Shown here: piece after piece, positions 1 to 64,000 of the stretch
Numbering within the stretch: position 1 is the first letter of the stretch
Layout: every line of letters starts with the position of its first letter
NCBI RefSeq assembly: GCF_001956045.1
Contig: NZ_MRTH01000007.1
Coordinates: 248,001-312,000, forward strand
Length of the DNA: 64,000 nt
Reading direction: 5' to 3'
DNA from: Paenibacillus sp. FSL H7-0331
Lineage (GTDB): Bacteria > Bacillota > Bacilli > Paenibacillales > NBRC-103111
Translations under genes and position numbers: made by a program
Notes under the pieces: generated by a model
The model's input: only the letters and a program-made list of their open reading frames with translations
The model's database searches: none
Told to the model about the DNA's origin: nothing

Positions 1-768
1 ACGCTTCCACGGTCCGTTCATTTCGTGAACGAGATCGACCTCCAGCTGCAGCCAAGAGCGGTCAATCACCAAGCTTGCCTGCTTAACCTGACGGTCCTTC
101 ATCGTAATAATCGTTTCCAGCCGAAGCCTGCTGCCAGAGTGGACATCGCCTTTGACCTGGTACTCAAAGCGAACGGTTGCGGAATCGACATCCGGCGTGA
201 TTTTCACCGAATCGACGTATTCCCGATCTACATACTCCAGCCAAACGGTCTGCCATATACCCGTCGTCTGTACATAGAAGCATTCAAAGTTATCGTCCAC
301 CCAACGCTGCTTGCCACGGGGCTGGGTCGTGTCTATACTGTCTTCCACCTTGATCGTTAGCTCGTTGGAAGATCCGATGGTTACAAAAGGTGCGATATCG
401 AAGGAAAATGCCGAATAACCACCTTGATGCCTTCCGACGTATTCACCGTTAATCCAAACTTTCGCAATATAATCAACCGCTTGAAAATGCAGGAGAATTC
501 GCTTGCCGGCAGCTTCCAACGGGATGTGCAGCACTCTGTTATACCAGACGTAAGGATGGTGCGCTTCTTCACCGATGCCGCTTGCCGCCGTCTCGTAAGT
601 GAAAGGAACGATAATCTTATCGTCCCCGCCGAAGCTTCGCTGCCACCCCTTGGATTCACCTTCATTGGCATCATCGAAACCGAAGCTCCACTCACCGTTC
701 AGATCAATCCAGTTATCCCTGACAAACTGAGGTCTCGGATAATTTTTTACATATTTCTTTGTCGTCAT
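1..768 (-). CDS. Glycoside hydrolase family 2 (beta-galactosidase/glucuronidase-like), 5' part only
   Basis: The minus strand is open from an ATG at 768 to the window edge, giving the first 256 codons; the rest lies outside. The product begins MTTKKYVKNYPRPQF and carries LNGEWSFGFDD, then RILLHFQAVDYIAKVWINGE and YVGRHQGGYSAFSFDI, which are hallmark strands of the GH2 N-terminal sugar-binding jelly roll. The catalytic TIM barrel is not reached, so the substrate is open. There is no signal peptide, so it should be cytoplasmic. A GAGGAG ribosome site lies about 13 nt before the ATG. It starts 48 bp after the GH51 gene and is probably the distal gene of the same operon, trimming imported arabinan/galactan-type oligosaccharides. 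The family call is firm; the activity is inference. Confidence 0.85.
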   Translation of the reverse strand, partial: MTTKKYVKNYPRPQFVRDNWIDLNGEWSFGFDDANEGESKGWQRSFGGDDKIIVPFTYETAASGIGEEAHHPYVWYNRVLHIPLEAAGKRILLHFQAVDYIAKVWINGEYVGRHQGGYSAFSFDIAPFVTIGSSNELTIKVEDSIDTTQPRGKQRWVDDNFECFYVQTTGIWQTVWLEYVDREYVDSVKITPDVDSATVRFEYQVKGDVHSGSRLRLETIITMKDRQVKQASLVIDRSWLQLEVDLVHEMNGPWKR

Positions 769-816
769 TTCGTTCGTTTCGCTCCTCTGTTTATGCTAGT
801 GGCAATCGCCATCCTG

Positions 817-2853
817 TTAGCGCGTTATTTCCAATACGTAGACGGATGATGCCCTTAGTTGACAGCTCACTTGACTTTGCGAAAATTGTAATTCATGGGA
901 TACGCAAACAAGGAGATCCGGATTGTGCACACTGTTGATGGATTCATAATCATTCGCTGTTAACTCAAATAAACGGGCTGTGCCTGAGTCTGTAAATCCG
1001 GCCAGCTGCACTTCGGTCAACGCAGCTTCGAGACTTCGGTTGACTATAAAGACGGTCAGCTTATCTCCATTAAGATTGATACAAGCCACGACGTCCAGAT
1101 CCAGCAGGTGATCAAGCTGTGGTACAGCAGACACAAGACTATCCACTTTAAAAGTGCCGCATTCGGTATGACTGTTTACTACATGACCCAAGTCACGGTT
1201 TGCATACATTTTCATCGCATGATAAGTGGGTGTGCCATAGACAGTCAAAGACTTACCGCTCCAGCCTGTCGATTTACCGCGAAACTGATCCGCATAGAAG
1301 TCCCCCACCCGGATACATCCACCAAGCCAGCCATTGACAAGGTCGGAGAAGCTGCCAATCTCCACCAGGTCGCTGTTTCGAATAAACTCATTTAAATTCG
1401 CCGCATTGGCAACCGCAGCTTCCAGCGTGTGCTCATGGGGAAGACCCTTACGAATGGTATTCGGAGCATACATCGTATTATATTCAGTAATAGCCAATTT
1501 CAAATGGGAATACCGTTGATTGGAACTGAAGATTTCTCTTAATTGCTGTATAGATGCCCTTGTCCATTCCGGAAAGGAAACCATTGCCTTATAACGCTCA
1601 TCCTTTGGCGTATGCTCATTCATCCCAAAACGCGAGTACCCATGATATAAATGCAAAGTCAAATAATCGATATGCTCTGCGGCTCTCTGTAAGAGAGTCT
1701 GGTTCCAATCCATTCGGACGTCTCCGCAAGCCAACAGCTTGATCCCATGATCAACAGCCTTCATGGCTTGGGCAAAGCAAGCATAACGTTCAGCAAACTG
1801 CTCAGCGCTGCAGTGTCCCACCTGCCAAGGCCCCCATACTTCGTTGCCAATCTCCCAATACCTCACACCATACGGCTCGATATGTCCGTTGGCCGCTCTT
1901 AAGCTTCCCATTGGCGTATCGGCAGCTCCGTTACAATATTCAACCCATTCAGCCGCTTCTGCAGGCGTACCCGAACCATCATTTACACAAATAAGCGGCT
2001 CCACATTCAAATCACGGCAAAACTGAATAAATTCATCCGTTCCAAAGTATTTATTCGTCCATCCGCCCCATGCTTCATTCACTACACAAGGGCGCTCATA
2101 CACAGGGCCGATTGCCTGCTGCCAATGATAAGCACTAATATAATTCCCGGCAAGCCGCATCATACCGGCGTTTAAATCACGGGTCATATCTATAACTTCC
2201 TTACGAACATTGCCTACGCTGTCGGAAGGCAGCAGCGAAATATGATCCAGCCATAGCATTCCCGTGGATACGTGATCCAGCCATCGCTCATGTTCCGTTG
2301 GCACATATAATCTGAACTCTGCATGCTCGCAATCCCGCCTAACCGTGAGACGCGACTCATAATGCTCCCAGTTATGGCTTGCAATATCGATACGCGTCGA
2401 ACCGAGCACTTCTCCGCTCATGGTATCCACAATCTCTGCAAGCACAAACCTGATTTCAACAGAGGCTCTTGCATACAGAGTCAAATCATAGCCATCCCCA
2501 TCTTGTTTCACTGCAATGGTCTGGCTTATTCCTGCGTAACCATCATCATCGCTATACATTCGTACCAACTGACTATGACCCGAATGATGCTTGGCAGCAG
2601 GCTCAAGAGCATATAGGGTGCTTTTTCCATTTGTATAAGGACGCCAGCTGTCGGAAAGCCCCCTATAGGTACCATCCGCACTTTCAAAATCCATATCCTT
2701 CAACGGATAAGCCAGCATGGCATCCATATGATCACGAATATCTTCCACAAAATGTCCAAACATATAAGGATTAATTGTATCGCTGGTGACTTGATCAGCA
2801 TTCACTTGTATCTTGGCTCTTGCAAGTACCATCCTCTCACAACTTCCTTCCAT
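817..2853 (-). CDS. GH51 alpha-L-arabinofuranosidase-like enzyme, intracellular
   Basis: A 678-residue protein with a retaining clan GH-A catalytic pair: WEIGNE (acid/base Glu338) and AITEYN (nucleophile Glu457). A carbohydrate-binding-like beta domain fills residues about 85-210, the barrel about 215-530, and a C-terminal beta domain follows. No signal peptide is visible. The ATG at 2853 is preceded by AAAGGA at 8 nt, and only 3 bp separate it from the permease stop, so it is translationally linked to the transporter. GH51 enzymes release L-arabinofuranosyl residues from arabino-oligosaccharides, which fits the secreted GH43 enzyme encoded upstream. A methionine at residue 8 is a weaker alternative start. 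Confidence 0.88.
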   Translation of the reverse strand: MEGSCERMVLARAKIQVNADQVTSDTINPYMFGHFVEDIRDHMDAMLAYPLKDMDFESADGTYRGLSDSWRPYTNGKSTLYALEPAAKHHSGHSQLVRMYSDDDGYAGISQTIAVKQDGDGYDLTLYARASVEIRFVLAEIVDTMSGEVLGSTRIDIASHNWEHYESRLTVRRDCEHAEFRLYVPTEHERWLDHVSTGMLWLDHISLLPSDSVGNVRKEVIDMTRDLNAGMMRLAGNYISAYHWQQAIGPVYERPCVVNEAWGGWTNKYFGTDEFIQFCRDLNVEPLICVNDGSGTPAEAAEWVEYCNGAADTPMGSLRAANGHIEPYGVRYWEIGNEVWGPWQVGHCSAEQFAERYACFAQAMKAVDHGIKLLACGDVRMDWNQTLLQRAAEHIDYLTLHLYHGYSRFGMNEHTPKDERYKAMVSFPEWTRASIQQLREIFSSNQRYSHLKLAITEYNTMYAPNTIRKGLPHEHTLEAAVANAANLNEFIRNSDLVEIGSFSDLVNGWLGGCIRVGDFYADQFRGKSTGWSGKSLTVYGTPTYHAMKMYANRDLGHVVNSHTECGTFKVDSLVSAVPQLDHLLDLDVVACINLNGDKLTVFIVNRSLEAALTEVQLAGFTDSGTARLFELTANDYESINSVHNPDLLVCVSHELQFSQSQVSCQLRASSVYVLEITR

Positions 2854-2856
2854 TTA

Positions 2857-3753
2857 TTATCCTTTTAGAGAACCTATCATGACGCCCTTAACAAAATGCC
2901 GCTGCACAAAAGGATACATGATCAGCACGGGCAAGCTGGATATAATGATGACCACATATTTGATGCTTTCAGCCAGCAGCACCTTCGATTCGAGCCCCAC
3001 ATTACTGTCAACGGCATCCGCCTGACTGACCATAAGAATTTCTCGCAGCACAAGCTGCAGCGGGTACAATTCCTTGGTGCGAATATAGATCAACGCATTG
3101 AAGTATGAATTCCAGTGGCCAACAGCGTAAAACAGGACCATAACAGCTAATATCGGCTTGGAAAGCGGCAGGATGACATGTGTTAACAGCCTCCAATTCG
3201 AACAGCCATCGATATGTGCAGCTTCCTGCAGCTCCCACGGAATACTGGTTTGAAAATAGGTTCTCATTACAATTAAATTATAGGTGGCAATTGCACCCGG
3301 AATAATGAGCGCCCACATCGTATCTACCATTCCTAAATTTTTGACAATTAGATAGGATGGAATAAGTCCCCCGCTGAAAAACATCGTAAGTGTTACAAAA
3401 AACATAATGCCTCCCCGTCCGGGCAGGTCGGGTCTCGAAAGCGGGTAGGCAGCCAATGTAGTCATGAGAATATTGATCAGCGTACCTACAAACGTATACA
3501 AAATGCTTTTACTATAACCATTCCATATTTTTTCGTTGTGAAATACATTTTGATAGGCTTCAAAGGTAATCTGCTTGGGCAGCAGGTACACCTCGCCATT
3601 CAGTACCAATGCAGGATCACTAAAGGAAGCACTCACGATGAAAATTAACGGGTACAGCACGATGACTAAAATAAGTACGGCTAATGCATTTACAACGGCA
3701 TTGAATATGGTTTCATCCGACAACGTTTTTTTCAATTTGTGCTCTTTCAACAC
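2857..3753 (-). CDS. Carbohydrate ABC transporter permease, LplC/MalG type (module 1)
   Basis: A CUT1-family inner-membrane permease with about six hydrophobic segments. The EAA loop that contacts the ATPase is clear (EAAHIDGCSNWR, then VILPLSKPI). It pairs with the permease at 3765-4721 and the lipoprotein at 4750-6333 to form an oligosaccharide importer; no ATPase gene is present, as is usual for LplABC/YtcQ-type systems that share an MsmX-like ATPase. The GTG at 3753 is preferred because AGGAG lies 7 nt before it. The in-frame ATG at 3771 overlaps the previous gene and has no ribosome site. The stop is followed within 3 bp by the GH51 gene. Confidence 0.9.
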   Translation of the reverse strand: MLKEHKLKKTLSDETIFNAVVNALAVLILVIVLYPLIFIVSASFSDPALVLNGEVYLLPKQITFEAYQNVFHNEKIWNGYSKSILYTFVGTLINILMTTLAAYPLSRPDLPGRGGIMFFVTLTMFFSGGLIPSYLIVKNLGMVDTMWALIIPGAIATYNLIVMRTYFQTSIPWELQEAAHIDGCSNWRLLTHVILPLSKPILAVMVLFYAVGHWNSYFNALIYIRTKELYPLQLVLREILMVSQADAVDSNVGLESKVLLAESIKYVVIIISSLPVLIMYPFVQRHFVKGVMIGSLKG

Positions 3754-3764
3754 ATTGTCACTCC

Positions 3765-4721
3765 TCACCATAAGCTTGTCTCAGCCTTTTTACGGGCAAA
3801 GCGATTCACGAGCACCAGCAGCGTCAGGTTGACAATTGAATTAAACAAGCCAATCGCAGCCGTATAGCTGTACTCCCCCTTAAGAATACCTGCGGAGTAA
3901 ACAAAGGTGGATATGACATCGCTCGATTCCAGGTTCAGATTGTTTTGCAGCAATAAAATTTTCTCAAAACCGACATTCATAAAATGTCCTACATCGAGAA
4001 TAAGCAGGATGACGATAACGGGCAGTATACCTGGAATGGATACATGCCAAATGCGCTGCAATCGATTCGCTCCATCCATTTTGGCTGCTTCATACAGCTG
4101 CGGGTTGACTCCGCTAAGCGCCGCAATATAGATGATCGATTGCCAACCCATATTTTGCCATATATTAGAACCGATAAAGATTGGCTTGAACCAGGCAGCT
4201 ATATCCAGAAATCGAACAGGCATCCCGCCAAATACTTGAATCACTGTATTAATAGGACCTCCACGCGGAGATAAAAACAACATCAGCATACCCGCCATGA
4301 CGACGACCGAAATAAAATGAGGAATATAAGTAATGTTTTGAACAATCTTGCTGAATGCTTTGCTGCGGATTTCATTAATTAACAGCGCCAAAGCAATCGG
4401 AATAGGAAAAGCAAACAGCAGGGAAAACAAGTTAATCGAAATGGTGTTCCACAGCAGTCTCCAGAAATAATAAGATTCTACAAAGCGTTCAAAATGATCA
4501 AAGCCCACCCATGCACTGCCCAGGATCCCCTTGGCCGGACTAAAGTTTTTAAATGCAATTTGCAAACCATACAAAGGCCCGTAATGAAACACAAGGTACC
4601 ATACGATAGGAACGAGCAGCATAAGGTAAAGATCGTATCGACTGGCTATTGATTTTAAGAGGCTGGAGCGCCTCGATTTGGATCGAGACGCAACGCCTGC
4701 AGTATTTGCTGTACTCTTCAT
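3765..4721 (-). CDS. Carbohydrate ABC transporter permease, LplB/UgpA type (module 1)
   Basis: A 318-residue CUT1 permease with an N-terminal basic stretch (SRSKSRRSS), a first membrane segment LMLLVPIVWYLVF, and the EAA loop YEAAKMDGANRLQRIW followed by ISIPGILP-like residues. The start at 4721 is chosen because GGAGG lies 7 nt upstream; an ATG seven codons earlier has no such signal. Its last bases overlap the downstream permease's longest possible reading frame by 3 bp, so the two subunits are tightly coupled. It is the obligate heterodimer partner of the LplC-type permease. The substrate is inferred from the neighbouring arabinose-releasing enzymes. Confidence 0.9.
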   Translation of the reverse strand: MKSTANTAGVASRSKSRRSSLLKSIASRYDLYLMLLVPIVWYLVFHYGPLYGLQIAFKNFSPAKGILGSAWVGFDHFERFVESYYFWRLLWNTISINLFSLLFAFPIPIALALLINEIRSKAFSKIVQNITYIPHFISVVVMAGMLMLFLSPRGGPINTVIQVFGGMPVRFLDIAAWFKPIFIGSNIWQNMGWQSIIYIAALSGVNPQLYEAAKMDGANRLQRIWHVSIPGILPVIVILLILDVGHFMNVGFEKILLLQNNLNLESSDVISTFVYSAGILKGEYSYTAAIGLFNSIVNLTLLVLVNRFARKKAETSLW

Positions 4722-4749
4722 CTGTAGCCCTCCAACCATCATGGTGTTC

Positions 4750-6333
4750 TTATTTTTGCTTTTTGAGGTTATCGTAAGCTTCCTGGTACAGCTTTTGCAG
4801 CTCTTCCACGTTCATTTTCTTCAAGGTGGTCTGGAATTCTCCCCACTTATCGAAGCTAAGGGCACCTGCAATAAACTTTGTGCTCTGCTCCTCGTAATAT
4901 TTATCAATATCGTTACGCAGCACATTTATTTTTTGAGCCGTTGCTTCGTCGAACATGGGAGCTGCATAACGAACCTTAGGCATGAACGGATCGAGCTTCT
5001 TTTGAGCTTCCTGGACCTGCGGCGGATTGATGTAGGAAGCGACCTTGTCACTAATCAGATGCGGCGCCCCACCTCCGGCGTATGGAGTGATTTTGGATTG
5101 ATTACCTGTCGCCAAAAAAGCATCGGTATAATAGGGAATGCCGTTCCGCAACTCATAATTTTCACCTTGACGGCCGAAGCGCAACAAAGTGGATCCTTCA
5201 TCGCTATAGAAATAATCCACCCAGCGCATTGTGGCTTCCGGATTTTTGTTCACCGAGGTGATGGCAAAAGCTCCGAAATCCCTCGGTACCGGTTGTGCCA
5301 GCTGCAGCCTGTCGCCATGCGGTCCCTTGACCGGTGCTATGCCGATATATTGATCTGCAACTTTAGTATCCAGCATGGGATTATTCGTCTGATCAAAGAA
5401 GAAGCCGGTATTTCCTGACCCTTGCTTGGCCAGATATTGAGCTTCCTTATGAGTGAATAACTCCTGATCCAGCAGTTTTTCCGAATACAGCTTATTCAAG
5501 TACACCAGTAACTCCTTATTCCGATCGTTTCCCATCCAAATATTAACCTTGTCATTCTCCAAATTAATGTTATAACCCAACTGGAAATCCAAACCAAAAG
5601 ATCCAGCCATTATGGGCACGATGCTCAAGCCGTTGCGCGCTGTCATCGGAATCTCGTCCTGCTTCCCGTTGCCGTTAGGATCTTTATCTCGAAAAGCTTT
5701 CAGCACCTCGTACAGATCATCAATCGTCTCAGGTTCCTTAAGGTTTAGTTTTTTCAGCCATGCTTGATTCATCCATCTCTTATCGGTTCTGGCTGCGTTG
5801 ACGGTCACAATACCCGGTATGGCATATATATGGCCTTCAGGTGTTGTTATGGCTGGACGTATCTCGGGATACGTATCCATTAACTTTTTAAGGTTTGGGG
5901 CATAAGAATCAATCAACTTCTCGAGTGGGATTAATTGACCGCCTGAACCATAGCGAGTTGCCTCTAAAGGCGTAAAGCCTGAGCGGTACAACACATCAGG
6001 GAGTTCATTGGCGGCAAACAACAGGTTCTTTTTCTCAGCAAAACCGTCCGTCGGCGCCTCGATAAATTCCACCTGAATATTGCTCATTTTTTCATAATCC
6101 TGAAACACCGGCATTTCCTTAAAGGGCCCGTTGGTTGGCGCTATTCTCGTGAACATTTTCAGCTTAATCGATTCTTTGACAATTGGAAATCCGCTTGGAC
6201 TTACCGTATTTGCCGATTCTGCCTTGGATTTATCATCATTTTTCTTATTCGTATTATCCGGGCTGCAGGCCGTAAGTGTTAAACCAGAAACTACTACAGT
6301 AGAAAGCAGTACCGTCCCCCAATTTCTCTTCAT
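4750..6333 (-). CDS. Extracellular solute-binding lipoprotein, LplA type (module 1)
   Basis: A 527-residue family 1 solute-binding protein. The signal peptide MKRNWGTVLLSTVVVSG ends in a lipobox LTAC with Cys23, so it is anchored on the outer face of the membrane. The mature part shows the LplA-like features KDPNGNGKQDEIPM and RWVDYFYSDEGSTLLRFGRQGENY. A GGGGGA ribosome site lies in front of the ATG. It captures the oligosaccharide for the two permeases encoded just downstream. The promoter and cre-like box sit in the 118 bp between it and the YesN gene. Its paralogue at 17574-19163 has the same layout and many shared motifs. Confidence 0.92.
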   Translation of the reverse strand: MKRNWGTVLLSTVVVSGLTLTACSPDNTNKKNDDKSKAESANTVSPSGFPIVKESIKLKMFTRIAPTNGPFKEMPVFQDYEKMSNIQVEFIEAPTDGFAEKKNLLFAANELPDVLYRSGFTPLEATRYGSGGQLIPLEKLIDSYAPNLKKLMDTYPEIRPAITTPEGHIYAIPGIVTVNAARTDKRWMNQAWLKKLNLKEPETIDDLYEVLKAFRDKDPNGNGKQDEIPMTARNGLSIVPIMAGSFGLDFQLGYNINLENDKVNIWMGNDRNKELLVYLNKLYSEKLLDQELFTHKEAQYLAKQGSGNTGFFFDQTNNPMLDTKVADQYIGIAPVKGPHGDRLQLAQPVPRDFGAFAITSVNKNPEATMRWVDYFYSDEGSTLLRFGRQGENYELRNGIPYYTDAFLATGNQSKITPYAGGGAPHLISDKVASYINPPQVQEAQKKLDPFMPKVRYAAPMFDEATAQKINVLRNDIDKYYEEQSTKFIAGALSFDKWGEFQTTLKKMNVEELQKLYQEAYDNLKKQK

Positions 6334-6373
6334 TCTTTCGTTCCCCCTATTTTAGTTATTCACCTTCACGCTA

Positions 6374-6406
6374 AGAAAGCGTTTTCTAAAGGATGCTTTT
6401 ATTATA
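6374..6406 (-). promoter_or_regulatory. Putative promoter -10 with downstream cre-like CcpA box
   Basis: A TATAAT hexamer (minus strand) occupies 6401-6406, with no convincing -35 box. The palindromic 14-mer AGAAAACGCTTTCT occupies 6374-6387, which would be roughly +7 to +20. It matches the core of the CcpA cre consensus (TGWAANCGNTNWCA) apart from the outer positions. A box there would block transcription of the transporter-GH51-GH2 genes when preferred sugars are present. Binding is inference. Confidence 0.5.
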
Positions 6407-6451
6407 GTAAAACTTTTTCTATAAAGGACTCCACATATATGACTTTCCATT

Positions 6452-8056
6452 CTACTTTTTTGACGGTTTCCGACTATCGATATACACCTGCGGCGTCATA
6501 CCCATAATGATCTTAAAGACTTTAAAAAAATACGTGTAGTTAGTAAAGCCGACTTGACTGCTAATGTGTTTCATTGAATAGGAACCGGATTCCATCAGTA
6601 GGCAGCTGGATTTAATACGCACGCGGTTTAAATACTCCGTGAAGGTCATTTGCGTTTCCTCTTTGAACAGTCTGCTTAGATAGGAAGAATTCAGATTAAT
6701 GGCACTTGCCGCCATTTCCAGAGAAATGTTCGAAGCATAATGATCCATAATAAATTGAACAGCTTGCGAAATATGACGAGAGTAGGTTCCTCCCCCATGC
6801 TGCTTCTTTATAGCGTCAACAATACATGTATAGTAATCCGACAACCACTGCTCAAGCTCGTTAACGCTTCTTAAACGTACAAGCTCACTCCGAGCAGTAA
6901 TCATCCTGTTATCTTCTATGGTTACATGAGGAAAATGCCGCTTCAGGGACTTTTCCACAATACGAAGCATTTCGCTGACAATAGTTTGTACCGGCAAGGA
7001 GTAGTAAGGCTGATTCCTGACCGTTGCAAAAATCGATGTGATGACTTGTTGAATTTTTTCCCCGTCCAGCTGCTCCAAAAACAGCTGCAATTGCTTCTGT
7101 TCCTCGATAAGCAGTGTATCTCTCTGGGTAGAAGCGCTCAATTCCTGAAAAAACTTGTCGTTCATCAGCTGGTTTGCTCTGCTATAGCTGGCGACAAGCT
7201 GCCGCAAACTCCCGCATATCGGTCCAATCGCATACACACATTGTAAATTTATAAATTTCTCCAGAGAATGGGACAAGCTGCTCATGGTTTGATTCATTTG
7301 GGCTGAAACCGTGTGTTCACTTCTTTCTGGTGAGGAAAATAGGACAATAAAACGTCCCTCCCCCACATAGGCTGCCGTCCGCTTATGAATGTCCCCTACT
7401 GCCATCTGCATAACATCTGTGACCTGCTGCACAAACCGGTTCTTTTGCACATCCGTATAAGACTCTGTCAACAGCAGAAAGGGGACGATTTGTACCGCTG
7501 CAGTTACATAATTGACTGAATGGGTAAAGAGCTCATTTTCCTGCGCATAACGCTGCAGCTCTTCTCCTGCCTCTGGTACTTCTCTAGCCAGGTTTGCTGC
7601 ATATTCGCGGAGAATAATAGGACTTAGGCGCTCTATCATTTTCGTTTGAACACTGCGGGCCTCATGCTCCCGTTCTTCGTACTGCAAATTTTGAACCGCT
7701 TTATTCAATAACGACAAAAGTGCAGCCGCGTTCAAACGATGCTTGAGTAAATAGTCCATCGCCCCGTTCATCAGGCAAGTTCTCACATAATCGTAATCGT
7801 CAAAGCTGCTAAGCATAATCATCTTAATCTTTGGAAATCGGTTATGGATAATGCTGCTCAATTCCACACCATTCATGATCGGCATACTCACATCCAGGAT
7901 CGCGATATGTGGAGCCTGCTGCTCTATGAGGGAAATGGCCATAGCTCCGTTATGAGCATCACCACATATTGTAAATCCATGCTTCTCCCAATCAATCAAG
8001 CTTTTCACATCGTTGCGTGCTAAGGCCTCATCGTCAACCAGTACAACCTTAAACAT
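6452..8056 (-). CDS. YesN-type response regulator with AraC output domain (module 1)
   Basis: A 534-residue regulator. An N-terminal receiver domain (residues 1-120) has the acidic pair D8/D9, phosphoacceptor Asp55 in LDVSMP, and Lys in the LLKH stretch. A long variable middle section follows. The last 100 residues are an AraC double helix-turn-helix (ISLEMAASAINLNSSYLSRLFKEE and the second motif GFTNYTYFFKVFK). Such proteins switch on the adjacent sugar importer when their YesM kinase senses an extracellular oligosaccharide. It ends 118 bp before the binding-protein gene and begins 15 bp after the kinase gene. Confidence 0.92.
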   Translation of the reverse strand: MFKVVLVDDEALARNDVKSLIDWEKHGFTICGDAHNGAMAISLIEQQAPHIAILDVSMPIMNGVELSSIIHNRFPKIKMIMLSSFDDYDYVRTCLMNGAMDYLLKHRLNAAALLSLLNKAVQNLQYEEREHEARSVQTKMIERLSPIILREYAANLAREVPEAGEELQRYAQENELFTHSVNYVTAAVQIVPFLLLTESYTDVQKNRFVQQVTDVMQMAVGDIHKRTAAYVGEGRFIVLFSSPERSEHTVSAQMNQTMSSLSHSLEKFINLQCVYAIGPICGSLRQLVASYSRANQLMNDKFFQELSASTQRDTLLIEEQKQLQLFLEQLDGEKIQQVITSIFATVRNQPYYSLPVQTIVSEMLRIVEKSLKRHFPHVTIEDNRMITARSELVRLRSVNELEQWLSDYYTCIVDAIKKQHGGGTYSRHISQAVQFIMDHYASNISLEMAASAINLNSSYLSRLFKEETQMTFTEYLNRVRIKSSCLLMESGSYSMKHISSQVGFTNYTYFFKVFKIIMGMTPQVYIDSRKPSKK

Positions 8057-8071
8057 AAATCATCCCTCCTG

Positions 8072-9838
8072 TCACACACTATCCGTACCTGGCAGCAGTG
8101 GAAATCGGATTTCCACCTTGGTATACTTCTCTGGCTCACTGTTAACAAATACGCCGTAAGGCTCCCCGTACAATCGAACTATACGCTCGTGTACATTTCG
8201 GACACCCATGCCGCTGAAGCGTGTATAGGTCTCGCCCTTGTTCATGTCAAACAGCGCCTCAATCTGTTCATTGGACATGCCTTTGCCATTATCTCTGACT
8301 TCGAGTCTCAGCTCTTTCTGCTCTTCATATACCCGAATCCACACCAAGCCTCCATGCTCAGCAGAAGCAATTCCGTGTATAATGGCGTTCTCTACAATAG
8401 GCTGCAGCATTAACTTTAAAACACGGTACTGCAATAACTGTTCATTCTCGATTTCTATATGGACTTGAATAGGTTCCACGTATTTGTATTTTTCAATATT
8501 TACGTAGCTGCGGACATAGTGAAGTTCCTCCTGCAGCGTAAGAAACTCATTGGAATTGCCCAGCACGCCGCGCATGAGCTCGATCAAGGATTCCGACACC
8601 TCTTCAATGTTCGGTACCCCGTTTAATTTGGCCAAATACTTGACCGTATTCAGTGTATTATACAGAAAATGGGGACGGATTTGAGCTTGCAAAACAGCCA
8701 ACTCAGCCTCATGCTTCTGCTTCTCGCTCGTCTTTATGCCTTCGAGCAAGCGTTTAAGCTCTTCTACCATACTCTTGAATACCTGATACAGCTGACCTAT
8801 TTCGTCCTTGGAGCGAATCTCTACGGCCAGCAGCGTCATGTTTCCTTCACTTACATGCATCATCATCGATTTAAGTCTTCGAATATTTCTTGTCATTCTT
8901 GAGGAAACCTGCAAAGAACTAAATAAGATAATAATAAATACAACAATAGCTACTTCAGCTAATACATTGCGGATCCGCACCGTTTCACTTAGCAGCGATT
9001 CCATAGGAACGAGCGCCAACGTGGACCAACCTGTATAATCCGATTTCCGGCTAATGACAAGGTACGACTTTTGATCAATCACCTTTTCTACCGTAGCGCC
9101 CAAGCCGACCATTTCTTGATTTAGCCTGATGATCGTTTCCTTTTCAAGCGAGCTATTGTTGGGTTGGTATATGAATTCATTGTTTTCATCTACAACAAAC
9201 AGCATGCTATCCGGGGTTGGTTTAACGTCATAGATCTTCTTAATAAACTCACTATTGAGGTCAAACATCACAACACCGATTGCTTCCCGGTTATAGCGGA
9301 TCTGGCGGCCGGTGACAATAGAATCATTAGAGCCTGTTTGATGAAAATAAGCATGACGGGAACTACTTTGATTTAAATAGTCCATCATGGGTGTTTTTAT
9401 GACATTTTTGTCCAACCAAGGGGATCCAACGAAAAAGACCTTTTCGTTCAATCCAATGACAGCAATTCGCGAGATATATCCCTTATAGGCAATGACAGCG
9501 GACATAAACTCCTCGATCCGCTTTTGTTCTTGAAACCACTCATAGCTTGCTTCCTCTGTAGTGCTTAGCAGCGTATTAAGCACTGTTTTATTGGTTATGA
9601 CAACCGTGTTTAAGTGATCTATTTCCTCCAGCCGGATATTTAAGGATTCGTCCGCTTGCCGTATGCTATCCATCACTGAAGAAAACGCATTGTTCTTAAC
9701 AGTTTCTCTCATATACAAATAAACAATACTCGTCACAGCAACGATTCCAAGCAGCGTGACCAGACTAAATGCAACAAAGATTTTCCCCTGAATGCTTCTT
9801 GTGGGCGAAATCAACTTTTTAATAGAGAAAAACTTCAT
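8072..9838 (-). CDS. YesM-type sensor histidine kinase (module 1)
   Basis: A 588-residue kinase: N-terminal transmembrane helix (about residues 20-42), a large extracellular sensor region, a second helix near 295, a HAMP linker, then a LytS-type His-kinase domain (LQAQIRPHFLYNTLNT) and an ATPase domain with VENAIIHG and DNGKGM boxes. The ATG at 9838 is preferred, with GGGAG ten bases upstream. A GTG at 9943 would overlap the upstream stop but would translate through a strong hairpin. The kinase phosphorylates the YesN protein encoded next to it. The ligand is probably an arabino-oligosaccharide, inferred from the surrounding enzymes. Confidence 0.9.
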   Translation of the reverse strand: MKFFSIKKLISPTRSIQGKIFVAFSLVTLLGIVAVTSIVYLYMRETVKNNAFSSVMDSIRQADESLNIRLEEIDHLNTVVITNKTVLNTLLSTTEEASYEWFQEQKRIEEFMSAVIAYKGYISRIAVIGLNEKVFFVGSPWLDKNVIKTPMMDYLNQSSSRHAYFHQTGSNDSIVTGRQIRYNREAIGVVMFDLNSEFIKKIYDVKPTPDSMLFVVDENNEFIYQPNNSSLEKETIIRLNQEMVGLGATVEKVIDQKSYLVISRKSDYTGWSTLALVPMESLLSETVRIRNVLAEVAIVVFIIILFSSLQVSSRMTRNIRRLKSMMMHVSEGNMTLLAVEIRSKDEIGQLYQVFKSMVEELKRLLEGIKTSEKQKHEAELAVLQAQIRPHFLYNTLNTVKYLAKLNGVPNIEEVSESLIELMRGVLGNSNEFLTLQEELHYVRSYVNIEKYKYVEPIQVHIEIENEQLLQYRVLKLMLQPIVENAIIHGIASAEHGGLVWIRVYEEQKELRLEVRDNGKGMSNEQIEALFDMNKGETYTRFSGMGVRNVHERIVRLYGEPYGVFVNSEPEKYTKVEIRFPLLPGTDSV

Positions 9839-9858
9839 TAACTGGCAGCTCCCTTCGC

Positions 9859-9920
9859 TACAAACGCTTTCATCATTTGATCCCAAACAGCCCGCTTTCT
9901 GAAAGAAGACGGACTGTTTG
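9859..9920 (-). promoter_or_regulatory. Intercistronic hairpin and second cre-like box before the YesM gene
   Basis: The inverted repeat CAAACAGTCCG / CGGGCTGTTTG spans 9884-9920 between the GH43 and kinase genes. It has no T-run, so it may stabilise or process the mRNA rather than end it. Just downstream, TGAAAGCGTTTGTA at 9859-9872 resembles a cre box with one key mismatch. Both roles are inferred. Confidence 0.4.
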
Positions 9921-9939
9921 TCAAATTTATACGAGCAGA

Positions 9940-12501
9940 TCACTTGCTTGTAATTTTTATATTATCGAACATAAATGATCCCTTAGTACCCGAACGAATG
10001 CCTGCCTTGCCGGTTGTAAATGCATTAAAGTCCACATAATCTATGCTGGGCTTGGACTGCTTGTCAAGGAATACCTGAATACGGCTGCCTTGAACACGGA
10101 CCTGAATAGGATAGGTTTTATTATTTTCTAATTTCAAATCTGTTTTTTGAAGCAGAATGGAATTATAGTTTAATTTCTTTAAAGACATTTGACTGCCAGT
10201 AAGAGAAATATAATATCCCGTTAAGCTATCGATAACCTGAGCTTTGTGAACCGATTCGTTACTAACACGAACCAGTAAGCCACCATCGCTGTTCGGCTGT
10301 GTATTTAGCCCCAGTGTAATATCCGCTTCCACTGTATAATCGCTCCAGGTAGTTTTTCCTGTAAACGCCATATTGGTTTGATTCGAATCCGACTTCATCC
10401 CCCCTTGACCGACGGTCCATCTGTCGTTGTATGTCCAGTCACTGGACATGCCGTTTGCCAAGTCACCACCCTTACCAAGAGGATACACCAAATGGACGGG
10501 CTTGTCTTCAACCCTGTAAAGATCAAAGCCCATAAGATCGGCTCTGCCCTTAACCAATTTAAGCTTGAGGGTATGCAAATCAGCCTGGAGAGAGAGGACT
10601 CCGCCGCCTTTTACTTTAGTCCATTCCGATGCAGCGGGCTCAGACAGAGCAGGCATGGGGATCTCGATATTTCCCAAAAATTGATCATCCGAATAGACAG
10701 CCAATACTGCCGCTTCCTTCTGATTCACCAATCGTACATCCATTCCATAAGTGGCGGCTTCCTTAACATTAATGTTGTACTGCAGCCAGTCGCCTATGCG
10801 GCTCAGCGCGACATAATACGAATTGTCTTTTAGTTTGCCAATGAGAGTATGATCATCGGGACGTATAGGGTTTGGAGATATCGTATCATTGGTTATATGG
10901 TATCCTCTGCCCTCACCTTTCAGGTAATGCACAGCTTCAACACTTCCCGGCAGCGGCTTGTAGGCGTTATAGTCACTCGATCCATTAACTTCATTGCTAA
11001 AGGCCGTATAATCGGGATGCAGCGTCAGCCCCTCATATATATAACCGATTCCGCCTGCGCCCAGACCCTCGAGCTTTAGCTCCAGCTTGTGCATGCCATC
11101 GAAATAAACAACGGTCCGTGATGGATCCTGCTCGATGCGAAGCATATGCAGATTGGACAGATCCAGGGTAGAAGGTAACACAGCGGTTCCGGTAGTGCGT
11201 CTTTCCCCATTGATCACCTGAATCAGCTCCAGCTTCATGTCTGCAGCATGAACAATAGCCATAGCGTAATGCTTGTCATCCCGGTAACCGAACACAGCTC
11301 CAGCGTAAGCCTTTTCATTTTGCCCAGCGGCATCTGCTTTGAAATTAAATTCCGCTGTAAAGTTGGCATCCGTCTGCTGCTTGCTCGCTACGATTTGTAC
11401 GTCTCCATGTGAAAGCTTGTTCCAGTTCGCTTCCATGCCTTCTTTCTGAATCCATGTAGAGAAATCAGCTTTGCCGGGCGCCTGCTGAGCAAAATGAGTC
11501 GGACCCAGCACACCCATTTTATCTCCATTAAAAACCAGTCTATCAAGATTTAGGTACCGGTCATGTCCTACGCCAGGGGCTATGGGATTCTTGTTATTGT
11601 GATAAGCAATGTAATACGAATCAAGATCCGGCCCAATGACCGTTGAGCTATGCCCCAGCCCGTGAAAATCGTTGGTGGTGCTAATGATTAAGGGATTGTT
11701 ATAAGGCATTGTAAAATCGCCAAGCGGGCCATTCGTGGAGATGGCGTAGTTCACCCTGTAGCCTGCGCTCATAAGGTGATTGCCGGATTCCATCATAAAA
11801 TAGGTTCCGTTTCTTTTGATCAGCGTTGGCCCTTCCGTCCAGTGATCCATGCTCGTTCCCTTTAAAACCATTTCGGGTCCAAACGTGTAGGGGTCCTTCA
11901 TTTCCCGCCCGCGAATCCCTTTGGAACCGGCATGATAGAAATACCACTTGCCATCATCGTCAATATAAATCGAGCCGTCGATGCTCATCCCCAGGTTGTC
12001 CGTCTGTATAGTGAATGGACCTGTTGGACTGCTGCTCTTCAGGACATAGTGGCCTTTTCCATCCGGGGAAGTCACCATGTAGAAGGCTCCGTTCCAATAA
12101 ATCACCTCCGGGGCGTACGCCATCTTTAAACGGTCGTCCTTAGCCACGATGCCTTCGTAATTCCAGTTCACCAGATCCACCGAACTCCACGCGCGGACGT
12201 CTGATAGACCGAAATGAGTGCTGGGATACAGATAATAAATGCCGTTGTATTTCAAAATATAAGGATCTCCTGCCGGATAAGATTGTCCGTTGCGGGGATC
12301 GTTAGCATATTGCTCCTTGGCTGTCGCCATTAATGTCATACTATTGGTATAGGTATTCAGGTCCTTTAGCTTTTCAATCATTCCCGTACCCTCCATGCTA
12401 GCAGCAGTTGTTTGTGTGGTCTCCGTCGACTTGAATAGCAAGATGGCTGAAACCCCTCCCGCGATCAAAAGACAATAGACTGCAAGCCTTTTAAAATTCA
12501 C
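9940..12501 (-). CDS. Secreted GH43 arabinanase/arabinosidase-like enzyme with CBM6-like and LamG-like domains
   Basis: From the GTG at 12501 (AAAGGAG nine bases upstream) the protein has 853 residues. It starts with a signal or anchor segment (MNFKRLAVYCLLIAGGV). A five-bladed GH43 domain follows; numbered from an in-frame ATG twelve codons earlier, it carries Asp91 in AGDPYIL, Asp187 in IDGSIYIDDD and Glu235 in WTEGPT, the expected catalytic triad. A concanavalin-type stretch follows, then a CBM6-like module (VEAVHYLKGEGRGYH, GDWLQYNI), and a C-terminal LamG/DUF1080-like fold. It should cut arabinan or arabinoxylan outside the cell. It is read ahead of the YesM gene and overlaps that gene's longest possible frame by 4 bp. 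Confidence 0.88.
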   Translation of the reverse strand: MNFKRLAVYCLLIAGGVSAILLFKSTETTQTTAASMEGTGMIEKLKDLNTYTNSMTLMATAKEQYANDPRNGQSYPAGDPYILKYNGIYYLYPSTHFGLSDVRAWSSVDLVNWNYEGIVAKDDRLKMAYAPEVIYWNGAFYMVTSPDGKGHYVLKSSSPTGPFTIQTDNLGMSIDGSIYIDDDGKWYFYHAGSKGIRGREMKDPYTFGPEMVLKGTSMDHWTEGPTLIKRNGTYFMMESGNHLMSAGYRVNYAISTNGPLGDFTMPYNNPLIISTTNDFHGLGHSSTVIGPDLDSYYIAYHNNKNPIAPGVGHDRYLNLDRLVFNGDKMGVLGPTHFAQQAPGKADFSTWIQKEGMEANWNKLSHGDVQIVASKQQTDANFTAEFNFKADAAGQNEKAYAGAVFGYRDDKHYAMAIVHAADMKLELIQVINGERRTTGTAVLPSTLDLSNLHMLRIEQDPSRTVVYFDGMHKLELKLEGLGAGGIGYIYEGLTLHPDYTAFSNEVNGSSDYNAYKPLPGSVEAVHYLKGEGRGYHITNDTISPNPIRPDDHTLIGKLKDNSYYVALSRIGDWLQYNINVKEAATYGMDVRLVNQKEAAVLAVYSDDQFLGNIEIPMPALSEPAASEWTKVKGGGVLSLQADLHTLKLKLVKGRADLMGFDLYRVEDKPVHLVYPLGKGGDLANGMSSDWTYNDRWTVGQGGMKSDSNQTNMAFTGKTTWSDYTVEADITLGLNTQPNSDGGLLVRVSNESVHKAQVIDSLTGYYISLTGSQMSLKKLNYNSILLQKTDLKLENNKTYPIQVRVQGSRIQVFLDKQSKPSIDYVDFNAFTTGKAGIRSGTKGSFMFDNIKITSK

Positions 12502-12544
12502 ACGTTCACTCTCCTTTATCCCAATATCATGCACCATACATCAG

Positions 12545-12585
12545 AAAAAACATGAATCCTACCCGATCAGGAGCTTGATTCATGT
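12545..12585 (-). terminator. Terminator-like hairpin in the leader of the GH43 gene
   Basis: On the minus strand ACATGAATC (12577-12585) and GATTCATGT (12550-12558) form a 9-bp stem directly followed by six T. It lies about 45 nt before the GH43 start and downstream of the only good promoter seen for it. It could be an attenuator or the leftover terminator of a lost gene. Confidence 0.5.
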
Positions 12586-12873
12586 TGTTTTCTTATTCAG
12601 AACAAGGCTCTAAGCACATCCCCTGTCCATCCTCCTCGGCTTGAAGAAGCACAATTCCCACACGGGTCCGAAACGGAGCGGTTCGATCATTACCAAAAAA
12701 TGTAGACATCAGATCCACTCTCTGCAGTGGAACGAAGAAGATGCGCATATTCTTCATGCCTCCGTCAAAGGCTGCTTTGCTTCCTTGATCGCCGAAGGCA
12801 TCTATTCCATATCTTCCTTCATAGCCACCCGCGCTATCATGCGTACTTACTAAAGCAAACTATGTTTACGGTA
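12586..12873. other. Non-coding stretch between GH43 and AraC genes
   Basis: I see no convincing gene or RNA here. On the minus strand it would be the distal part of a leader of roughly 365 nt running from the candidate promoter at 12874-12902 to the GH43 start. Confidence 0.4.
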
Positions 12874-12902
12874 ATTATATCGTGGTTTGCACAACTTCTT
12901 AA
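12874..12902 (-). promoter_or_regulatory. Candidate sigma-A promoter for the GH43-YesM-YesN genes
   Basis: Minus strand TTAAGA (12897-12902), a 17-nt spacer and TATAAT (12874-12879). The -35 box is weak and the -10 box is perfect. It would give a leader of about 365 nt that contains the terminator-like hairpin at 12545-12585. Confidence 0.4.
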
Positions 12903-12977
12903 TAGAGAAAGCGGTACATCAGGTGAGGAAAATGGACATAAATACCCTTTTCATCAAACTCTCATGCTTCATTCAGG

Positions 12978-13007
12978 TTGATCCAGCTTTCGATAACCAA
13001 CTATTAT
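12978..13007 (+). promoter_or_regulatory. Candidate promoter for the AraC gene
   Basis: TTGATC (12978-12983), an 18-nt spacer and TATTAT (13002-13007), about 90 bp before the AraC start. The match to sigma-A is moderate. Confidence 0.35.
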
Positions 13008-13103
13008 AGATACCCTACTTTCATCTCGCAGCATGCCTTAATACGATAAACCGTGCTACAATATTGTCATAGGAACAAGCAGCTGCGTGTTTAGGGAGGT
13101 CCG

Positions 13104-13946
13104 ATGATGATGTTGAATAAACCCGGCAAGCACGGGCCCATATATCACCTGCCTCCTTTAGGGGATCCTCCTCCTTTGAGCGTGCAGTTCTTGGGGATTA
13201 ATTACTGTGATCCGGATTACCGCAACATTCGCAAGCTTTCAAAAATCACCATATTCGGTTTTGTACTGTCAGGGCAAGGTTCTGTTCAGGTGGGCTCCCA
13301 AGCATATACGGCTCGTCAGGGAGACATATTCATCCTTCCTGCCGGCTGCTACCATGAGGTTGCCTCAGACCCTGATCACCAGGAGCAGTGGAGCTACATA
13401 TGGCTAAACATTAGCGGAAACTGGATTCTGAAGTTGCTGGAAGCTTACCAGCTGCTTTCCCATGTCGTGACCTCGGACAGCGGGCTGGAGCCTTTGTTTA
13501 AAGAAGCCATTGAAAGCGTTAAGGAAAAATCAGTGGAGGAAATGCATAGCGAACTGCAGATTATTCTTATGCGAATCATCGTAAGCCTCTTCGAAACTTT
13601 ACGCAAACGAGGGGAAGCACTAACATCAACGGTTCATGCAATAAAGCAATTTTTGGATAATAGTATCCTTCATCCTTTCGATTCGATCCAACTCGCTGCA
13701 CAAATCGGCATGTCCAATAAGCAAATGAATCGCTTGTTTAAAAAAGAAGTTGGCACTACCATCTATAACTATGTCATCTCCAAAAAGATAGAATCCGCTA
13801 AAATGATGCTTCTGGGCACACAGCTGACTATAAGCGATATTGGTTATAAGCTCGGCTATGACGATCCACATTATTTTTCAAACCTGTTCCATAGCAAAAC
13901 CGGTGTAAGGCCAAGCGCCTTTCGAAAGCAATTTAATAAAATTTGA
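13104..13946 (+). CDS. AraC-family transcriptional regulator with cupin sensor domain
   Basis: A 280-residue regulator. Residues about 45-110 form a cupin-like sugar-sensing domain (GQGSVQVGSQAYTARQGDIFILPAG). Residues about 180-278 form the AraC double helix-turn-helix (IQLAAQIGMSNKQMNRLFKKE, then GYDDPHYFSNLFHSKTG). AGGGAGGT lies 4-10 nt ahead of three consecutive in-frame ATG codons, so the exact start among 13104, 13107 and 13110 is uncertain. It is the only plus-strand gene between the two glycan modules and faces the sulfatase gene across a shared terminator region. It probably controls one of the modules; which one is not shown by the sequence. Confidence 0.88.
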   Translation: MMMLNKPGKHGPIYHLPPLGDPPPLSVQFLGINYCDPDYRNIRKLSKITIFGFVLSGQGSVQVGSQAYTARQGDIFILPAGCYHEVASDPDHQEQWSYIWLNISGNWILKLLEAYQLLSHVVTSDSGLEPLFKEAIESVKEKSVEEMHSELQIILMRIIVSLFETLRKRGEALTSTVHAIKQFLDNSILHPFDSIQLAAQIGMSNKQMNRLFKKEVGTTIYNYVISKKIESAKMMLLGTQLTISDIGYKLGYDDPHYFSNLFHSKTGVRPSAFRKQFNKI

Positions 13947-13985
13947 AATTTACATCAGCATTCCAATCCCAGAGGCAAGGATAAT

Positions 13986-14015
13986 AAAAAAAAGCCGCCC
14001 GTTTTTGTTGGCGGC
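13986..14015 (-). terminator. Intrinsic terminator of the sulfatase operon
   Basis: Minus strand: GCCGCC, a ten-base loop, GGCGGC, then eight T (13986-13993). It closes module 2. Confidence 0.85.
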
Positions 14016-14018
14016 CAT

Positions 14019-14046
14019 GAAGTGACATTGCAGCACTTCCTTTTTT
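14019..14046 (+). terminator. Intrinsic terminator of the AraC gene
   Basis: GAAGTG (14019-14024) and CACTTC (14034-14039) pair, followed by six T at 14041-14046. The T-run overlaps the sulfatase stop codon on the other strand. Confidence 0.6.
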
Positions 14047-15577
14047 ATTGAGTTTGTTCTCCATACTTCTCTCTCATTGACTGCATGGAGATCTTTATGG
14101 TGTTGTTCAACGGCAGCTGATCTTCTTTATTCATAGTCCATTGCAACAGCTTTCGCTCTAGCGTGGTTCGGATCTTCAAGCATGCCGGATCATCAATGCG
14201 GTTGTGAAGCTCATGAGGATCCTGTCGCAAATCGTATAGCTCACCCTCCCCGTTTGCATAGACGCACAGCTTCCATTCATTCGTACGAATGGCCTTGCCT
14301 TTACCTATCCACGCATCCAAATACGCACACCAGACAAAATACCGCTCGTCAAAAGGATGCTGCGGGCGCAGCGTAATGTCCGATACTTTCACTGGCTCTC
14401 CGTGCTCTCCGCTTTCAATGACAATAAACTCACGGGGGGTATATTGAGGGTTTTCCTGCAGGAATGGCGCAAGGCTTCGTCCCTGGCATCCCGGCGGTAT
14501 CGGCACACCAGCCAGCTCGAACAGCGTCGGCATAACGTCAATGAGCTCGACCGGATGCGGCGTGCGCTTCGGACCCGCATACCCTGGAGTCGACATGATA
14601 AACGGTACATGGTTAAACGAGTCGTAAAAAAAGTTATGCTTTTGAATGATACCGTGCGCTCCCATAGAATCACCATGGTCGGATGTGAAGATGACAATCG
14701 TATGCTCCGTAAGTCCGAGTTCATCCATCTTTGCAAACACCTTGGCCAAAGTATCGTCAATAAAACGGATCATGCCGTAATGTATAGCGCGCACTTGGCG
14801 AATTAGCACTTCGTCGGCCGTATCCATCGCATCCATCAGGTGCGCGACCTTTACCCGCTCCGGCTTGCCCTCCAGAGTATCGACGGGCGGCATCGGTACG
14901 TCAGCCGGATCAATCATACTCGCGTACGGCTCTGGCGCTTGGTAAGGCGTGTGCGGATCGGGAAATGACAGCCAGGTAAAGAAAGGCTTCTCTTCATCGC
15001 GAACATTATCCAGATAATCCAACATCGTTTCTCCCAGCAGAAAGGTCCCACACTTGTTCAAGGGAGCCGGATTGGTGCCATGGCCAAGCGGACTATTCCA
15101 GCAATGCTTCACGGCCCATGCATGTGCAGCTTTTACGTCAGGATCATCGCGATACCCGTCCACCAGATGCCCGTGCTCACCAAGCCGAATGTAGTCGAAC
15201 ACTTCGTACAACGTACTTGGCTGCTCAGGAACTCCCCCCCGATAATACGATTCGTTATTATTCATAAAGGCGTGGTTTTTACCGATGATCGCGGTCTGAT
15301 AGCCATGCTGCTTCAGCACCTGCGGCAGTGTGACTTCGGCAGGATTAATAAGCATATGGTTAGCATGAAGGTTCAATGTGGAGCAGTAGCGTCCTGTAAA
15401 CATAGAGGACCTGGAAGGCGAACACGCTGGATAGTTGCAGAAGGCCTGCTCAAACACGACCCCTCGCTGCGCCAAACCTTCCAATGCCGGTGTTCGTAAT
15501 ACCGGATTGCCGTACAAGCTCAACGTTTCCGCCGTCTGCTGGTCTGTTTGGATTAACAGAATATTAGGTTTTTTCAT
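14045..15577 (-). CDS. Cys-type sulfatase (alkaline phosphatase superfamily)
   Basis: A 510-residue sulfatase with no signal peptide, so probably cytoplasmic. Metal-site residues appear in NILLIQTDQQ. The activation motif CSPSRSSMFTG places Cys52 where the catalytic formylglycine is made. IIGKNHAF and TSDHGDSMGAHG are further family motifs. Such enzymes remove sulfate esters from sugars or small molecules after uptake. The gene lies 51 bp downstream of the second importer, so the imported substrate may be a sulfated oligosaccharide. No formylglycine-generating enzyme or anSME gene lies in the window, so maturation depends on a gene elsewhere. The exact substrate cannot be told. Confidence 0.88.
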   Translation of the reverse strand: MKKPNILLIQTDQQTAETLSLYGNPVLRTPALEGLAQRGVVFEQAFCNYPACSPSRSSMFTGRYCSTLNLHANHMLINPAEVTLPQVLKQHGYQTAIIGKNHAFMNNNESYYRGGVPEQPSTLYEVFDYIRLGEHGHLVDGYRDDPDVKAAHAWAVKHCWNSPLGHGTNPAPLNKCGTFLLGETMLDYLDNVRDEEKPFFTWLSFPDPHTPYQAPEPYASMIDPADVPMPPVDTLEGKPERVKVAHLMDAMDTADEVLIRQVRAIHYGMIRFIDDTLAKVFAKMDELGLTEHTIVIFTSDHGDSMGAHGIIQKHNFFYDSFNHVPFIMSTPGYAGPKRTPHPVELIDVMPTLFELAGVPIPPGCQGRSLAPFLQENPQYTPREFIVIESGEHGEPVKVSDITLRPQHPFDERYFVWCAYLDAWIGKGKAIRTNEWKLCVYANGEGELYDLRQDPHELHNRIDDPACLKIRTTLERKLLQWTMNKEDQLPLNNTIKISMQSMREKYGEQTQ

Positions 15578-15628
15578 ACTCCAGTGTCCCTTCGAATTTG
15601 GTGATAGAGGTTTATGCTTTTTAAGTTG

Positions 15629-16525
15629 TTAGCCCTTAATCGAACCGATCATGACACCTTGCACAAAATATTTTTGAACAAAAGGATACAACAGCAGGAC
15701 TGGAATACTGGACACGATGATGACCGAATATTTAATGCTTTCCGCCATCATGACCCGTTCCGTCATGCCCGCTCCGTCGAGACCCATATTATCCGATTGA
15801 TTAAGGATGAGAATTTCGCGCAAAATCAACTGAAGTGGAAACAGCTCCCGGTCTTTTAAATAAATCATGGCGTTAAAATACGCATTCCAGTGACCCACGC
15901 CGTAAAACAATACCATTACCGCTATTATGGGCATCGATAAGGGGATTACGATGGTCAGCAGCAATCGGAAATTGGATGCCCCATCGATCCAGGCCGATTC
16001 TTGAAGCTCGAAGGGTACACCATTCTGAAAAAAAGTCCGCATGACGATAAGATTATAGGTTGAGATGGCGCCGGGTATAATCATTGCCCAGACGGTATTG
16101 ATCATTCCGAGCGATTTAATCAGAAGATAGGTCGGGATCAGTCCCCCGCTGAAAAACATCGTAATCGTGATGATGAACATTAGCGCCGTGCGGCCCGGTA
16201 AATCTCTTTGCGAGAGCGGATACGCCGCCAGAATCGTCAGTATGATATTGACGAAAGTACCGATCAATGTATACAGGATCGTGTTGCGAAAACCGCTCCA
16301 GATCGACTCATTCTCAAACACGTGCAGATAAGGAGTGAAAGTAAACCCTTGAGGCAGCAGCCACACCTTGCCATCAATAACGCTTATCGGATCGCTAAAG
16401 GAAGCGCTGACTACAAACAAAAGCGGATACAGTACAAGCAAAAGCACAATCCCGGCGATGGTATAGACGAGTGCATCAAAAATCCGATCATCACGAGAAC
16501 GAACTGCTTTGGATTCATTAACCAC
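15629..16525 (-). CDS. Carbohydrate ABC transporter permease, LplC/MalG type (module 2)
   Basis: A 298-residue CUT1 permease closely paralogous to the one at 2857-3753: shared stretches include YPLLFVVSASFSDP, TMFFSGGLIPTYLL and a C-terminus ending GVMIGSIKG. The EAA-loop region reads LQESAWIDGASNFRLL, with Ser in place of the second Ala. It lies 15 bp after its LplB-type partner and upstream of the sulfatase. It forms the membrane channel of an importer energised by a shared ATPase encoded elsewhere. Confidence 0.9.
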   Translation of the reverse strand: MVNESKAVRSRDDRIFDALVYTIAGIVLLLVLYPLLFVVSASFSDPISVIDGKVWLLPQGFTFTPYLHVFENESIWSGFRNTILYTLIGTFVNIILTILAAYPLSQRDLPGRTALMFIITITMFFSGGLIPTYLLIKSLGMINTVWAMIIPGAISTYNLIVMRTFFQNGVPFELQESAWIDGASNFRLLLTIVIPLSMPIIAVMVLFYGVGHWNAYFNAMIYLKDRELFPLQLILREILILNQSDNMGLDGAGMTERVMMAESIKYSVIIVSSIPVLLLYPFVQKYFVQGVMIGSIKG

Positions 16526-16540
16526 TATTCTAGTCTCCTC

Positions 16541-17488
16541 CTACCATAAGCTGGATTCCGTTTTTTTACGCGCCCAAGCGTTCACGGCAATGAGCAGCAC
16601 AAAATCGATCACCGAGTTAAACAGACTGGCTGCAGCCGTATAGCTGAACTGGCCTTGCTGAATCCCGTTTTTGTAGACGAAGGTGGCCAATATTTCGCCT
16701 TTACTAGCGTTAACTGGATTTTGCATCAGCAGCGCCTTCTCGAAGCCCACATCCATCAAATGTCCCATTTGTAAAATAAACATAATCATGACCGTCGGCA
16801 ATAAGCCCGGTAGTGAAATATGCAGCACCCGCTGCAGCCGGGTCGCCCCGTCCATTTTGGCCGCTTCGTATTGAGTCGGATCAATGCCGCTTAGTGCGGC
16901 CAAATAGATGATGGAGCTCCAGCCCATATGCTGCCACACGTCGGAGGAGACGAATATCGTCTGAAACCATTCCGCCTTGCGCATGAACGGGATCGGATCG
17001 ACACCGATTAGTACGAGCAGTTGATTGACCTTGCCCGTTTTCAAATCGAGAAACACATTGAGCATGCCGACGATAACCACAAGGGATAAAAAATGAGGAA
17101 TATAGGTAACGTTTTGCACCCATTTTTTTAAACTTTTATTATGGATTTCATAAATCACCAGTGCCAGCAAAATGGGAATCGGAAATCCGACCACCAAGGA
17201 GTAAAGGCTTAGCGATATTGTATTCCACAGCAGCTCCCAGAAATAAGAAGATTCGAAAAAACGTTCAAAATGCTTGAATCCCACCCAGGGACTGGCATTA
17301 ATACCTCGGCTTGCTGAGAAATCCTTAAAAGCAATCTGGATCCCGTACATCGGAAAATATTTGAATACGATGTACCAGATGAATGGGATTGCCAGCATGA
17401 TATAAAATTCATATTTGGATACTATCCGCCTCCAAAGCTGATGTCGCGGCTTATTTCGTACCGTCGATGCTATGATATGCGTGTTCAT
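16541..17488 (-). CDS. Carbohydrate ABC transporter permease, LplB/UgpA type (module 2)
   Basis: A 315-residue CUT1 permease with the EAA loop YEAAKMDGATRLQRVL and the same C-terminus (ARKKTESSLW) as its module 1 paralogue. The ATG at 17488 is preferred, with GGGGAG ten bases upstream; an in-frame GTG six codons earlier lies inside that ribosome site. It is read between the binding-protein gene and the LplC-type permease gene. Confidence 0.9.
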   Translation of the reverse strand: MNTHIIASTVRNKPRHQLWRRIVSKYEFYIMLAIPFIWYIVFKYFPMYGIQIAFKDFSASRGINASPWVGFKHFERFFESSYFWELLWNTISLSLYSLVVGFPIPILLALVIYEIHNKSLKKWVQNVTYIPHFLSLVVIVGMLNVFLDLKTGKVNQLLVLIGVDPIPFMRKAEWFQTIFVSSDVWQHMGWSSIIYLAALSGIDPTQYEAAKMDGATRLQRVLHISLPGLLPTVMIMFILQMGHLMDVGFEKALLMQNPVNASKGEILATFVYKNGIQQGQFSYTAAASLFNSVIDFVLLIAVNAWARKKTESSLW

Positions 17489-17573
17489 GAACGGATCACT
17501 CCCCACAATCTAGATGGGACAGGATTGCCGGTTGGCACTCCCGTCCCGCAAGACCTCCAATCTCGGCAGACAT

Positions 17574-19163
17574 TTATTTATTCATTGCATCGAAGGCTGT
17601 TTGATACGCTTGCTCAAGCTCGTCAATTTTCATCTTTTTCAATGTTGCCGTGTATTCTCCCCACTTATCGAAGCTGGTCTCACCCAAAATAAATTTGATC
17701 GCCGACTCCTGAACAAATTTGTCAATATCAGCTTTAATCGGTACGACTTTATCCGTAGCTTCTTTATTGAATATAGGCGCCCCATACATCACTTTGGACG
17801 TGAACTTCTCCGAAACGGCGGAAACTTCTTTTGTTTTTTCGCTTAACACAATGTCATCAACAATGATTGTCGGGAACCCGCCGCCCGGTACCAGGTTGAC
17901 TTGGCCCAATGCGGCCATAAATCCGCGAGGATCGTTCTTAATACTGTCCAAGATGACCGGCTTACCATTTTTCATCGTATAGCTCTGTCCTTCAATCCCG
18001 TAGTTGAAGAATTGACTCCCCTCTTCGCTGTAGAAGTAATCAACCCAACGGATAGCCGCCTCAGGGTTTTTATTGACCCTTGTGATGGCAAAAGTGCCAA
18101 TAGGCGACGCGAGTGGGCTGCCTGTGCTGAGCAGCTGATCGCCATGAGGTCCTTTAATAGGGGCCATACCCGCAAATTGATTTTCGACCTTGCTAAATGG
18201 ATCGGATGCATAAATAAAGAACATGCCGTATAACGCTTGTGACAGATTGCTGCGCCACTTCGGCAGATCCTGGGCATAAAAGTCCGCATAAAGCAGCTTT
18301 TCGGCATACAGCTTATTGAGGAACATCAGAAGTTCCTTATACCTGTCGTCACCAACCCATAACTTTACCTTATTGTTATCGATATTCGCGTTGGTCCCCA
18401 GTTGTCGATCCAAACCGAACGAACCTGCGAATGTGTTAAATACCATACCCGGATCACGCAATCCAAGCGGAATCTCGTCCTTTTTGCCGTTTCCGTTCGG
18501 GTCTTGATCGCGGAAGGCTCGCAGCACTGTGAACAGCTCATCGACATTGGTTGGCGCTTTCAGATTCAGTTTTGCCAGCCACTCTTGATTAATCCATATT
18601 TTATCCCCGCGGCCTGCGGCCTGGAGACGAATTACCGGCAATGAGTAGATGTGGCCATCTGTAGCTGTAACCGTTTTTTTGGCTTCCGGATATTGATCGA
18701 ACAGCTTTTTCAGATTAGGCGCATATTTCTCGATAAGACCTTCTAGGGGGATCAGCATTTGCTCCTGCATCCCGTATTTGGAGATGTCCGTATTACTTAA
18801 ATCCGCCCTCAGGAACAAATCCGGTAGCTCATTGGAGGCGAACAGCAGGTTACGTTTCTCTGAGCAGCCTTGCGTTGGTGTTTCCTCATAAGCCATTTTA
18901 ATGCCGCTTTTTTTCTCGTACTCCTTCAGCACCAGGACATCCTTCCATGCCGCTTGGTTGGGATCTTTACAACCAAATACCCGCATGGATACATCGGATT
19001 TGACGATCGGGAAACCGCTTGCATTTAATACCGAATTGGCCTTGTCACCTGCAGCTGCTGGTTCTTCTTTAGTAGCTTTGTCTCCAGACGAACAAGCGCT
19101 GAGGAGGGAAGATACAGCCAGTACTGCTGCAAGCGTTGTTGTTAGCACTTTCAAATTTCTCAT
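17574..19163 (-). CDS. Extracellular solute-binding lipoprotein, LplA type (module 2)
   Basis: A 529-residue lipoprotein. The signal peptide MRNLKVLTTTLAAVLAVSS ends in lipobox LSAC with Cys24. Shared landmarks with the module 1 protein include NASGFPIVK, QDPNGNGKKDEIPL and RWVDYFYSEEGSQFF, showing common descent. It delivers the substrate to the permeases at 15629-17488. It lies 109 bp downstream of the YesN gene, so it may have its own regulated promoter. Solute identity is unknown; the neighbouring sulfatase hints at a sulfated glycan. Confidence 0.92.
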   Translation of the reverse strand: MRNLKVLTTTLAAVLAVSSLLSACSSGDKATKEEPAAAGDKANSVLNASGFPIVKSDVSMRVFGCKDPNQAAWKDVLVLKEYEKKSGIKMAYEETPTQGCSEKRNLLFASNELPDLFLRADLSNTDISKYGMQEQMLIPLEGLIEKYAPNLKKLFDQYPEAKKTVTATDGHIYSLPVIRLQAAGRGDKIWINQEWLAKLNLKAPTNVDELFTVLRAFRDQDPNGNGKKDEIPLGLRDPGMVFNTFAGSFGLDRQLGTNANIDNNKVKLWVGDDRYKELLMFLNKLYAEKLLYADFYAQDLPKWRSNLSQALYGMFFIYASDPFSKVENQFAGMAPIKGPHGDQLLSTGSPLASPIGTFAITRVNKNPEAAIRWVDYFYSEEGSQFFNYGIEGQSYTMKNGKPVILDSIKNDPRGFMAALGQVNLVPGGGFPTIIVDDIVLSEKTKEVSAVSEKFTSKVMYGAPIFNKEATDKVVPIKADIDKFVQESAIKFILGETSFDKWGEYTATLKKMKIDELEQAYQTAFDAMNK

Positions 19164-19205
19164 ACAATTTCAGCCCCTTTTCTCTTCAAATTTCTAACTG
19201 AAATT

Positions 19206-19211
19206 ATTATA
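19206..19211 (-). promoter_or_regulatory. Putative -10 box upstream of the module 2 binding protein
   Basis: TATAAT on the minus strand, 43 bp before the ATG. A weak CTGACG could serve as -35 at a short spacing. No cre-like box is seen here, unlike module 1. This is the expected target region for the adjacent YesN regulator. Confidence 0.35.
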
Positions 19212-19272
19212 GACCGTAGAGGAAGACGTCAGCGTACTACATTCTTATAATAAACATCAAATTATTGCTATA

Positions 19273-20880
19273 TTACTTTCCATACTTGCTCGCATACACG
19301 TGAGGCGTCTCTCCGATATGCTCTTTGAACACTTTAATAAAATAGCTATAGCTATTAAAGCCGACCATTTGATAAATTTCTTTAATCGAGCAGGCTCTCG
19401 TACGAATGAGCTGTGTGCTCCGTTCAATCCGGTAAGACGTTAAATATTCAGTAAAGGTCGTTTCGGTCTCCTCTTTAAACAGTCTGCTGAGATAAGATGG
19501 TGTGATATTCAGCTGGTCGGCCGTTTCTTCAAGAGTGACTCCGTGCCGGTAATCCTGCTGGATTCTCTGAATAGCCTGAGCTACATAACGGGAATACCGG
19601 ACAGACGTTTGGACCAGGCGCAGCTCTGCCAACAGCTTCCCAAATAATAGTTGAAGGTCGCGTTCGAGCTCCATCGCATTTTTCGGAGCTATGGGGCTGG
19701 CTTTCATTTCCTGAAAAATCCACTCCGAGTCCAGACCAGCTTTTTGTGCGATTTTGACGGCAAGCTGTATGAGCTCAGCACTGGCCCGTGCACTCCCGCG
19801 AGGGAAAGCGGCCTCATCTGCTGCGCATGTCTTGGCGATAGTCCGCATAATTCGCGACATTTCTTCGGTATCGCAAGCTTCCGCGGCCGCAAGCAGTTCT
19901 TTTTCTTGGCTAATAGAGACGTAGGATACAGGAGTCTCTCCCGACCGTAATGCCTTTGGCGTATATCCCTGCAGTTCGTCCAGCTTAAGCTGTAGGCTGG
20001 CATACTGGGCCGATACCGATGCGAGTGATCGGAACATGCCGGTTTGGACAAAAAGAGCCGCTGAGTTAAAATACAGTTCAAGCGATTTCCCCAGCCTTGC
20101 TTTTTTCGCTTCAATCCATTGAAGTAGACCGTTTTCGCTTCGCTCGTTCTCCCTGGATAGCAATAAACCGAATGATCCCCGCTCCAAATAAACGACGCAG
20201 CCTGCTTCCGCTATAATCTGCAAGGACATGTCGGTAACAGACCGAATAAACAAAGTGAGCTCCTGCTCGTTCATCCGCATATGCAGCACATCGAAATTCA
20301 CCAGCTTCATCAACAGTAGCACATGCACCTGGTCATCCCTTCCATAGGGGAGATCCTTGAAATACTCATGATATTTATTCTGCTCAGAGGGCGTACCAGC
20401 ACCGATTAACAGTTCTTTAAGATAGCTTTGACTAACCGCAGGACCAGCAGCCTCCCATTTCAGGCGCTCCCGCTGGCGGTCGTTTTGCTGCTTATGCTCA
20501 ACCTGCAACTTCGCCTTAACCTTCTCCAGCACATGAATGAGCGTGTCTGCTGAAAGCCGATGCTTCAGCAAATAATCCATGGCCCCGAAATGCAATGATC
20601 CTCGAACGTAATCATAGGAATCGTAGCTGCTGAGGGCTATGATTCTTATTTGAGGATAGCGCTCGGATAAGTGACGAATCAGCTCGATACCGTCCATCCC
20701 AGGCATATTCATATCAACAATCATCAAATGAGGGTTTATTTCCCTAACGAGCTGGAGTGCTTCCAGCCCGTCTCCCGCTTCAGCGCATAATGTAAAACCG
20801 CATCGTTCCCAATCAATAATGGACCTTAGGTGGTTGCGAACAAGCAGTTCATCATCAACGGCTATGACTTTCAATAACAT
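19273..20880 (-). CDS. YesN-type response regulator with AraC output domain (module 2)
   Basis: A 535-residue regulator with the receiver phosphoacceptor in MIVDMNMPGMDG, a variable middle and an AraC helix-turn-helix pair at the C-terminus (VTLEETADQLNITPSYLSRLFKEE and GFNSYSYFIKVFKEH). It overlaps the end of the kinase gene by 26 bp, so kinase and regulator are translated together. It is a clear paralogue of the module 1 regulator. It should activate the importer and sulfatase genes downstream. Confidence 0.92.
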   Translation of the reverse strand: MLLKVIAVDDELLVRNHLRSIIDWERCGFTLCAEAGDGLEALQLVREINPHLMIVDMNMPGMDGIELIRHLSERYPQIRIIALSSYDSYDYVRGSLHFGAMDYLLKHRLSADTLIHVLEKVKAKLQVEHKQQNDRQRERLKWEAAGPAVSQSYLKELLIGAGTPSEQNKYHEYFKDLPYGRDDQVHVLLLMKLVNFDVLHMRMNEQELTLFIRSVTDMSLQIIAEAGCVVYLERGSFGLLLSRENERSENGLLQWIEAKKARLGKSLELYFNSAALFVQTGMFRSLASVSAQYASLQLKLDELQGYTPKALRSGETPVSYVSISQEKELLAAAEACDTEEMSRIMRTIAKTCAADEAAFPRGSARASAELIQLAVKIAQKAGLDSEWIFQEMKASPIAPKNAMELERDLQLLFGKLLAELRLVQTSVRYSRYVAQAIQRIQQDYRHGVTLEETADQLNITPSYLSRLFKEETETTFTEYLTSYRIERSTQLIRTRACSIKEIYQMVGFNSYSYFIKVFKEHIGETPHVYASKYGK

Positions 20881-22615
20881 GGCTTTGCTCCCTTCTCACT
20901 TGGGGAATTGTAATTTCTACTGTCGTAAACACCCCGACTTGACTGTATACTTTTAGCCCATAGGGCTCACCGAAGGTAAGCTGCAGCCGCTCCCTTATAT
21001 TACTAAGTCCTATGCCCCCGGATTGACTGGGGTCTGCATGTCCATGATTATTACATAGCCTTTCAAGTAGATCAGTGGATATGCCGATCCCATCATCCGT
21101 TACGCTAAGCCTGAGTTGCTCCGGGCCATCGCAATAAACCCGAATCGATATGGTTCCTTCCTGATCTGTAGTCGCGAGGCCATGATTCATCGCATTTTCG
21201 ACTATTGGCTGCACAATCAGCTTCGGGATGAGACAATCTAGTGCCTCGTCCTCTACCTTTACGTTCACCGTAATCCGATCTAAAAATTTATATCGCTGGA
21301 TACGCACATAACGCTCGACCTGCTCAAGCTCCTCCTGGACCAGAATCATCTCGCGTTTCGGATCGATGGCAAATCGCATCAGCTCAATCAGTGAGCCAGA
21401 GATCTCTTCGATATTGGCTGCATGCTGAATCCGCGCCAAATATTTGATCGTATTCAACGTATTATATAAAAAATGCGGCTTGATCTGAGCCTGTAGTGCC
21501 CGATATTCGGCTTCACGCCGCTCGCGCTCCTCAGACTTGACCTTATGCAGCAGTTCCTGAACATGATCCATCATGGAAACGAACATTTCGCTAAGCTGGC
21601 CGATTTCGTCGTCGTTTTTGATCCGGGGCCTTGCATTGATGTGTCCCTCCCGAACGAGCTTCATGGCGCTATGCAACCGCTTTATATTTTTGGCCATCTG
21701 TTTAGAGAGGAAAATGGAGATGAGCAGAACGGCAATGAGCACGACTACTGCCATTGTAATAGTCTGGTTTCTGATGCCGTTCACCTCGCTCAATAACACA
21801 CTTAACGGTACCATCGCAATTGTTGACCAGCCGGTATAAGCCGATTGGAACTGTACGACCAAATACGACCGGTTCTCCATCACGAGCTTGCTGCTTTTCC
21901 ATTGACCAGGGACTGCTCCCGAAAGCAGGGAGATTAGCTCCTTATCCTGGAGCTGAGTGCGTATTCTCTCAGATCTGGAATCATAAATAATGGTTCCGCT
22001 TTCATTTGTGACTGAAACAACCGTTTCGGATAACGGCTCGATGTCGTAAACCTGCTTGACGAGATTTGGATCAAAATCGACAATACATAGTCCGATTAGG
22101 TCCCCATTTGACAGTACAGGACGTACAAGCATGATCCGCCCGTTGCCGGATGGATCAAAGAGCAGGTGCCTCCGATTCTCGCGGATGCGCGGGTCCTCCC
22201 AAAGCGATTTTACAAATTCCGGGTTCCCCCTGCGGTTGCCGGTATAGTATACCAAGTCTCCCTTGCCTATAACGGTGATCTGCTGCACGTAATTTTTGAA
22301 GGCGGTCATGGAGCTTAGAAACTCCTCTACTGCTTTCTTTTCCTTAAACCATTCCAGCGTTGGCGCCTCCGTCTGACTCAGGAGACTTTGATGAATTAAA
22401 TCCCGGATTACTATGGCTTTGGCCATGTTATCGACCTCCTCAACCATCGACTGCAGGTTCGTATTCGCCCCCTGGATACGGTCTGAAATATAGGAAGTCG
22501 CGTTACGCTCAATGACCTTGGCTGAATTGTAGTAAGAACTATAGGCAATCGGGATAATTGCAAGAAGAACTGCCAATCCGAAAGCGGTGAACATCTTTCC
22601 TTGGATCGTTTTCAC
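20855..22615 (-). CDS. YesM-type sensor histidine kinase (module 2)
   Basis: A 586-residue kinase: transmembrane helix 1 at about residues 8-28, an extracellular sensor domain to about 275, helix 2, HAMP, a His-kinase domain (LQAQIKPHFLYNTLNTIKYLAR) and an ATPase domain (VENAMNHG, TDDGIGI). It starts with GTG at 22615 behind GGGAGGG. It is the first gene of module 2 and overlaps its partner regulator. It probably senses an oligosaccharide at the cell surface. Confidence 0.9.
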   Translation of the reverse strand: MKTIQGKMFTAFGLAVLLAIIPIAYSSYYNSAKVIERNATSYISDRIQGANTNLQSMVEEVDNMAKAIVIRDLIHQSLLSQTEAPTLEWFKEKKAVEEFLSSMTAFKNYVQQITVIGKGDLVYYTGNRRGNPEFVKSLWEDPRIRENRRHLLFDPSGNGRIMLVRPVLSNGDLIGLCIVDFDPNLVKQVYDIEPLSETVVSVTNESGTIIYDSRSERIRTQLQDKELISLLSGAVPGQWKSSKLVMENRSYLVVQFQSAYTGWSTIAMVPLSVLLSEVNGIRNQTITMAVVVLIAVLLISIFLSKQMAKNIKRLHSAMKLVREGHINARPRIKNDDEIGQLSEMFVSMMDHVQELLHKVKSEERERREAEYRALQAQIKPHFLYNTLNTIKYLARIQHAANIEEISGSLIELMRFAIDPKREMILVQEELEQVERYVRIQRYKFLDRITVNVKVEDEALDCLIPKLIVQPIVENAMNHGLATTDQEGTISIRVYCDGPEQLRLSVTDDGIGISTDLLERLCNNHGHADPSQSGGIGLSNIRERLQLTFGEPYGLKVYSQVGVFTTVEITIPQVRREQSHVIESHSR

Positions 22616-23020
22616 TGATGACGCCCTCCCATGAAGGTTAGATTGTTTAATTGCTTGAGAAGTATGGGGATATAATTCTTTATAGTAGGTTATTGTATCA
22701 CAAAAAAATTTCTAGACTATTCTTAATATTGTTGCTGTTGAGAGAAGACACTCGTACGTCTTCAGCAAGGTACGATATGATTCGTACTTTTCAGAAAGCA
22801 TGATCATGCAGTCGTTCTTGAAACAACCATATACAGGCTTCTACGGGTATAGTCTTAATATCCACCTCTAAAGTTGTTAACGTCCTCACAACTTGTGCAT
22901 GATTACATACCATACCTATAGATACATTTGAGTAAAGCAAGCAATACGCCGGTTTTCCCTATGGTCCCATGGGATATTGCGTTGTTAGTATGATTAATAG
23001 TTGGAGTTGGTGATATTCTT
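22616..23020. other. Intergenic boundary between glycan module 2 and accessory DNA
   Basis: This holds the unresolved promoter of the YesM gene (only weak hexamers) and a short gene remnant on the minus strand (22791-22958). I see no RNA gene. Confidence 0.4.
22791..22958 (-). pseudogene. Possible gene remnant, about 55 codons
   Basis: An uninterrupted minus-strand frame without a start and with a stop at 22791-22793 ends in VEACIWLFQERLHDHAF. Its composition looks protein-like, but I do not recognise the family. A stop codon (TAG) borders it upstream. It may be the 3' end of a gene lost during rearrangement, or chance. Confidence 0.2.
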
Positions 23021-23665
23021 ATGATCTATACAGCTCTTGGAGATTCTATTACATTTGGTGAAAATGCTTCCTCTTTAGCAAAAGCATATCCTCATTTAAC
23101 TGTGTCTATATTAAACTCAAGTTCATGTAAGGTTCGTGGGTTGGTTTTGGCTCGGCCTGGTTGGAGCAGTTCTGATCTATTGGATGCCGTGATATGGCGG
23201 GGAGACTCTATAATTAGTCGTTCTGCTGTTGTTTCAGTATGGATCGGAGGAGTGGACTTAGCTAATGCGGCACTCTTTACATTTAGAACCAAGCAACCAC
23301 TAGCTGCCAAACACTTTGTAGCCAACTATAGGCGAAATTTAAGTGGCATTTTTACTCGAATCAAAAAAGGAAGCCATGCTCGGATCATTTGCTGCACGCA
23401 ATATAATCCATTTCCTAACAGCCCGCTTTCGGTTGAGTGGGTGGACGGATTAAATCGTACGATCCACGAGCTCGCCCATAGTTATGATGTAATTGTAGCT
23501 CCCGCTCATACGTGGTTTGAAGGAAAACAGGCAGATCTTTTGTATGGATATCGAAATGGAAAGATTGAAGACGCGTTGAGCGGATTTTTGCCCATTCATC
23601 CGAATGACCGGGGGCATCGAGTTATCGCAACGAAATTGGCACCATATCTGATCCCCCGGAAGTAG
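23021..23665 (+). CDS. SGNH/GDSL-type hydrolase
   Basis: A 214-residue protein with the block I motif LGDSITFG (Ser nucleophile, residues 6-13), a GG-type block III (WIGGVDLAN) and block V HPNDRGHR, giving the Asp-His of the triad. There is no signal peptide, so it should act in the cytoplasm as an esterase or lipase-like hydrolase; the substrate cannot be told. Upstream, GGAG lies 14 nt from the ATG, which is loose. It stands alone on the plus strand at the edge of the accessory region, ending 170 bp before a bidirectional terminator. Confidence 0.8.
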   Translation: MIYTALGDSITFGENASSLAKAYPHLTVSILNSSSCKVRGLVLARPGWSSSDLLDAVIWRGDSIISRSAVVSVWIGGVDLANAALFTFRTKQPLAAKHFVANYRRNLSGIFTRIKKGSHARIICCTQYNPFPNSPLSVEWVDGLNRTIHELAHSYDVIVAPAHTWFEGKQADLLYGYRNGKIEDALSGFLPIHPNDRGHRVIATKLAPYLIPRK

Positions 23666-23834
23666 TCTCTCATACGAGGGGATATGGACATAAGCGATTA
23701 AAACTACACAATGCTTACTCGGCGATGACGTTCCTAGCGGTACATGTTCATGCTGTGCAGTCCAATGGTATATGCTGATTGAACCTTATAAACTCATGGT
23801 ACAGCTGGTCGAGTAGACCGCAGCTAGTCTGGCA
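23666..23834 (+). other. Gene-free stretch after the SGNH gene
   Basis: A short plus-strand frame ending AMTFLAVHVHAVQSNGIC just before a stop at about 23777 looks faintly protein-like and could be a remnant. Nothing else is recognisable. Confidence 0.2.
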
Positions 23835-23878
23835 CAAAAGGCCTCAGTTCGGAGAATTGTCCGAGCTGAGGCCTTTTG
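23835..23878. terminator. Strong bidirectional intrinsic terminator
   Basis: AAAAGGCCTCAG and its complement form a near-perfect 17-bp stem with an eight-base loop, with T-runs on both strands. It ends both the SGNH gene (plus) and the gene at 24008-25153 (minus). Confidence 0.85.
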
Positions 23879-24007
23879 TTGTAGCAAGAACTCGAAGCCC
23901 TCGCCTCACATTAATGTTCAACTATGCCCACGTACTTCTACATAACGTACACGCGGCTGCCAAATCGGGACGAAATAGGCCAGGTTCATGAACAGCTCCA
24001 AAGTCTA

Positions 24008-25153
24008 TCAGTCCAAAAATTGTTTTTCTCCAGCAATAAAGTCCTTCAAAGGGATAAGCTTGCGTGCTCCCCTATTCCCTGTTTCCGTTATTACGTTTCC
24101 ATTTTCATCAACTGTTTGTATGATATAATCGCCAGTGAGTAAGTTGTAATCCTCCTCATCGGCATTATCCATTGTGCGATCACCATTGAAATAGGAACCT
24201 AATGTGGCACCAATTAAATACCAATCATTATCTTGAAATCTAAATCGATACGAATAATACCAACGCCAATTACTACCACCATAAAATTTGAGCAGCACCG
24301 ATCCTCTATCAATTGTGATACTGTCAAATGGGTCACCGAAGACTCCGCCTTCATCATTTTTCAAGACAGCTTTGTCGGCAGTAATTGAATTAGTGTAGGT
24401 TCCATCCTCATTTCCCAGGGCAATAATCAACGCACGTGATGGCACCTCTTTTGTAATTGGAGGGCCCTCTATGATGGCGACAATATCGGTAATTCCATCT
24501 TTATTCAAATCACCCTTAGCCTGTGCCGCATCTCCCGTTGCCCCCTCCAAAATATGCCAACCCTTGGGAATTAAGCCTTTGATCTCGTCTGTAGGGTCAA
24601 TATCTACCGACGGGATGGAGTTACTTATTATATTTAATATGTATACGGCTGATTGATCTTTAACTTGTAAAACACTCGTCAACCCTTGTATAGATTCCAT
24701 CATCTCCTCTACATATAATTTCATTTCTTCCGTTCTCTTATCGACTTGGTATAACGCACGGCTTTTCTCGGAATTATCGAAATCATACGCCTTGGCATGT
24801 CGTAGTTTTTCCAGCTTCCGATTAATCTCGGCTAAGCTCTTATCATAGCCTGCTTCATTCGGTTTGTTATCACTCCCGAGCGTCATCTTCACATACTGAT
24901 TGATGTAGAACGGGTAAGTCCCTTCATTTCTGTTGCCTTCGTGAGCATACATAGTTCCCCCGCCATTATAATTCAAATTGAAACGAACGACAGCAGCATT
25001 AATTTTAGACAAGTTGGACCTGATGGAATCAGATTTATCTCTTAATGCTTTATTAGCAGCCGTCATTCTTAACGTCTCTTCATGGAAACAACCACCCATT
25101 TCAAAAAACAAAAAGGGCTGTTTCTCCTTTGGCAGCGAAGCCGTGTAACGCAA
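24008..25153 (-). CDS. Uncharacterised protein with EF-hand-like segment, probably 5'-truncated
   Basis: The frame gives up to 381 residues. I do not recognise the family. Visible features are a helical, charged middle (residues about 40-160), a calcium-loop-like GDLNKDGITDIVAI near residue 215, and a C-terminal beta-rich part (YYSYRFRFQDNDWYLIGA). The only upstream start is a TTG at 25153, which lies inside the ssrA-type terminator sequence and has no ribosome site. A hydrophobic stretch and Cys (FLFFEMGGC) may be the remains of a lipoprotein signal. The natural N-terminus therefore seems to have been cut off at the ssrA-fragment junction, and the gene may not be expressed. Confidence 0.55.
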   Translation of the reverse strand: MRYTASLPKEKQPFLFFEMGGCFHEETLRMTAANKALRDKSDSIRSNLSKINAAVVRFNLNYNGGGTMYAHEGNRNEGTYPFYINQYVKMTLGSDNKPNEAGYDKSLAEINRKLEKLRHAKAYDFDNSEKSRALYQVDKRTEEMKLYVEEMMESIQGLTSVLQVKDQSAVYILNIISNSIPSVDIDPTDEIKGLIPKGWHILEGATGDAAQAKGDLNKDGITDIVAIIEGPPITKEVPSRALIIALGNEDGTYTNSITADKAVLKNDEGGVFGDPFDSITIDRGSVLLKFYGGSNWRWYYSYRFRFQDNDWYLIGATLGSYFNGDRTMDNADEEDYNLLTGDYIIQTVDENGNVITETGNRGARKLIPLKDFIAGEKQFLD

Positions 25154-25188
25154 AAAGGAGCCTGCTACCGTACTTCAGTGGCCAAGCT
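25137..25188 (-). repeat. Left part of a split ssrA-type terminator repeat, ending in the AAGCT target duplication
   Basis: 25137-25183 matches 36140-36186 with few differences, including the terminator arm (AAAAAGGAGCCTGC) and CGTACTTCAGTGG. AAGCT at 25184-25188 is repeated at 29502-29506 on the other side of the inserted element. Removing 25189-29506 rejoins a complete terminator plus ssrA 3' end. Confidence 0.85.
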
Positions 25189-25194
25189 TGTGAC

Positions 25195-25327
25195 TTGAAT
25201 CATAATCTTGCCGTGCGTTGATGCATATAATTGCCGAAAATCTATGTATAAAGACAATAAATCATTAGTAGGATATGTCTGAAGCATATTTTTGCCTAAA
25301 GTTCCTAGTTGAAGCATTTCGCTGCCA
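25195..25327 (+). repeat. Four 19-nt repeats at the left end of the element
   Basis: Direct copies at 25195-25213, 25218-25236, 25279-25297 and 25309-25327, all variants of TTGAAGCATAWTYTTGCC. The first lies within the terminal inverted repeat. Confidence 0.7.
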
Positions 25328-25652
25328 ATAGTTCTTGAATGACACGTGTGTGTGGAAATAATAAATATATTAGATTAGACTGATCATTAAGCTATCGAAC
25401 GGGCAGATTAAGATACATGATTATGTTAAAAACCCCACTCTATGTGGTAATCATTTCGTATATGGTTTATTCCTGGTATTTAAAAGAAAGAGGACCCCTA
25501 AAATCAATTTTGTTTTCTTTTTCTTGGATAATGTTAAGTCCCAAGATGGAAAATTGAGATTTGGGCCCTTTTTTGTTCTTTAATGACTTCGACGGGAAAA
25601 GCATCGCTACAGTTTCACAAAAGCCAAGTATTTTGTACATATTTCCACGCAT
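25328..25652. other. Non-coding left arm of the element
   Basis: AT-rich stretch between the end repeats and the ger promoter. I find no supported gene. A short minus-strand frame here has no ribosome site and is probably chance. Confidence 0.4.
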
Positions 25653-25683
25653 TGAATAATGTGAGGCAATTAATTCCATAATA
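25653..25683 (+). promoter_or_regulatory. Sigma-G (forespore) promoter of the ger operon
   Basis: TGAATA (25653-25658), an 18-nt spacer and CATAATA (25677-25683) match the sigma-G consensus TGHATR-N18-CATWHTA at every defined position. Germination receptor operons of the gerA type are known to be transcribed by sigma-G in the forespore. Confidence 0.75.
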
Positions 25684-25716
25684 ACTCTAACGTTTTTAGT
25701 GGAAGGTGATTCATTC

Positions 25717-27144
25717 ATGACTCATACAGAAATAACGACAGGCTCTCTTCACCAACTACTAAGTAACATGGATGATGCCGAATTTATCGAGGCCCGTGCT
25801 GCATTGGGGCGTAAAATAAGCCTTTACTATATCAGAACCTTAATTGATCAGGAGCGGTTGAATGAAGTCGTCGTAGAGCCGTTGGTGCGTGATCCTGATC
25901 GAGCTGCTATCCAATGTCTGGCCGCTTCAAAGGTAATCACCATATCCAGATTGGAAGAGGCGCATAAGCAGTTGCTGTCCGGAGCGGTCGTGCTTAACGA
26001 TACGGCGACTGATATTTGGCTTGCTGTACCTCTTGAGAACCCATTAAGTCGCTCTGTTGAATCCTCGGAGACGGAAACGATCATTTACGGAGCAAAGGAC
26101 AGTTTTAGCGAGCAAATTGAGCAGAACATCACCATGATCCGCAGGCGGCTTCCCTTAGCTGAATTGAAGACGGAGAAGTTCACGGTGGGAACTCTAAGCA
26201 AGACTACACTCATGCTCATGTACATGGACGGATTGACGAATCCCGAGTTTATTGAGACGGCCAGGAGTAAAATCAGCAACATTGACTTCGATCAATTCCT
26301 TGATTCCTCCCAAGTTGCCGCATTTATGGAAGACCATCATCATACAATTTTTCCTCAGTTTTTGGAGACTGATCGTCCTGATGCATGCGCTAATGCGCTG
26401 GGTATCGGAAAGTTAGTTATTCTTGTGAACAATACGCCCTATGCTTTGATCGCACCCATTACCTTTTTTCATCTGTTTCAATCTCCAGAAGATTATTTTC
26501 TTCGCTGGCCTGTTGCCAGTTTTTTTCGCTGTATTCGATATTTCGGCTTCTTTCTTTCGGTTGTGCTCATGCCTTTCTATGTAGCACTGGCCACCCACCA
26601 TTATCAAATGCTGCCTCTTCAAATCCTTTATGTATTGCTGGAATCTCGGAGTAAGCTGCCATTCTCGCCGTTCTGGGAGGCGTTCATTATGATGATCACT
26701 CTGGAGATCATCAAAGAAGCCAGTCTACGTATGCCAACTAAAACGAGTCAAACCCTCGGCATCATTGGCGGTATCGTGATGGGTCAGGCCGCTGTACAGG
26801 CCGGATTTGCGAGCAAAGTATTGATTGTTTTCATGGGCATTTCCGCAATTTCCTCGTTCTTGGTTCCCAATTATCTAATGACGAGATCCAGCACACTCAT
26901 CCAATTTGTTTTTCTCGTTCTTTCTGCCTTTCTAGGCATTCCTGGAATCATAATGGGGATTATTGTGTTCCTCATTCATTTGAATGGACTTTCCTCCTTG
27001 AAGCAGCCCTTTTTCGCACCGGTATCACCGTTTTATGGGAAGGAATGGTTCGACTTATTCATTCGAGGACCGTTGACTTGGATGAAAACCCGTCCAGAGT
27101 CTTTACGCCCTCTCCAGATCTGGCGTTACAGTAAAAGGAGATGA
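25717..27144 (+). CDS. Spore germination receptor subunit A (GerA/GerKA family)
   Basis: A 475-residue GerA-family protein (PF03323 type). A soluble N-terminal half (DIWLAVPLENPL, RSVESSETETIIYG) precedes four or five membrane segments (FFLSVVLMPFYVAL, LGIIGGIVMGQAAVQAG, LVLSAFLGIPGIIMG). The ATG at 25717 has GGAAGGTGAT seven bases upstream; an earlier GTG overlaps that site. The A, B and C subunits form an inner-membrane spore receptor for small germinants such as amino acids or sugars. It is the first gene of a complete three-gene operon carried within the inserted element. Confidence 0.92.
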   Translation: MTHTEITTGSLHQLLSNMDDAEFIEARAALGRKISLYYIRTLIDQERLNEVVVEPLVRDPDRAAIQCLAASKVITISRLEEAHKQLLSGAVVLNDTATDIWLAVPLENPLSRSVESSETETIIYGAKDSFSEQIEQNITMIRRRLPLAELKTEKFTVGTLSKTTLMLMYMDGLTNPEFIETARSKISNIDFDQFLDSSQVAAFMEDHHHTIFPQFLETDRPDACANALGIGKLVILVNNTPYALIAPITFFHLFQSPEDYFLRWPVASFFRCIRYFGFFLSVVLMPFYVALATHHYQMLPLQILYVLLESRSKLPFSPFWEAFIMMITLEIIKEASLRMPTKTSQTLGIIGGIVMGQAAVQAGFASKVLIVFMGISAISSFLVPNYLMTRSSTLIQFVFLVLSAFLGIPGIIMGIIVFLIHLNGLSSLKQPFFAPVSPFYGKEWFDLFIRGPLTWMKTRPESLRPLQIWRYSKRR

Positions 27145-27148
27145 AAAA

Positions 27149-28270
27149 TTGAAGAACTTGTCTCTATTTGAGAAAACATCAACCTATGGTGGCATTTATA
27201 TCATGTTTATTGTGAACCGGCTGCAGACACTTTATTTCATGCTGATTATGCCTACTTATTTGGTACAACCGTATATGATTTGGGGGATAATTGCTATCGG
27301 CATATTGTCGCATTTGAATCTAGTGCTGTTGTTTAAGTGGTTATGTTCTGAGCGTTCTGCCAAAGGATTTGAAGGCTTTGTGGAGTTATTCGGTTCGAAA
27401 TGGATTCGATTTTTCGCTTTTATCGGGTTGATTCCGATTGGAATGAAGATCATCGTTATTACGATAGGTTATACGGAAATGATCCAAAAATTTATTTTTC
27501 CCTCAATGGATCTGAAGGTGCTCCTTGGATTGATTGTAGCTCTTAGTGCATACGTAGTTTCACAAGGCATGGAGAAAACAATCCGCTTCGTGACCGTCGT
27601 ATTTTTCAGCGCAGTTTGGATCATCCTGGTCTTCATCCCGGTGTTGTATCTGCCTACGGCATTTCCGTATGAGTTGTTTCCGTTGATACCAACTGATGGG
27701 TCTGATTCAATGTGGAAAAAGTTGTTGTTCCTGTGGTCCTCTTTGTCAGGTCCGGAATATTTGATTTGTTTGGCACCCTGGCTAGATCTTAAGCGTAAGG
27801 AACGGATATTTGCATCCATAGCTAACGTAATGTCCGTACTTGAATACTTGTTTATGTTCGTAGTTTCGCTGTTATTTTTCGGTGCTGCTTACCTGAAGGA
27901 GGTTCAGTTTCCAGTTGTTAAAATAGCAAGTTACTTTCAATTCCCCCTCTTTGAACGAATTGACGTGATCCTGATCTCAATGCAAATGTTCAATTTCGTT
28001 TTCGCCATAGCCATTTTTTTACTGTGTTTTTATGGAGCAGTCCGTATTGCGACAGGCAGGCATCAGAAAAAGAAACCGTCTACCCGATTTGGATTGCTTA
28101 TCTTGTACTTGACCATCTTTACAGTAATGTTGATTGTCGTGAAATTGATCTGGACAGACGTATTTAGGCAACACGTGCTCATTTCGATTCAGATCTGGCT
28201 TGGGGCATTCACTTATCTTGTTATCCCGGGCTTATTGTTGATTGCTAATAAGCGAAAGGGGGTTGCCTAG
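27149..28270 (+). CDS. Spore germination receptor subunit B (GerB-family permease)
   Basis: A 373-residue membrane protein of the GerAB/amino-acid-permease fold with about ten helices (YGGIYIMFIVNRLQTL, LLGLIVALSAYVVSQG, VLEYLFMFVVSLLFFG). It starts with TTG at 27149, behind AAAAGGAG. Four bases separate it from the A-subunit stop. In characterised receptors the B subunit binds the germinant. Confidence 0.9.
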   Translation: MKNLSLFEKTSTYGGIYIMFIVNRLQTLYFMLIMPTYLVQPYMIWGIIAIGILSHLNLVLLFKWLCSERSAKGFEGFVELFGSKWIRFFAFIGLIPIGMKIIVITIGYTEMIQKFIFPSMDLKVLLGLIVALSAYVVSQGMEKTIRFVTVVFFSAVWIILVFIPVLYLPTAFPYELFPLIPTDGSDSMWKKLLFLWSSLSGPEYLICLAPWLDLKRKERIFASIANVMSVLEYLFMFVVSLLFFGAAYLKEVQFPVVKIASYFQFPLFERIDVILISMQMFNFVFAIAIFLLCFYGAVRIATGRHQKKKPSTRFGLLILYLTIFTVMLIVVKLIWTDVFRQHVLISIQIWLGAFTYLVIPGLLLIANKRKGVA

Positions 28271-28273
28271 AGA

Positions 28274-29377
28274 ATGCGAACATTTAGATGGATTTCTATC
28301 TGCTGTATATGGATTCTTACGCTGTTGACGACAGGATGTTCTACCTTTGTTGAAAATAATAAAATCGAAGAAATTGCCCCAGTAGTTTTCTGGTCGTTAC
28401 GTCAAGGGGAAAATGGGAAAGTCAAAATTAGCACGCTTGCCCCTCCTCTGATTAATGAGAAGAAGCGTCTGCTCTCCCTTCAGGTTGACCTCCTCAAGCT
28501 TGGAAGCAAGGATTTCAATTTCAAGTATTACCGGGAGTTAAAGAACGCCCAAATACGGTTGTTGATGATTGATGAGGGGTTGGCAAAGCAAGGAATCCAT
28601 TCGCTAATCAACACCCTATCGCTCGATCCCGAAATATCATCGCGTCTTTATCTCGTCGTGACTAAGGGGAACGTTGAAGATTACATTAACAGTCAGCTTG
28701 AGAAACAGGAGGACCTGGATTTCTTCATTTATCTACTTTTCAAACACTATGAAGCCAATAATGAAGGTGTCATCACGGTTGTCAATCTGCATGAATTTAT
28801 CAAGAAACTCTATTCGCCATATGCGAGCCCGATCATGCCAGTATTTAAGGTTAGTAAGGAAGATTTCACCTATGAAGGAACTGCCTTCTTTCAGCGAGAC
28901 CGGCTGATAACAATCGCCAAAGCGATGGATGAACAAGTATTTCAATTATTTAATCACCATCATTACGCAAAACTGCTTTCGATACCAGAGTTATCGGTAG
29001 GCATTGGTCACATTCGTTTGAAACAAAATTGGAGTATCCAGCCAGATCGTACATCAACAAAACTAACAGTTGATTTGCATGGCAGCATTGAGGAATATCG
29101 CGGGGATAAAGACATAATGAATCCTGAAGAAGAGGTGCAGTTGAACAGAGAGATCCAAACGAGACTGGAGATTCAAACGAAGGAACTCCTAACTAACATG
29201 CAGCGGTGGAAAGTGGATCCACTCCAGGTTGGAAATAGGACGTTGAGACCGTTCGCGAGGCCAGTCAGTGAACAACAGTGGTTTAATGATTGGGAGCATA
29301 TGAAGATCGATGTCTCTTACCGAATTCATTTACACACACTGATCAGCTTGAAAACATCATCATTAATGTCTCCATAG
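28274..29377 (+). CDS. Spore germination receptor subunit C (Ger(x)C lipoprotein)
   Basis: A 367-residue lipoprotein. Signal peptide MRTFRWISICCIWILTLL with lipobox TTGC (Cys22). Features of the family include the N-terminal half preceding VEDYINSQLEKQEDLDFF and the C-terminal ending with PVSEQQWFNDWEHMKIDV. It lies 3 bp after gerB. It is anchored on the outer face of the spore inner membrane and completes the receptor. The C-terminus is a little short, and its end lies 124 bp inside the right end of the element. Confidence 0.88.
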   Translation: MRTFRWISICCIWILTLLTTGCSTFVENNKIEEIAPVVFWSLRQGENGKVKISTLAPPLINEKKRLLSLQVDLLKLGSKDFNFKYYRELKNAQIRLLMIDEGLAKQGIHSLINTLSLDPEISSRLYLVVTKGNVEDYINSQLEKQEDLDFFIYLLFKHYEANNEGVITVVNLHEFIKKLYSPYASPIMPVFKVSKEDFTYEGTAFFQRDRLITIAKAMDEQVFQLFNHHHYAKLLSIPELSVGIGHIRLKQNWSIQPDRTSTKLTVDLHGSIEEYRGDKDIMNPEEEVQLNREIQTRLEIQTKELLTNMQRWKVDPLQVGNRTLRPFARPVSEQQWFNDWEHMKIDVSYRIHLHTLISLKTSSLMSP

Positions 29378-29396
29378 CAAGCTGATTGTAATCGGC

Positions 29397-29416
29397 GAGC
29401 ACCGGCGGCTCTTTTG
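29397..29416 (+). terminator. Possible terminator of the ger operon
   Basis: GAGC, a seven-base loop and GCTC, followed by TTTTG. The stem is only 4 bp, so this is weak. Confidence 0.35.
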
Positions 29417-29427
29417 TTTATCAATTT

Positions 29428-29495
29428 TTGAACAATTTCCTTGCCGTAGGTTTTTTGAAGCATATAGCTGCCAAAACGGCAGAATTATGCTTCAA
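29428..29495. repeat. Three 19-nt repeats at the right end of the element
   Basis: Direct copies at 29428-29446 and 29455-29473 and an inverted copy at 29477-29495 that forms the terminal inverted repeat. The second and third copies together form a palindrome able to fold into a hairpin. Confidence 0.7.
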
Positions 29496-29501
29496 GTCAC
29501 A

Positions 29502-29646
29502 AAGCTCCTGTTCGTTTTCTGGATTTGCAGTATGGAGACGAGGGGAGTCGAACCCGGTGAGCTTCCGCTTTGCTCCTTTTTAAGGCTACACGGTGTCCAT
29601 AACACCACATATGCTTCTATGGTGCAATTACGGTTTTGATCTCACC
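29502..29646 (-). repeat. Degenerate ssrA 3'-end fragment (copy 2) with right half of its terminator
   Basis: After the AAGCT duplication the sequence rejoins the terminator arm and a TTTGCAGTATGGAGACGAGG junction also seen at 36211-36230. 29533-29555 is identical to the last 23 nt of the resident ssrA. A non-matching stretch of about 40 nt interrupts it, and ssrA-like sequence resumes to about 29646 (TACGGTTTTGAT). It is too damaged to be a tmRNA. It marks an old att-like boundary. Confidence 0.8.
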
Positions 29647-29670
29647 CGTATCGTTTCCTCTCATCACGTC

Positions 29671-30825
29671 TCACTGGCCGCAACATTTCTTATACTTCTT
29701 CCCGCTCCCGCATGGGCAGGGCTCATTCCTCCCCACTTTAACAGACACTGCTTGCTGGTCAAGATATATAACATTGTTATTATTTGTTTTCTGACTGGAG
29801 CTCGAACCTAGCTCGGCAGGTGTATGCCCACGATTAGACCATATTCTAGTATGATTATAGACATCTATAATCAATGGTACAATCGCCTGTAGTTGCTCCT
29901 TTGTATTGAAACGAATATTTCTTCGCTCAAACTCATCCATAATTGCGGCTATCGGCTCTTCCATAGAGCAAGCAAGTTGAATATCATCCACAAGGGATTC
30001 TACAAGCAATTTATCCCTGCATAGATGCTGTAAAATATATGTATACAAATTGTCCAACTGAGGAGTCTTTTCGAAATAATCCGACTCTGCGTAATTTAGA
30101 AACTCCTGCTTGTCTGGAATATAGTAAGGTTTATCCTTAGCCCCCTCAAGAAGTGCAACTTTCTCATCTTTGTTATCGTAACCAAAATACTCATCGATGA
30201 CATCGCCGTGTTTTAAGTACCATGTCTGAGCCCTACCTAAAATCTTTACATAAACACTATAAAACTCGGTCTCAGTCAATTGACACTTATTTTGTGAATT
30301 GAAAATTTCAATGACCTTATCCTGTGGACAGATCCCATATAAATTAGCTGATGCATTGATATACTGTAAAATTAACTGTAAGCGGTCACGGTCTTCAAGG
30401 AAAGCTTCCAGCGGCATGCTGCGATATGCTTCCTTGATCTCCTCAGGAATTAAGAAGTACATCTTCTCTTCTTTATAAAAAGAATAAAGCAGACCTTTCT
30501 CCATCAAAAACAAATACATCCCTGGATACATCGTGTCATCCTGAACATAAGGAGCTTTTAGAAGCCTATCTATTAATTTCCACTCCTCAGTTTTTGCAAT
30601 TAATAAGGCAGCTCTCACTACATTGACATCCTTAATGTGCTGATAAAGCGCATCTGCAAGGTCCTGCTTCTTCATCTTGGATCGACCTGGAAGCTCGTAA
30701 CGGGAAGCAAGTAAACTTAATCGCTCCTTTGTAAGGACTTGCAGATTATCCTTCAGCTTTGTTGTAACCTCACCTTTTATCGCATGCTGGATGTTCAATT
30801 CTCCTACTTTTTTTGCAAAATCCAT
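29671..30825 (-). CDS. SEC-C motif protein, function unknown
   Basis: A 384-residue protein ending in the zinc-binding SEC-C motif ([18 protein letters not shown]), as found at the C-terminus of SecA and in many stand-alone proteins. The rest is helical with no domain I can name; a short stretch ([25 protein letters not shown] cut here to its SAP-like core) resembles a SAP-type helical hairpin near residue 40-65. The start at 30825 is chosen because AAGGG lies nine bases upstream. The gene ends 25 bp from the degenerate ssrA fragment, so it lies at the very end of that segment. No partner is obvious. Confidence 0.75.
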
Positions 30826-30990
30826 TCTCATTTCCCTTCTTCTATTCATTTAATATAGCTATATTGTATCTTATCGTATTGAAAATTTAAATTGAAACAA
30901 CTCCCAATTAGAGTTAATTATCCAATGACAAATAGGTTGTATACTTTACATATATCATCACGCATCCAGCAAAAGAGAGGAAACTAAACT

Positions 30991-31620
30991 ATGGGGATTC
31001 ATACGTATTTCCAATCACTAACCGATTTAGAGAGAATTATCCGTTGCCCAGGCAAATTCAAATTTCAGGAGCACAGTGTATCTGCTCATTCCTGGAAGGT
31101 AGTGCAATATGCCAAAACATTGGCTGATATTGAAGAAAGTAATGGAGTCGTTGTGGATTGGAAAAAACTATACGAAATAACCAGTAGTCATGATTACGGT
31201 GAAATTTTTATTGGAGATATTAAAACACCTGTGAAGCACTATTCACTGGAGCTGCGAGCCATGCTGCAAAAAGTAGAAGAAGGCATGGTCGCTCATTTCA
31301 TTGATGATCATATTCCACAAGAATTCCAGCACATTTTTCGCAGACAACTGCGTGAAGGCAAAGACGATTCAGTAGAAGGAAAAATATTGGAAGTCGCTGA
31401 TAAACTCGATCAGATCTACGAGGCCTTTACCGAGCTGCAGCTAGGGAATACAGAAAAAGAATTCATCATCATGTATCGAACTGCTCTTATAAAAATTAAA
31501 GGGATAAAGCTCCATTGTGTTAACTATTTTCTTCATCATATTTTACCTGATATCGTTAGTGAAGGATCAAGATCACCTATCGATATTGAAAAGATTACGA
31601 ACGAGGCCTTAGCGTCATAG
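30991..31620 (+). CDS. HD-domain hydrolase, YfbR/5'-deoxynucleotidase-like
   Basis: A 209-residue HD-superfamily protein. Metal ligands are visible as His33, His67-Asp68 in SSHDYGEIF and a later Asp in EVADKLDQIYEAF. The pattern EHSVSAHSWKVVQYA followed by HDYGE..IGDI resembles COG1896 phosphohydrolases acting on deoxynucleoside monophosphates. GAGAGGAAACTAAACT precedes the ATG with a good ribosome site. It is divergent from the SEC-C gene across 165 bp. A role in nucleotide pool control is inference. Confidence 0.8.
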   Translation: MGIHTYFQSLTDLERIIRCPGKFKFQEHSVSAHSWKVVQYAKTLADIEESNGVVVDWKKLYEITSSHDYGEIFIGDIKTPVKHYSLELRAMLQKVEEGMVAHFIDDHIPQEFQHIFRRQLREGKDDSVEGKILEVADKLDQIYEAFTELQLGNTEKEFIIMYRTALIKIKGIKLHCVNYFLHHILPDIVSEGSRSPIDIEKITNEALAS

Positions 31621-31832
31621 GTGTTGCACTTCATTTCAAGCTTGATTTATTATTGTGTTCCATCTGGCATTCCAACCTGATTAATTCCCACCTCCTATCT
31701 CCTCAATCCATGCAAAAAAACAGCGACAAACTCCACTCACTGATGACAACCTTAGCAGAACATGCTCTTGCCATCTCCTCCGTTCTCACATCATTCCGCG
31801 CGGTCCGCCCCCTTGACCAGGTGCCAATAATG
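31621..31832. other. Gene-free stretch downstream of the HD gene
   Basis: I see no gene, RNA or repeat that I can support between the HD stop and the hairpin at 31833. Confidence 0.35.
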
Positions 31833-31870
31833 CAAAAGGCACCGGCCAAATGGTCAGTGCCTTTTGCTTT
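31833..31870. terminator. Intrinsic terminator, symmetric
   Basis: CAAAAGGCAC (31833-31842) pairs with GTGCCTTTTG (31857-31866), with an inner GGCC/GGTC stem. T-rich on the plus strand (31861-31870) and on the minus strand. It probably ends the HD gene. Confidence 0.75.
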
Positions 31871-31930
31871 TATGGAGACGAATCGTGGCTGGGCAAATCC
31901 ACAATTCACCGCAGCGTAATACTGAAGATT

Positions 31931-31973
31931 CTTGAGGAGACCACTTAAGCGCACTTAAGCGGCTCCCTCAAAG
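31931..31973. repeat. Imperfect palindrome downstream of the SLH gene
   Basis: CTTGAGGAGACCACTTAAG and its near complement across a CGCA centre. It lies 34 bp after the SLH stop (minus strand) and could act as its transcription end, though it has no T-run. Confidence 0.45.
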
Positions 31974-32006
31974 CAACGGTATCGATTGTTTAATTGTTAT
32001 TTGCTT

Positions 32007-35000
32007 TTACTCAGCAGCATGATCGATTGATGCTTCCTGAATTTGTCCAAACGCCCAGTGATCATTCGGAACATCCGACCATATAGCGGCCATAGTGGTT
32101 AACGGCCCTCGACCTAGCAACCTATTGATCATCGCAACCACCTCTGCACGCTTCAATGTCTGCTCAGGACGGAACGTACCGTCCGCATAACCACTGATGA
32201 TGCCAGTCGCTTTCAATTGCTCAATGGCTGTTTGTGCCCAATGCCCTTTTACATCCGGAAAGCTTTCGCCGCTGCTTGGGGTGTTGCTTGACAATCGAGA
32301 TAAGATCACTGCAATTTCAGCACGGGTAATCATCTGCTCCGCTTTGAAACTTCCATCCTCATAACCTTCCATCAAGCCCATTTTCGTCACTTGCTCGATA
32401 GCCTCTTGGGCCCAGTGGGTCGAAGCGACATCAGTGTAAGTGAAGTGGGTTTTGTTGGCTGCTTTCTCGAATGCTCTGAACAGCAGGGTTGCCATTTCAG
32501 CGCGGGTAATGCTTTTTTCCGGACCGAATGTACCGTCGGGATAACCGGAAATATACGCTTTGTGCTGCTTCTCCGTTTCTGGCTTCACGTCTTCCATTTC
32601 CACATTGACTGTGCTCGGTTCATTGACTGTAATCGGTTCACTTTGCTGATAGCTGTCGCTTCCTCCGGAAGAAGACGACTCCTGCAATCTCAATTCGATG
32701 GAGGCGGTAATTGCTGTCGCCGTCTCATTGCCTGCTGCATCCTTGAGCTTCATGTACACCGTTTTGGTGCCGATGCCTACTGATAATGTCCATGGCTTCG
32801 TTCCGGCAACCGGCTCCCACGCGCTCCAGGTCACCTCGTCGTTGGAGAACGACATCTGGACATTGCCTGTTCCTGGAACGGATGGAGGCAGCGCAGCTGC
32901 CAGTTTCATGGAAGCAGCCAGTTCCCGCAGGATCAAATCGTTAGTTGATGCAAGCCATATCGGCTGCTTTTCCGCTTTAGTATAAATAGCTCCTATCCCA
33001 TCAGGATCTTCGCCTGTCACCGTCAGAGTAACCAATACCGAGTTCGTCGTCGTCACTCCGCTGTTAATGCTTAATGTTCCTGCAGGAGATGTTTTGTCGA
33101 AATTCACACTGTTACCACTGCTGTCCGTTGTCGTATTCACTGTTTTACTTGCACCGCCGGGAGCACTTGCAGAGAAGTAAATAAGTACATCCCCTTCGCT
33201 GTCACTAGCCGTGAACGTACGTGCTGCACTGTACACGTTGCCGCTAACGCTCGTGGCGGGTATTGCAGTCCCAAAACCACCGATGTATACGTTCGGAAGA
33301 GCACTAAGCTCTCTATTAGACGTAAACGTCACGGTCACGGTGTCGCCTACTTTAGCAACTCCAGCCATGGGATTGCTGCTCAATATGCTATTCAACATCA
33401 CATCCAGAGGCGTTGCTTCCTGCAATTCGATGGAGGCGATAATTACTGTCGCCGTCTCATTGCCTGCTGCATCCTTGAGCTTCATGTACACCATTTTGGT
33501 GCCGTTGCCTGCTGATAATGTCCATGGTTTCATTCCGGCAACCGGCTCCCACTGGCTCCAGGACACCTCGTCGTTTGAGAACGACATCTGGACATTGCCT
33601 GTTCCTGGAACGGATGGAGGCAGAGCAACTGCCAGCTTCATGGAAGCAGCCAGTTCCCGCAGGATCAAATCGTTAGTTGACGCAAGCCATATCGGCTGCT
33701 TTTCCGCTTTGGTATAAACAGCTCCTATCCCATCGGGATCTTTGCCTGTCACCGTCAGAGTAACTGATACCGTGTCGGTCACCGCCGCTCCACCGTTAAT
33801 GCTCAATGTTCCTGCAGGAGATGTTTTGTCGAAATTCACACTGTTACCACTGCTGTCCATTGTCGTATTCACTGTTTTATTTGTAACGCCTGGAGCACTT
33901 GCAGAGAAGTAAATAAATACATCCCCTTCGCTGTCATTAGCCGTGAACGTACGCGCTGCGCTGTACACGTTGCCGCTAACGCTCGTGGCCGGTATTGCAG
34001 TTCCAAAATCACCGATATATACGTTCGGAAGAGCGCTAAGCTCCCTATTAGACGTAAACGTCACGGTTACGGTGTCGCCTACTTTGGCAACACCGGCCGT
34101 CGGATTGTTGCTCAATATGCTGTTCAACGTCACATCCAAAGGAAGCACGCCCTTGGTTAAGGTAACCGTGACGGCATGTGCTGCATCTTTGATCGATTCG
34201 ATTCCGTTATCGGTTGCGGTGATAACAAACTTATAGGTTCCGGCGGTTAAATCGCCGATGTTGGCCGCGGCCACCGATCCGTTCGCACCGCTCGTTCCAA
34301 GAGAGATGGCCGGTCCTAACTCACCGGGATCAATTGTGCCATTGGAGTTGCTATCGGTCCATAAATAAGCTTTTACGGGCAAGTTTGCTCCTACTGCATT
34401 CACAGCGCTTTGGAGCTTGTCCTGCGTTCCCGTGTAGTTGTCTACAACGGCAAATTTAGAAGCATCGACATCGGATTGGAGCGTTATCGAATGGCCGCTA
34501 ACATCGACCCAGGCACCAGCTGCAGGAGAAAAATTTATATAAACCAAAACCTTATAATCGCCTCCGGTCAGTGGAATTCCCGTGCTGTCCCGAGTATCGG
34601 TGGAAGAGCCTGTCCAATTCCAAACATTCAGATCGTCGATCCCGTAAGGGATAGGAGATTTGTTGATAGGCTTATCGCTAGCAAGATCAGGAATCCGTGC
34701 CATTATTGATGGCAAAATATAAATATCAAACGTATAGGTCTCTCTATCCAGATTATTGCTATAGTGATGTTCCACCCATTCAACGGAAATATCTCTGCCG
34801 TCAATACCAGCATGAGTCTGATCATTGTCTGTTGCATTACCGGCGGCGGCCGTCCCATAGGCTGCAAAGCCCAGTTGAAGTTCTGTTTGATCCGCCGCAA
34901 TTTCCAGGTTTGTTAAAGGAATTTGGTACTCGTATACTTTATGCTGATAAGATACCTTGTCTGTATACGTAAAAAATTGTTGGCCCCAGGTCGTTTCGGG

Positions 35001-35798
35001 AACGGATACCTTAAATTCCTTGACGCCGGAGTTCGTTTTCACATAAACCTTCGTATAGTCCGCATCCCCGTCAAATGTATTGTCAGGAGTAAAGTCAATG
35101 ACGACATACAAATTTTCATCGTCATTCCATACCCATCCATACGTTACACCATCCGGATGACCGGAATCCGGTACGGTATACTGCTGAAAGAACGGCGCTT
35201 GCAGAGAGATCTCATTTATTTGCCCGTCCATTACGAGATTTCCCCGAGAAGAGTTAATTGGATAGGTATAATACTCGGAATTGAGATCAAAGTCCTTATA
35301 TAAATTGCTGGTTGGATAATGAAAAGGAATGGTGCTAATGACTTCCGGTTCAACACGCGCATCTATTTTTAAAATACTGCTGGGATTACCGCTAGCAAAC
35401 TTCAAGATCATGCCGGATACTTCGACATTGATTAAATCTTGGTCTGCAGCAGCTAGCTTGCGAACAGATGTAGCTGTATCCCCGTTAACCTCGATTGGAG
35501 ATTGAATTCCAAGTAAAACGGAATCAAGATGTGATTTTCCGCCTCCTTGCTGCAGCACCCTGATTAACGCGGGCTCGTCTGCCTGGGTGCCGTTGAGTTG
35601 AAGCGATTTTTCAGAAACAAACCGACCGTAAGGCAGCGAACCCTGCTCGATCCATACTCCGTCTACTAAAACCGAAACTGCCAGTTCTCCGTAATCTACA
35701 TTACGATCAGCATGTGCCGATCTGCTCCAAAAAGGAAGCAAACATAGTAGGGCTGTAACAAGTAGCAACAAACTTTTTTTCATACTTATATTGAACAT
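32007..35798 (-). CDS. Large SLH-anchored surface protein with tandem Ig-like repeats
   Basis: A 1263-residue exported protein. The signal peptide (MKKSLLLLVTALLCLLPFW, ending SAHA) is followed by a CBM9/DOMON-like beta domain at about residues 165-330 (MDGQINEISLQAPFF, DENLYVVIDFTPDN). Two nearly identical units of about 243 residues follow (PLDVxLNSILSxNPxAGVAKVG ... GNETAT), separated at about residue 797. Three SLH domains close the protein (ISGYPDGTFGPEKSITRAEM, MEGYEDGSFKAEQMI, ISGYADGTFRPEQTLKRAEV), which bind pyruvylated cell-wall polymer. A good ribosome site (AGGGGG) precedes the ATG. No enzymatic motif is seen, so it is probably a surface adhesin or binding protein. It lies between two ssrA fragments. 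Confidence 0.88.
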   Translation of the reverse strand: MFNISMKKSLLLLVTALLCLLPFWSRSAHADRNVDYGELAVSVLVDGVWIEQGSLPYGRFVSEKSLQLNGTQADEPALIRVLQQGGGKSHLDSVLLGIQSPIEVNGDTATSVRKLAAADQDLINVEVSGMILKFASGNPSSILKIDARVEPEVISTIPFHYPTSNLYKDFDLNSEYYTYPINSSRGNLVMDGQINEISLQAPFFQQYTVPDSGHPDGVTYGWVWNDDENLYVVIDFTPDNTFDGDADYTKVYVKTNSGVKEFKVSVPETTWGQQFFTYTDKVSYQHKVYEYQIPLTNLEIAADQTELQLGFAAYGTAAAGNATDNDQTHAGIDGRDISVEWVEHHYSNNLDRETYTFDIYILPSIMARIPDLASDKPINKSPIPYGIDDLNVWNWTGSSTDTRDSTGIPLTGGDYKVLVYINFSPAAGAWVDVSGHSITLQSDVDASKFAVVDNYTGTQDKLQSAVNAVGANLPVKAYLWTDSNSNGTIDPGELGPAISLGTSGANGSVAAANIGDLTAGTYKFVITATDNGIESIKDAAHAVTVTLTKGVLPLDVTLNSILSNNPTAGVAKVGDTVTVTFTSNRELSALPNVYIGDFGTAIPATSVSGNVYSAARTFTANDSEGDVFIYFSASAPGVTNKTVNTTMDSSGNSVNFDKTSPAGTLSINGGAAVTDTVSVTLTVTGKDPDGIGAVYTKAEKQPIWLASTNDLILRELAASMKLAVALPPSVPGTGNVQMSFSNDEVSWSQWEPVAGMKPWTLSAGNGTKMVYMKLKDAAGNETATVIIASIELQEATPLDVMLNSILSSNPMAGVAKVGDTVTVTFTSNRELSALPNVYIGGFGTAIPATSVSGNVYSAARTFTASDSEGDVLIYFSASAPGGASKTVNTTTDSSGNSVNFDKTSPAGTLSINSGVTTTNSVLVTLTVTGEDPDGIGAIYTKAEKQPIWLASTNDLILRELAASMKLAAALPPSVPGTGNVQMSFSNDEVTWSAWEPVAGTKPWTLSVGIGTKTVYMKLKDAAGNETATAITASIELRLQESSSSGGSDSYQQSEPITVNEPSTVNVEMEDVKPETEKQHKAYISGYPDGTFGPEKSITRAEMATLLFRAFEKAANKTHFTYTDVASTHWAQEAIEQVTKMGLMEGYEDGSFKAEQMITRAEIAVILSRLSSNTPSSGESFPDVKGHWAQTAIEQLKATGIISGYADGTFRPEQTLKRAEVVAMINRLLGRGPLTTMAAIWSDVPNDHWAFGQIQEASIDHAAE
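32690..34146 (-). repeat. Tandem duplication of about 730 bp inside the SLH gene
   Basis: Two adjacent units, about 33415-34146 and 32690-33414, keep long identical nucleotide stretches, including the segment coding for KAEKQPIWLASTNDLILREL. Differences are scattered and mostly single bases, indicating a recent duplication or conversion. Confidence 0.8.
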
Positions 35799-35854
35799 AT
35801 TTTCCCCCTGTAACCATTATTGATGTCGTGTCTCTGAAAACATGGATTTCCCAT
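35786..35854 (-). CDS. Possible 22-codon leader peptide overlapping the SLH start
   Basis: An ATG at 35854 follows AGAGGAGG at 10 nt, a stronger ribosome site than that of the SLH gene. The reading frame MGNPCFQRHDINNG... stops at 35786, 13 bp inside the SLH coding sequence. Translation of it could open or block the SLH start. No family is recognised; evidence is the signal and position only. Confidence 0.35.
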   Translation of the reverse strand: MGNPCFQRHDINNGYRGKICSI

Positions 35855-36139
35855 TATTCCTTTTCCTCCTCTAAGTAAAAGTTTCCCCACAGTTCCAGTT
35901 CCCGCTTTATCCGATTGAACCGCATAAATGGCTACACGATGCAAATGGTGGATTAATGTTAATTTGGGCATTTTTTCTAGATGCGGTCACTGAATTGGTT
36001 TCAATGCTTGATAGTATAACAGAGCACTATGAAAGAATTCTGAAAGATCATTACCATTGCATTGACTTTAATCCGTTCTGAAAACAGCCCAAAAGTGAAA
36101 CACCCTCTTACCTATTATTTCTAAAATGTTCCTCATCGC
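35855..36139. other. Leader and promoter region of the SLH gene
   Basis: An extended -10 element TGTTATACT (minus strand; hexamer at 36013-36018) could drive the SLH gene with a leader of about 210 nt. No -35 box is clear. I see no gene in this stretch. Confidence 0.35.
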
Positions 36140-36300
36140 CGATGCCGTGTAACGTAAAAAGGAGCCTGCCACCGTACTTCAGTGGCAAAGCTCCTTTTCG
36201 TTTTGTAGATTTGCAGTATGGAGACGAGGGGATTCGAACCCCTGTCCGAAGATAACAGCACACAAACTTCTACGAGTGTAGCTACGGTTTTGATGTCACT
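36140..36300 (-). repeat. ssrA 3'-end fragment with terminator (copy 1)
   Basis: 36219-36299 matches the last 81 nt of the resident ssrA with six substitutions, keeping the T-loop and acceptor strand. It is followed on the minus strand by a strong terminator at 36156-36198 (AAAAGGAGC pairing with GCTCCTTTT). The 5' two-thirds of tmRNA, including the tag frame, is missing, so it cannot act as tmRNA. Copies like this are what integration at the ssrA 3' end leaves behind. Confidence 0.85.
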
Positions 36301-36371
36301 TGGGAGTTACTAGAATTAGTAACGACCTGACTTTCCATTGCTTCCAAATCACTCAGTGCATGATCATACAT

Positions 36372-37019
36372 TTAGGAGAAGCGAAAGGCTTGTCTTCTCA
36401 TCCACATCGTTGCAACCCACTTTTCCCCTTTAATCACTGGCGTACCTGCATGCAAGGTGAAGTCGTTTAATTCATGATTATTATAAAAATATTCGAAGTA
36501 GACCGCCATGCCTTTGTTAGGAACAATAGAAAAATTAAGCATGGGGAACGCCGTTTCCCCGCCTTCCTCCACATCATTCAAATACATCACGAGCGTACTA
36601 ATTCGATTGTTGGCACTTGCTCGACTCGTTTCTGTGAAGAAATCATAATGAGGACGATACTCTTGGCCAGGGGTATACAGCAGAACTTGCAAGCCATCAC
36701 TATGCTCGACAGGAATATTCATAATTTGAGAGAGTCGCTTCTCGATTCTTGTAATCGTCTCATTCTCCTCACAGAACACTCCACTACTCGTTCTAATTTG
36801 ATTGACCGCATGATCTTCGCCTATTTTTGAACGTTGCAATTGTTGCCTAGAATGTTTTATTAGCTCATCGCATTCCTCATCGCTAAGCACATTTCCTAGT
36901 ACGACAATCAGAGGTGCCTCATACTTGGCAAGAATTCGAATCTCTCGATCTTCTGTCTTGATCGTATTTCCAGCATGATCAAATATCGTCCGTTCTTTCT
37001 CTGTCGTACTCCCTATCAT
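36372..37019 (-). CDS. Prolyl-4-hydroxylase-like 2-oxoglutarate/Fe(II) oxygenase
   Basis: A 215-residue member of the P4H alpha-subunit family. The iron triad is His124 and Asp126 in YRPHYDF and His190 in TLHAG; Lys200 in IKGEKW binds 2-oxoglutarate. GGETAFP and the N-terminal VLGNVLSDEECDELI are typical of bacterial homologues such as the Bacillus anthracis enzyme, which hydroxylates proline in peptides. No signal peptide is seen. It is the only gene between the resident ssrA and the first ssrA fragment, so it was probably acquired with an ssrA-targeting element. Its protein substrate is unknown. Confidence 0.88.
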   Translation of the reverse strand: MIGSTTEKERTIFDHAGNTIKTEDREIRILAKYEAPLIVVLGNVLSDEECDELIKHSRQQLQRSKIGEDHAVNQIRTSSGVFCEENETITRIEKRLSQIMNIPVEHSDGLQVLLYTPGQEYRPHYDFFTETSRASANNRISTLVMYLNDVEEGGETAFPMLNFSIVPNKGMAVYFEYFYNNHELNDFTLHAGTPVIKGEKWVATMWMRRQAFRFS

Positions 37020-37302
37020 TCTTATACTGCCCCTATACTATGACATCACCATAAAACACGATACCATAAAATGGAGTCCTTTACTCTACAAATTTCAGAA
37101 AAATCAAAATAATTAAACTTTATAGCATTGGTGGAGGCAAGGGGAGTATCGATATTCAGATTTAAGTCGCTCCCGTTGCTCGCTCAACGACGGCTACCTT
37201 AGCGGTGAATATCGAGTCTGCAATCCCTTCGCTTACGCTGCGGCACGTGCGGACTGAACCTCTGACAGGGGCAACTCCCTGTCTTTCCTTTCCACACAAC
37301 GC
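37020..37302. other. Short intergenic segment between oxygenase gene and ssrA terminator
   Basis: This must hold the oxygenase promoter, which I cannot place with confidence. GACAGGG and CCCTGTC (37264-37283) form a perfect 7-bp hairpin followed by TTTCC on the plus strand. No gene is supported. Confidence 0.35.
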
Positions 37303-37330
37303 AAAAAGGACGCCCGCGAGGACGTCCTTT
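37303..37330 (-). terminator. Intrinsic terminator of ssrA
   Basis: AAAGGACG and CGTCCTTT pair around a GC-rich inner stem, followed by five T on the minus strand, 15 nt after the tmRNA 3' end. Confidence 0.85.
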
Positions 37331-37344
37331 GTTGCTAAAGCATA

Positions 37345-37707
37345 TGGAGACGAGGGGAGTCGAACCCCTGTCCGAAGATAACGGCACACAAGATTCTACG
37401 GGTGTAGCTACAGTTTTGATGTCACCTTAGAAGCGCCCCGTAACCGGCTCTCCTTCAGGTCAGCCTGATTGTCTTCTTCCGATTGACCCCAGGCGGAGAC
37501 CAAGCGGCGTATCCCACTTAAGGTTGAGCCCCTATCCTAACACATGGGTGATGCGAGGTAGAAGCACGCACACAGTTTCTTAGGCTGCGAAAGCGTAGTT
37601 TTGTTGTTGTTTGCCGTTTAATAGGCTTTAGCGTTGATAAAGCGGACGCGTCCCCACTACCCGCTACTCATGCTCGAACTATCCCCGTCGAATCCAAGAA
37701 CGTCCCC
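37345..37707 (-). ncRNA. ssrA: tmRNA (transfer-messenger RNA)
   Basis: A 363-nt tmRNA. The 5' end GGGGACG pairs with the 3' CGTCTCC to form the acceptor stem; the T arm GGTTCGACTCC is intact; CCA is not encoded. The tag frame (37580-37615) starts at GGC after TTAAAC and reads GKQQQNYAFAA then TAA, to be preceded by the tRNA-borne alanine. The YAFAA-type end is a ClpXP-type degradation signal. It rescues stalled ribosomes together with SmpB, whose gene lies 164 bp upstream. Its 3' end is the parent of the two fragments at about 36.2 and 29.6 kb. Confidence 0.97.
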
Positions 37708-37770
37708 GCATAAGTGGACTTCCGTTTAGAAAGTCACAAAGATGAATCACATCACTGAAGATGCTTACTT

Positions 37771-37776
37771 AGTATA
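37771..37776 (-). promoter_or_regulatory. Extended -10 promoter element of ssrA
   Basis: TGTTATACT on the minus strand (hexamer 37771-37776), about 64 nt before the mature 5' end. The -35 region is weak. A precursor with a trimmed 5' leader would result. Confidence 0.45.
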
Positions 37777-37871
37777 ACACAATTCCAAACAAAAAGCAGT
37801 TCGTCTTTCTGGAAGCACAGAGATATGCTGCCACACTACTTTTATATCGTATTCCGTTCAAACAAACATTA

Positions 37872-38351
37872 CTAACGAGCAACCTTTTGCTTCTCGCGTA
37901 GCACTCTTTGAATATCACGTTGTGCATCACGTTTCGCAGCGGTATCCCGCTTGTCATATTGCTTTTTACCTTTACCCAAACCAATGAGCAGCTTGGCAAA
38001 ACCGTTGCGCACATATATTTTCAAAGGTACGAGCGCATAACCGTCCTGCTTAGCCAAACCGAACAGCTTGCGAATTTCCACTTTTTTGAGCAGCAGCTTT
38101 CGTGCTCTTGTCGGGTCCGAAGGATTATGACGATTCCCCTGCTCGAAAGGACTGATATGAATGTTGTGGATGAAAGCTTCACCATTACGAATGGTAGCAA
38201 AAGCATCTCCGATATTGGCTCGTCCCAGACGAAGTGATTTGATCTCCGTTCCGGTCAACACAATACCACATTCATAGGTGTCCTCAATAAAATAGTCGTG
38301 GGAAGCCTTTTTGTTTTGTGCAAGCACCTTGCCATCCGCTCTATTCCCCAT
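37872..38351 (-). CDS. smpB: SsrA-binding protein SmpB
   Basis: A 159-residue protein of normal length. It has the OB-fold signatures [30 protein letters not shown] residues ([16 protein letters not shown]) and [17 protein letters not shown], and a basic C-terminal tail ([19 protein letters not shown]) that occupies the empty mRNA channel. It binds tmRNA and brings it to stalled ribosomes. AAGGAG lies 15 nt before the ATG. It is read just after rnr on the same strand, as in most Bacillota. Confidence 0.97.
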
Positions 38352-38402
38352 CGCAAATCCTCACTCCTTCCCACATTGCACCTTCAATAAAACGAAGCCC
38401 TT

Positions 38403-38441
38403 AAAAAGGGATTGGAATTCATTTTACCAAACTCCAATCCC
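38403..38441 (-). terminator. Intrinsic terminator of rnr
   Basis: GGGATTGGA and TCCAATCCC form a perfect 9-bp stem followed by five T on the minus strand. Confidence 0.8.
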
Positions 38442-38459
38442 CAGAAGCAAGCGAACAAG

Positions 38460-41429
38460 CTACTTTTTCGTTTGCTTACTCCGCTTACGTGGCTGCCCGC
38501 CCCCATCACCCTTCGCTGCCGCATCCAGTGCACGTGCTTTTGCAGCATCTACACCAGTACCTTTGCCAGCAGCGACAGTACTACCTTTACTCGCGCGCTT
38601 TCTGCTGCTCGATTCACCTGAACCACCTACATCGGCTCCAGCTGGCCCCTCACCGCTCAATGAGATGCCATTTATACCCTTGCTGCTGCGCTTCCTGCCG
38701 CTCGCTGCACTCGTGCCACCTAATGATACGCCTGTCGAACCCTTGCCGCTACGTTTACCAAAGGCTACACCTTCACCGCCTGCAGCTGCACCAGATTTGC
38801 CTTTACTCTTGCGCTTTCTGCTGTTTCGATCACCGGTTAATCCCGCTAACGCCTTGGCTCCTCGCTTGCTGCTGCTCCACCCATCATTTGTTATGCCTTC
38901 ATCGCCAACACTTGCACCGTCTTGGACACTGGATCTCCTCAGGCTCGCCGAGCTCGTCGTACCTTCACTTGCTGAGCTCGCATCAGCTGCATTCGCTCGA
39001 GCACCGCGCCAGCCGCTTGCTCCTTCCAAGCCTGTTCCTTGGCTGCTGTCCACTTTTGCACTTGCTCTCGCACTGCTAAAGCTACTATCCGCCTTCGCCT
39101 TACCTTTACCGCTGCCTTTGCCGCTGCCGCTCGCTACAGCACCGCCTTTGCCTCGCTTGCCGCCGCGAGCGCCCTTAGCTGCTCCCACACCACCGCGACC
39201 GCCTGCTCCACTACCTGCTTCGCCACGACGACCTCCGCGTTTATCCCCTCGTCGAACCGCCTTCAATGCGTCGATCAAGCCGATCTTCTTCTGACGCGGC
39301 TGCATATCGACCATCTCGAAGTCGATCGTATGCTCCTCCGTACTTACACGTGCAACCCACACCTTAACCTCATCACCAAGACGGTATACCTTGGAGGTTC
39401 GCTCCCCAATTAGAGCCAGCTGCGCCTCATGATAATGATAATAATCATCATGCATATCGCTTAAGCGGATAAGACCCTCTACCGTGTTATCCAGCTCCAC
39501 AAAGATACCGAAGCTCGTTACACTGCTGATCATTCCTTCGAATTCCTCGCCAACCTTATCCATCATGAATTCGGCTTTCTTCAACGCCTCAGTCTCACGC
39601 TCCGCATCTACAGCGACACGCTCACGCTCTGAGGACTGCTTGGCGATATCCTCCATCCGGCTCGATAAATATTCATGCCGCTTCGCTTGCATATCCCCTT
39701 GCTCCAATACCTCGCGAATAACACGGTGGATAATGAGATCCGGATAACGCCGGATCGGAGAGGTGAAGTGAGAGTAGAATTCTGCTGCCAGACCAAAATG
39801 TCCTGTACTCAGGGCATCATATTTGGCCTGCTTCATCGAACGCAACATGACCGTGCTGATAACCCGCTCTTCTTTGGTGCCTTTAATCTCATTAAGCAGC
39901 GATTGCAGAGCCTGAGGATGTACCGTATTGCCTCTACCGCGCACCGTATAGCCGAAGTTCGTAATGAATTCCATAAAATGCTGCAGCTTCTCATTATCCG
40001 GGTCTTCATGAATCCGGTATAGGAAAGGTACTTTCAACCAATGAAAATGCTCGGCAACCGTCTCGTTCGCCGCTAGCATAAATTCTTCGATAATTTGCTC
40101 GGCAACCGAGCGTTCTCTTTTCACAATGTCTGTAGGCTTACCACTCGCATCGACCAGAATCTTCGACTCTTCGAAGTCAAAATCAATCGCGCCGCGCTTC
40201 ATCCGACGATTGCGGAGCTTACTAGCCAGATCCTGCATCAAACGAAAATCATCCATCAAATACGCGTAACGTTCAAGCAGTTCGGCCTCCGGCTCGTCAG
40301 ACAACAGCTTGCGCACATTCGTATACGTCATCCGCTCACTTGTCTTGATTACACTGGTAAACACATCATGGCGTACAACCTTCGCATGCTCATCAAATTC
40401 CATCTCACAAGACATCGTCAGCCTGTCCACCTGCGGATTCAATGAACAAATCCCGTTCGACAGCCGATGAGGCAGCATTGGAATGACACGATCCACCAAG
40501 TACACACTACAGCCCCGATTATAGGCTTCCCGATCCAGTGGAGAGCCTTCACGCACATAATAGCTAACATCAGCAATATGCACACCTAGTACGTAATTCC
40601 CGTTATCCAACCGCTCTACATTAACCGCATCATCCAGATCCTTGGCATCCTCGCCGTCAATCGTAACAATACGTTTGCCGCGCAAGTCACGTCGTCCGGC
40701 CAGATCAGATTCGGCAATCACCTCAGGAACCGAAGTCGCTTCCTCCAATACCTCTTCAGGGAACGATTCTGGCAAGCGATGCTTGCGAATAATCGAAATA
40801 ATATCGACACCCGGATCATTTTTGTGTCCGAGAATTTCGATCACTTCGCCCTCCGCAGCCGCACGACCTTCTGGATAGGACAAAATGTTAACAACTACCT
40901 TATGCCCATCCATCGCTCCATGGAAAGCTTCCTTAGGAATAAAAATATCTCGTCCTATCCGCTTATCATCCGGCAGCACAAAAGCGTATCCCTCATTCAT
41001 CTGGAACAACCCGACGATCTGCGTGTTAGCCCGGGTAACCACCTTGGCTACCTCACCCTCCAGCTTTCCTCCGGCCGCTCCTCTGGTTGTAATACGAACC
41101 AGAATGGTATCTCCATTCATTGCGCCGCCCATATCGTTTGCATGAATATAGACATCCGGGTGATCACGATCCTCAGGAATAAGGAATCCAAACCCTTTGG
41201 CATGCGCCTGCAGTCTACCTCGCAATAAATTCATGCGTTCCGGTATTCCATAACGTTCCGTTCTGGACCTTACGATATGGCCCTCATTTTCCAATTCATT
41301 CAATAGCTTGAGAAAGCTTTTAAAATCCTGTGCACCTGTAATCTGAAACTGCTTCTCCAGCTCCTGGTAAGTCATCGGTTTATAATCCGTATCATGCATA
41401 TATTCCAATACTTGTTCACGTTGAATCAA
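38460..41429 (-). CDS. rnr: Ribonuclease R with exceptionally long basic low-complexity C-terminus
   Basis: A 989-residue 3'-5' exoribonuclease. N-terminal helix-turn-helix (about 1-60), two cold-shock domains (about 70-220), the RNB domain with catalytic acidic residues in TIDGEDAKDLDDAVN, and an S1 domain (EFEGMISSVTSFGIFVELDN) ending near residue 720. After that come about 265 residues of Gly, Ser, Ala, Lys and Arg, including repeated SGKGS/SRKRSSKG blocks. Usual bacterial RNase R proteins are about 700-820 residues with a much shorter basic tail. The start is TTG at 41429 behind AAGGAGG. RNase R degrades structured RNA, rRNA and, with SmpB-tmRNA, faulty mRNA; the tail may bind ribosomes or RNA (inference). 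Confidence 0.95.
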   Translation of the reverse strand: MIQREQVLEYMHDTDYKPMTYQELEKQFQITGAQDFKSFLKLLNELENEGHIVRSRTERYGIPERMNLLRGRLQAHAKGFGFLIPEDRDHPDVYIHANDMGGAMNGDTILVRITTRGAAGGKLEGEVAKVVTRANTQIVGLFQMNEGYAFVLPDDKRIGRDIFIPKEAFHGAMDGHKVVVNILSYPEGRAAAEGEVIEILGHKNDPGVDIISIIRKHRLPESFPEEVLEEATSVPEVIAESDLAGRRDLRGKRIVTIDGEDAKDLDDAVNVERLDNGNYVLGVHIADVSYYVREGSPLDREAYNRGCSVYLVDRVIPMLPHRLSNGICSLNPQVDRLTMSCEMEFDEHAKVVRHDVFTSVIKTSERMTYTNVRKLLSDEPEAELLERYAYLMDDFRLMQDLASKLRNRRMKRGAIDFDFEESKILVDASGKPTDIVKRERSVAEQIIEEFMLAANETVAEHFHWLKVPFLYRIHEDPDNEKLQHFMEFITNFGYTVRGRGNTVHPQALQSLLNEIKGTKEERVISTVMLRSMKQAKYDALSTGHFGLAAEFYSHFTSPIRRYPDLIIHRVIREVLEQGDMQAKRHEYLSSRMEDIAKQSSERERVAVDAERETEALKKAEFMMDKVGEEFEGMISSVTSFGIFVELDNTVEGLIRLSDMHDDYYHYHEAQLALIGERTSKVYRLGDEVKVWVARVSTEEHTIDFEMVDMQPRQKKIGLIDALKAVRRGDKRGGRRGEAGSGAGGRGGVGAAKGARGGKRGKGGAVASGSGKGSGKGKAKADSSFSSARASAKVDSSQGTGLEGASGWRGARANAADASSASEGTTSSASLRRSSVQDGASVGDEGITNDGWSSSKRGAKALAGLTGDRNSRKRKSKGKSGAAAGGEGVAFGKRSGKGSTGVSLGGTSAASGRKRSSKGINGISLSGEGPAGADVGGSGESSSRKRASKGSTVAAGKGTGVDAAKARALDAAAKGDGGGQPRKRSKQTKK

Positions 41430-41609
41430 GCTTCATCAACCTCCTTCTTTTCTATATGTAAACTATAAATAGTCCTTCTTCTTAGTTTTACCCAATTTTC
41501 AATTATGAATCATCCCAACACATGCCGGGCACTATAGTTTACGTAAATTAACAGTAACCGGTAACGGCGGTTTTGAGTCATTCGTGCTTGGCAGAGGCCC
41601 GATTTCCAA

Positions 41610-41643
41610 CAAAAAAACAGCAGGAGTAAAGGTCCCCTGCTGT
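41610..41643 (-). terminator. Intrinsic terminator after secG
   Basis: ACAGCAGG and CCTGCTGT pair across an 11-base loop, followed by seven T on the minus strand, 13 nt after the secG stop. Confidence 0.85.
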
Positions 41644-41655
41644 GTTGCTTGTTAT

Positions 41656-41895
41656 TTAAATATGCTTAACGAAATAAGCTACAACCACCGATAGAATGAA
41701 AAACGTTGCAGCCAAGCCCATAGTTAAACGAGATAAAAAGAGCTCCATGCCACGAGCCTTTTGTTTACCAAATAAATGCTCTGCACCTCCGGAGATGGCA
41801 CCGGATAAACCCGCGCTTTTCCCTTGCTGTAGCAATACCGCAGCGATCAAACCCAAGGATGCAATGACCAATATTATTTTCAAAGCAATTTCCAT
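41656..41895 (-). CDS. secG: Preprotein translocase subunit SecG
   Basis: A 79-residue two-helix membrane protein: helix 1 ALKIILVIASLGLIAAVLLQ, the conserved GKSAGLSGAISGGAEHLFGK loop (shortened here: SAGLSGAISGGAEHLFG), and helix 2 LGLAATFFILSVVVAYF-like residues. It is the accessory subunit of SecYEG. It lies 226 bp upstream of rnr with its own terminator, the standard neighbourhood. Confidence 0.95.
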   Translation of the reverse strand: MEIALKIILVIASLGLIAAVLLQQGKSAGLSGAISGGAEHLFGKQKARGMELFLSRLTMGLAATFFILSVVVAYFVKHI

Positions 41896-42050
41896 ATTCC
41901 CACCTCGATCCTAAATTACACAGTACTATTATAATAACATAGCCTTGTCCGGCTGGCAAACCTAATCTCCTTCTTAGCACCTAGACAAATGAAGCACACA
42001 TACAAACCGACGCCGCAGAACTTTAACTCCGATATCATGGCACAATAAAT

Positions 42051-42082
42051 CAAGCCAACCAACATCATGTCTGGTTAGCTTG
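42051..42082 (-). terminator. Hairpin after the metal ATPase gene
   Basis: CAAGCTAACCA and TGGTTGGCTTG form an 11-bp stem with a ten-base loop, followed by ATTTATT on the minus strand, about 10 nt after the stop. The T-run is imperfect. Confidence 0.55.
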
Positions 42083-42091
42083 TTTCTTGCC

Positions 42092-44449
42092 TTATTTCAA
42101 TTTCAGTACACGCATGGCGTTTAAAACCGCAATCAGGGTTACACCCACATCTGAGAAAACAGCCTCCCACATCGTCGCGATTCCGAAAGCGCCAAGTAAA
42201 AGGAAAACACCTTTGACCGCTAAAGCAAAAATGATGTTTTGCCAAACAATCCGTCGTGTACGTTTCGCGATATCGATTGCAGCGGCTATTTTAGAAGGTT
42301 CATCCGTCATAATTACAATATCTGCTGCTTCTATCGCAGCGTCCGATCCTAAGCCACCCATCGCGATTCCCACATCTGCACGAGCCAGCACCGGCGTATC
42401 GTTAATCCCGTCTCCCACAAAAATGATTTTCTCATTTTTGGTTTTCAGCTTATCTAATTTTTCAATTTCTTCCACTTTGTTCTGTGGGAGCAGTTCCGCA
42501 TGAACTTCATCAATTGCCAGTTTACGGCCTACAGCCTCAGCAACAGCTCTCGCGTCCCCTGTCAGCATGATCGTCTTTTTGATCCCAAGACCTTTTAACA
42601 AACGGATCGCCTCTGCTGAATCTTCTTTCACTTCATCAGCTATGACAATGTATCCAAGATACTGTTTCTCAACGGCAATATGAACAACCGTTCCCACTTC
42701 TTCAGGTGATAGAAAAGTAATCCGTTCCTTGCTCATCAGCTTGGCATTCCCTGCAAAAACTTCTTTTCCCTGAACCATGACCTGAATCCCGTGTCCGGAA
42801 ATTTCATTATAGTCTTTAATATCCGCTTCGTTGATCTCTTTCCCAAAGGCGGCTCGAATCGATTCAGCGATCGGATGCGTGGAATGTGCCTCCGCATATG
42901 CGGCAATCTGCAATAGCTCATCCTTGGATGTGCCACCTACCGACTTGATTTCTGTTACTTTAAAGGCTCCCTTGGTCAAGGTACCGGTTTTATCGAACAC
43001 CACATATTTCACATCATTTAATGCTTCCAGGTAATTGCTCCCTTTAATCAAAATACCAGATTTGGATGCCGCACCGATTCCACCGAAGAATCCAAGGGGA
43101 ATCGAGACCACCAAGGCACACGGGCAAGAAATAACCAGAAATATCAAAGCACGGTAAATCCAATCTGAGAAGGTTGCCCCATTTATGATCAAAGGAGGTA
43201 CCACAGCTAATAATAAAGCCACAATGACGACAACAGGCGTATAATAACGTGCGAATTTAGTAATAAACTTTTCGGTTGGCGCTTTTTTGCTGCTCGCATT
43301 TTGAACCAATTCCAAAATCTTTGAAACGGTTGATTCTCCGAAGCTTTTCGTAACCTCCACGGTTAATACACCGTTTTTGTTAATAAATCCGCTTAATACA
43401 TCATGACCGGCTTCAACCTCCCGCGGCACCGATTCCCCAGTCAGCGCTGATGTATCCACCATGGAGCTGCCTTCTAGAACTTTACCGTCCAAAGGCACCT
43501 TCTCACCGGGTTTTACAACAATATAATCGCCAATATTTATGGCTTCAGGGGATACACGCTTCGTATCGCTGCCGATTTTAAGGTTGGCATAATCCGGGCG
43601 TATGTCCATCAGCGAGCTAATCGATTTACGTGAGCGATTGACCGCGATACCCTGGAACAATTCTCCGACCTGATAAAATAACATAACCGCAACACCTTCG
43701 GGATACTGGTTAACGGCAAAAGCTCCAATCGTAGCAATGGCCATTAAAAAGTTTTCATCAAATACTTGGCCTCGAATCACATTTTTGGCAGCCTGAAGGA
43801 CAATGTCCCCACCTACAATCACATAGGCCAGGAGAAATATCCCAAGCTCCCATAATCCTGAAACCGGCGCAAACATCCCAATCGCGGTTAAAACGACGCC
43901 GATTCCTAAACGAATCGACATTTTTTTGGCACTACCGCTGCCGTGATCATGGGTGTGACCTTCTGCTCCGTGATCGTGTGCATGATCTTCTGATCCATGT
44001 GCGTGAACGTGTCCCTCGGTTCCATGATCATGAGAGTGACCCTCAGACCCATGGTTATGGGTGTGACTATGTGTTCCATGATCGTGAGAATGTCCCTCAG
44101 TTCCATGGTCATGAGCATGTATGTTAGAATCCATACTGTTAGCTTGACCTGCAGCACCATGGTCCCGATGCGCTGATTGTCTCGCAGTGCTTCCTATTGA
44201 GGTTGCTTTTACTTTTTCCATCACTTGAATGTGAGGCTCTAACCTATTCACCTTTTTCTTCGCTTCTGCTATTATCGCTTCATCCTGACCTTTTTCAGTT
44301 TCCACAGTTAATGTCTTGGTAACAAAATTAACGGAGCACGAGGAAACACCTGGTATTTTTTGTACACCATTCTCAATTTTCATAGCACAGTTGGCACAAT
44401 CCAAACCCTCTAATATCAGCTCACGCTTCACATGTTCTTTGGTTTCCAT
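42092..44449 (-). CDS. P1B-type heavy-metal ATPase, CadA/ZntA-like, with His-rich linker
   Basis: A 785-residue metal exporter. The ATG at 44449 has AGAGGG nine bases upstream. Domains: an HMA with GLDCANC (about residues 10-75), a linker of about 80 residues made of repeated HDHGTEGHSHDHG-like blocks, then the ATPase core with membrane motif CPC (SCPCALV), phosphorylation site DKTGTLTKG, the His-Pro helix (STHPIAESI) and GDGINDTP. The CPC motif and His-rich region fit Zn/Cd/Pb/Co export (P1B-2) better than copper. It is single, with a SmtB/ArsR-type operator over its leader but no regulator gene beside it. Confidence 0.93.
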   Translation of the reverse strand: METKEHVKRELILEGLDCANCAMKIENGVQKIPGVSSCSVNFVTKTLTVETEKGQDEAIIAEAKKKVNRLEPHIQVMEKVKATSIGSTARQSAHRDHGAAGQANSMDSNIHAHDHGTEGHSHDHGTHSHTHNHGSEGHSHDHGTEGHVHAHGSEDHAHDHGAEGHTHDHGSGSAKKMSIRLGIGVVLTAIGMFAPVSGLWELGIFLLAYVIVGGDIVLQAAKNVIRGQVFDENFLMAIATIGAFAVNQYPEGVAVMLFYQVGELFQGIAVNRSRKSISSLMDIRPDYANLKIGSDTKRVSPEAINIGDYIVVKPGEKVPLDGKVLEGSSMVDTSALTGESVPREVEAGHDVLSGFINKNGVLTVEVTKSFGESTVSKILELVQNASSKKAPTEKFITKFARYYTPVVVIVALLLAVVPPLIINGATFSDWIYRALIFLVISCPCALVVSIPLGFFGGIGAASKSGILIKGSNYLEALNDVKYVVFDKTGTLTKGAFKVTEIKSVGGTSKDELLQIAAYAEAHSTHPIAESIRAAFGKEINEADIKDYNEISGHGIQVMVQGKEVFAGNAKLMSKERITFLSPEEVGTVVHIAVEKQYLGYIVIADEVKEDSAEAIRLLKGLGIKKTIMLTGDARAVAEAVGRKLAIDEVHAELLPQNKVEEIEKLDKLKTKNEKIIFVGDGINDTPVLARADVGIAMGGLGSDAAIEAADIVIMTDEPSKIAAAIDIAKRTRRIVWQNIIFALAVKGVFLLLGAFGIATMWEAVFSDVGVTLIAVLNAMRVLKLK

Positions 44450-44475
44450 TGCGATCAGCCCTCTTTTCAACAATC

Positions 44476-44495
44476 ATATGAGCACATATTCATAT
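44476..44495. promoter_or_regulatory. SmtB/ArsR-family operator (CadC/CzrA-like)
   Basis: ATATGAGCACATATTCATAT has the ATATGANCA-N2-TATTCATAT layout of metal-sensing ArsR/SmtB repressor sites. It lies at about +9 to +28 of the transcript from the promoter at 44511-44540, so a bound repressor would block transcription. Metal would release it. Confidence 0.65.
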
Positions 44496-44510
44496 ATTAG
44501 TGTATAAATC

Positions 44511-44540
44511 ATTATATTCACTCTATCACTGGAATGTCAA
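44511..44540 (-). promoter_or_regulatory. Sigma-A promoter of the metal ATPase gene
   Basis: Minus strand TTGACA (44535-44540), 18-nt spacer, TATAAT (44511-44516): both hexamers are perfect. Confidence 0.8.
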
Positions 44541-44649
44541 TCCCTTTTCACGTCGTTTATTATGCGGAGTTGTACCGATAATTAAATCACTTTGCTCCTA
44601 ATGTGCTCAAATTGTATTCAATAGACTATGGTTTAAAATAGGTGAACGC

Positions 44650-44676
44650 AAAAAGGACTGCCTAATGGCAGCCCTT
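44650..44676 (-). terminator. Intrinsic terminator of the M50-like gene
   Basis: GGGCTGCC, loop ATTA, GGCAGTCC and five T on the minus strand. Confidence 0.75.
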
Positions 44677-44707
44677 AGCTCATTTATAAGGTTAAACGGA
44701 TCCAGGC

Positions 44708-45409
44708 CTACTTGTAAGACGAATAAGCTGGAGGTACTGCTTTAGGTATTCTGCGATTCAAAAATGCCCCTATTGCGCTCTTAGCGCACCATAGCGAGAA
44801 AAGCGTAAACAAGATCGCCCATACGATTGTCGGAATCCAGGTGAGCTTTGCCAAATTGGCTGCATCTCCTGCCGCCGCAGGATTATTGACCGCATAGATG
44901 ATCAATGTAATTGGCCCCATAACGGACTCCTCCAACGTCAGAAATGCCAACAGCAAATAATAGCCGTCCCGCAGCCAGCGCGGCACTACGAATAACATCA
45001 CAACATTGAGTGCAATAAACCCAATCGACCATATCATACCGTATCCATTACGAACAAAGAGTATTAAGGAAATGAGAGCCAGCAGCGTCATAATTTGAAG
45101 TCCGAGCTGCTGCTTGCCATAAGATTGCAATTTGAACAATAACACAGCAAATAAGGAAGCAGCTGTATACCCGGCCAATGCGATCGGCAGCAAGCTCCAA
45201 CTATTGGTGACAGAGGAATACGTTACCCCACTGTGGTCAGCATTCAACTCGATAAACATCACACGACCCGACAACGCCAAAGTGGCAACAGCATGGCCGA
45301 ACTCGTGGATCATTGTATCCAGACTGCGAAAATACGAAGAAAAGGGAATCCACCGCGTAAGCAAGGCAGACCCTATAAGAAAACATACAGTCTTTAACCA
45401 GTTGCTCAT
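44708..45409 (-). CDS. M50-type membrane metalloprotease-like protein
   Basis: A 233-residue membrane protein with the zinc motif HEFGH in the second hydrophobic region (MIHEFGHAVATLAL) and about six further membrane segments. This matches the M50B-like family found in spore formers; members resemble site-2 proteases, but many have no known substrate. The start at 45409 follows GGGGGA at nine bases; an upstream in-frame ATG lies in a hairpin and lacks a ribosome site. It lies 68 bp after eno on the same strand and has its own terminator. Confidence 0.75.
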   Translation of the reverse strand: MSNWLKTVCFLIGSALLTRWIPFSSYFRSLDTMIHEFGHAVATLALSGRVMFIELNADHSGVTYSSVTNSWSLLPIALAGYTAASLFAVLLFKLQSYGKQQLGLQIMTLLALISLILFVRNGYGMIWSIGFIALNVVMLFVVPRWLRDGYYLLLAFLTLEESVMGPITLIIYAVNNPAAAGDAANLAKLTWIPTIVWAILFTLFSLWCAKSAIGAFLNRRIPKAVPPAYSSYK

Positions 45410-45427
45410 CGTTGATTCCCCCTGAGA

Positions 45428-45468
45428 AGCTGCATACGTAGAGCGCGTAACACTATTCATATGCAGCT
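45428..45468. repeat. Perfect 9-bp inverted repeat between eno and the M50-like gene
   Basis: AGCTGCATA (45428-45436) and TATGCAGCT (45460-45468) flank a 23-nt loop. There is no T-run on the minus strand, so eno may not be fully terminated; it could protect the eno mRNA 3' end. Confidence 0.5.
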
Positions 45469-45477
45469 ATTATTTAA

Positions 45478-46800
<1,323 letters not shown>

Positions 46801-46859
46801 TTAGGGATGAATATCCCCTTTTAAGTCAAGGCTCTGCATGAACACTGCTGCTCTTAAAC

Positions 46860-48392
46860 TTAAATTAATGTCGTACCCGTCATTTCAACCGGCTTTTTTA
46901 CATCGAGCAGACTGAGAATCGTTGGGGCAATATCTGCCAGTATGCCATCGTTTCTTAGTGTAACATGTTTGGACGTCACAATAAAAGGCACCGGATTCGT
47001 CGTATGGGCCGTATTACGGGTTCCATCCCCATTCGTAACCAGATCCGCGTTCCCATGGTCAGCTGTAATCAACGCAACCCCGCCTTTGGCAAGCACTGCT
47101 TCCACAACTCTCCCCATGCAGGTATCGGTAGCTTCAACCGCCTTGATCGTCGGCTCCAGCAAGCCGGAATGGCCAACCATATCGGGATTGGCAAAGTTCA
47201 TGATGATGACATCCTGACGCTCCGCTTCAATCTCCTTAACCGCTGCTTCTGCAAGCTCATACGCACTCATTTCCGGCTGCAGATCATAAGTAGCTACTTT
47301 AGGAGAATTGATTAGAATCCGTGTTTCCCCAGGCAACTCATGATCACGTCCGCCGCTGAAAAAGAAGGTAACATGAGGATACTTCTCAGTCTCGGCAATA
47401 CGCAGCTGGGTCAGGTTATTTTGAACCAGTACCTCACCAAGAGTATTGTCGAGGTTCTTGGGACTATACGCTACATAACCGCCAACCGTTTCACTAAAAA
47501 GTGTCAAGCATACAAAATACAGATCATGCGGCCACTTGTCTCCGCGGTCGAAGCTTTGAAAATCTGTATTCGTAAACACATTCGATAATTGAATCGCACG
47601 GTCCGGTCGAAAATTGAAGAAGATTACGGAATCCTCGGATTCAACCAAGCCCACAGGCTGCCCATCTGCCTTGACGATAACCGTTGGCAATACGAACTCA
47701 TCGAATACGGAAGACGTGTAAGAGTCTATAATCGCCTGCAGCGGATCGGTATAATTTGGACCCTCGCCATAAACCATCGCACGGTACGACTTCTCTACAC
47801 GATCCCAGCGCTTGTCGCGGTCCATGGCATAATAACGGCCTTGAACGGTCGCGATCTTGCCTACACCGACCTCTGTAATTTTGGCCAGCAACTGCTCCAT
47901 ATACATCTTCGCACTGTCTGGCGCTACATCGCGGCCATCGAGGAATGCGTGTATGTAGACGTCCTCGAACTGCTGCTTCTTGCAGGCTTCCAGTAAAGCG
48001 AACAGATGAGCGATATGGCTGTGAACGCCGCCATCCGACAATAAACCGTATAGGTGCAGCTTCTTGCCGTTCAGCTTGGCATGGTTGATTGCACCCAGAA
48101 TCGTTTCGTTATCAAAAAACTCTCCATCGCGAATCGATTTCGAGATTCGAGTCAAATCCTGGTATACGATACGTCCTGCTCCGATGTTCAAATGGCCCAC
48201 TTCGGAGTTGCCCATTTGCCCTTCGGGAAGGCCAACCGCTTCACCGCAAGCTGTTAAGGTTGTATGCGGATATTCAGCCATGTACCGGTCATAGTTCGGT
48301 TTGTTTGCTTGTGCAACTGCGTTGCCCATGACTTCACCCCGCAGGCCGAAGCCATCCATGATAATTAAAGCTACCGGTTTAGGTCTGGACAT
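46860..48392 (-). CDS. gpmI: 2,3-bisphosphoglycerate-independent phosphoglycerate mutase
   Basis: A 510-residue Mn-dependent mutase of the alkaline phosphatase superfamily. The N-terminal [10 protein letters not shown] holds a metal ligand; the phosphoserine is in [25 protein letters not shown] is the C-terminal metal site. The start at 48392 follows GGGGG at nine bases. It begins 2 nt after the tpiA stop and interconverts 3- and 2-phosphoglycerate. Confidence 0.97.
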
Positions 48393-48393
48393 C

Positions 48394-49164
<771 letters not shown>

Positions 49165-50346
49165 TTATTTATCGTTTAATGCGACAACACCCGGTAGAGC
49201 CTTGCCTTCCATAAATTCAAGAGATGCGCCGCCACCAGTCGAAATATGGTCCATTTGGTCGGCCAGATGGAATTTCTCAACCGCTGCTGCGGAATCACCG
49301 CCGCCAATGATGGTATAACCTTCAGTAGCTGCGCATGCTTGTGCAACGGCACGTGTACCATGGGAGAAAGGCTCGATTTCGAATACGCCCATCGGTCCGT
49401 TCCAAACGACCAGCTTGGATTCAGCAATCGTTTTGGCATAGAGCTCACGCGTCTTGGGACCGATATCAATGCCTTCCCAATCTGCAGGAATTTCGTTGAC
49501 AGCAACTACACGGGTATTAGCCTTCGCGCTAAAATCGTCAGCTACAATAATATCAACTGGAATCAGGAAGTTCACGCCTTTTTCCTTTGCTGTTTCAAGG
49601 AAGCTCAGTGCAAGCTCCAACTTGCTGTTGTCTACCAAAGATTTACCGATTTCGTTTCCTTGAGCTTTCAGGAATGTATAGGACAAACCGCCGCCAATGA
49701 TGATATTGTCAGCAATGTTCAGCAGGTTCGTAATCACATTGATTTTATCCTTAACCTTGGAGCCACCAACAATCGCAGTGAACGGACGCTCAGGATTGTG
49801 CAAGGCTTTACCCAATACTTCTAGTTCCTTCTCCATCAATAGTCCGGATACAGCAGGCAAATGATGAGCGATGCCTTCAGTCGAAGCATGCGCACGATGA
49901 GCCGCGCCAAACGCATCATTGACATACAAATCAGCCAATCCTGCAAAAGACTTCGCCAGCTCTGCATCATTCGCTTCTTCACCTGGATAAAAACGCACGT
50001 TTTCGAGCAGCAGTACATCGCCGTCTTGCAGTGCAGCGACTTGTGCATGAACCGCTTCGCCAATCGCCTCATCCGCTTTGACAACCGACTTGCCCAATAA
50101 CTCGGACAAACGTGCTGCAACCGGCGTCAAACGCAGCTCTTCAACTACTGCGCCATTCGGACGGCCTAAGTGACTTGCCAAAATAACTTTAGCGCCTCTT
50201 TCAGTTAAATATTGAATCGTCGGAAGTGTTTCGCGAATTCGTGTATCATCAGTAATGGCGCCGTTCTCCAAAGGTACATTGAAATCGACCCGCACAAACA
50301 CTCTTTTGCCGCTTACTTCTACGTTACGTACGCTTTGTTTATTCAT
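49165..50346 (-). CDS. pgk: Phosphoglycerate kinase
   Basis: A 393-residue kinase: N-terminal [16 protein letters not shown], substrate-binding [22 protein letters not shown] at the hinge, and the nucleotide region with [12 protein letters not shown] near the C-terminus. AGGAGG precedes the ATG. It makes ATP from 1,3-bisphosphoglycerate. A 181-bp gap with a large hairpin separates it from gap. Confidence 0.98.
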
Positions 50347-50433
50347 CCAGGAACGCCTCCTTGTGAGTATCTATTTATCTGCATACAAAAATTGTGGGTA
50401 TGACTTTTGTGAAAAGCATCTTGCGGTAACCAC

Positions 50434-50471
50434 AATGAGAAAAGCTCCGGAAGCCGGGGCATCTTCCCATT
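50434..50471 (-). promoter_or_regulatory. Large hairpin between gap and pgk
   Basis: AATGGGAAGATGCCCCGG pairs with CCGGAGCTTTTCTCATT across a 3-nt loop with a few bulges. No T-run follows, so it is more likely an mRNA processing or stability element than a terminator. The motif CATTGTGGTTA occurs on the minus strand both here and 88 bp upstream. Confidence 0.5.
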
Positions 50472-50527
50472 GTCTGTTAGCACAAGATAGTTCGTTCACA
50501 AGCTAATTGTCATAACCACAATGTGAA

Positions 50528-51544
<1,017 letters not shown>

Positions 51545-51568
51545 CTAATAATGTGTATTGGATTTATG

Positions 51569-52615
51569 TCAAGACGGGCTATGCCCATCAAGATGTAGCA
51601 TTTGCACAATCTCCATAGCAGCGGCTTCATCTGTCACAAGAATATCCTCATGTCCGAATTTCAGCACAGCAGCAATGGCCTCACCTTTACTTTTACCCCC
51701 AGCCACACCGATGACACAGTCCATTTCCTGAATGTCTTCAATGCGCAAGCCGACTGTAGGCATCTTATGCAGTATCTTCCCATCACGGTCAAAATAATAC
51801 CCGAACGCTTCTGCCAAAGCCCCGTCCTGCTGTAAAATCGCTGTAGTCGACTCATCAACCTTACGCCGTCTTGCCATCAGCATAGCTTCTCCTATGCCAT
51901 GAATAACGATTCGAGCGCCTCTGATGAAGGCAATGCTCTCCAATATGGAGCTGTCCTGCATCAAGGATTGATAAGCTTCCTCACCAAGCTGGTCAGGAAC
52001 ATGCAGCAATCGGTAGCGAGATCCGGTTTTTTTTGCCATTGTCGAAGCAATCGTATTCGCCTGGAAATCCATACTTTCTCCTAGCCCGCCGCGTGCTGGT
52101 ACGAATACGCAGCGTTTGAGCGATATAGAGGAAGACAGGTGATTCGCGACTTCAGCCATTGTGGACCCACCGGTTACCGCAATGACCTCATCCTGGGTTA
52201 CGTACTTGCGCAGAATGGCCGCGCCTACGAGTCCCAGTTCCTTTTTGGTGTGGGGTGAAAGTTCTGAATCGCCTGGGACAATAACAACCTGTTTCAGGTT
52301 AAAATGCAATCGAATCTGCTCCTGAAGATCAGCCAGTCCGAACAGCTCCTTGACTAACGGTTCGATTTGCTCGAGCAGTTGCCGACCCGTATCGCTGATC
52401 CGGATACCGGAAGCCTCGATTTCAAGCAGTCCCTGCGATTTCAAAAAATCGACCTCGCTGCGCATGATACGCTCCGTGGTGTTCAGTGAACCTGCCAGCG
52501 TCCTGCGGCCTACAATGCCGGATACACGAATGAAGTGCAGAATCGTATACCTTTTTTTCATCGTATCCAATAGATCGGGCAAAAGCTGTTTTTGAATATC
52601 GAGAATTTCTCTCAT
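51569..52615 (-). CDS. cggR: Central glycolytic genes regulator CggR
   Basis: A 348-residue SorC/DeoR-family repressor. An N-terminal winged helix (residues about 15-75: IRVSGIVGRRTLAGSLNTTERIMRSEV cut to its core) is followed by a sugar-phosphate-binding domain (VIAVTGGSTMAEVANHL, GVAGGKSKGEAIAAVLKF). In Bacillus subtilis CggR represses its own operon until fructose-1,6-bisphosphate accumulates. It is the first gene of the glycolytic operon here, with a matching operator in its leader. Confidence 0.95.
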   Translation of the reverse strand: MREILDIQKQLLPDLLDTMKKRYTILHFIRVSGIVGRRTLAGSLNTTERIMRSEVDFLKSQGLLEIEASGIRISDTGRQLLEQIEPLVKELFGLADLQEQIRLHFNLKQVVIVPGDSELSPHTKKELGLVGAAILRKYVTQDEVIAVTGGSTMAEVANHLSSSISLKRCVFVPARGGLGESMDFQANTIASTMAKKTGSRYRLLHVPDQLGEEAYQSLMQDSSILESIAFIRGARIVIHGIGEAMLMARRRKVDESTTAILQQDGALAEAFGYYFDRDGKILHKMPTVGLRIEDIQEMDCVIGVAGGKSKGEAIAAVLKFGHEDILVTDEAAAMEIVQMLHLDGHSPS

Positions 52616-52639
52616 ACTTTACACTCCCGCTATGCATTG

Positions 52640-52675
52640 GACTTTTTTTGTCCCACCACTACATTTTTCGTCCCA
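52640..52675 (-). promoter_or_regulatory. CggR operator
   Basis: On the minus strand: TGGGAC-N6-TGTA-N4-TGGGAC-N6-AGTC. This has the same geometry as the Bacillus subtilis CggR site (CGGGAC-N6-TGTC-N4-CGGGAC-N6-TGTC). It lies between the promoter and the cggR start. Confidence 0.85.
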
Positions 52676-52683
52676 CATCTTCC

Positions 52684-52710
52684 AAAAAAAAGCACTAAGA
52701 CTTTCTTAGT
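52684..52710 (-). promoter_or_regulatory. Terminator-like hairpin at the very 5' end of the cggR transcript
   Basis: ACTAAGA, loop AAG, TCTTAGT, then GC and eight T on the minus strand. The predicted start site is about 52710, so the hairpin would begin at +1. It may stabilise the 5' end or cause early termination. Confidence 0.5.
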
Positions 52711-52716
52711 AATTTC

Positions 52717-52745
52717 ATTATAACGAATTGACTTGTTAATTTCAA
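52717..52745 (-). promoter_or_regulatory. Sigma-A promoter of the cggR-gap-pgk-tpiA-gpmI-eno operon
   Basis: Minus strand TTGAAA (52740-52745), 17-nt spacer, TATAAT (52717-52722). Confidence 0.8.
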
Positions 52746-52859
52746 CAGCAATTCACAATTTGGTCAAAAATCATGTACCGACAAAACAAGGTTGCAATTT
52801 ACTCCTGCATATCATATAATAACCCTTGCTCGTTCATTTTAAACTATATTTTTAAATGT

Positions 52860-52934
52860 GCGCCCGTGGTCCAATGGATATGACGTAGGCCTCCGAAGCC
52901 TGAGATCAAGGTTCGATTCCTTGCGGGCGCGCCA
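52860..52934 (+). tRNA. tRNA-Arg (anticodon CCG)
   Basis: A 75-nt cloverleaf: acceptor GCGCCCG with CGGGCGC, anticodon stem TAGGC/GCCTG around loop CTCCGAA (anticodon CCG), T arm CAAGG-TTCGATT-CCTTG, discriminator G and an encoded CCA. It reads CGG codons. It stands alone between cggR and clpP. Confidence 0.95.
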
Positions 52935-53036
52935 TTACCTTCAACGAATTCGTGTTATTCACACAAACATCCATAGCCTTTACGATACGGTCATCAGCTT
53001 CAAGACTGCGTTGTAAAGGTTTTTTAATGCAGACCG

Positions 53037-53076
53037 TTTGACCTTTCTTGACCTTTGTTTATATTTCCGTTATGAT
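53037..53076 (+). promoter_or_regulatory. clpP promoter with overlapping CtsR operator
   Basis: TTGACC (53048-53053), a 17-nt spacer and TATGAT (53071-53076) form a sigma-A promoter. TTTGACC-TTT-CTTGACC (53037-53053) is a CtsR heptad repeat with one mismatch, covering the -35 box. Heat-stress derepression of clpP by CtsR is known in Bacillota. Confidence 0.8.
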
Positions 53077-53124
53077 GGTTATAGTGTTATCAAACATTCA
53101 TGTACTTTTAGGAGGCTGCAGCTT

Positions 53125-53706
53125 ATGAGTTTTATACCCATGGTAGTTGAACCCGATGCCAGAGGAGAGCGAGCGTATGACATATACTCCCGTTTGCTGA
53201 AGGATCGCATTATTTTTCTCGGTACGGCCATTAACGACCAAGTAGCGAATGCCATTATTGCCCAGTTGCTGTTCTTGGCCGCGCAGGATCCTGACAAAGA
53301 CATTAATATTTATATCAACAGTCCAGGCGGTTCCATTACTTCAGGCATGGCCATCTTCGATACAATGCAGTTCATCAAGCCCGACGTTTCAACCATTTGC
53401 GTAGGTATGGCAGCTTCGATGGGTGCATTCCTGCTGGCTGCTGGTGCCAAAGGCAAACGTTTTGCGCTTCCGAACAGTGAGGTTATGATCCATCAACCAC
53501 TTGGTGGTGCCGAAGGCCAAGCCAGTGATATTGCTATTCGTGCCGCTCGTATTATTAAAATGCGTGATAAATTGAATACAATTTTGGCAGAACGCACAGG
53601 ACAAACCTTTGAACAAATCGAAAAAGACACGGATCGCGACAATTTCATGTATGCGGAAGACGCGCGGATCTATGGTCTGATCGATAAAGTCATAACCAAA
53701 CTATAA
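53125..53706 (+). CDS. clpP: ATP-dependent Clp protease proteolytic subunit
   Basis: A 193-residue serine peptidase. Ser98 in [11 protein letters not shown], His123 in EVMIHQP and an Asp near residue 172 form the triad; [14 protein letters not shown] is the oxyanion-region signature. AGGAGG lies about 10 nt before the ATG at 53125; longer frames upstream start inside the promoter and are wrong. It forms the tetradecameric chamber used by ClpC and ClpX, the latter also degrading tmRNA-tagged proteins. Confidence 0.98.
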
Positions 53707-53726
53707 GTATTACCCTATTTACATCG

Positions 53727-53775
53727 AGGGCCGTCTTTTCAGTAGCACAAGCTGCTGATGGACGGTTCTTTTTTT
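53727..53775 (+). terminator. Intrinsic terminator of clpP
   Basis: CCGTC...GACGG outer stem with an inner CAGTAGC/GCTGCTG stem, then a run of seven T. Confidence 0.8.
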
Positions 53776-53779
53776 ATTA

Positions 53780-53816
53780 AAAATAAAAGCCCTCCCCTTA
53801 ATATGAAAGGGAGAGC
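53780..53816 (-). terminator. Intrinsic terminator of the copper-amine-oxidase-like gene
   Basis: GCTCTCCC pairs with GGGGAGGGC (one G-T pair), followed by TTTTATTTTT on the minus strand. Confidence 0.75.
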
Positions 53817-53838
53817 CTTAAGCTAACGATTTGATTTA

Positions 53839-55599
53839 TTATTTATCATCCAATGGAAAGAAGATCAGGTCAATCGGGAACGCAGACCCTGCTGGTGGTG
53901 TGAATTCAATATCCAAGGCTGCTTCCTCACCCGTCGTTCGGGCCAGAATCTGCATCCCGTCAAACGCGGTAATCACCCCTGATTGCGGTATCAGACTGAT
54001 CTCACCATTGATTTTGATCGGTCCTTTAAATATACCGCCATACGCTAACAGCATGATCGCCATTTTTCTCGGCTTGTCCGAATGGATTTTGTAAACCACT
54101 CCATAATTGCCTTCGTTTAATACATTCTGCTTACGCATCGGATCGTAGCCCGGCTGGAACGGATCCGTCGTGCCATCACCGATAATCAAGCGGTTCGGCT
54201 TGGTGAACGAACTCGCATCTATATTCCATTTGACCTCTGACACCGGGAACGTCCCTCTGACATGCCCTGTAAAAGGAAGCAGCGGCAGCTGACTGAGTGT
54301 CGTTTGCGATACCTGGCTAGTAGCGACAAAGGAAAATTCAATTTCGCCATTCGTTTCTACGTCATAGAACAGGTTGACACCTTGGCCTGGATAAAATTCC
54401 GGCATTTGCGAATAGATAAAAGTTTGATTGGCTGGAATCTCCATCGAATCGCTCCGCGGATCATTCATCAGAAAGTCCACAGAGGCTTCATTACCGATCA
54501 GGTTGGCATACACAGAAGGCCACACTTCGCCCTTGTTCGTTGTTTTGATCGTAACCGGTTTGTTGGTCGTATTCTTGGCCAGAATCGCCAGAGTAACCTT
54601 TTCCTTCGTTCCATTGATGTGATCCGCGTATAGGCGACCTTTCCCATTGACCTTATCCTGATACAGAATGCCTTTTTCCGTAAATTCCTCCGGACTGTCA
54701 CTCACCAGCAGCTTACGAGAGCTGTCATTGGTAACCTGCTTAGGCAGCTGTGGTAAGTTCCAAAAGTTACCCCATAGCGTACTCCAATCGGTTTTAATAA
54801 AACTGCCAACCGGCTTCATGTAGATCGGGTATTCAATCTCACTCAGATACACCTTATCTTCAATCGTCAGATTGCGCAGATAGGTTTCGCTTTTATTGCC
54901 ATGTGCGTCCCATACCGTCAACGTGATCGGATACGTACCTGGTGAGAAAAACACCGATTCGTTGCCTTGCCACTCATATTTCACTAAACCTTCGGAATCG
55001 GGGTCATAGCTCAGATCGACATATTTGACTGGTTCGCCCATCTTATATGTCTGCTTGGCAAAATTGAATTTGGCCACTGGATTGGAATTGCCTGTATTCG
55101 GTATGTAAATCCCCGTTGGCGTTTTGGTATGAATAATTTCAACCCGGCGCAGCTCATCATTATAGGTATAACGTGCTCCCATATAATCAGCCAGCCAAGT
55201 CAGCTTAATTAACAGCTTGCCTTCCTTGCTGATCGCAGCAACGGAATCGAATGGGTTCAATACCCCGTTAATCCAAACTGCTTTGCGGTCACTGTCGAGC
55301 ACAATGTTAAAGCCCGGTGTGGTCATTTCGATCTGACGTGTTACCGCGTTCCATTCTACCTTTAATCCCATCGCATCAGCCAAAGCTTTGGCAGGTACGA
55401 ACATTTTGTCTTTGATAATGGTTGCAGGTGATTCCAGCATAATCTGCTTACCATTTATAAAAGCTTCTGCCTTATCCACATAAAGCAGCATGTAAGTCGT
55501 TGAAGTCGATTGCGCCGCAGATGCGGTGGACGAAATCAGAAGACTGAACAACAGGCTCATAACGACCAGCAGCGATAATTCTCTTTTCATCGGTTTCAT
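53839..55599 (-). CDS. Secreted protein with copper-amine-oxidase-like N-terminal domain and PKD-like domain
   Basis: A 586-residue exported protein. Signal peptide MKRELSLLVVMSLLFSLLIS ending ASA. Residues about 40-155 match the stalk-like copper amine oxidase N-terminal fold (INGKQIMLESPATIIKDKMFVPAKALADAMG); despite the name it has no oxidase site. A PKD/Ig-like segment follows (VKYVDLSYDPDSEGLVKYEW, GTYPITLTVWD), then about 300 residues of beta-rich sequence I cannot assign. Proteins of this kind are common in Paenibacillus and are thought to act at the cell envelope. AAGGAG lies 8 nt before the ATG. Confidence 0.75.
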   Translation of the reverse strand: MKPMKRELSLLVVMSLLFSLLISSTASAAQSTSTTYMLLYVDKAEAFINGKQIMLESPATIIKDKMFVPAKALADAMGLKVEWNAVTRQIEMTTPGFNIVLDSDRKAVWINGVLNPFDSVAAISKEGKLLIKLTWLADYMGARYTYNDELRRVEIIHTKTPTGIYIPNTGNSNPVAKFNFAKQTYKMGEPVKYVDLSYDPDSEGLVKYEWQGNESVFFSPGTYPITLTVWDAHGNKSETYLRNLTIEDKVYLSEIEYPIYMKPVGSFIKTDWSTLWGNFWNLPQLPKQVTNDSSRKLLVSDSPEEFTEKGILYQDKVNGKGRLYADHINGTKEKVTLAILAKNTTNKPVTIKTTNKGEVWPSVYANLIGNEASVDFLMNDPRSDSMEIPANQTFIYSQMPEFYPGQGVNLFYDVETNGEIEFSFVATSQVSQTTLSQLPLLPFTGHVRGTFPVSEVKWNIDASSFTKPNRLIIGDGTTDPFQPGYDPMRKQNVLNEGNYGVVYKIHSDKPRKMAIMLLAYGGIFKGPIKINGEISLIPQSGVITAFDGMQILARTTGEEAALDIEFTPPAGSAFPIDLIFFPLDDK

Positions 55600-55644
55600 T
55601 TCTCTACTCCTTCAATTGGGTAAAATAGCACGGGTCTACGCAGC

Positions 55645-55701
55645 AAAAAACCTTTCCACAGAAGAACTCGTCATAATAGACGCTCAGCTTCAGAAAAGGT
55701 T
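55645..55701 (-). terminator. Probable terminator of the HPr-like gene
   Basis: AACCTTTTC and GGAAAGGTT pair across a long loop, followed by six T on the minus strand. A second hairpin without T-run (GTCACTG/CAGTGAC, 55736-55770) lies nearer the stop. Confidence 0.5.
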
Positions 55702-55775
55702 GCGCTTTTCTTGTTATGTTATAGGTCTTGGCTGTGTCACTGACAAGCTTCCTTAGAGGAAGCCAGTGACAATGG

Positions 55776-56045
55776 TTATTGGTTCTCCAGCTCTTCTTTG
55801 CTTACCAATGTGACTAAAGCGTTTACAGCCTGTTCTGCGTCCGAACCCTCGGCACTAATATAAACCTCAGTACCCGTACTGATGGCCAAACTCATAATGC
55901 CCATAATACTTTTGGCGTTTACTTTCTTCTCGTCCTTCTCAACAAAGATCTCGGAAGAGAACTTATTTGCTTCCTGAACAAAAAGCGCTGCTGGTCTGGC
56001 ATGAAGGCCTGTTTTCAACTTCACAACTACTGGGCGTTTCGACAT
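55776..56045 (-). CDS. HPr-family phosphocarrier in the Crh position
   Basis: An 89-residue HPr-fold protein. Ser46 in AKSIMGIMSLA is the HPr-kinase site, which creates the CcpA co-repressor. His15 in GLHARPAALFVQEANKF is the PTS phospho-site. By gene order (rapZ-yvcK-whiA-crh) it is the positional equivalent of Bacillus subtilis Crh, which has Gln at position 15 and is purely regulatory. Here His15 is kept, so it could both carry PTS phosphate and regulate. The ATG at 56045 is preferred over a TTG three codons earlier. An extended -10 promoter (TGATATAAT, hexamer 56123-56128) lies upstream. Confidence 0.93.
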   Translation of the reverse strand: MSKRPVVVKLKTGLHARPAALFVQEANKFSSEIFVEKDEKKVNAKSIMGIMSLAISTGTEVYISAEGSDAEQAVNALVTLVSKEELENQ

Positions 56046-56122
56046 TCCAACCAATACCCCCTAAATCTTAAATTGCAAATGACCATTTAATTCAATGATC
56101 ATGAAAAAGCGATTTTTCAACC

Positions 56123-56131
56123 ATTATATCA
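56123..56131 (-). promoter_or_regulatory. Extended -10 promoter of the HPr-like gene
   Basis: TGATATAAT on the minus strand, 78 nt before the ATG, in the gap after whiA. It suggests the gene can be expressed apart from the whiA operon. Confidence 0.5.
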
Positions 56132-56197
56132 TTTTTAAATCCTTTACACTAGAACAATTGAAAATTTACATAAAATATCTGCATGAAGCACGTCCGC

Positions 56198-57127
56198 TCA
56201 AGCTTTTCGAATTTTTTCTGCCATCTCATCAATTTTGCGAAGCCTGTGGTTGACACCGGATTTGCTTACAGTGCCCTTTAGCAGTTCCCCGACCTCGGTT
56301 AAGTTAATATCAGGGTTTTGCATCCGCACCTCAGCTACCTCGCGCAATTTTTCCGGCAGGTTCTCCAACCCGATTTCTTTTTGGATCAGACGAATATTTT
56401 CGATCTGGCGTACGGCAGCACCGATAGTTTTATTCAAATTGGCCGTATCGCAGTTGACCAAACGATTCACAGAATTGCGCATATCCTTCATGATCCTGAC
56501 ATCTTCAAAACGCAATAAAGCTTGATGGGCACCAATAAGACTTAACAATTCAATGATCTTCTCGCCTTCCTTGATGTACAGCACAAAGCCTTTTTTACGT
56601 TCGATACACCGTGCATTCAATTCAAAACGATTGGCAAGATCACATAAAGCATGACAGTGCTCTTCGTACATCGATGAAATTTCCAAGTGGTAGGACGAAC
56701 CCTCCGGATTATTAACAGAACCGCCTGCCAGAAAAGCTCCCCGCAAGTAAGCTCGCTGACAGCATTCATCCGGAATCAATGTCTCGTCAATACCCGGGGT
56801 AAACATAAAGCCTTCGGATACGATTCGCAGCTCGGACAGTATATCCTGGACCTGATTCGGAATCCGCACCATGTACACATTGTTTTTTTTCAGCCGCATC
56901 TTTTTACGAACCAGCAATTCGATGTGCACGTTGAATTTCTTTTTGAGCAAAGAATAGATACGACGGGCAATAGCTGCGTTTTCAGTACTGATGTCAAGGA
57001 CGACTCGTTGATTCGTCAGCTGTACGGAACCGTTCATACGAATGAGGGCAGAAAGTTCAGCCTTTTCACAACAATCATCAGACTGAATTAAGGTTAGTTC
57101 TTTTTTCGTTTGTGCGGCGAAAGACAC
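56198..57127 (-). CDS. whiA: DNA-binding protein WhiA
   Basis: A 309-residue protein. The N-terminal LAGLIDADG-like domain ([33 protein letters not shown]) has lost endonuclease use; the C-terminal helix-turn-helix is seen in [21 protein letters not shown] and [12 protein letters not shown]. It starts with GTG at 57127 behind AGAGGTGA, 6 bp after yvcK. In Bacillus subtilis WhiA affects cell division and chromosome segregation; in Streptomyces it controls sporulation. Confidence 0.96.
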
Positions 57128-57133
57128 GGGGAA

Positions 57134-58120
57134 TCACCTCTTCTTGTGCATCCAGCTCTCCACCAGCTGATAAATATGCTGACTAAGCTTTTCCGCATCG
57201 TGGCGCAGGTAAGTTCGGAATAAAATTAATTGATCTGCGATGACTTTATACCCTTGTAGAGTTACCTCATCGAGATCAAGATGAACGACCTTGGCACCCT
57301 TTTCTGCATATCGATCTTGGACCTGAGGAGGAATCTCCCCGTTATTAACAATAACATAATCGAACAGATCTTGCTCAACATGATCGTGAAGCGCCTGAAT
57401 ATGGTCACTCACACTGTAGCCATCCGTCTCGCCAGGCTGCGTCATCACATTGCAAATATAAATTTTGAGCGCTTTGGATTGAACTATCGTACGAGCGATT
57501 TCTGGAACGAGCAGGTTCGGCAAAATACTCGTATACAAGCTGCCGGGACCGAGCACAATCGCATCCGCCTGCTCTAGCGCTTCAATCGCTTCAGGCAGCG
57601 GGGATACATCGGCAGGTTCGATAAACACACGTTTGATGATTTTGCCTGCCTTCGGAATTTTGGACTCTCCGACAACGATGCTGCCATCGGTCATTTCCGC
57701 CTTCAGCACGATAGCGTGATTAGCTGCTGGAAGCACACGACCACGAACGGCGAATACACGGCTCAGCTCACGAACACCAGTTACAAAATCACCTGTAATA
57801 TCTTGCATCGCAGCCAAAATTAGATTACCCAAACTATGGCCTGCTAATCCTTGGCCTTTCTGAAAACGATACTCCAGCATTTTGCCAAGCAGCGGTTCTA
57901 CGTCTGCGAGTGCAGTTAGCACGTTGCGAATATCACCCGGGGGGACCATCGCAAGCTCCGAGCGCAGAATGCCTGAGCTGCCTCCATCATCCGCTACAGT
58001 CACAATCGCTGTAATATCCAATGGCTTTTCCTTGAGTCCGCGCAGCATGACGGATAGACCGGTTCCGCCTCCGATGACAACGATACGAGGTCGATCATTT
58101 CCCCCGTAAACATAGGTCAT
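57134..58120 (-). CDS. yvcK: Gluconeogenesis factor YvcK (CofD-like)
   Basis: A 328-residue protein with the CofD-like fold: [18 protein letters not shown] at the N-terminus, [12 protein letters not shown], and [16 protein letters not shown]. It binds UDP-sugars in homologues and is needed for morphology and growth on gluconeogenic carbon sources. Its ATG overlaps the rapZ stop by 4 bp. Confidence 0.96.
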
Positions 58121-59016
58121 ATTTTCACCTCAACCCGATCCCGCTCAGCGTCTCGGTGATTGACTCGCACGATCTCCGTTTCACTATTCCCCATCACTTT
58201 ACCCAAATATTCAGCGATAGCCACGGACCGATGCTTGCCGCCTGTACATCCTATACCGAGTACAACCTGGCTTTTGCCTTCCTTCTTATACTGTGGAATC
58301 AGAAAGTGAAGCATATCGAGCAGTTTGACCAGGAATTCCTGAGTTTCACCCCACTTCATCACATAGTCATACACTTCGGAATCCTGACCCGTATTGGGCC
58401 GCAATGCGTCCACATAGTGGGGATTAGGCAAAAATCTCACATCAAATATTAAATCGGCATCAATCGGTATCCCATATTTAAAGCCAAACGAAATCACATT
58501 AATCGAAATTCCGTCTTTTTCGGTATGGGTGAACCGGGATACGATCTTTTCCTTCAACTGGGCCGGCTTCAAACTGCTAGTGTCAATAGCTTGCGTCGCC
58601 ATACCCTTCAGTTCCTCCAGCAGCTTGCGTTCCTGCAGAATTCCTTCCAGTGGCGCACCCGCAGGAGCCAAGGGATGCTTGCGGCGGCTTTCTTTGTAAC
58701 GTTGGACAAGCACCGAATCGGTAGCATCCAGAAACACAATTTCGTACTTTAAGGCCTGATTTTCCCTTAAAAAACGCAGAGACTCCGACAAGGATGTGAA
58801 GAATTCCCGGCCGCGCAAATCAATGACCAGAGCAACCTTGCCAATCCGGCCCTTTGACTGCTCAATCAATTCTGCGAATTTGGGAATCAGAACCGGGGGC
58901 AGGTTATCTACACAGAAAAAACCGAGATCCTCCAGGCTCTGCACCGCAATCGTTTTGCCCGCTCCGGACATACCGGTAATGATGACCAGCTTGCCAAGGG
59001 AATGCAATTCTTCCAT
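58117..59016 (-). CDS. rapZ: RNase adapter protein RapZ (YvcJ), GTPase-like
   Basis: A 299-residue P-loop protein with Walker A GMSGAGKT at residues 15-22 and the conserved C-terminal domain ([25 protein letters not shown] shortened: [23 protein letters not shown]). In Escherichia coli RapZ guides RNase E to GlmZ; in Bacillus YvcJ hydrolyses nucleotides and affects competence. It lies 17 bp after glcK. Confidence 0.96.
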
Positions 59017-59033
59017 GCGAGTTTCCTCCTAAT

Positions 59034-59984
59034 TCAAGAATGCAGGTTCAAGCCTGCAGCTCCGACTACACCAGCATCGTTTCCAAGGGTAGCTGGAACA
59101 ATATCTACGCCTTCTCTGGCTGTTTCCTGCGTGTACTCATGATAATACTTACGTATCGCATCGAATAAAAATTCGCCAGCCTTGGATACGCCACCACCAA
59201 TAATAAAACGTTGTGGATTTAATACAACAGAAACAGCTGCCATCGATTTACCTAAATACATCGCAGCGCGGTTCACAATCCGCAAAGACACCTCATCACC
59301 GGATTTGGCTGCATCCAGCACATCTTTGGCTGTCAACACTTCGACTAATGCCAGCGACGTATGCTCGCCACGTTCGACCGCTTCCTTACCCATACGGATA
59401 ATTCCCGTAGCCGAAGAGACCGTCTCCAAACAACCGTACATGCCACAGCCGCATCGAATGGCCTCAACATCCGGTACTACCTTTATATGACCCAATTCGC
59501 CAGCCATTCCTTTAAAACCTTGATAAATTTTTCCGTTTATTATAATTCCGCCGCCAACACCCGTACCTAAAGTATAGCATACCACATTCGGGATACCTGC
59601 TCCCGCACCGCTCCATGCCTCGCCAAGTGCAGCTACGTTGGCGTCGTTGTCGATTTTCACCGTTTTGCCGAGCTTTTCTTCCAGGATCTTCTTCACAGGC
59701 ACATTACGCCAGCCCAGGTTAGGAGACAGCTTGATGAAGCCTTCAGGAATATCCATAAATCCGGCAATACCCGCTCCGATTCCAGCTACTTGCTCCCAAT
59801 CATGTGATGAATCCGCAACGAGCTTACGTACATATTGCGCAATATTTTCCAAAACTACGTCCGAACCGTGCTCCGTTCCAGTCGGTCCTTCATACGTATG
59901 CAGCAGCTTGCCTGACTCATCGCAAAGGCCTACCTTGATCGAGGTTCCTCCCAAGTCGACTCCAACATAAACGTTCTTTCCCAT
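59034..59984 (-). CDS. glcK: Glucokinase, ROK family
   Basis: A 316-residue ROK kinase. ATP-binding GVDLGGTSIKVGL, catalytic Asp in KIDNDANVAALGE, the GTGVGGGIIINGKI phosphate loop, and the zinc motif CGCGMYGCLE. It phosphorylates free glucose, feeding the glycolytic operon in this window. It is the first gene of the glcK-rapZ-yvcK-whiA operon. Confidence 0.95.
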   Translation of the reverse strand: MGKNVYVGVDLGGTSIKVGLCDESGKLLHTYEGPTGTEHGSDVVLENIAQYVRKLVADSSHDWEQVAGIGAGIAGFMDIPEGFIKLSPNLGWRNVPVKKILEEKLGKTVKIDNDANVAALGEAWSGAGAGIPNVVCYTLGTGVGGGIIINGKIYQGFKGMAGELGHIKVVPDVEAIRCGCGMYGCLETVSSATGIIRMGKEAVERGEHTSLALVEVLTAKDVLDAAKSGDEVSLRIVNRAAMYLGKSMAAVSVVLNPQRFIIGGGVSKAGEFLFDAIRKYYHEYTQETAREGVDIVPATLGNDAGVVGAAGLNLHS

Positions 59985-60082
59985 TACCAGGTCACCTCAT
60001 AAGCTATGATTGCATAAATCTTCATACCAACTATAAGCCAAGCCTAACTACAGGTCAAGGCAAAGGAAATTAAAAAAAGACT

Positions 60083-60113
60083 AAAAAACGTGGGTCCTGA
60101 ACGCCCACGTTTT
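60083..60113 (-). terminator. Intrinsic terminator of trxB
   Basis: AAAACGTGGG and CCCACGTTTT pair across a nine-base loop, with six T on the minus strand. Confidence 0.85.
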
Positions 60114-60120
60114 GTAGAAA

Positions 60121-61068
60121 TTATAGGGACTGGCTCCAATCGTGAACCATATGACCATCCAAAAACTTCTCACAATCAAGTGCTGCCATACAACCACTGC
60201 CGGCTGCTGTAATGGCTTGACGGTATTTGCTGTCCTGCACATCGCCACAGGCGAATACACCCTCAACATTGGTAAGGGACGTGCCAGGTTTTACGATAAT
60301 ATAGCCAGTTTCATCTGTAGTAATTTGCCCAGCAAGAAACCCAGTGTTCGGTCTATGTCCGATCGCAACAAAGATACCGTCGGTTTCGATCACTTCTTCT
60401 GCGCCGGTTTCGTTGTCCAGTACCTTTAAGCCCGTTACTCCACGATCACCAGAAATAACAGCTACCGGCGTTTTGTTAAGTCCCCAAGATACCTTGGCAT
60501 TCTCACGAGCGCGATCCTGCATAATTTTGGAGGCACGCAGCTCGCTGCGGCGATGTACAAGCTTCACATCCGTGGCAAAACGTGTCAGGAAGTTGGCTTC
60601 CTCCATCGCGGAGTCACCGCCACCCACTACAATTATTTTCTTGCCGCGGAAGAAAAACCCATCACAGGTTGCACAGGTGCTGACACCGTGACCGATACTT
60701 TCCTTCTCATTCTCAATACCCAACAGTTTAGCAGAAGCTCCTGTCGAAATGATGATGCTTTCCGCTTCAATATCGCCCAGACCTTCAACCGAAAGCTTGA
60801 ATGGGCGGTTCGACAAGTCGATTGAATTTACCCAACCCGTCTTGAACTCGGCTCCAAAGCGCTCCGCCTGCTTACGCATGTTGTCCATGAGTTCGGGTCC
60901 CATAATACCTTCAGGGAATCCCGGAAAGTTCTCAACCTCGGTTGTTGTTGTCAACTGGCCTCCTGGCTCCGGTCCTTCAATAACTAGAGGATTCAGGTTC
61001 GCACGAGCCAAATAAATGGCTGCAGTCAACCCCGCAGGACCTGTTCCGATTACGATTGTTCTGTACAT
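60121..61068 (-). CDS. trxB: Thioredoxin reductase
   Basis: A 315-residue FAD enzyme: N-terminal FAD motif IGTGPAGLTAAIY, redox pair Cys132/Cys135 in CATCDGFFF, NADPH motif VVGGGDSAMEEA and the C-terminal FAD contact GVFACGDVQD. It reduces thioredoxin with NADPH. The ATG at 61068 has AAGGAGG nine bases upstream. Confidence 0.97.
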   Translation of the reverse strand: MYRTIVIGTGPAGLTAAIYLARANLNPLVIEGPEPGGQLTTTTEVENFPGFPEGIMGPELMDNMRKQAERFGAEFKTGWVNSIDLSNRPFKLSVEGLGDIEAESIIISTGASAKLLGIENEKESIGHGVSTCATCDGFFFRGKKIIVVGGGDSAMEEANFLTRFATDVKLVHRRSELRASKIMQDRARENAKVSWGLNKTPVAVISGDRGVTGLKVLDNETGAEEVIETDGIFVAIGHRPNTGFLAGQITTDETGYIIVKPGTSLTNVEGVFACGDVQDSKYRQAITAAGSGCMAALDCEKFLDGHMVHDWSQSL

Positions 61069-61149
61069 GATGGTATCCTCCTTCATCTTTTGCTAACAGC
61101 ATCATCAGCATATTGTTAAACCTAAAATCTTCTTAAACAAAATAAAATT

Positions 61150-62904
61150 TTATTTAGCTTTATTATCAAAGCTGGAAAACTTCGAAAAAATAGTTTCCAT
61201 TTTCTCTCGCAGGCCGCAGGCATCATCAATGATCTTCACATTTTTACTGATGGTTGTGACCGATACCTCGTATCGATGCGACAGCTCTTGATACGAAATA
61301 GCGCGACGATGCATTTTGGCCGTTAAATATTCCAAGGCCGCTGCCCAGCCTTCAACCTTTGAAATTTTGGGCGTATGATCCGGTGAGACACGAGACAAGA
61401 ATTCCACCCACAGCGTCTGCAAATCATACTGCTGTACCATATCATAGCGGCGATCCATTTGCTCCAGCGCCATATCCATAATTTGCTGCCATTTGGGTTC
61501 CCAGACGGGCAAATTCGGAGAAAACGGGGAAGCAGGGACGACCAACTTCCGACCTTCCAGCACGGCTTCAACGGGCTCCTGAATACCGATACTGCGAAGC
61601 ACGAAGATAGCTACTTTTTTCAAATAATCGTCTTCTCCAGGCTCCTGTACGAACTCCAGCAAGGCTTCCTTCACTTCATTGTCGGCTATCAAGCCAAACG
61701 CCTGAATAACCTGAAGCTTCGTTTCCGTGTCTCCGTGACGCAGTGCCCAGAAGAATGAAGATCTGACCAAAGGGTCACGCTTTAAATGATCCGGCAAGCC
61801 TTCCGTCGACTTCTCCAAACCACGGAACTGCTCTTCGAACGGAAGATGATAATGATAGCTCACCGAAGGTTTTTCTTCTTCATGACGTGACTTTTCAAGC
61901 ATACTCAAATAGAACTTCGGTATGTCCGATCCAGGATCAAACTTATCCGCTTGCCGCCATTGGCGCTCAGCCTCGCCATACCGCTTCGTATGATAGGCCG
62001 CAACAGCCGTATAATGAAATAAACAAGGGTCTAGTCCAGCCTCACCCGTCTTCAACAATCGTTTGAACAGCCGATACGCAGTCTCATGCTCACTTAAGAT
62101 ACCCATTGTAGTAGCTAGTTTAAACACATGATCCTGATGAAACGGATACGTCTTGCGCAGCACATCCAGCAGCTCGCCAAGCTTATCCAAATCACCGAAA
62201 TGCTGGTAAAAAATAGCAAGGTTGCACAAAGCATGCAAATTGCCATGATCCAGCTCCAACACCTGGCGAATCATGTCAATCGACTTGTCGAAATAACCCA
62301 TGTAATAATAAGCCAAAGCCAAATTGTTGCGCGCAGCCATAAAGTCGCTATGTTTTTCTACAATATTCTCCAATATACGGACCGCTTCCGTAAACTTGCC
62401 TTCTTCCAGCAAAGCCCGTGCGCGATCGTGCTCGAACATGCCCTCACGGCTTTTGATTCCGGTCAATTGGGTCGGACGATCCAGCTCATAGGTAAGCAGC
62501 TCGATCATCTCTTCGGATTCCTCCAGGAATTGTCCGGATTCATCGTGCTCCAAATAATGTATAATCGCTTTTTCAGCCGATTCATAATTTTCCATATTGG
62601 CAAAATTGTTAGCCATATAAAAATAGCATTCCGTCATAGTCGGATCGACTTGATCCAGCACCTGCTGCAAAATAACATTCGATTCCTCGTAATTCCCCAT
62701 CTCCGAGAGAAGCCCCGCCAAGTTGCAATGATTAACCGGGTTCTCCGGTTCATATTCAGCGGCACGACGAAAATACTTCAATGCCTTATCGTAATGATAT
62801 CGGTCCAAAGACTGAACGGCTCGTTCGAAAAAGAATGTTGCATCCATTTTTATCGGTATCACTTTGTTAGGTTGAGTTTGGGCAGCACGTTTTTTCTTCT
62901 CCAC
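61150..62904 (-). CDS. TPR-repeat protein with C-terminal helix-turn-helix-like segment (YvcD-like position)
   Basis: About 584 residues. At least six TPR units span residues about 25-330 (ALKYFRRAAEYEPENPVNHCNLAGLL, AVRILENIVEKHSDFMAARNNLALAYY, each shortened here to its core pattern). A HEAT-like stretch follows (TKLQVIQAFGLIADNEVKEALLE), and the C-terminus has a possible helix-turn-helix (ISYQELSHRYEVSVTTISKNV). It sits upstream of trxB, the place of the TPR protein YvcD in Bacillus subtilis. The GTG at 62904, with GGAGG 11 nt upstream, is preferred over a GTG four codons earlier. Function unknown; a scaffold or regulator is likely. Confidence 0.8.
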   Translation of the reverse strand: MEKKKRAAQTQPNKVIPIKMDATFFFERAVQSLDRYHYDKALKYFRRAAEYEPENPVNHCNLAGLLSEMGNYEESNVILQQVLDQVDPTMTECYFYMANNFANMENYESAEKAIIHYLEHDESGQFLEESEEMIELLTYELDRPTQLTGIKSREGMFEHDRARALLEEGKFTEAVRILENIVEKHSDFMAARNNLALAYYYMGYFDKSIDMIRQVLELDHGNLHALCNLAIFYQHFGDLDKLGELLDVLRKTYPFHQDHVFKLATTMGILSEHETAYRLFKRLLKTGEAGLDPCLFHYTAVAAYHTKRYGEAERQWRQADKFDPGSDIPKFYLSMLEKSRHEEEKPSVSYHYHLPFEEQFRGLEKSTEGLPDHLKRDPLVRSSFFWALRHGDTETKLQVIQAFGLIADNEVKEALLEFVQEPGEDDYLKKVAIFVLRSIGIQEPVEAVLEGRKLVVPASPFSPNLPVWEPKWQQIMDMALEQMDRRYDMVQQYDLQTLWVEFLSRVSPDHTPKISKVEGWAAALEYLTAKMHRRAISYQELSHRYEVSVTTISKNVKIIDDACGLREKMETIFSKFSSFDNKAK

Positions 62905-62965
62905 TCGGCAAGGCACCTCCGGTTCCGTCTGGAATACGCAAAGAAATCAGCGTTAATCTACAAAA

Positions 62966-62974
62966 ATTATAGCA
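62966..62974 (-). promoter_or_regulatory. Extended -10 promoter of the TPR gene
   Basis: TGCTATAAT on the minus strand, about 62 nt before the start. Confidence 0.45.
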
Positions 62975-63009
62975 TACTAGCGAACGAATACATACGGATT
63001 AAGTCAATT

Positions 63010-63960
63010 TTAAATACCGCCATATTTAAACAGCGAACTGATCGAACCGCCGTCTTTAATAATCCGGATCGCATTGGACAATAGTCCCGCTACAGACAGC
63101 ACCTTAAAGCGCGACGAGTGGTCCTGCGGTATCGCAATCGAATCGGTTATAATGACTTCCCTGATATTCGGGTGGTCCAGACGCTGCAAAGCAGGTCCCG
63201 AGAATACAGGGTGGGTAGCACAGATGAATACATCGTTGGCGCCCCGCTCCTTCAAGCCCTCCACTACGTTAACAATCGTTTTGCCTGTATCAATCAAGTC
63301 CTCCATAATGATCGGAGTTTTACCTTCAACATCACCGACTACATGAGTAACCGTAGCTTCATTGTGCGCATAACGCTTTTTGAACATCATAGCAATGGGT
63401 GCCTCCAGTACATTAGCCAAATTCTCGGCTCTTGTCACACCACCGGCATCCGGAGATACTACGATCAAATCTTTAATATTTTGGTTCTTGATGTGACTGC
63501 TTAACAAGTCCAGCGCCGTTAAATGGTCGACCGGTATATTGAAAAATCCCTGAATAGCCGGAGCATGCAGATCGATCGTGATCACACGATGAGCTCCTGC
63601 GGAATTTAGTAAATCCGCTACCAACTTGGCCGTAATCGGTTCACGCGGGGCAGCCTTACGTTCCTGCCGGGAATAACCGTAGTAAGGAATGACCAGATTG
63701 ATCGTTCTGGCCGACGCACGTTTGGCCGCGTCCATCATCACCAACAATTCCATGAAGTGCTCGTTGATCGGATGGGAAAACGTCTGCACCAGAAACACAT
63801 CACAGTTACGAATGGTTTCCTCATAATGACAGTAGATTTCTCCGCATTTGAACCGGGACAGCTTGATTTTGCCAAGTGGAACATCCAATTCCTTACAGAT
63901 ACGTTCGGCAAGTAGAGGATTGGATGATCCTGAAAATATTTTCAATTGGTCGCTAAACAT
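63010..63960 (-). CDS. prs: Ribose-phosphate pyrophosphokinase
   Basis: A 316-residue PRPP synthetase. The ATP/ribose loop PYYGYSRQERKAAPREPITAK (residues about 96-116, shortened: YGYSRQERKAAPREP), catalytic and metal motif VITIDLHAPAIQGFF, and the PRPP-binding PIIMEDLIDTGKT are intact. The ATG at 63960 is preceded by GGAGG. It differs at several sites from typical Bacillus Prs (for example RFKCGEIYCHYEETIRNC in place of RFSDGEIQINIEESIRGC), so it may be a second isoform; the usual purine-operon copy is not in the window. Confidence 0.93.
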   Translation of the reverse strand: MFSDQLKIFSGSSNPLLAERICKELDVPLGKIKLSRFKCGEIYCHYEETIRNCDVFLVQTFSHPINEHFMELLVMMDAAKRASARTINLVIPYYGYSRQERKAAPREPITAKLVADLLNSAGAHRVITIDLHAPAIQGFFNIPVDHLTALDLLSSHIKNQNIKDLIVVSPDAGGVTRAENLANVLEAPIAMMFKKRYAHNEATVTHVVGDVEGKTPIIMEDLIDTGKTIVNVVEGLKERGANDVFICATHPVFSGPALQRLDHPNIREVIITDSIAIPQDHSSRFKVLSVAGLLSNAIRIIKDGGSISSLFKYGGI

Positions 63961-64000
63961 GGTAACCTCCATCAACGGATTGTTTACATTTACAAAGATA

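Follow-up and report, generated by a model that had tools for sequence, protein, structure and literature searches.

A germination-receptor operon between transposon-like ends, with no transposase beside it, raises the question of how it came to lie there. The operon occupies a 4,313-bp block (25189-29501) of the 64-kb window, by which we mean the whole stretch of DNA analysed. A first-pass annotation had described the block as a transposon-like element flanked by AAGCT, and this description holds: the 27-nt ends (25188-25214 and 29476-29502) are complementary at 24 of 27 positions, and comparison of the two 200-bp end regions gives a top 25-mer inverted repeat of 22 matches, a value that never rose above 18 in 60 base shuffles. 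As had also been claimed, scripted removal of the block and one AAGCT restores the order of a relative at 36140-36241, the joined flanks aligning to it without gaps and with 94 of 102 columns identical. The reading of that relative as an internal empty-site control stands in part: the copy is uninterrupted, but it is a second degenerate tmRNA 3′ end with its terminator and not an allele. Our analysis indicates that the block is probably a natural, non-autonomous "mini" Tn7-like element of the fused TnsA-TnsB family, most likely moved in trans. The features on which this rests are collected in Table 1.

Table 1. Features of the element, its presumed target and the neighbouring tmRNA-like sequences (window coordinates)
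Feature	Position	Strand	Basis or remark
TSD (target-site duplication), left copy, 5-bp AAGCT	25184..25188	.	sequence inspection, scripted flank joining
L terminus TGTGACTTGAATCATAATCTTGCCG	25189..25213	+	25 bases identical to L terminus of TnsAB-bearing Halalkalibacter urbisdiaboli element (L293)
Motif L1, transposase-binding-site-like, offset 6 from terminus	25195..25212	+	motif scan
Motif L2, offset 29	25218..25235	+	motif scan
Motif L3, offset 90	25279..25296	+	motif scan
Motif L4, offset 120	25309..25326	+	motif scan
Sigma-G-like promoter TGAATA-N18-CATAATA, upstream of gerA	25653..25683	+	motif match
gerA-type gene (GerA PF03323, 5e-148)	25717..27144	+	Pfam; ATG start inferred, frame open from GTG 25699
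gerB-type gene (Spore_permease PF03845, 5e-19), 373 aa	27149..28270	+	Pfam
gerC-type gene (Spore_GerAC N and C domains), 367 aa	28274..29377	+	Pfam
Motif R3, weak (3 mismatches to scan pattern), offset 56, inverted	29428..29445	+	motif scan
Motif R2, offset 29, inverted relative to terminus	29455..29472	+	motif scan
R terminus, inward reading TGTGACTTGAAGCATAATTCTGCCG	29477..29501	-	end comparison
Motif R1, offset 6	29478..29495	-	motif scan
TSD, right copy AAGCT	29502..29506	.	sequence inspection, scripted flank joining
Degenerate tmRNA 3′ portion, presumed target, 31 bp from R end	29533..29650	-	end coordinate approximate
Uninterrupted target-like copy, terminator and tmRNA 3′ end	36140..36241	.	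94/102 identical to joined flanks
Degenerate tmRNA copy	36216..36428	-	27.3 bits, under Rfam cut-off of 47
Native tmRNA gene ssrA	37345..37707	-	adjoins smpB (37872-38351) and rnr (38460-41429)

The cargo was first reported to be a complete gerABC-type operon and nothing else, and the three long genes of the block do encode the A, B and C subunits of a GerA-type receptor in order, each with its family domain; for two shorter frames on the reverse strand, Pfam gave no match. A lipobox-like LTTGC is visible in the gerC product. The promoter pattern upstream of gerA, matched to what we take to be the sigma-G consensus, occurs once in the 64 kb (0.02 expected), and the gerA promoter is putatively of sigma-G type. 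The encoded germinant receptor is predicted to be functional. In agreement with the earlier statement that no transposase is present, tblastn with TnsAB, TnsC and two TniQ proteins (E 1e-3) returned nothing in the window, and neither Cascade nor Cas12k, one of which a CRISPR-associated transposon would be expected to carry, is among the long genes inside the element. Because the element itself lacks TnsAB, TnsC and TniQ, it is claimed only as a non-autonomous Tn7-like derivative.

A ger operon recurring in relatives between unchanged flanks had been named as the pattern that would speak against mobility. The survey of related operons covered 13 of the 14 genomes with GerC matches, leaving out G010 and a second, weaker match in G060, and did not reveal such a pattern: flanking genes were rarely shared (14 largest groups), and clustered end motifs were absent from all 13 genome loci and from two plasmids carrying related operons. 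Two genomes of the same genus, G060 and G083, have several neighbours in common with each other and none with the window. Close GerC relatives in JGI metagenomes (P0002-P0005, on contigs of up to 13 kb) show 77-87% identity. No second ger cassette with these ends was found among 392 genomes, with at most two candidate stretches scored in each.

The ends themselves identify the family. The termini are of the TGT..ACA type and carry ordered arrays of binding-site-like motifs, and a 5-bp duplication, a trait of the Tn7-like family, is present, as in the TnsA-TnsB fusion clade. Single motif matches are weak when taken alone (seven in the window, 2.64 expected); their spacing recurs, with L-end offsets of 6, 29, 90 and 120 in the window, 6, 29, 93 and 124 in the element of Paenibacillus sp. 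Soil750 (G151) and 6, 29, 94 and 124 in that of G027, and with R-end offsets of 6>, 29< and 56< common to the elements of the window, Peribacillus acanthi, H. akibai, PmcCAST, Soil750 and G027. Judged from sequence, the TnsAB of this family would recognise the ends of the window element, the motifs being candidate binding sites. The further internal repeats at 25218, 25279, 25309, 29428 and 29455 had been only partly covered in the first-pass annotation.

Full-length relatives with a transposase, which had been suggested as something to look for, are present in Soil750, P. acanthi and H. urbisdiaboli, where a single protein has the Pfam domains TnsA_N, rve and Mu-transpos_C and is accompanied by TniB/AAA and two TniQ proteins. 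Pairwise TnsAB identity ranges from 42 to 76%, and the TnsAB of the Nostoc PmcCAST locus shows 45-46% identity with the remaining four in the comparison. The Soil750 element (26.5 kb) has cargo that includes Gabija-like and type I restriction genes, and it lacks matching duplications; that of G027 has GAAAA at both flanks and a broken TnsAB gene, and the H. akibai TnsAB has a stop within the matched stretch.

The target, too, is that of these relatives. The R end of the window element lies closest to the presumed attachment gene, at the fixed distance of 31 bp, although the copy of that gene is degenerate and gives a weak cmscan match at 29543-29555. In P. acanthi, Soil750, G027 and G145 an intact tmRNA is found 31 bp from the R end, and in G290 the distance is 29 bp; in PmcCAST the R end lies 31 bp from tRNA-Val, and PMC10293859 reports that the I-D relative homes 30-33 nt downstream of a tRNA. 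Two R-end-like matches were not counted as homing: one in G064, about 200 bp and not 31 bp from the tmRNA, and one in G236, with no tRNA or tmRNA in the 20 kb examined. No tmRNA was called at a pattern match in G071. Neither the family (Tn7-like, TnsAB fusion) nor the target (tmRNA 3′ end) had been noticed in the first-pass annotation.

The same ends were to be sought in other Paenibacillaceae, and they were indeed found there: one scan detected the R-end architecture in 27 of 104 genomes, with none for the reversed pattern, and another gave 7 of 59 genomes (control, one match). Among 61 oriented R-end candidates, representing about 49 distinct places and 52 loci, only five, including the window, have a convincing L end and a duplication. 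The other four provide the anticipated copies at other loci with 5-bp duplications: they are cargo-only elements of 1001, 2187, 5393 and 2355 bp, flanked by TGTTC, CTCTT, ACAGA and GAAAA, respectively, that carry unrelated genes in three related genomes. TnsAB had no match in G001 and G095, the source of three of the four, and only partial or distant matches in G086, so the cargo-only elements may be relics. A sixth L/R pairing, at L325 (score 13, TTTTT), scored at chance level (shuffled-duplication control, 7/1073) and was not counted; the search reached 16 kb or the length of the stretch, so that longer elements could not pair. No matching duplications were found at L016 (AraC regulator and short-chain dehydrogenase), and the R-end-like matches at L122 and L123, in what appear by eye to be sugar-transport loci without a paired L end, were set aside.

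These data can be read differently. The block could be the fossil of a once-complete, ssrA-homed Tn7-like transposon with ger cargo, its tns genes deleted after insertion, that never was a small mobile unit. Transposase-bearing elements do home their R end to the ssrA 3′ end, of the three genomes that harbour comparable elements two have no detectable TnsAB, and the neighbouring ssrA copies have decayed, as such a history would lead one to expect. The window, however, holds no detectable tns remnant, the operon is intact, as are the site arrays at both ends, and the four additional short elements with clean duplications would demand repeated internal deletion sparing both ends. We therefore consider this history unlikely, though it deserves to be kept in mind. 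An earlier suspicion that separate-TnsB Tn7 elements were the source, raised by the TnsABCD genes at L023 and by TnsB matches in 44 of 147 genomes, was dropped because 40 stretches around TnsB matches, some of them weak, contained no R-end pattern even at six mismatches and no convincing motif array.

A different enzymology, in which a tyrosine recombinase (integrase) inserted the block and the AAGCT copies represent a common crossover sequence instead of a duplication, would suit ssrA, a common integrase target, the tyrosine recombinase genes just inside related R ends (L014 and L127 by Pfam, L023 by eye) and the tandem tmRNA 3′-end copies typical of integrase islands. We reject it as highly improbable because the duplications differ from element to element (AAGCT, TGTTC, CTCTT, ACAGA, GAAAA), a result not expected from a homologous crossover, and because TnsAB, TnsC and TniQ are encoded by elements that share these ends; the window element, moreover, has no recombinase. 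That the ends, repeats and AAGCT copies arose by chance around a resident ger operon might be entertained from the shortness of AAGCT and the frequency of isolated motifs, but is refuted by the 24/27 inverted repeat, the gapless target copy, the excess of the R-end architecture over its reversed control and the offsets common to transposase-bearing relatives, which leave it a negligible probability.

The mini Tn7-like reading also places the element among known systems. The Tn7-like TnsA-TnsB fusion family is already known and is that of the type I-B2 (PmcCAST, Tn7744) and I-D (CyCAST, McCAST) CRISPR-associated transposons; the window element shares with its tRNA-homing members the TGT..ACA ends, a right end about 31 bp past the 3′ end of a tRNA-like gene and, with the PmcCAST locus, the R-end site offsets. 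It differs from them in lacking tnsAB, tnsC, tniQ and CRISPR genes, in measuring only 4.3 kb and in lying at a tmRNA-like site, not a tRNA gene. The ssrA-homing TnsAB elements of Bacillales found in this analysis (Soil750, P. acanthi L28, G027) have the same end geometry, target and orientation and, unlike the window element, carry TnsAB, TnsC and two TniQ; for the H. urbisdiaboli element the likeness covers the L terminus. Mobile insertion cassettes such as MIC231 of Bacillus cereus hold passenger genes between IS231-type ends (IS4 family) without a transposase. The window element likewise lacks a transposase and has its passenger genes enclosed by transposon ends, and both are presumably moved in trans; its ends, in contrast to those of the IS4 family, match Tn7-like elements, hold several sites each and go with a fixed target. 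Tn1546 belongs to the Tn3 family. A spore-trait operon on a Tn1546-like transposon in spore-formers, spoVA2mob, is described in PMC5133452; both are spore-trait operons on transposon-type elements, but spoVA2mob confers heat resistance, whereas the cargo here is a germination receptor. The papers searched contained no report of homing to ssrA, of small cassettes or of germination receptors as cargo.

Under this reading, L and R arrays of putative transposase-binding sites would flank a ger operon with its own forespore-type promoter, and the TnsAB-TnsC-TniQ machinery, most likely supplied in trans by another element, would cut the block out and paste it with its R end nearest the target gene, insertion 31 bp past the tmRNA-like 3′ end duplicating 5 bp. 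More tentatively, TnsAB-type Tn7-like elements of Bacillales may sustain a population of transposase-less 1-5 kb cassettes delivered in trans to conserved 3′ ends, among them those of ssrA and tRNA genes, with germination specificity among the traits spread, and repeated use of ssrA might leave stacked partial tmRNA copies and cassettes. Our results suggest that cargo-only elements in Gram-positive spore-formers depend on the Tn7-like family to which the I-B2 and I-D CRISPR-associated transposons belong, and that this family uses tmRNA as an attachment site. Germinant receptors determine which nutrients wake the spore, and a cassette that inserts a complete, self-sufficient receptor operon at a safe, conserved site offers a concrete route to swap germination behaviour between species.

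The first-pass annotation had described the 4,313-bp block as a transposon-like element flanked by AAGCT, carrying a complete gerABC-type operon and devoid of a transposase, and each of these points is borne out. Its 27-nt ends are complementary at 24 of 27 positions, AAGCT is present on either flank, and comparison of the two 200-bp end regions yields an inverted 25-mer repeat with 22 matches at best, against at most 18 in 60 base shuffles. The cargo comprises three intact genes with the expected GerA, Spore_permease and Spore_GerAC domains; two shorter reverse-strand frames inside the element have no Pfam match. With the sigma-G consensus, a single promoter-like match was obtained in 64 kb (0.02 expected). 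Queries with TnsAB, TnsC and two TniQ proteins (tblastn) returned no match anywhere in the 64-kb window.

When the flanks are fused by script without the block and one AAGCT, they align without gaps to 36140-36241, with identity in 94 of 102 columns, as the first-pass annotation had indicated in stating that the order of the relative is restored. Since the block splits the terminator region of a tmRNA-like 3′ end, and further tmRNA copies lie in the window, the proposed empty site has to be reinterpreted as a paralogous copy of the target rather than an allele. The three tmRNA sequences of the window share the same orientation, and the right terminus lies 31 bp from the decayed copy, measured to the base matching the ARAGORN 3′ end. 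The interval separating the tmRNA copies (29650-37300) encodes a SEC-C protein, a YfbR-like HD protein, an S-layer-domain protein of 1,263 aa and a 2OG-Fe(II) oxygenase. These genes may be left over from previous ssrA insertions.

Features of the window and the cargo-only elements with exact 5-bp duplications
Feature	Position or locus	Length	Duplication	Remarks
Window element	25189-29501	4,313 bp	AAGCT	gerABC-type operon
Sigma-G-like promoter	25653-25683			pattern match upstream of gerA
Third right-end motif (R3)	29428-29445			weak, 3 mismatches to motif pattern
Second, more decayed tmRNA copy	starts 29533			adjoins window element
SurA sRNA match (Rfam)	31831-31937			23 bits, below cut-off of 100; probably fortuitous or due to a strong terminator hairpin
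Truncated tmRNA copy	36216-36428			Rfam 27.3 bits, under cut-off of 47
Native ssrA	37345-37707			adjoins smpB and rnr
Cargo-only element	L114, genome G086	1,001 bp	TGTTC	proteins without Pfam match
Cargo-only element	L117, genome G095	2,187 bp	CTCTT	MarR regulator, amidohydrolase
Cargo-only element	L120, genome G001	5,393 bp	ACAGA	DJ-1/PfpI, DUF2306, two-component-system proteins
Cargo-only element	L128, genome G095	2,355 bp	GAAAA	proteins without Pfam match

The search for the same ends in other Paenibacillaceae, proposed in the first-pass annotation, was productive. The right-end pattern, defined as two motifs face to face across 5 bp, occurs in 27 of 104 genomes (none with the reversed control), and the terminal 25-mer pattern in 7 of 59 relatives (one control match). 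The left-end pattern was found in 13 of 104 genomes; its control gave two matches, so part of these hits are due to chance. Right-end motifs lie at offsets 6 (inward), 29 and 56 (inverted) from the terminus in the window, Peribacillus acanthi, Halalkalibacter akibai, the CRISPR-associated transposon PmcCAST, Paenibacillus sp. Soil750 and genome G027. Left-end offsets are 6, 29, 90 and 120 in the window, 6, 29, 93 and 124 in Soil750, 6, 29, 94 and 124 in G027, and 6 and 29 in H. urbisdiaboli. The motif used for the offsets is loose and gave single off-register matches in some rows; one site is absent from a few ends. A tyrosine recombinase gene lies just within some right ends (L127 8651-9544 and L014 17414-18313 by Pfam; L023 1-225 by eye). 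G157 (10 matches, of which a few are distant) and G027 (8) contain several dispersed, nearly identical pieces of a sigma-K-like gene, and one such piece lies just outside the right end in 4 of 22 flanks tested (L019, L125, L318, L321); it looks as though sigK or sigK-linked sequence is reused as a target, or sigK fragments are carried.

Full-length relatives with a transposase, which the first-pass annotation had also proposed to look for, do exist. Pairing of left and right ends delimited a 26.5-kb element in G151 (contig C4), whose TnsAB is identical to that of Soil750, and a 34-kb element in G027, each encoding by Pfam a TnsAB-type transposase, TnsC and two TniQ; a TnsA domain is recognised in the Soil750 TnsAB protein. 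In G027, where the TnsAB gene is broken (Pfam was run on its larger part only), the element may no longer be autonomous. Among named genomes with TnsAB (best 80 of 271 relatives scanned), P. acanthi L28 presents the order rnr, smpB, ssrA, 31 bp, right end, TniQ, TnsAB, TnsC, TniQ. H. urbisdiaboli encodes TniQ, TnsAB, TnsC and TniQ (Pfam), and its left terminus, the only end seen, equals that of the window over 25 bases; in H. akibai the right end adjoins a TnsAB match with an internal stop. Pairwise TnsAB identity among Soil750, H. urbisdiaboli, P. acanthi, G027 and Nostoc 210A (the "Peltigera membranacea cyanobiont" record, presumably the source of type I-B2 PmcCAST) is 42-76%. At E 1e-3, Soil750 TnsAB has some match in 26 of 104 Paenibacillaceae genomes, with at least 45% identity in only five (G151, G079, G100, G027, G067). 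The Soil750 (G151) ssrA-homed transposon also carries, in L110 5189-8893 and L166 3041-9233, a Gabija-like pair (an OLD-like ATPase/TOPRIM and a UvrD-like helicase) and type I restriction genes with HsdR, specificity and methylase domains.

The distance from the right terminus to the ARAGORN-called tmRNA end is 31 bp in G151, G027, P. acanthi and G145, and 29 bp in G290; a tRNA-Ser lies 29 bp from the right end at L016, and a tRNA-Val 31 bp from that of PmcCAST. A right end 26-36 bp from TGGNGNCG was found in 5 of 392 genomes (control 0). In G027, G145 and G290 it adjoins a called tmRNA; in G069 it adjoins a tmRNA-like sequence that is uncalled and whose terminator resembles that of the window; G071 has no called tmRNA. 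For the majority of the right ends retrieved, no tRNA or tmRNA is called close by, and ssrA homing is therefore a trait of part of the family only. Passages of PMC10293859 place homing of the I-D relative CyCAST 30-33 nt downstream of a tRNA, and passages of a review (PMC11406308) state that the TnsAB-fusion group uses different tRNA genes. The 34-kb G027 element carries its own complete tmRNA directly within its right end (L017, tmRNAs at 960-1321 and 1447-1808), with tag GKQQPTYALAA versus GKTQNNYALAA in the adjacent host tmRNA; tmRNA 5′-end-like sequence was also seen by eye within the right ends of L128 and G290 (L365). Such element-borne tmRNA sequence may explain the stacked copies in the window.

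Systematic pairing started from 61 oriented right-end candidates in 52 loci, corresponding to about 49 distinct places because the motif is nearly palindromic. Five elements, including that of the window, combine a convincing left end with an exact 5-bp duplication. The first-pass annotation had proposed to look for copies with 5-bp duplications at other loci; the four further elements have such duplications but unrelated cargo. A sixth candidate, L325, was rejected, its score being at control level (shuffled duplications 7/1073), and no matching duplications were found at L016 or the Soil750 element. None of the five loci matches TnsAB, TnsC or TniQ. TnsAB has no match whatever in G001 or G095 and only partial or distant ones in G086, which argues against present mobility of the cargo-only elements.

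Tn7-like elements of the TnsAB-fusion family, and their homing to tRNA genes, are already known. Term searches of main texts found no tmRNA, ssrA or non-autonomous in PMC10293859, no tmRNA, ssrA, spore, germination or non-autonomous in PMC8649781, and no autonomous or ssrA in PMC11406308. Among the matches listed, which cover few subscription papers, no title, abstract start or term count pointed to Tn7-like elements that home to ssrA, to natural Tn7-like cassettes without a transposase, or to a germinant receptor carried by such elements.

Relatives of GerC (E 1e-60) occur in 14 of 104 genomes, and related ger operons are found on a Peribacillus frigoritolerans and a Cohnella herbarum plasmid; JGI metagenome contigs encode the closest GerC proteins (77-87%). 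In 15 inspected loci (13 genomic, two plasmid), GerA is 62-69% and GerC 43-58% identical. Clustered end motifs are absent from the 13 genomic loci, and both plasmid loci have isolated motif matches only. The same operon within the same flanks across relatives, which the first-pass annotation had set against a mobile element, was not observed: flanking genes are rarely common to the 15 loci, with several shared between G060 and G083, two genomes of a single genus. Conversely, a 94% match in G025 covers the first 49 bp of the window element and ends there, some 400 bp before the contig end. This pattern suggests that the ends and the ger cargo have had separate histories.

The main rival explanation for the window element is that it was once a full transposon and lost its tns genes in place. 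Movement in trans is favoured instead by the five short elements, whose duplications are clean and in which no tns remnants are detectable. The best reading of these sequences is a non-autonomous Tn7-like element, which the TnsAB-TnsC-TniQ system of another element, itself homing to the tmRNA 3′ end, would have moved in trans.
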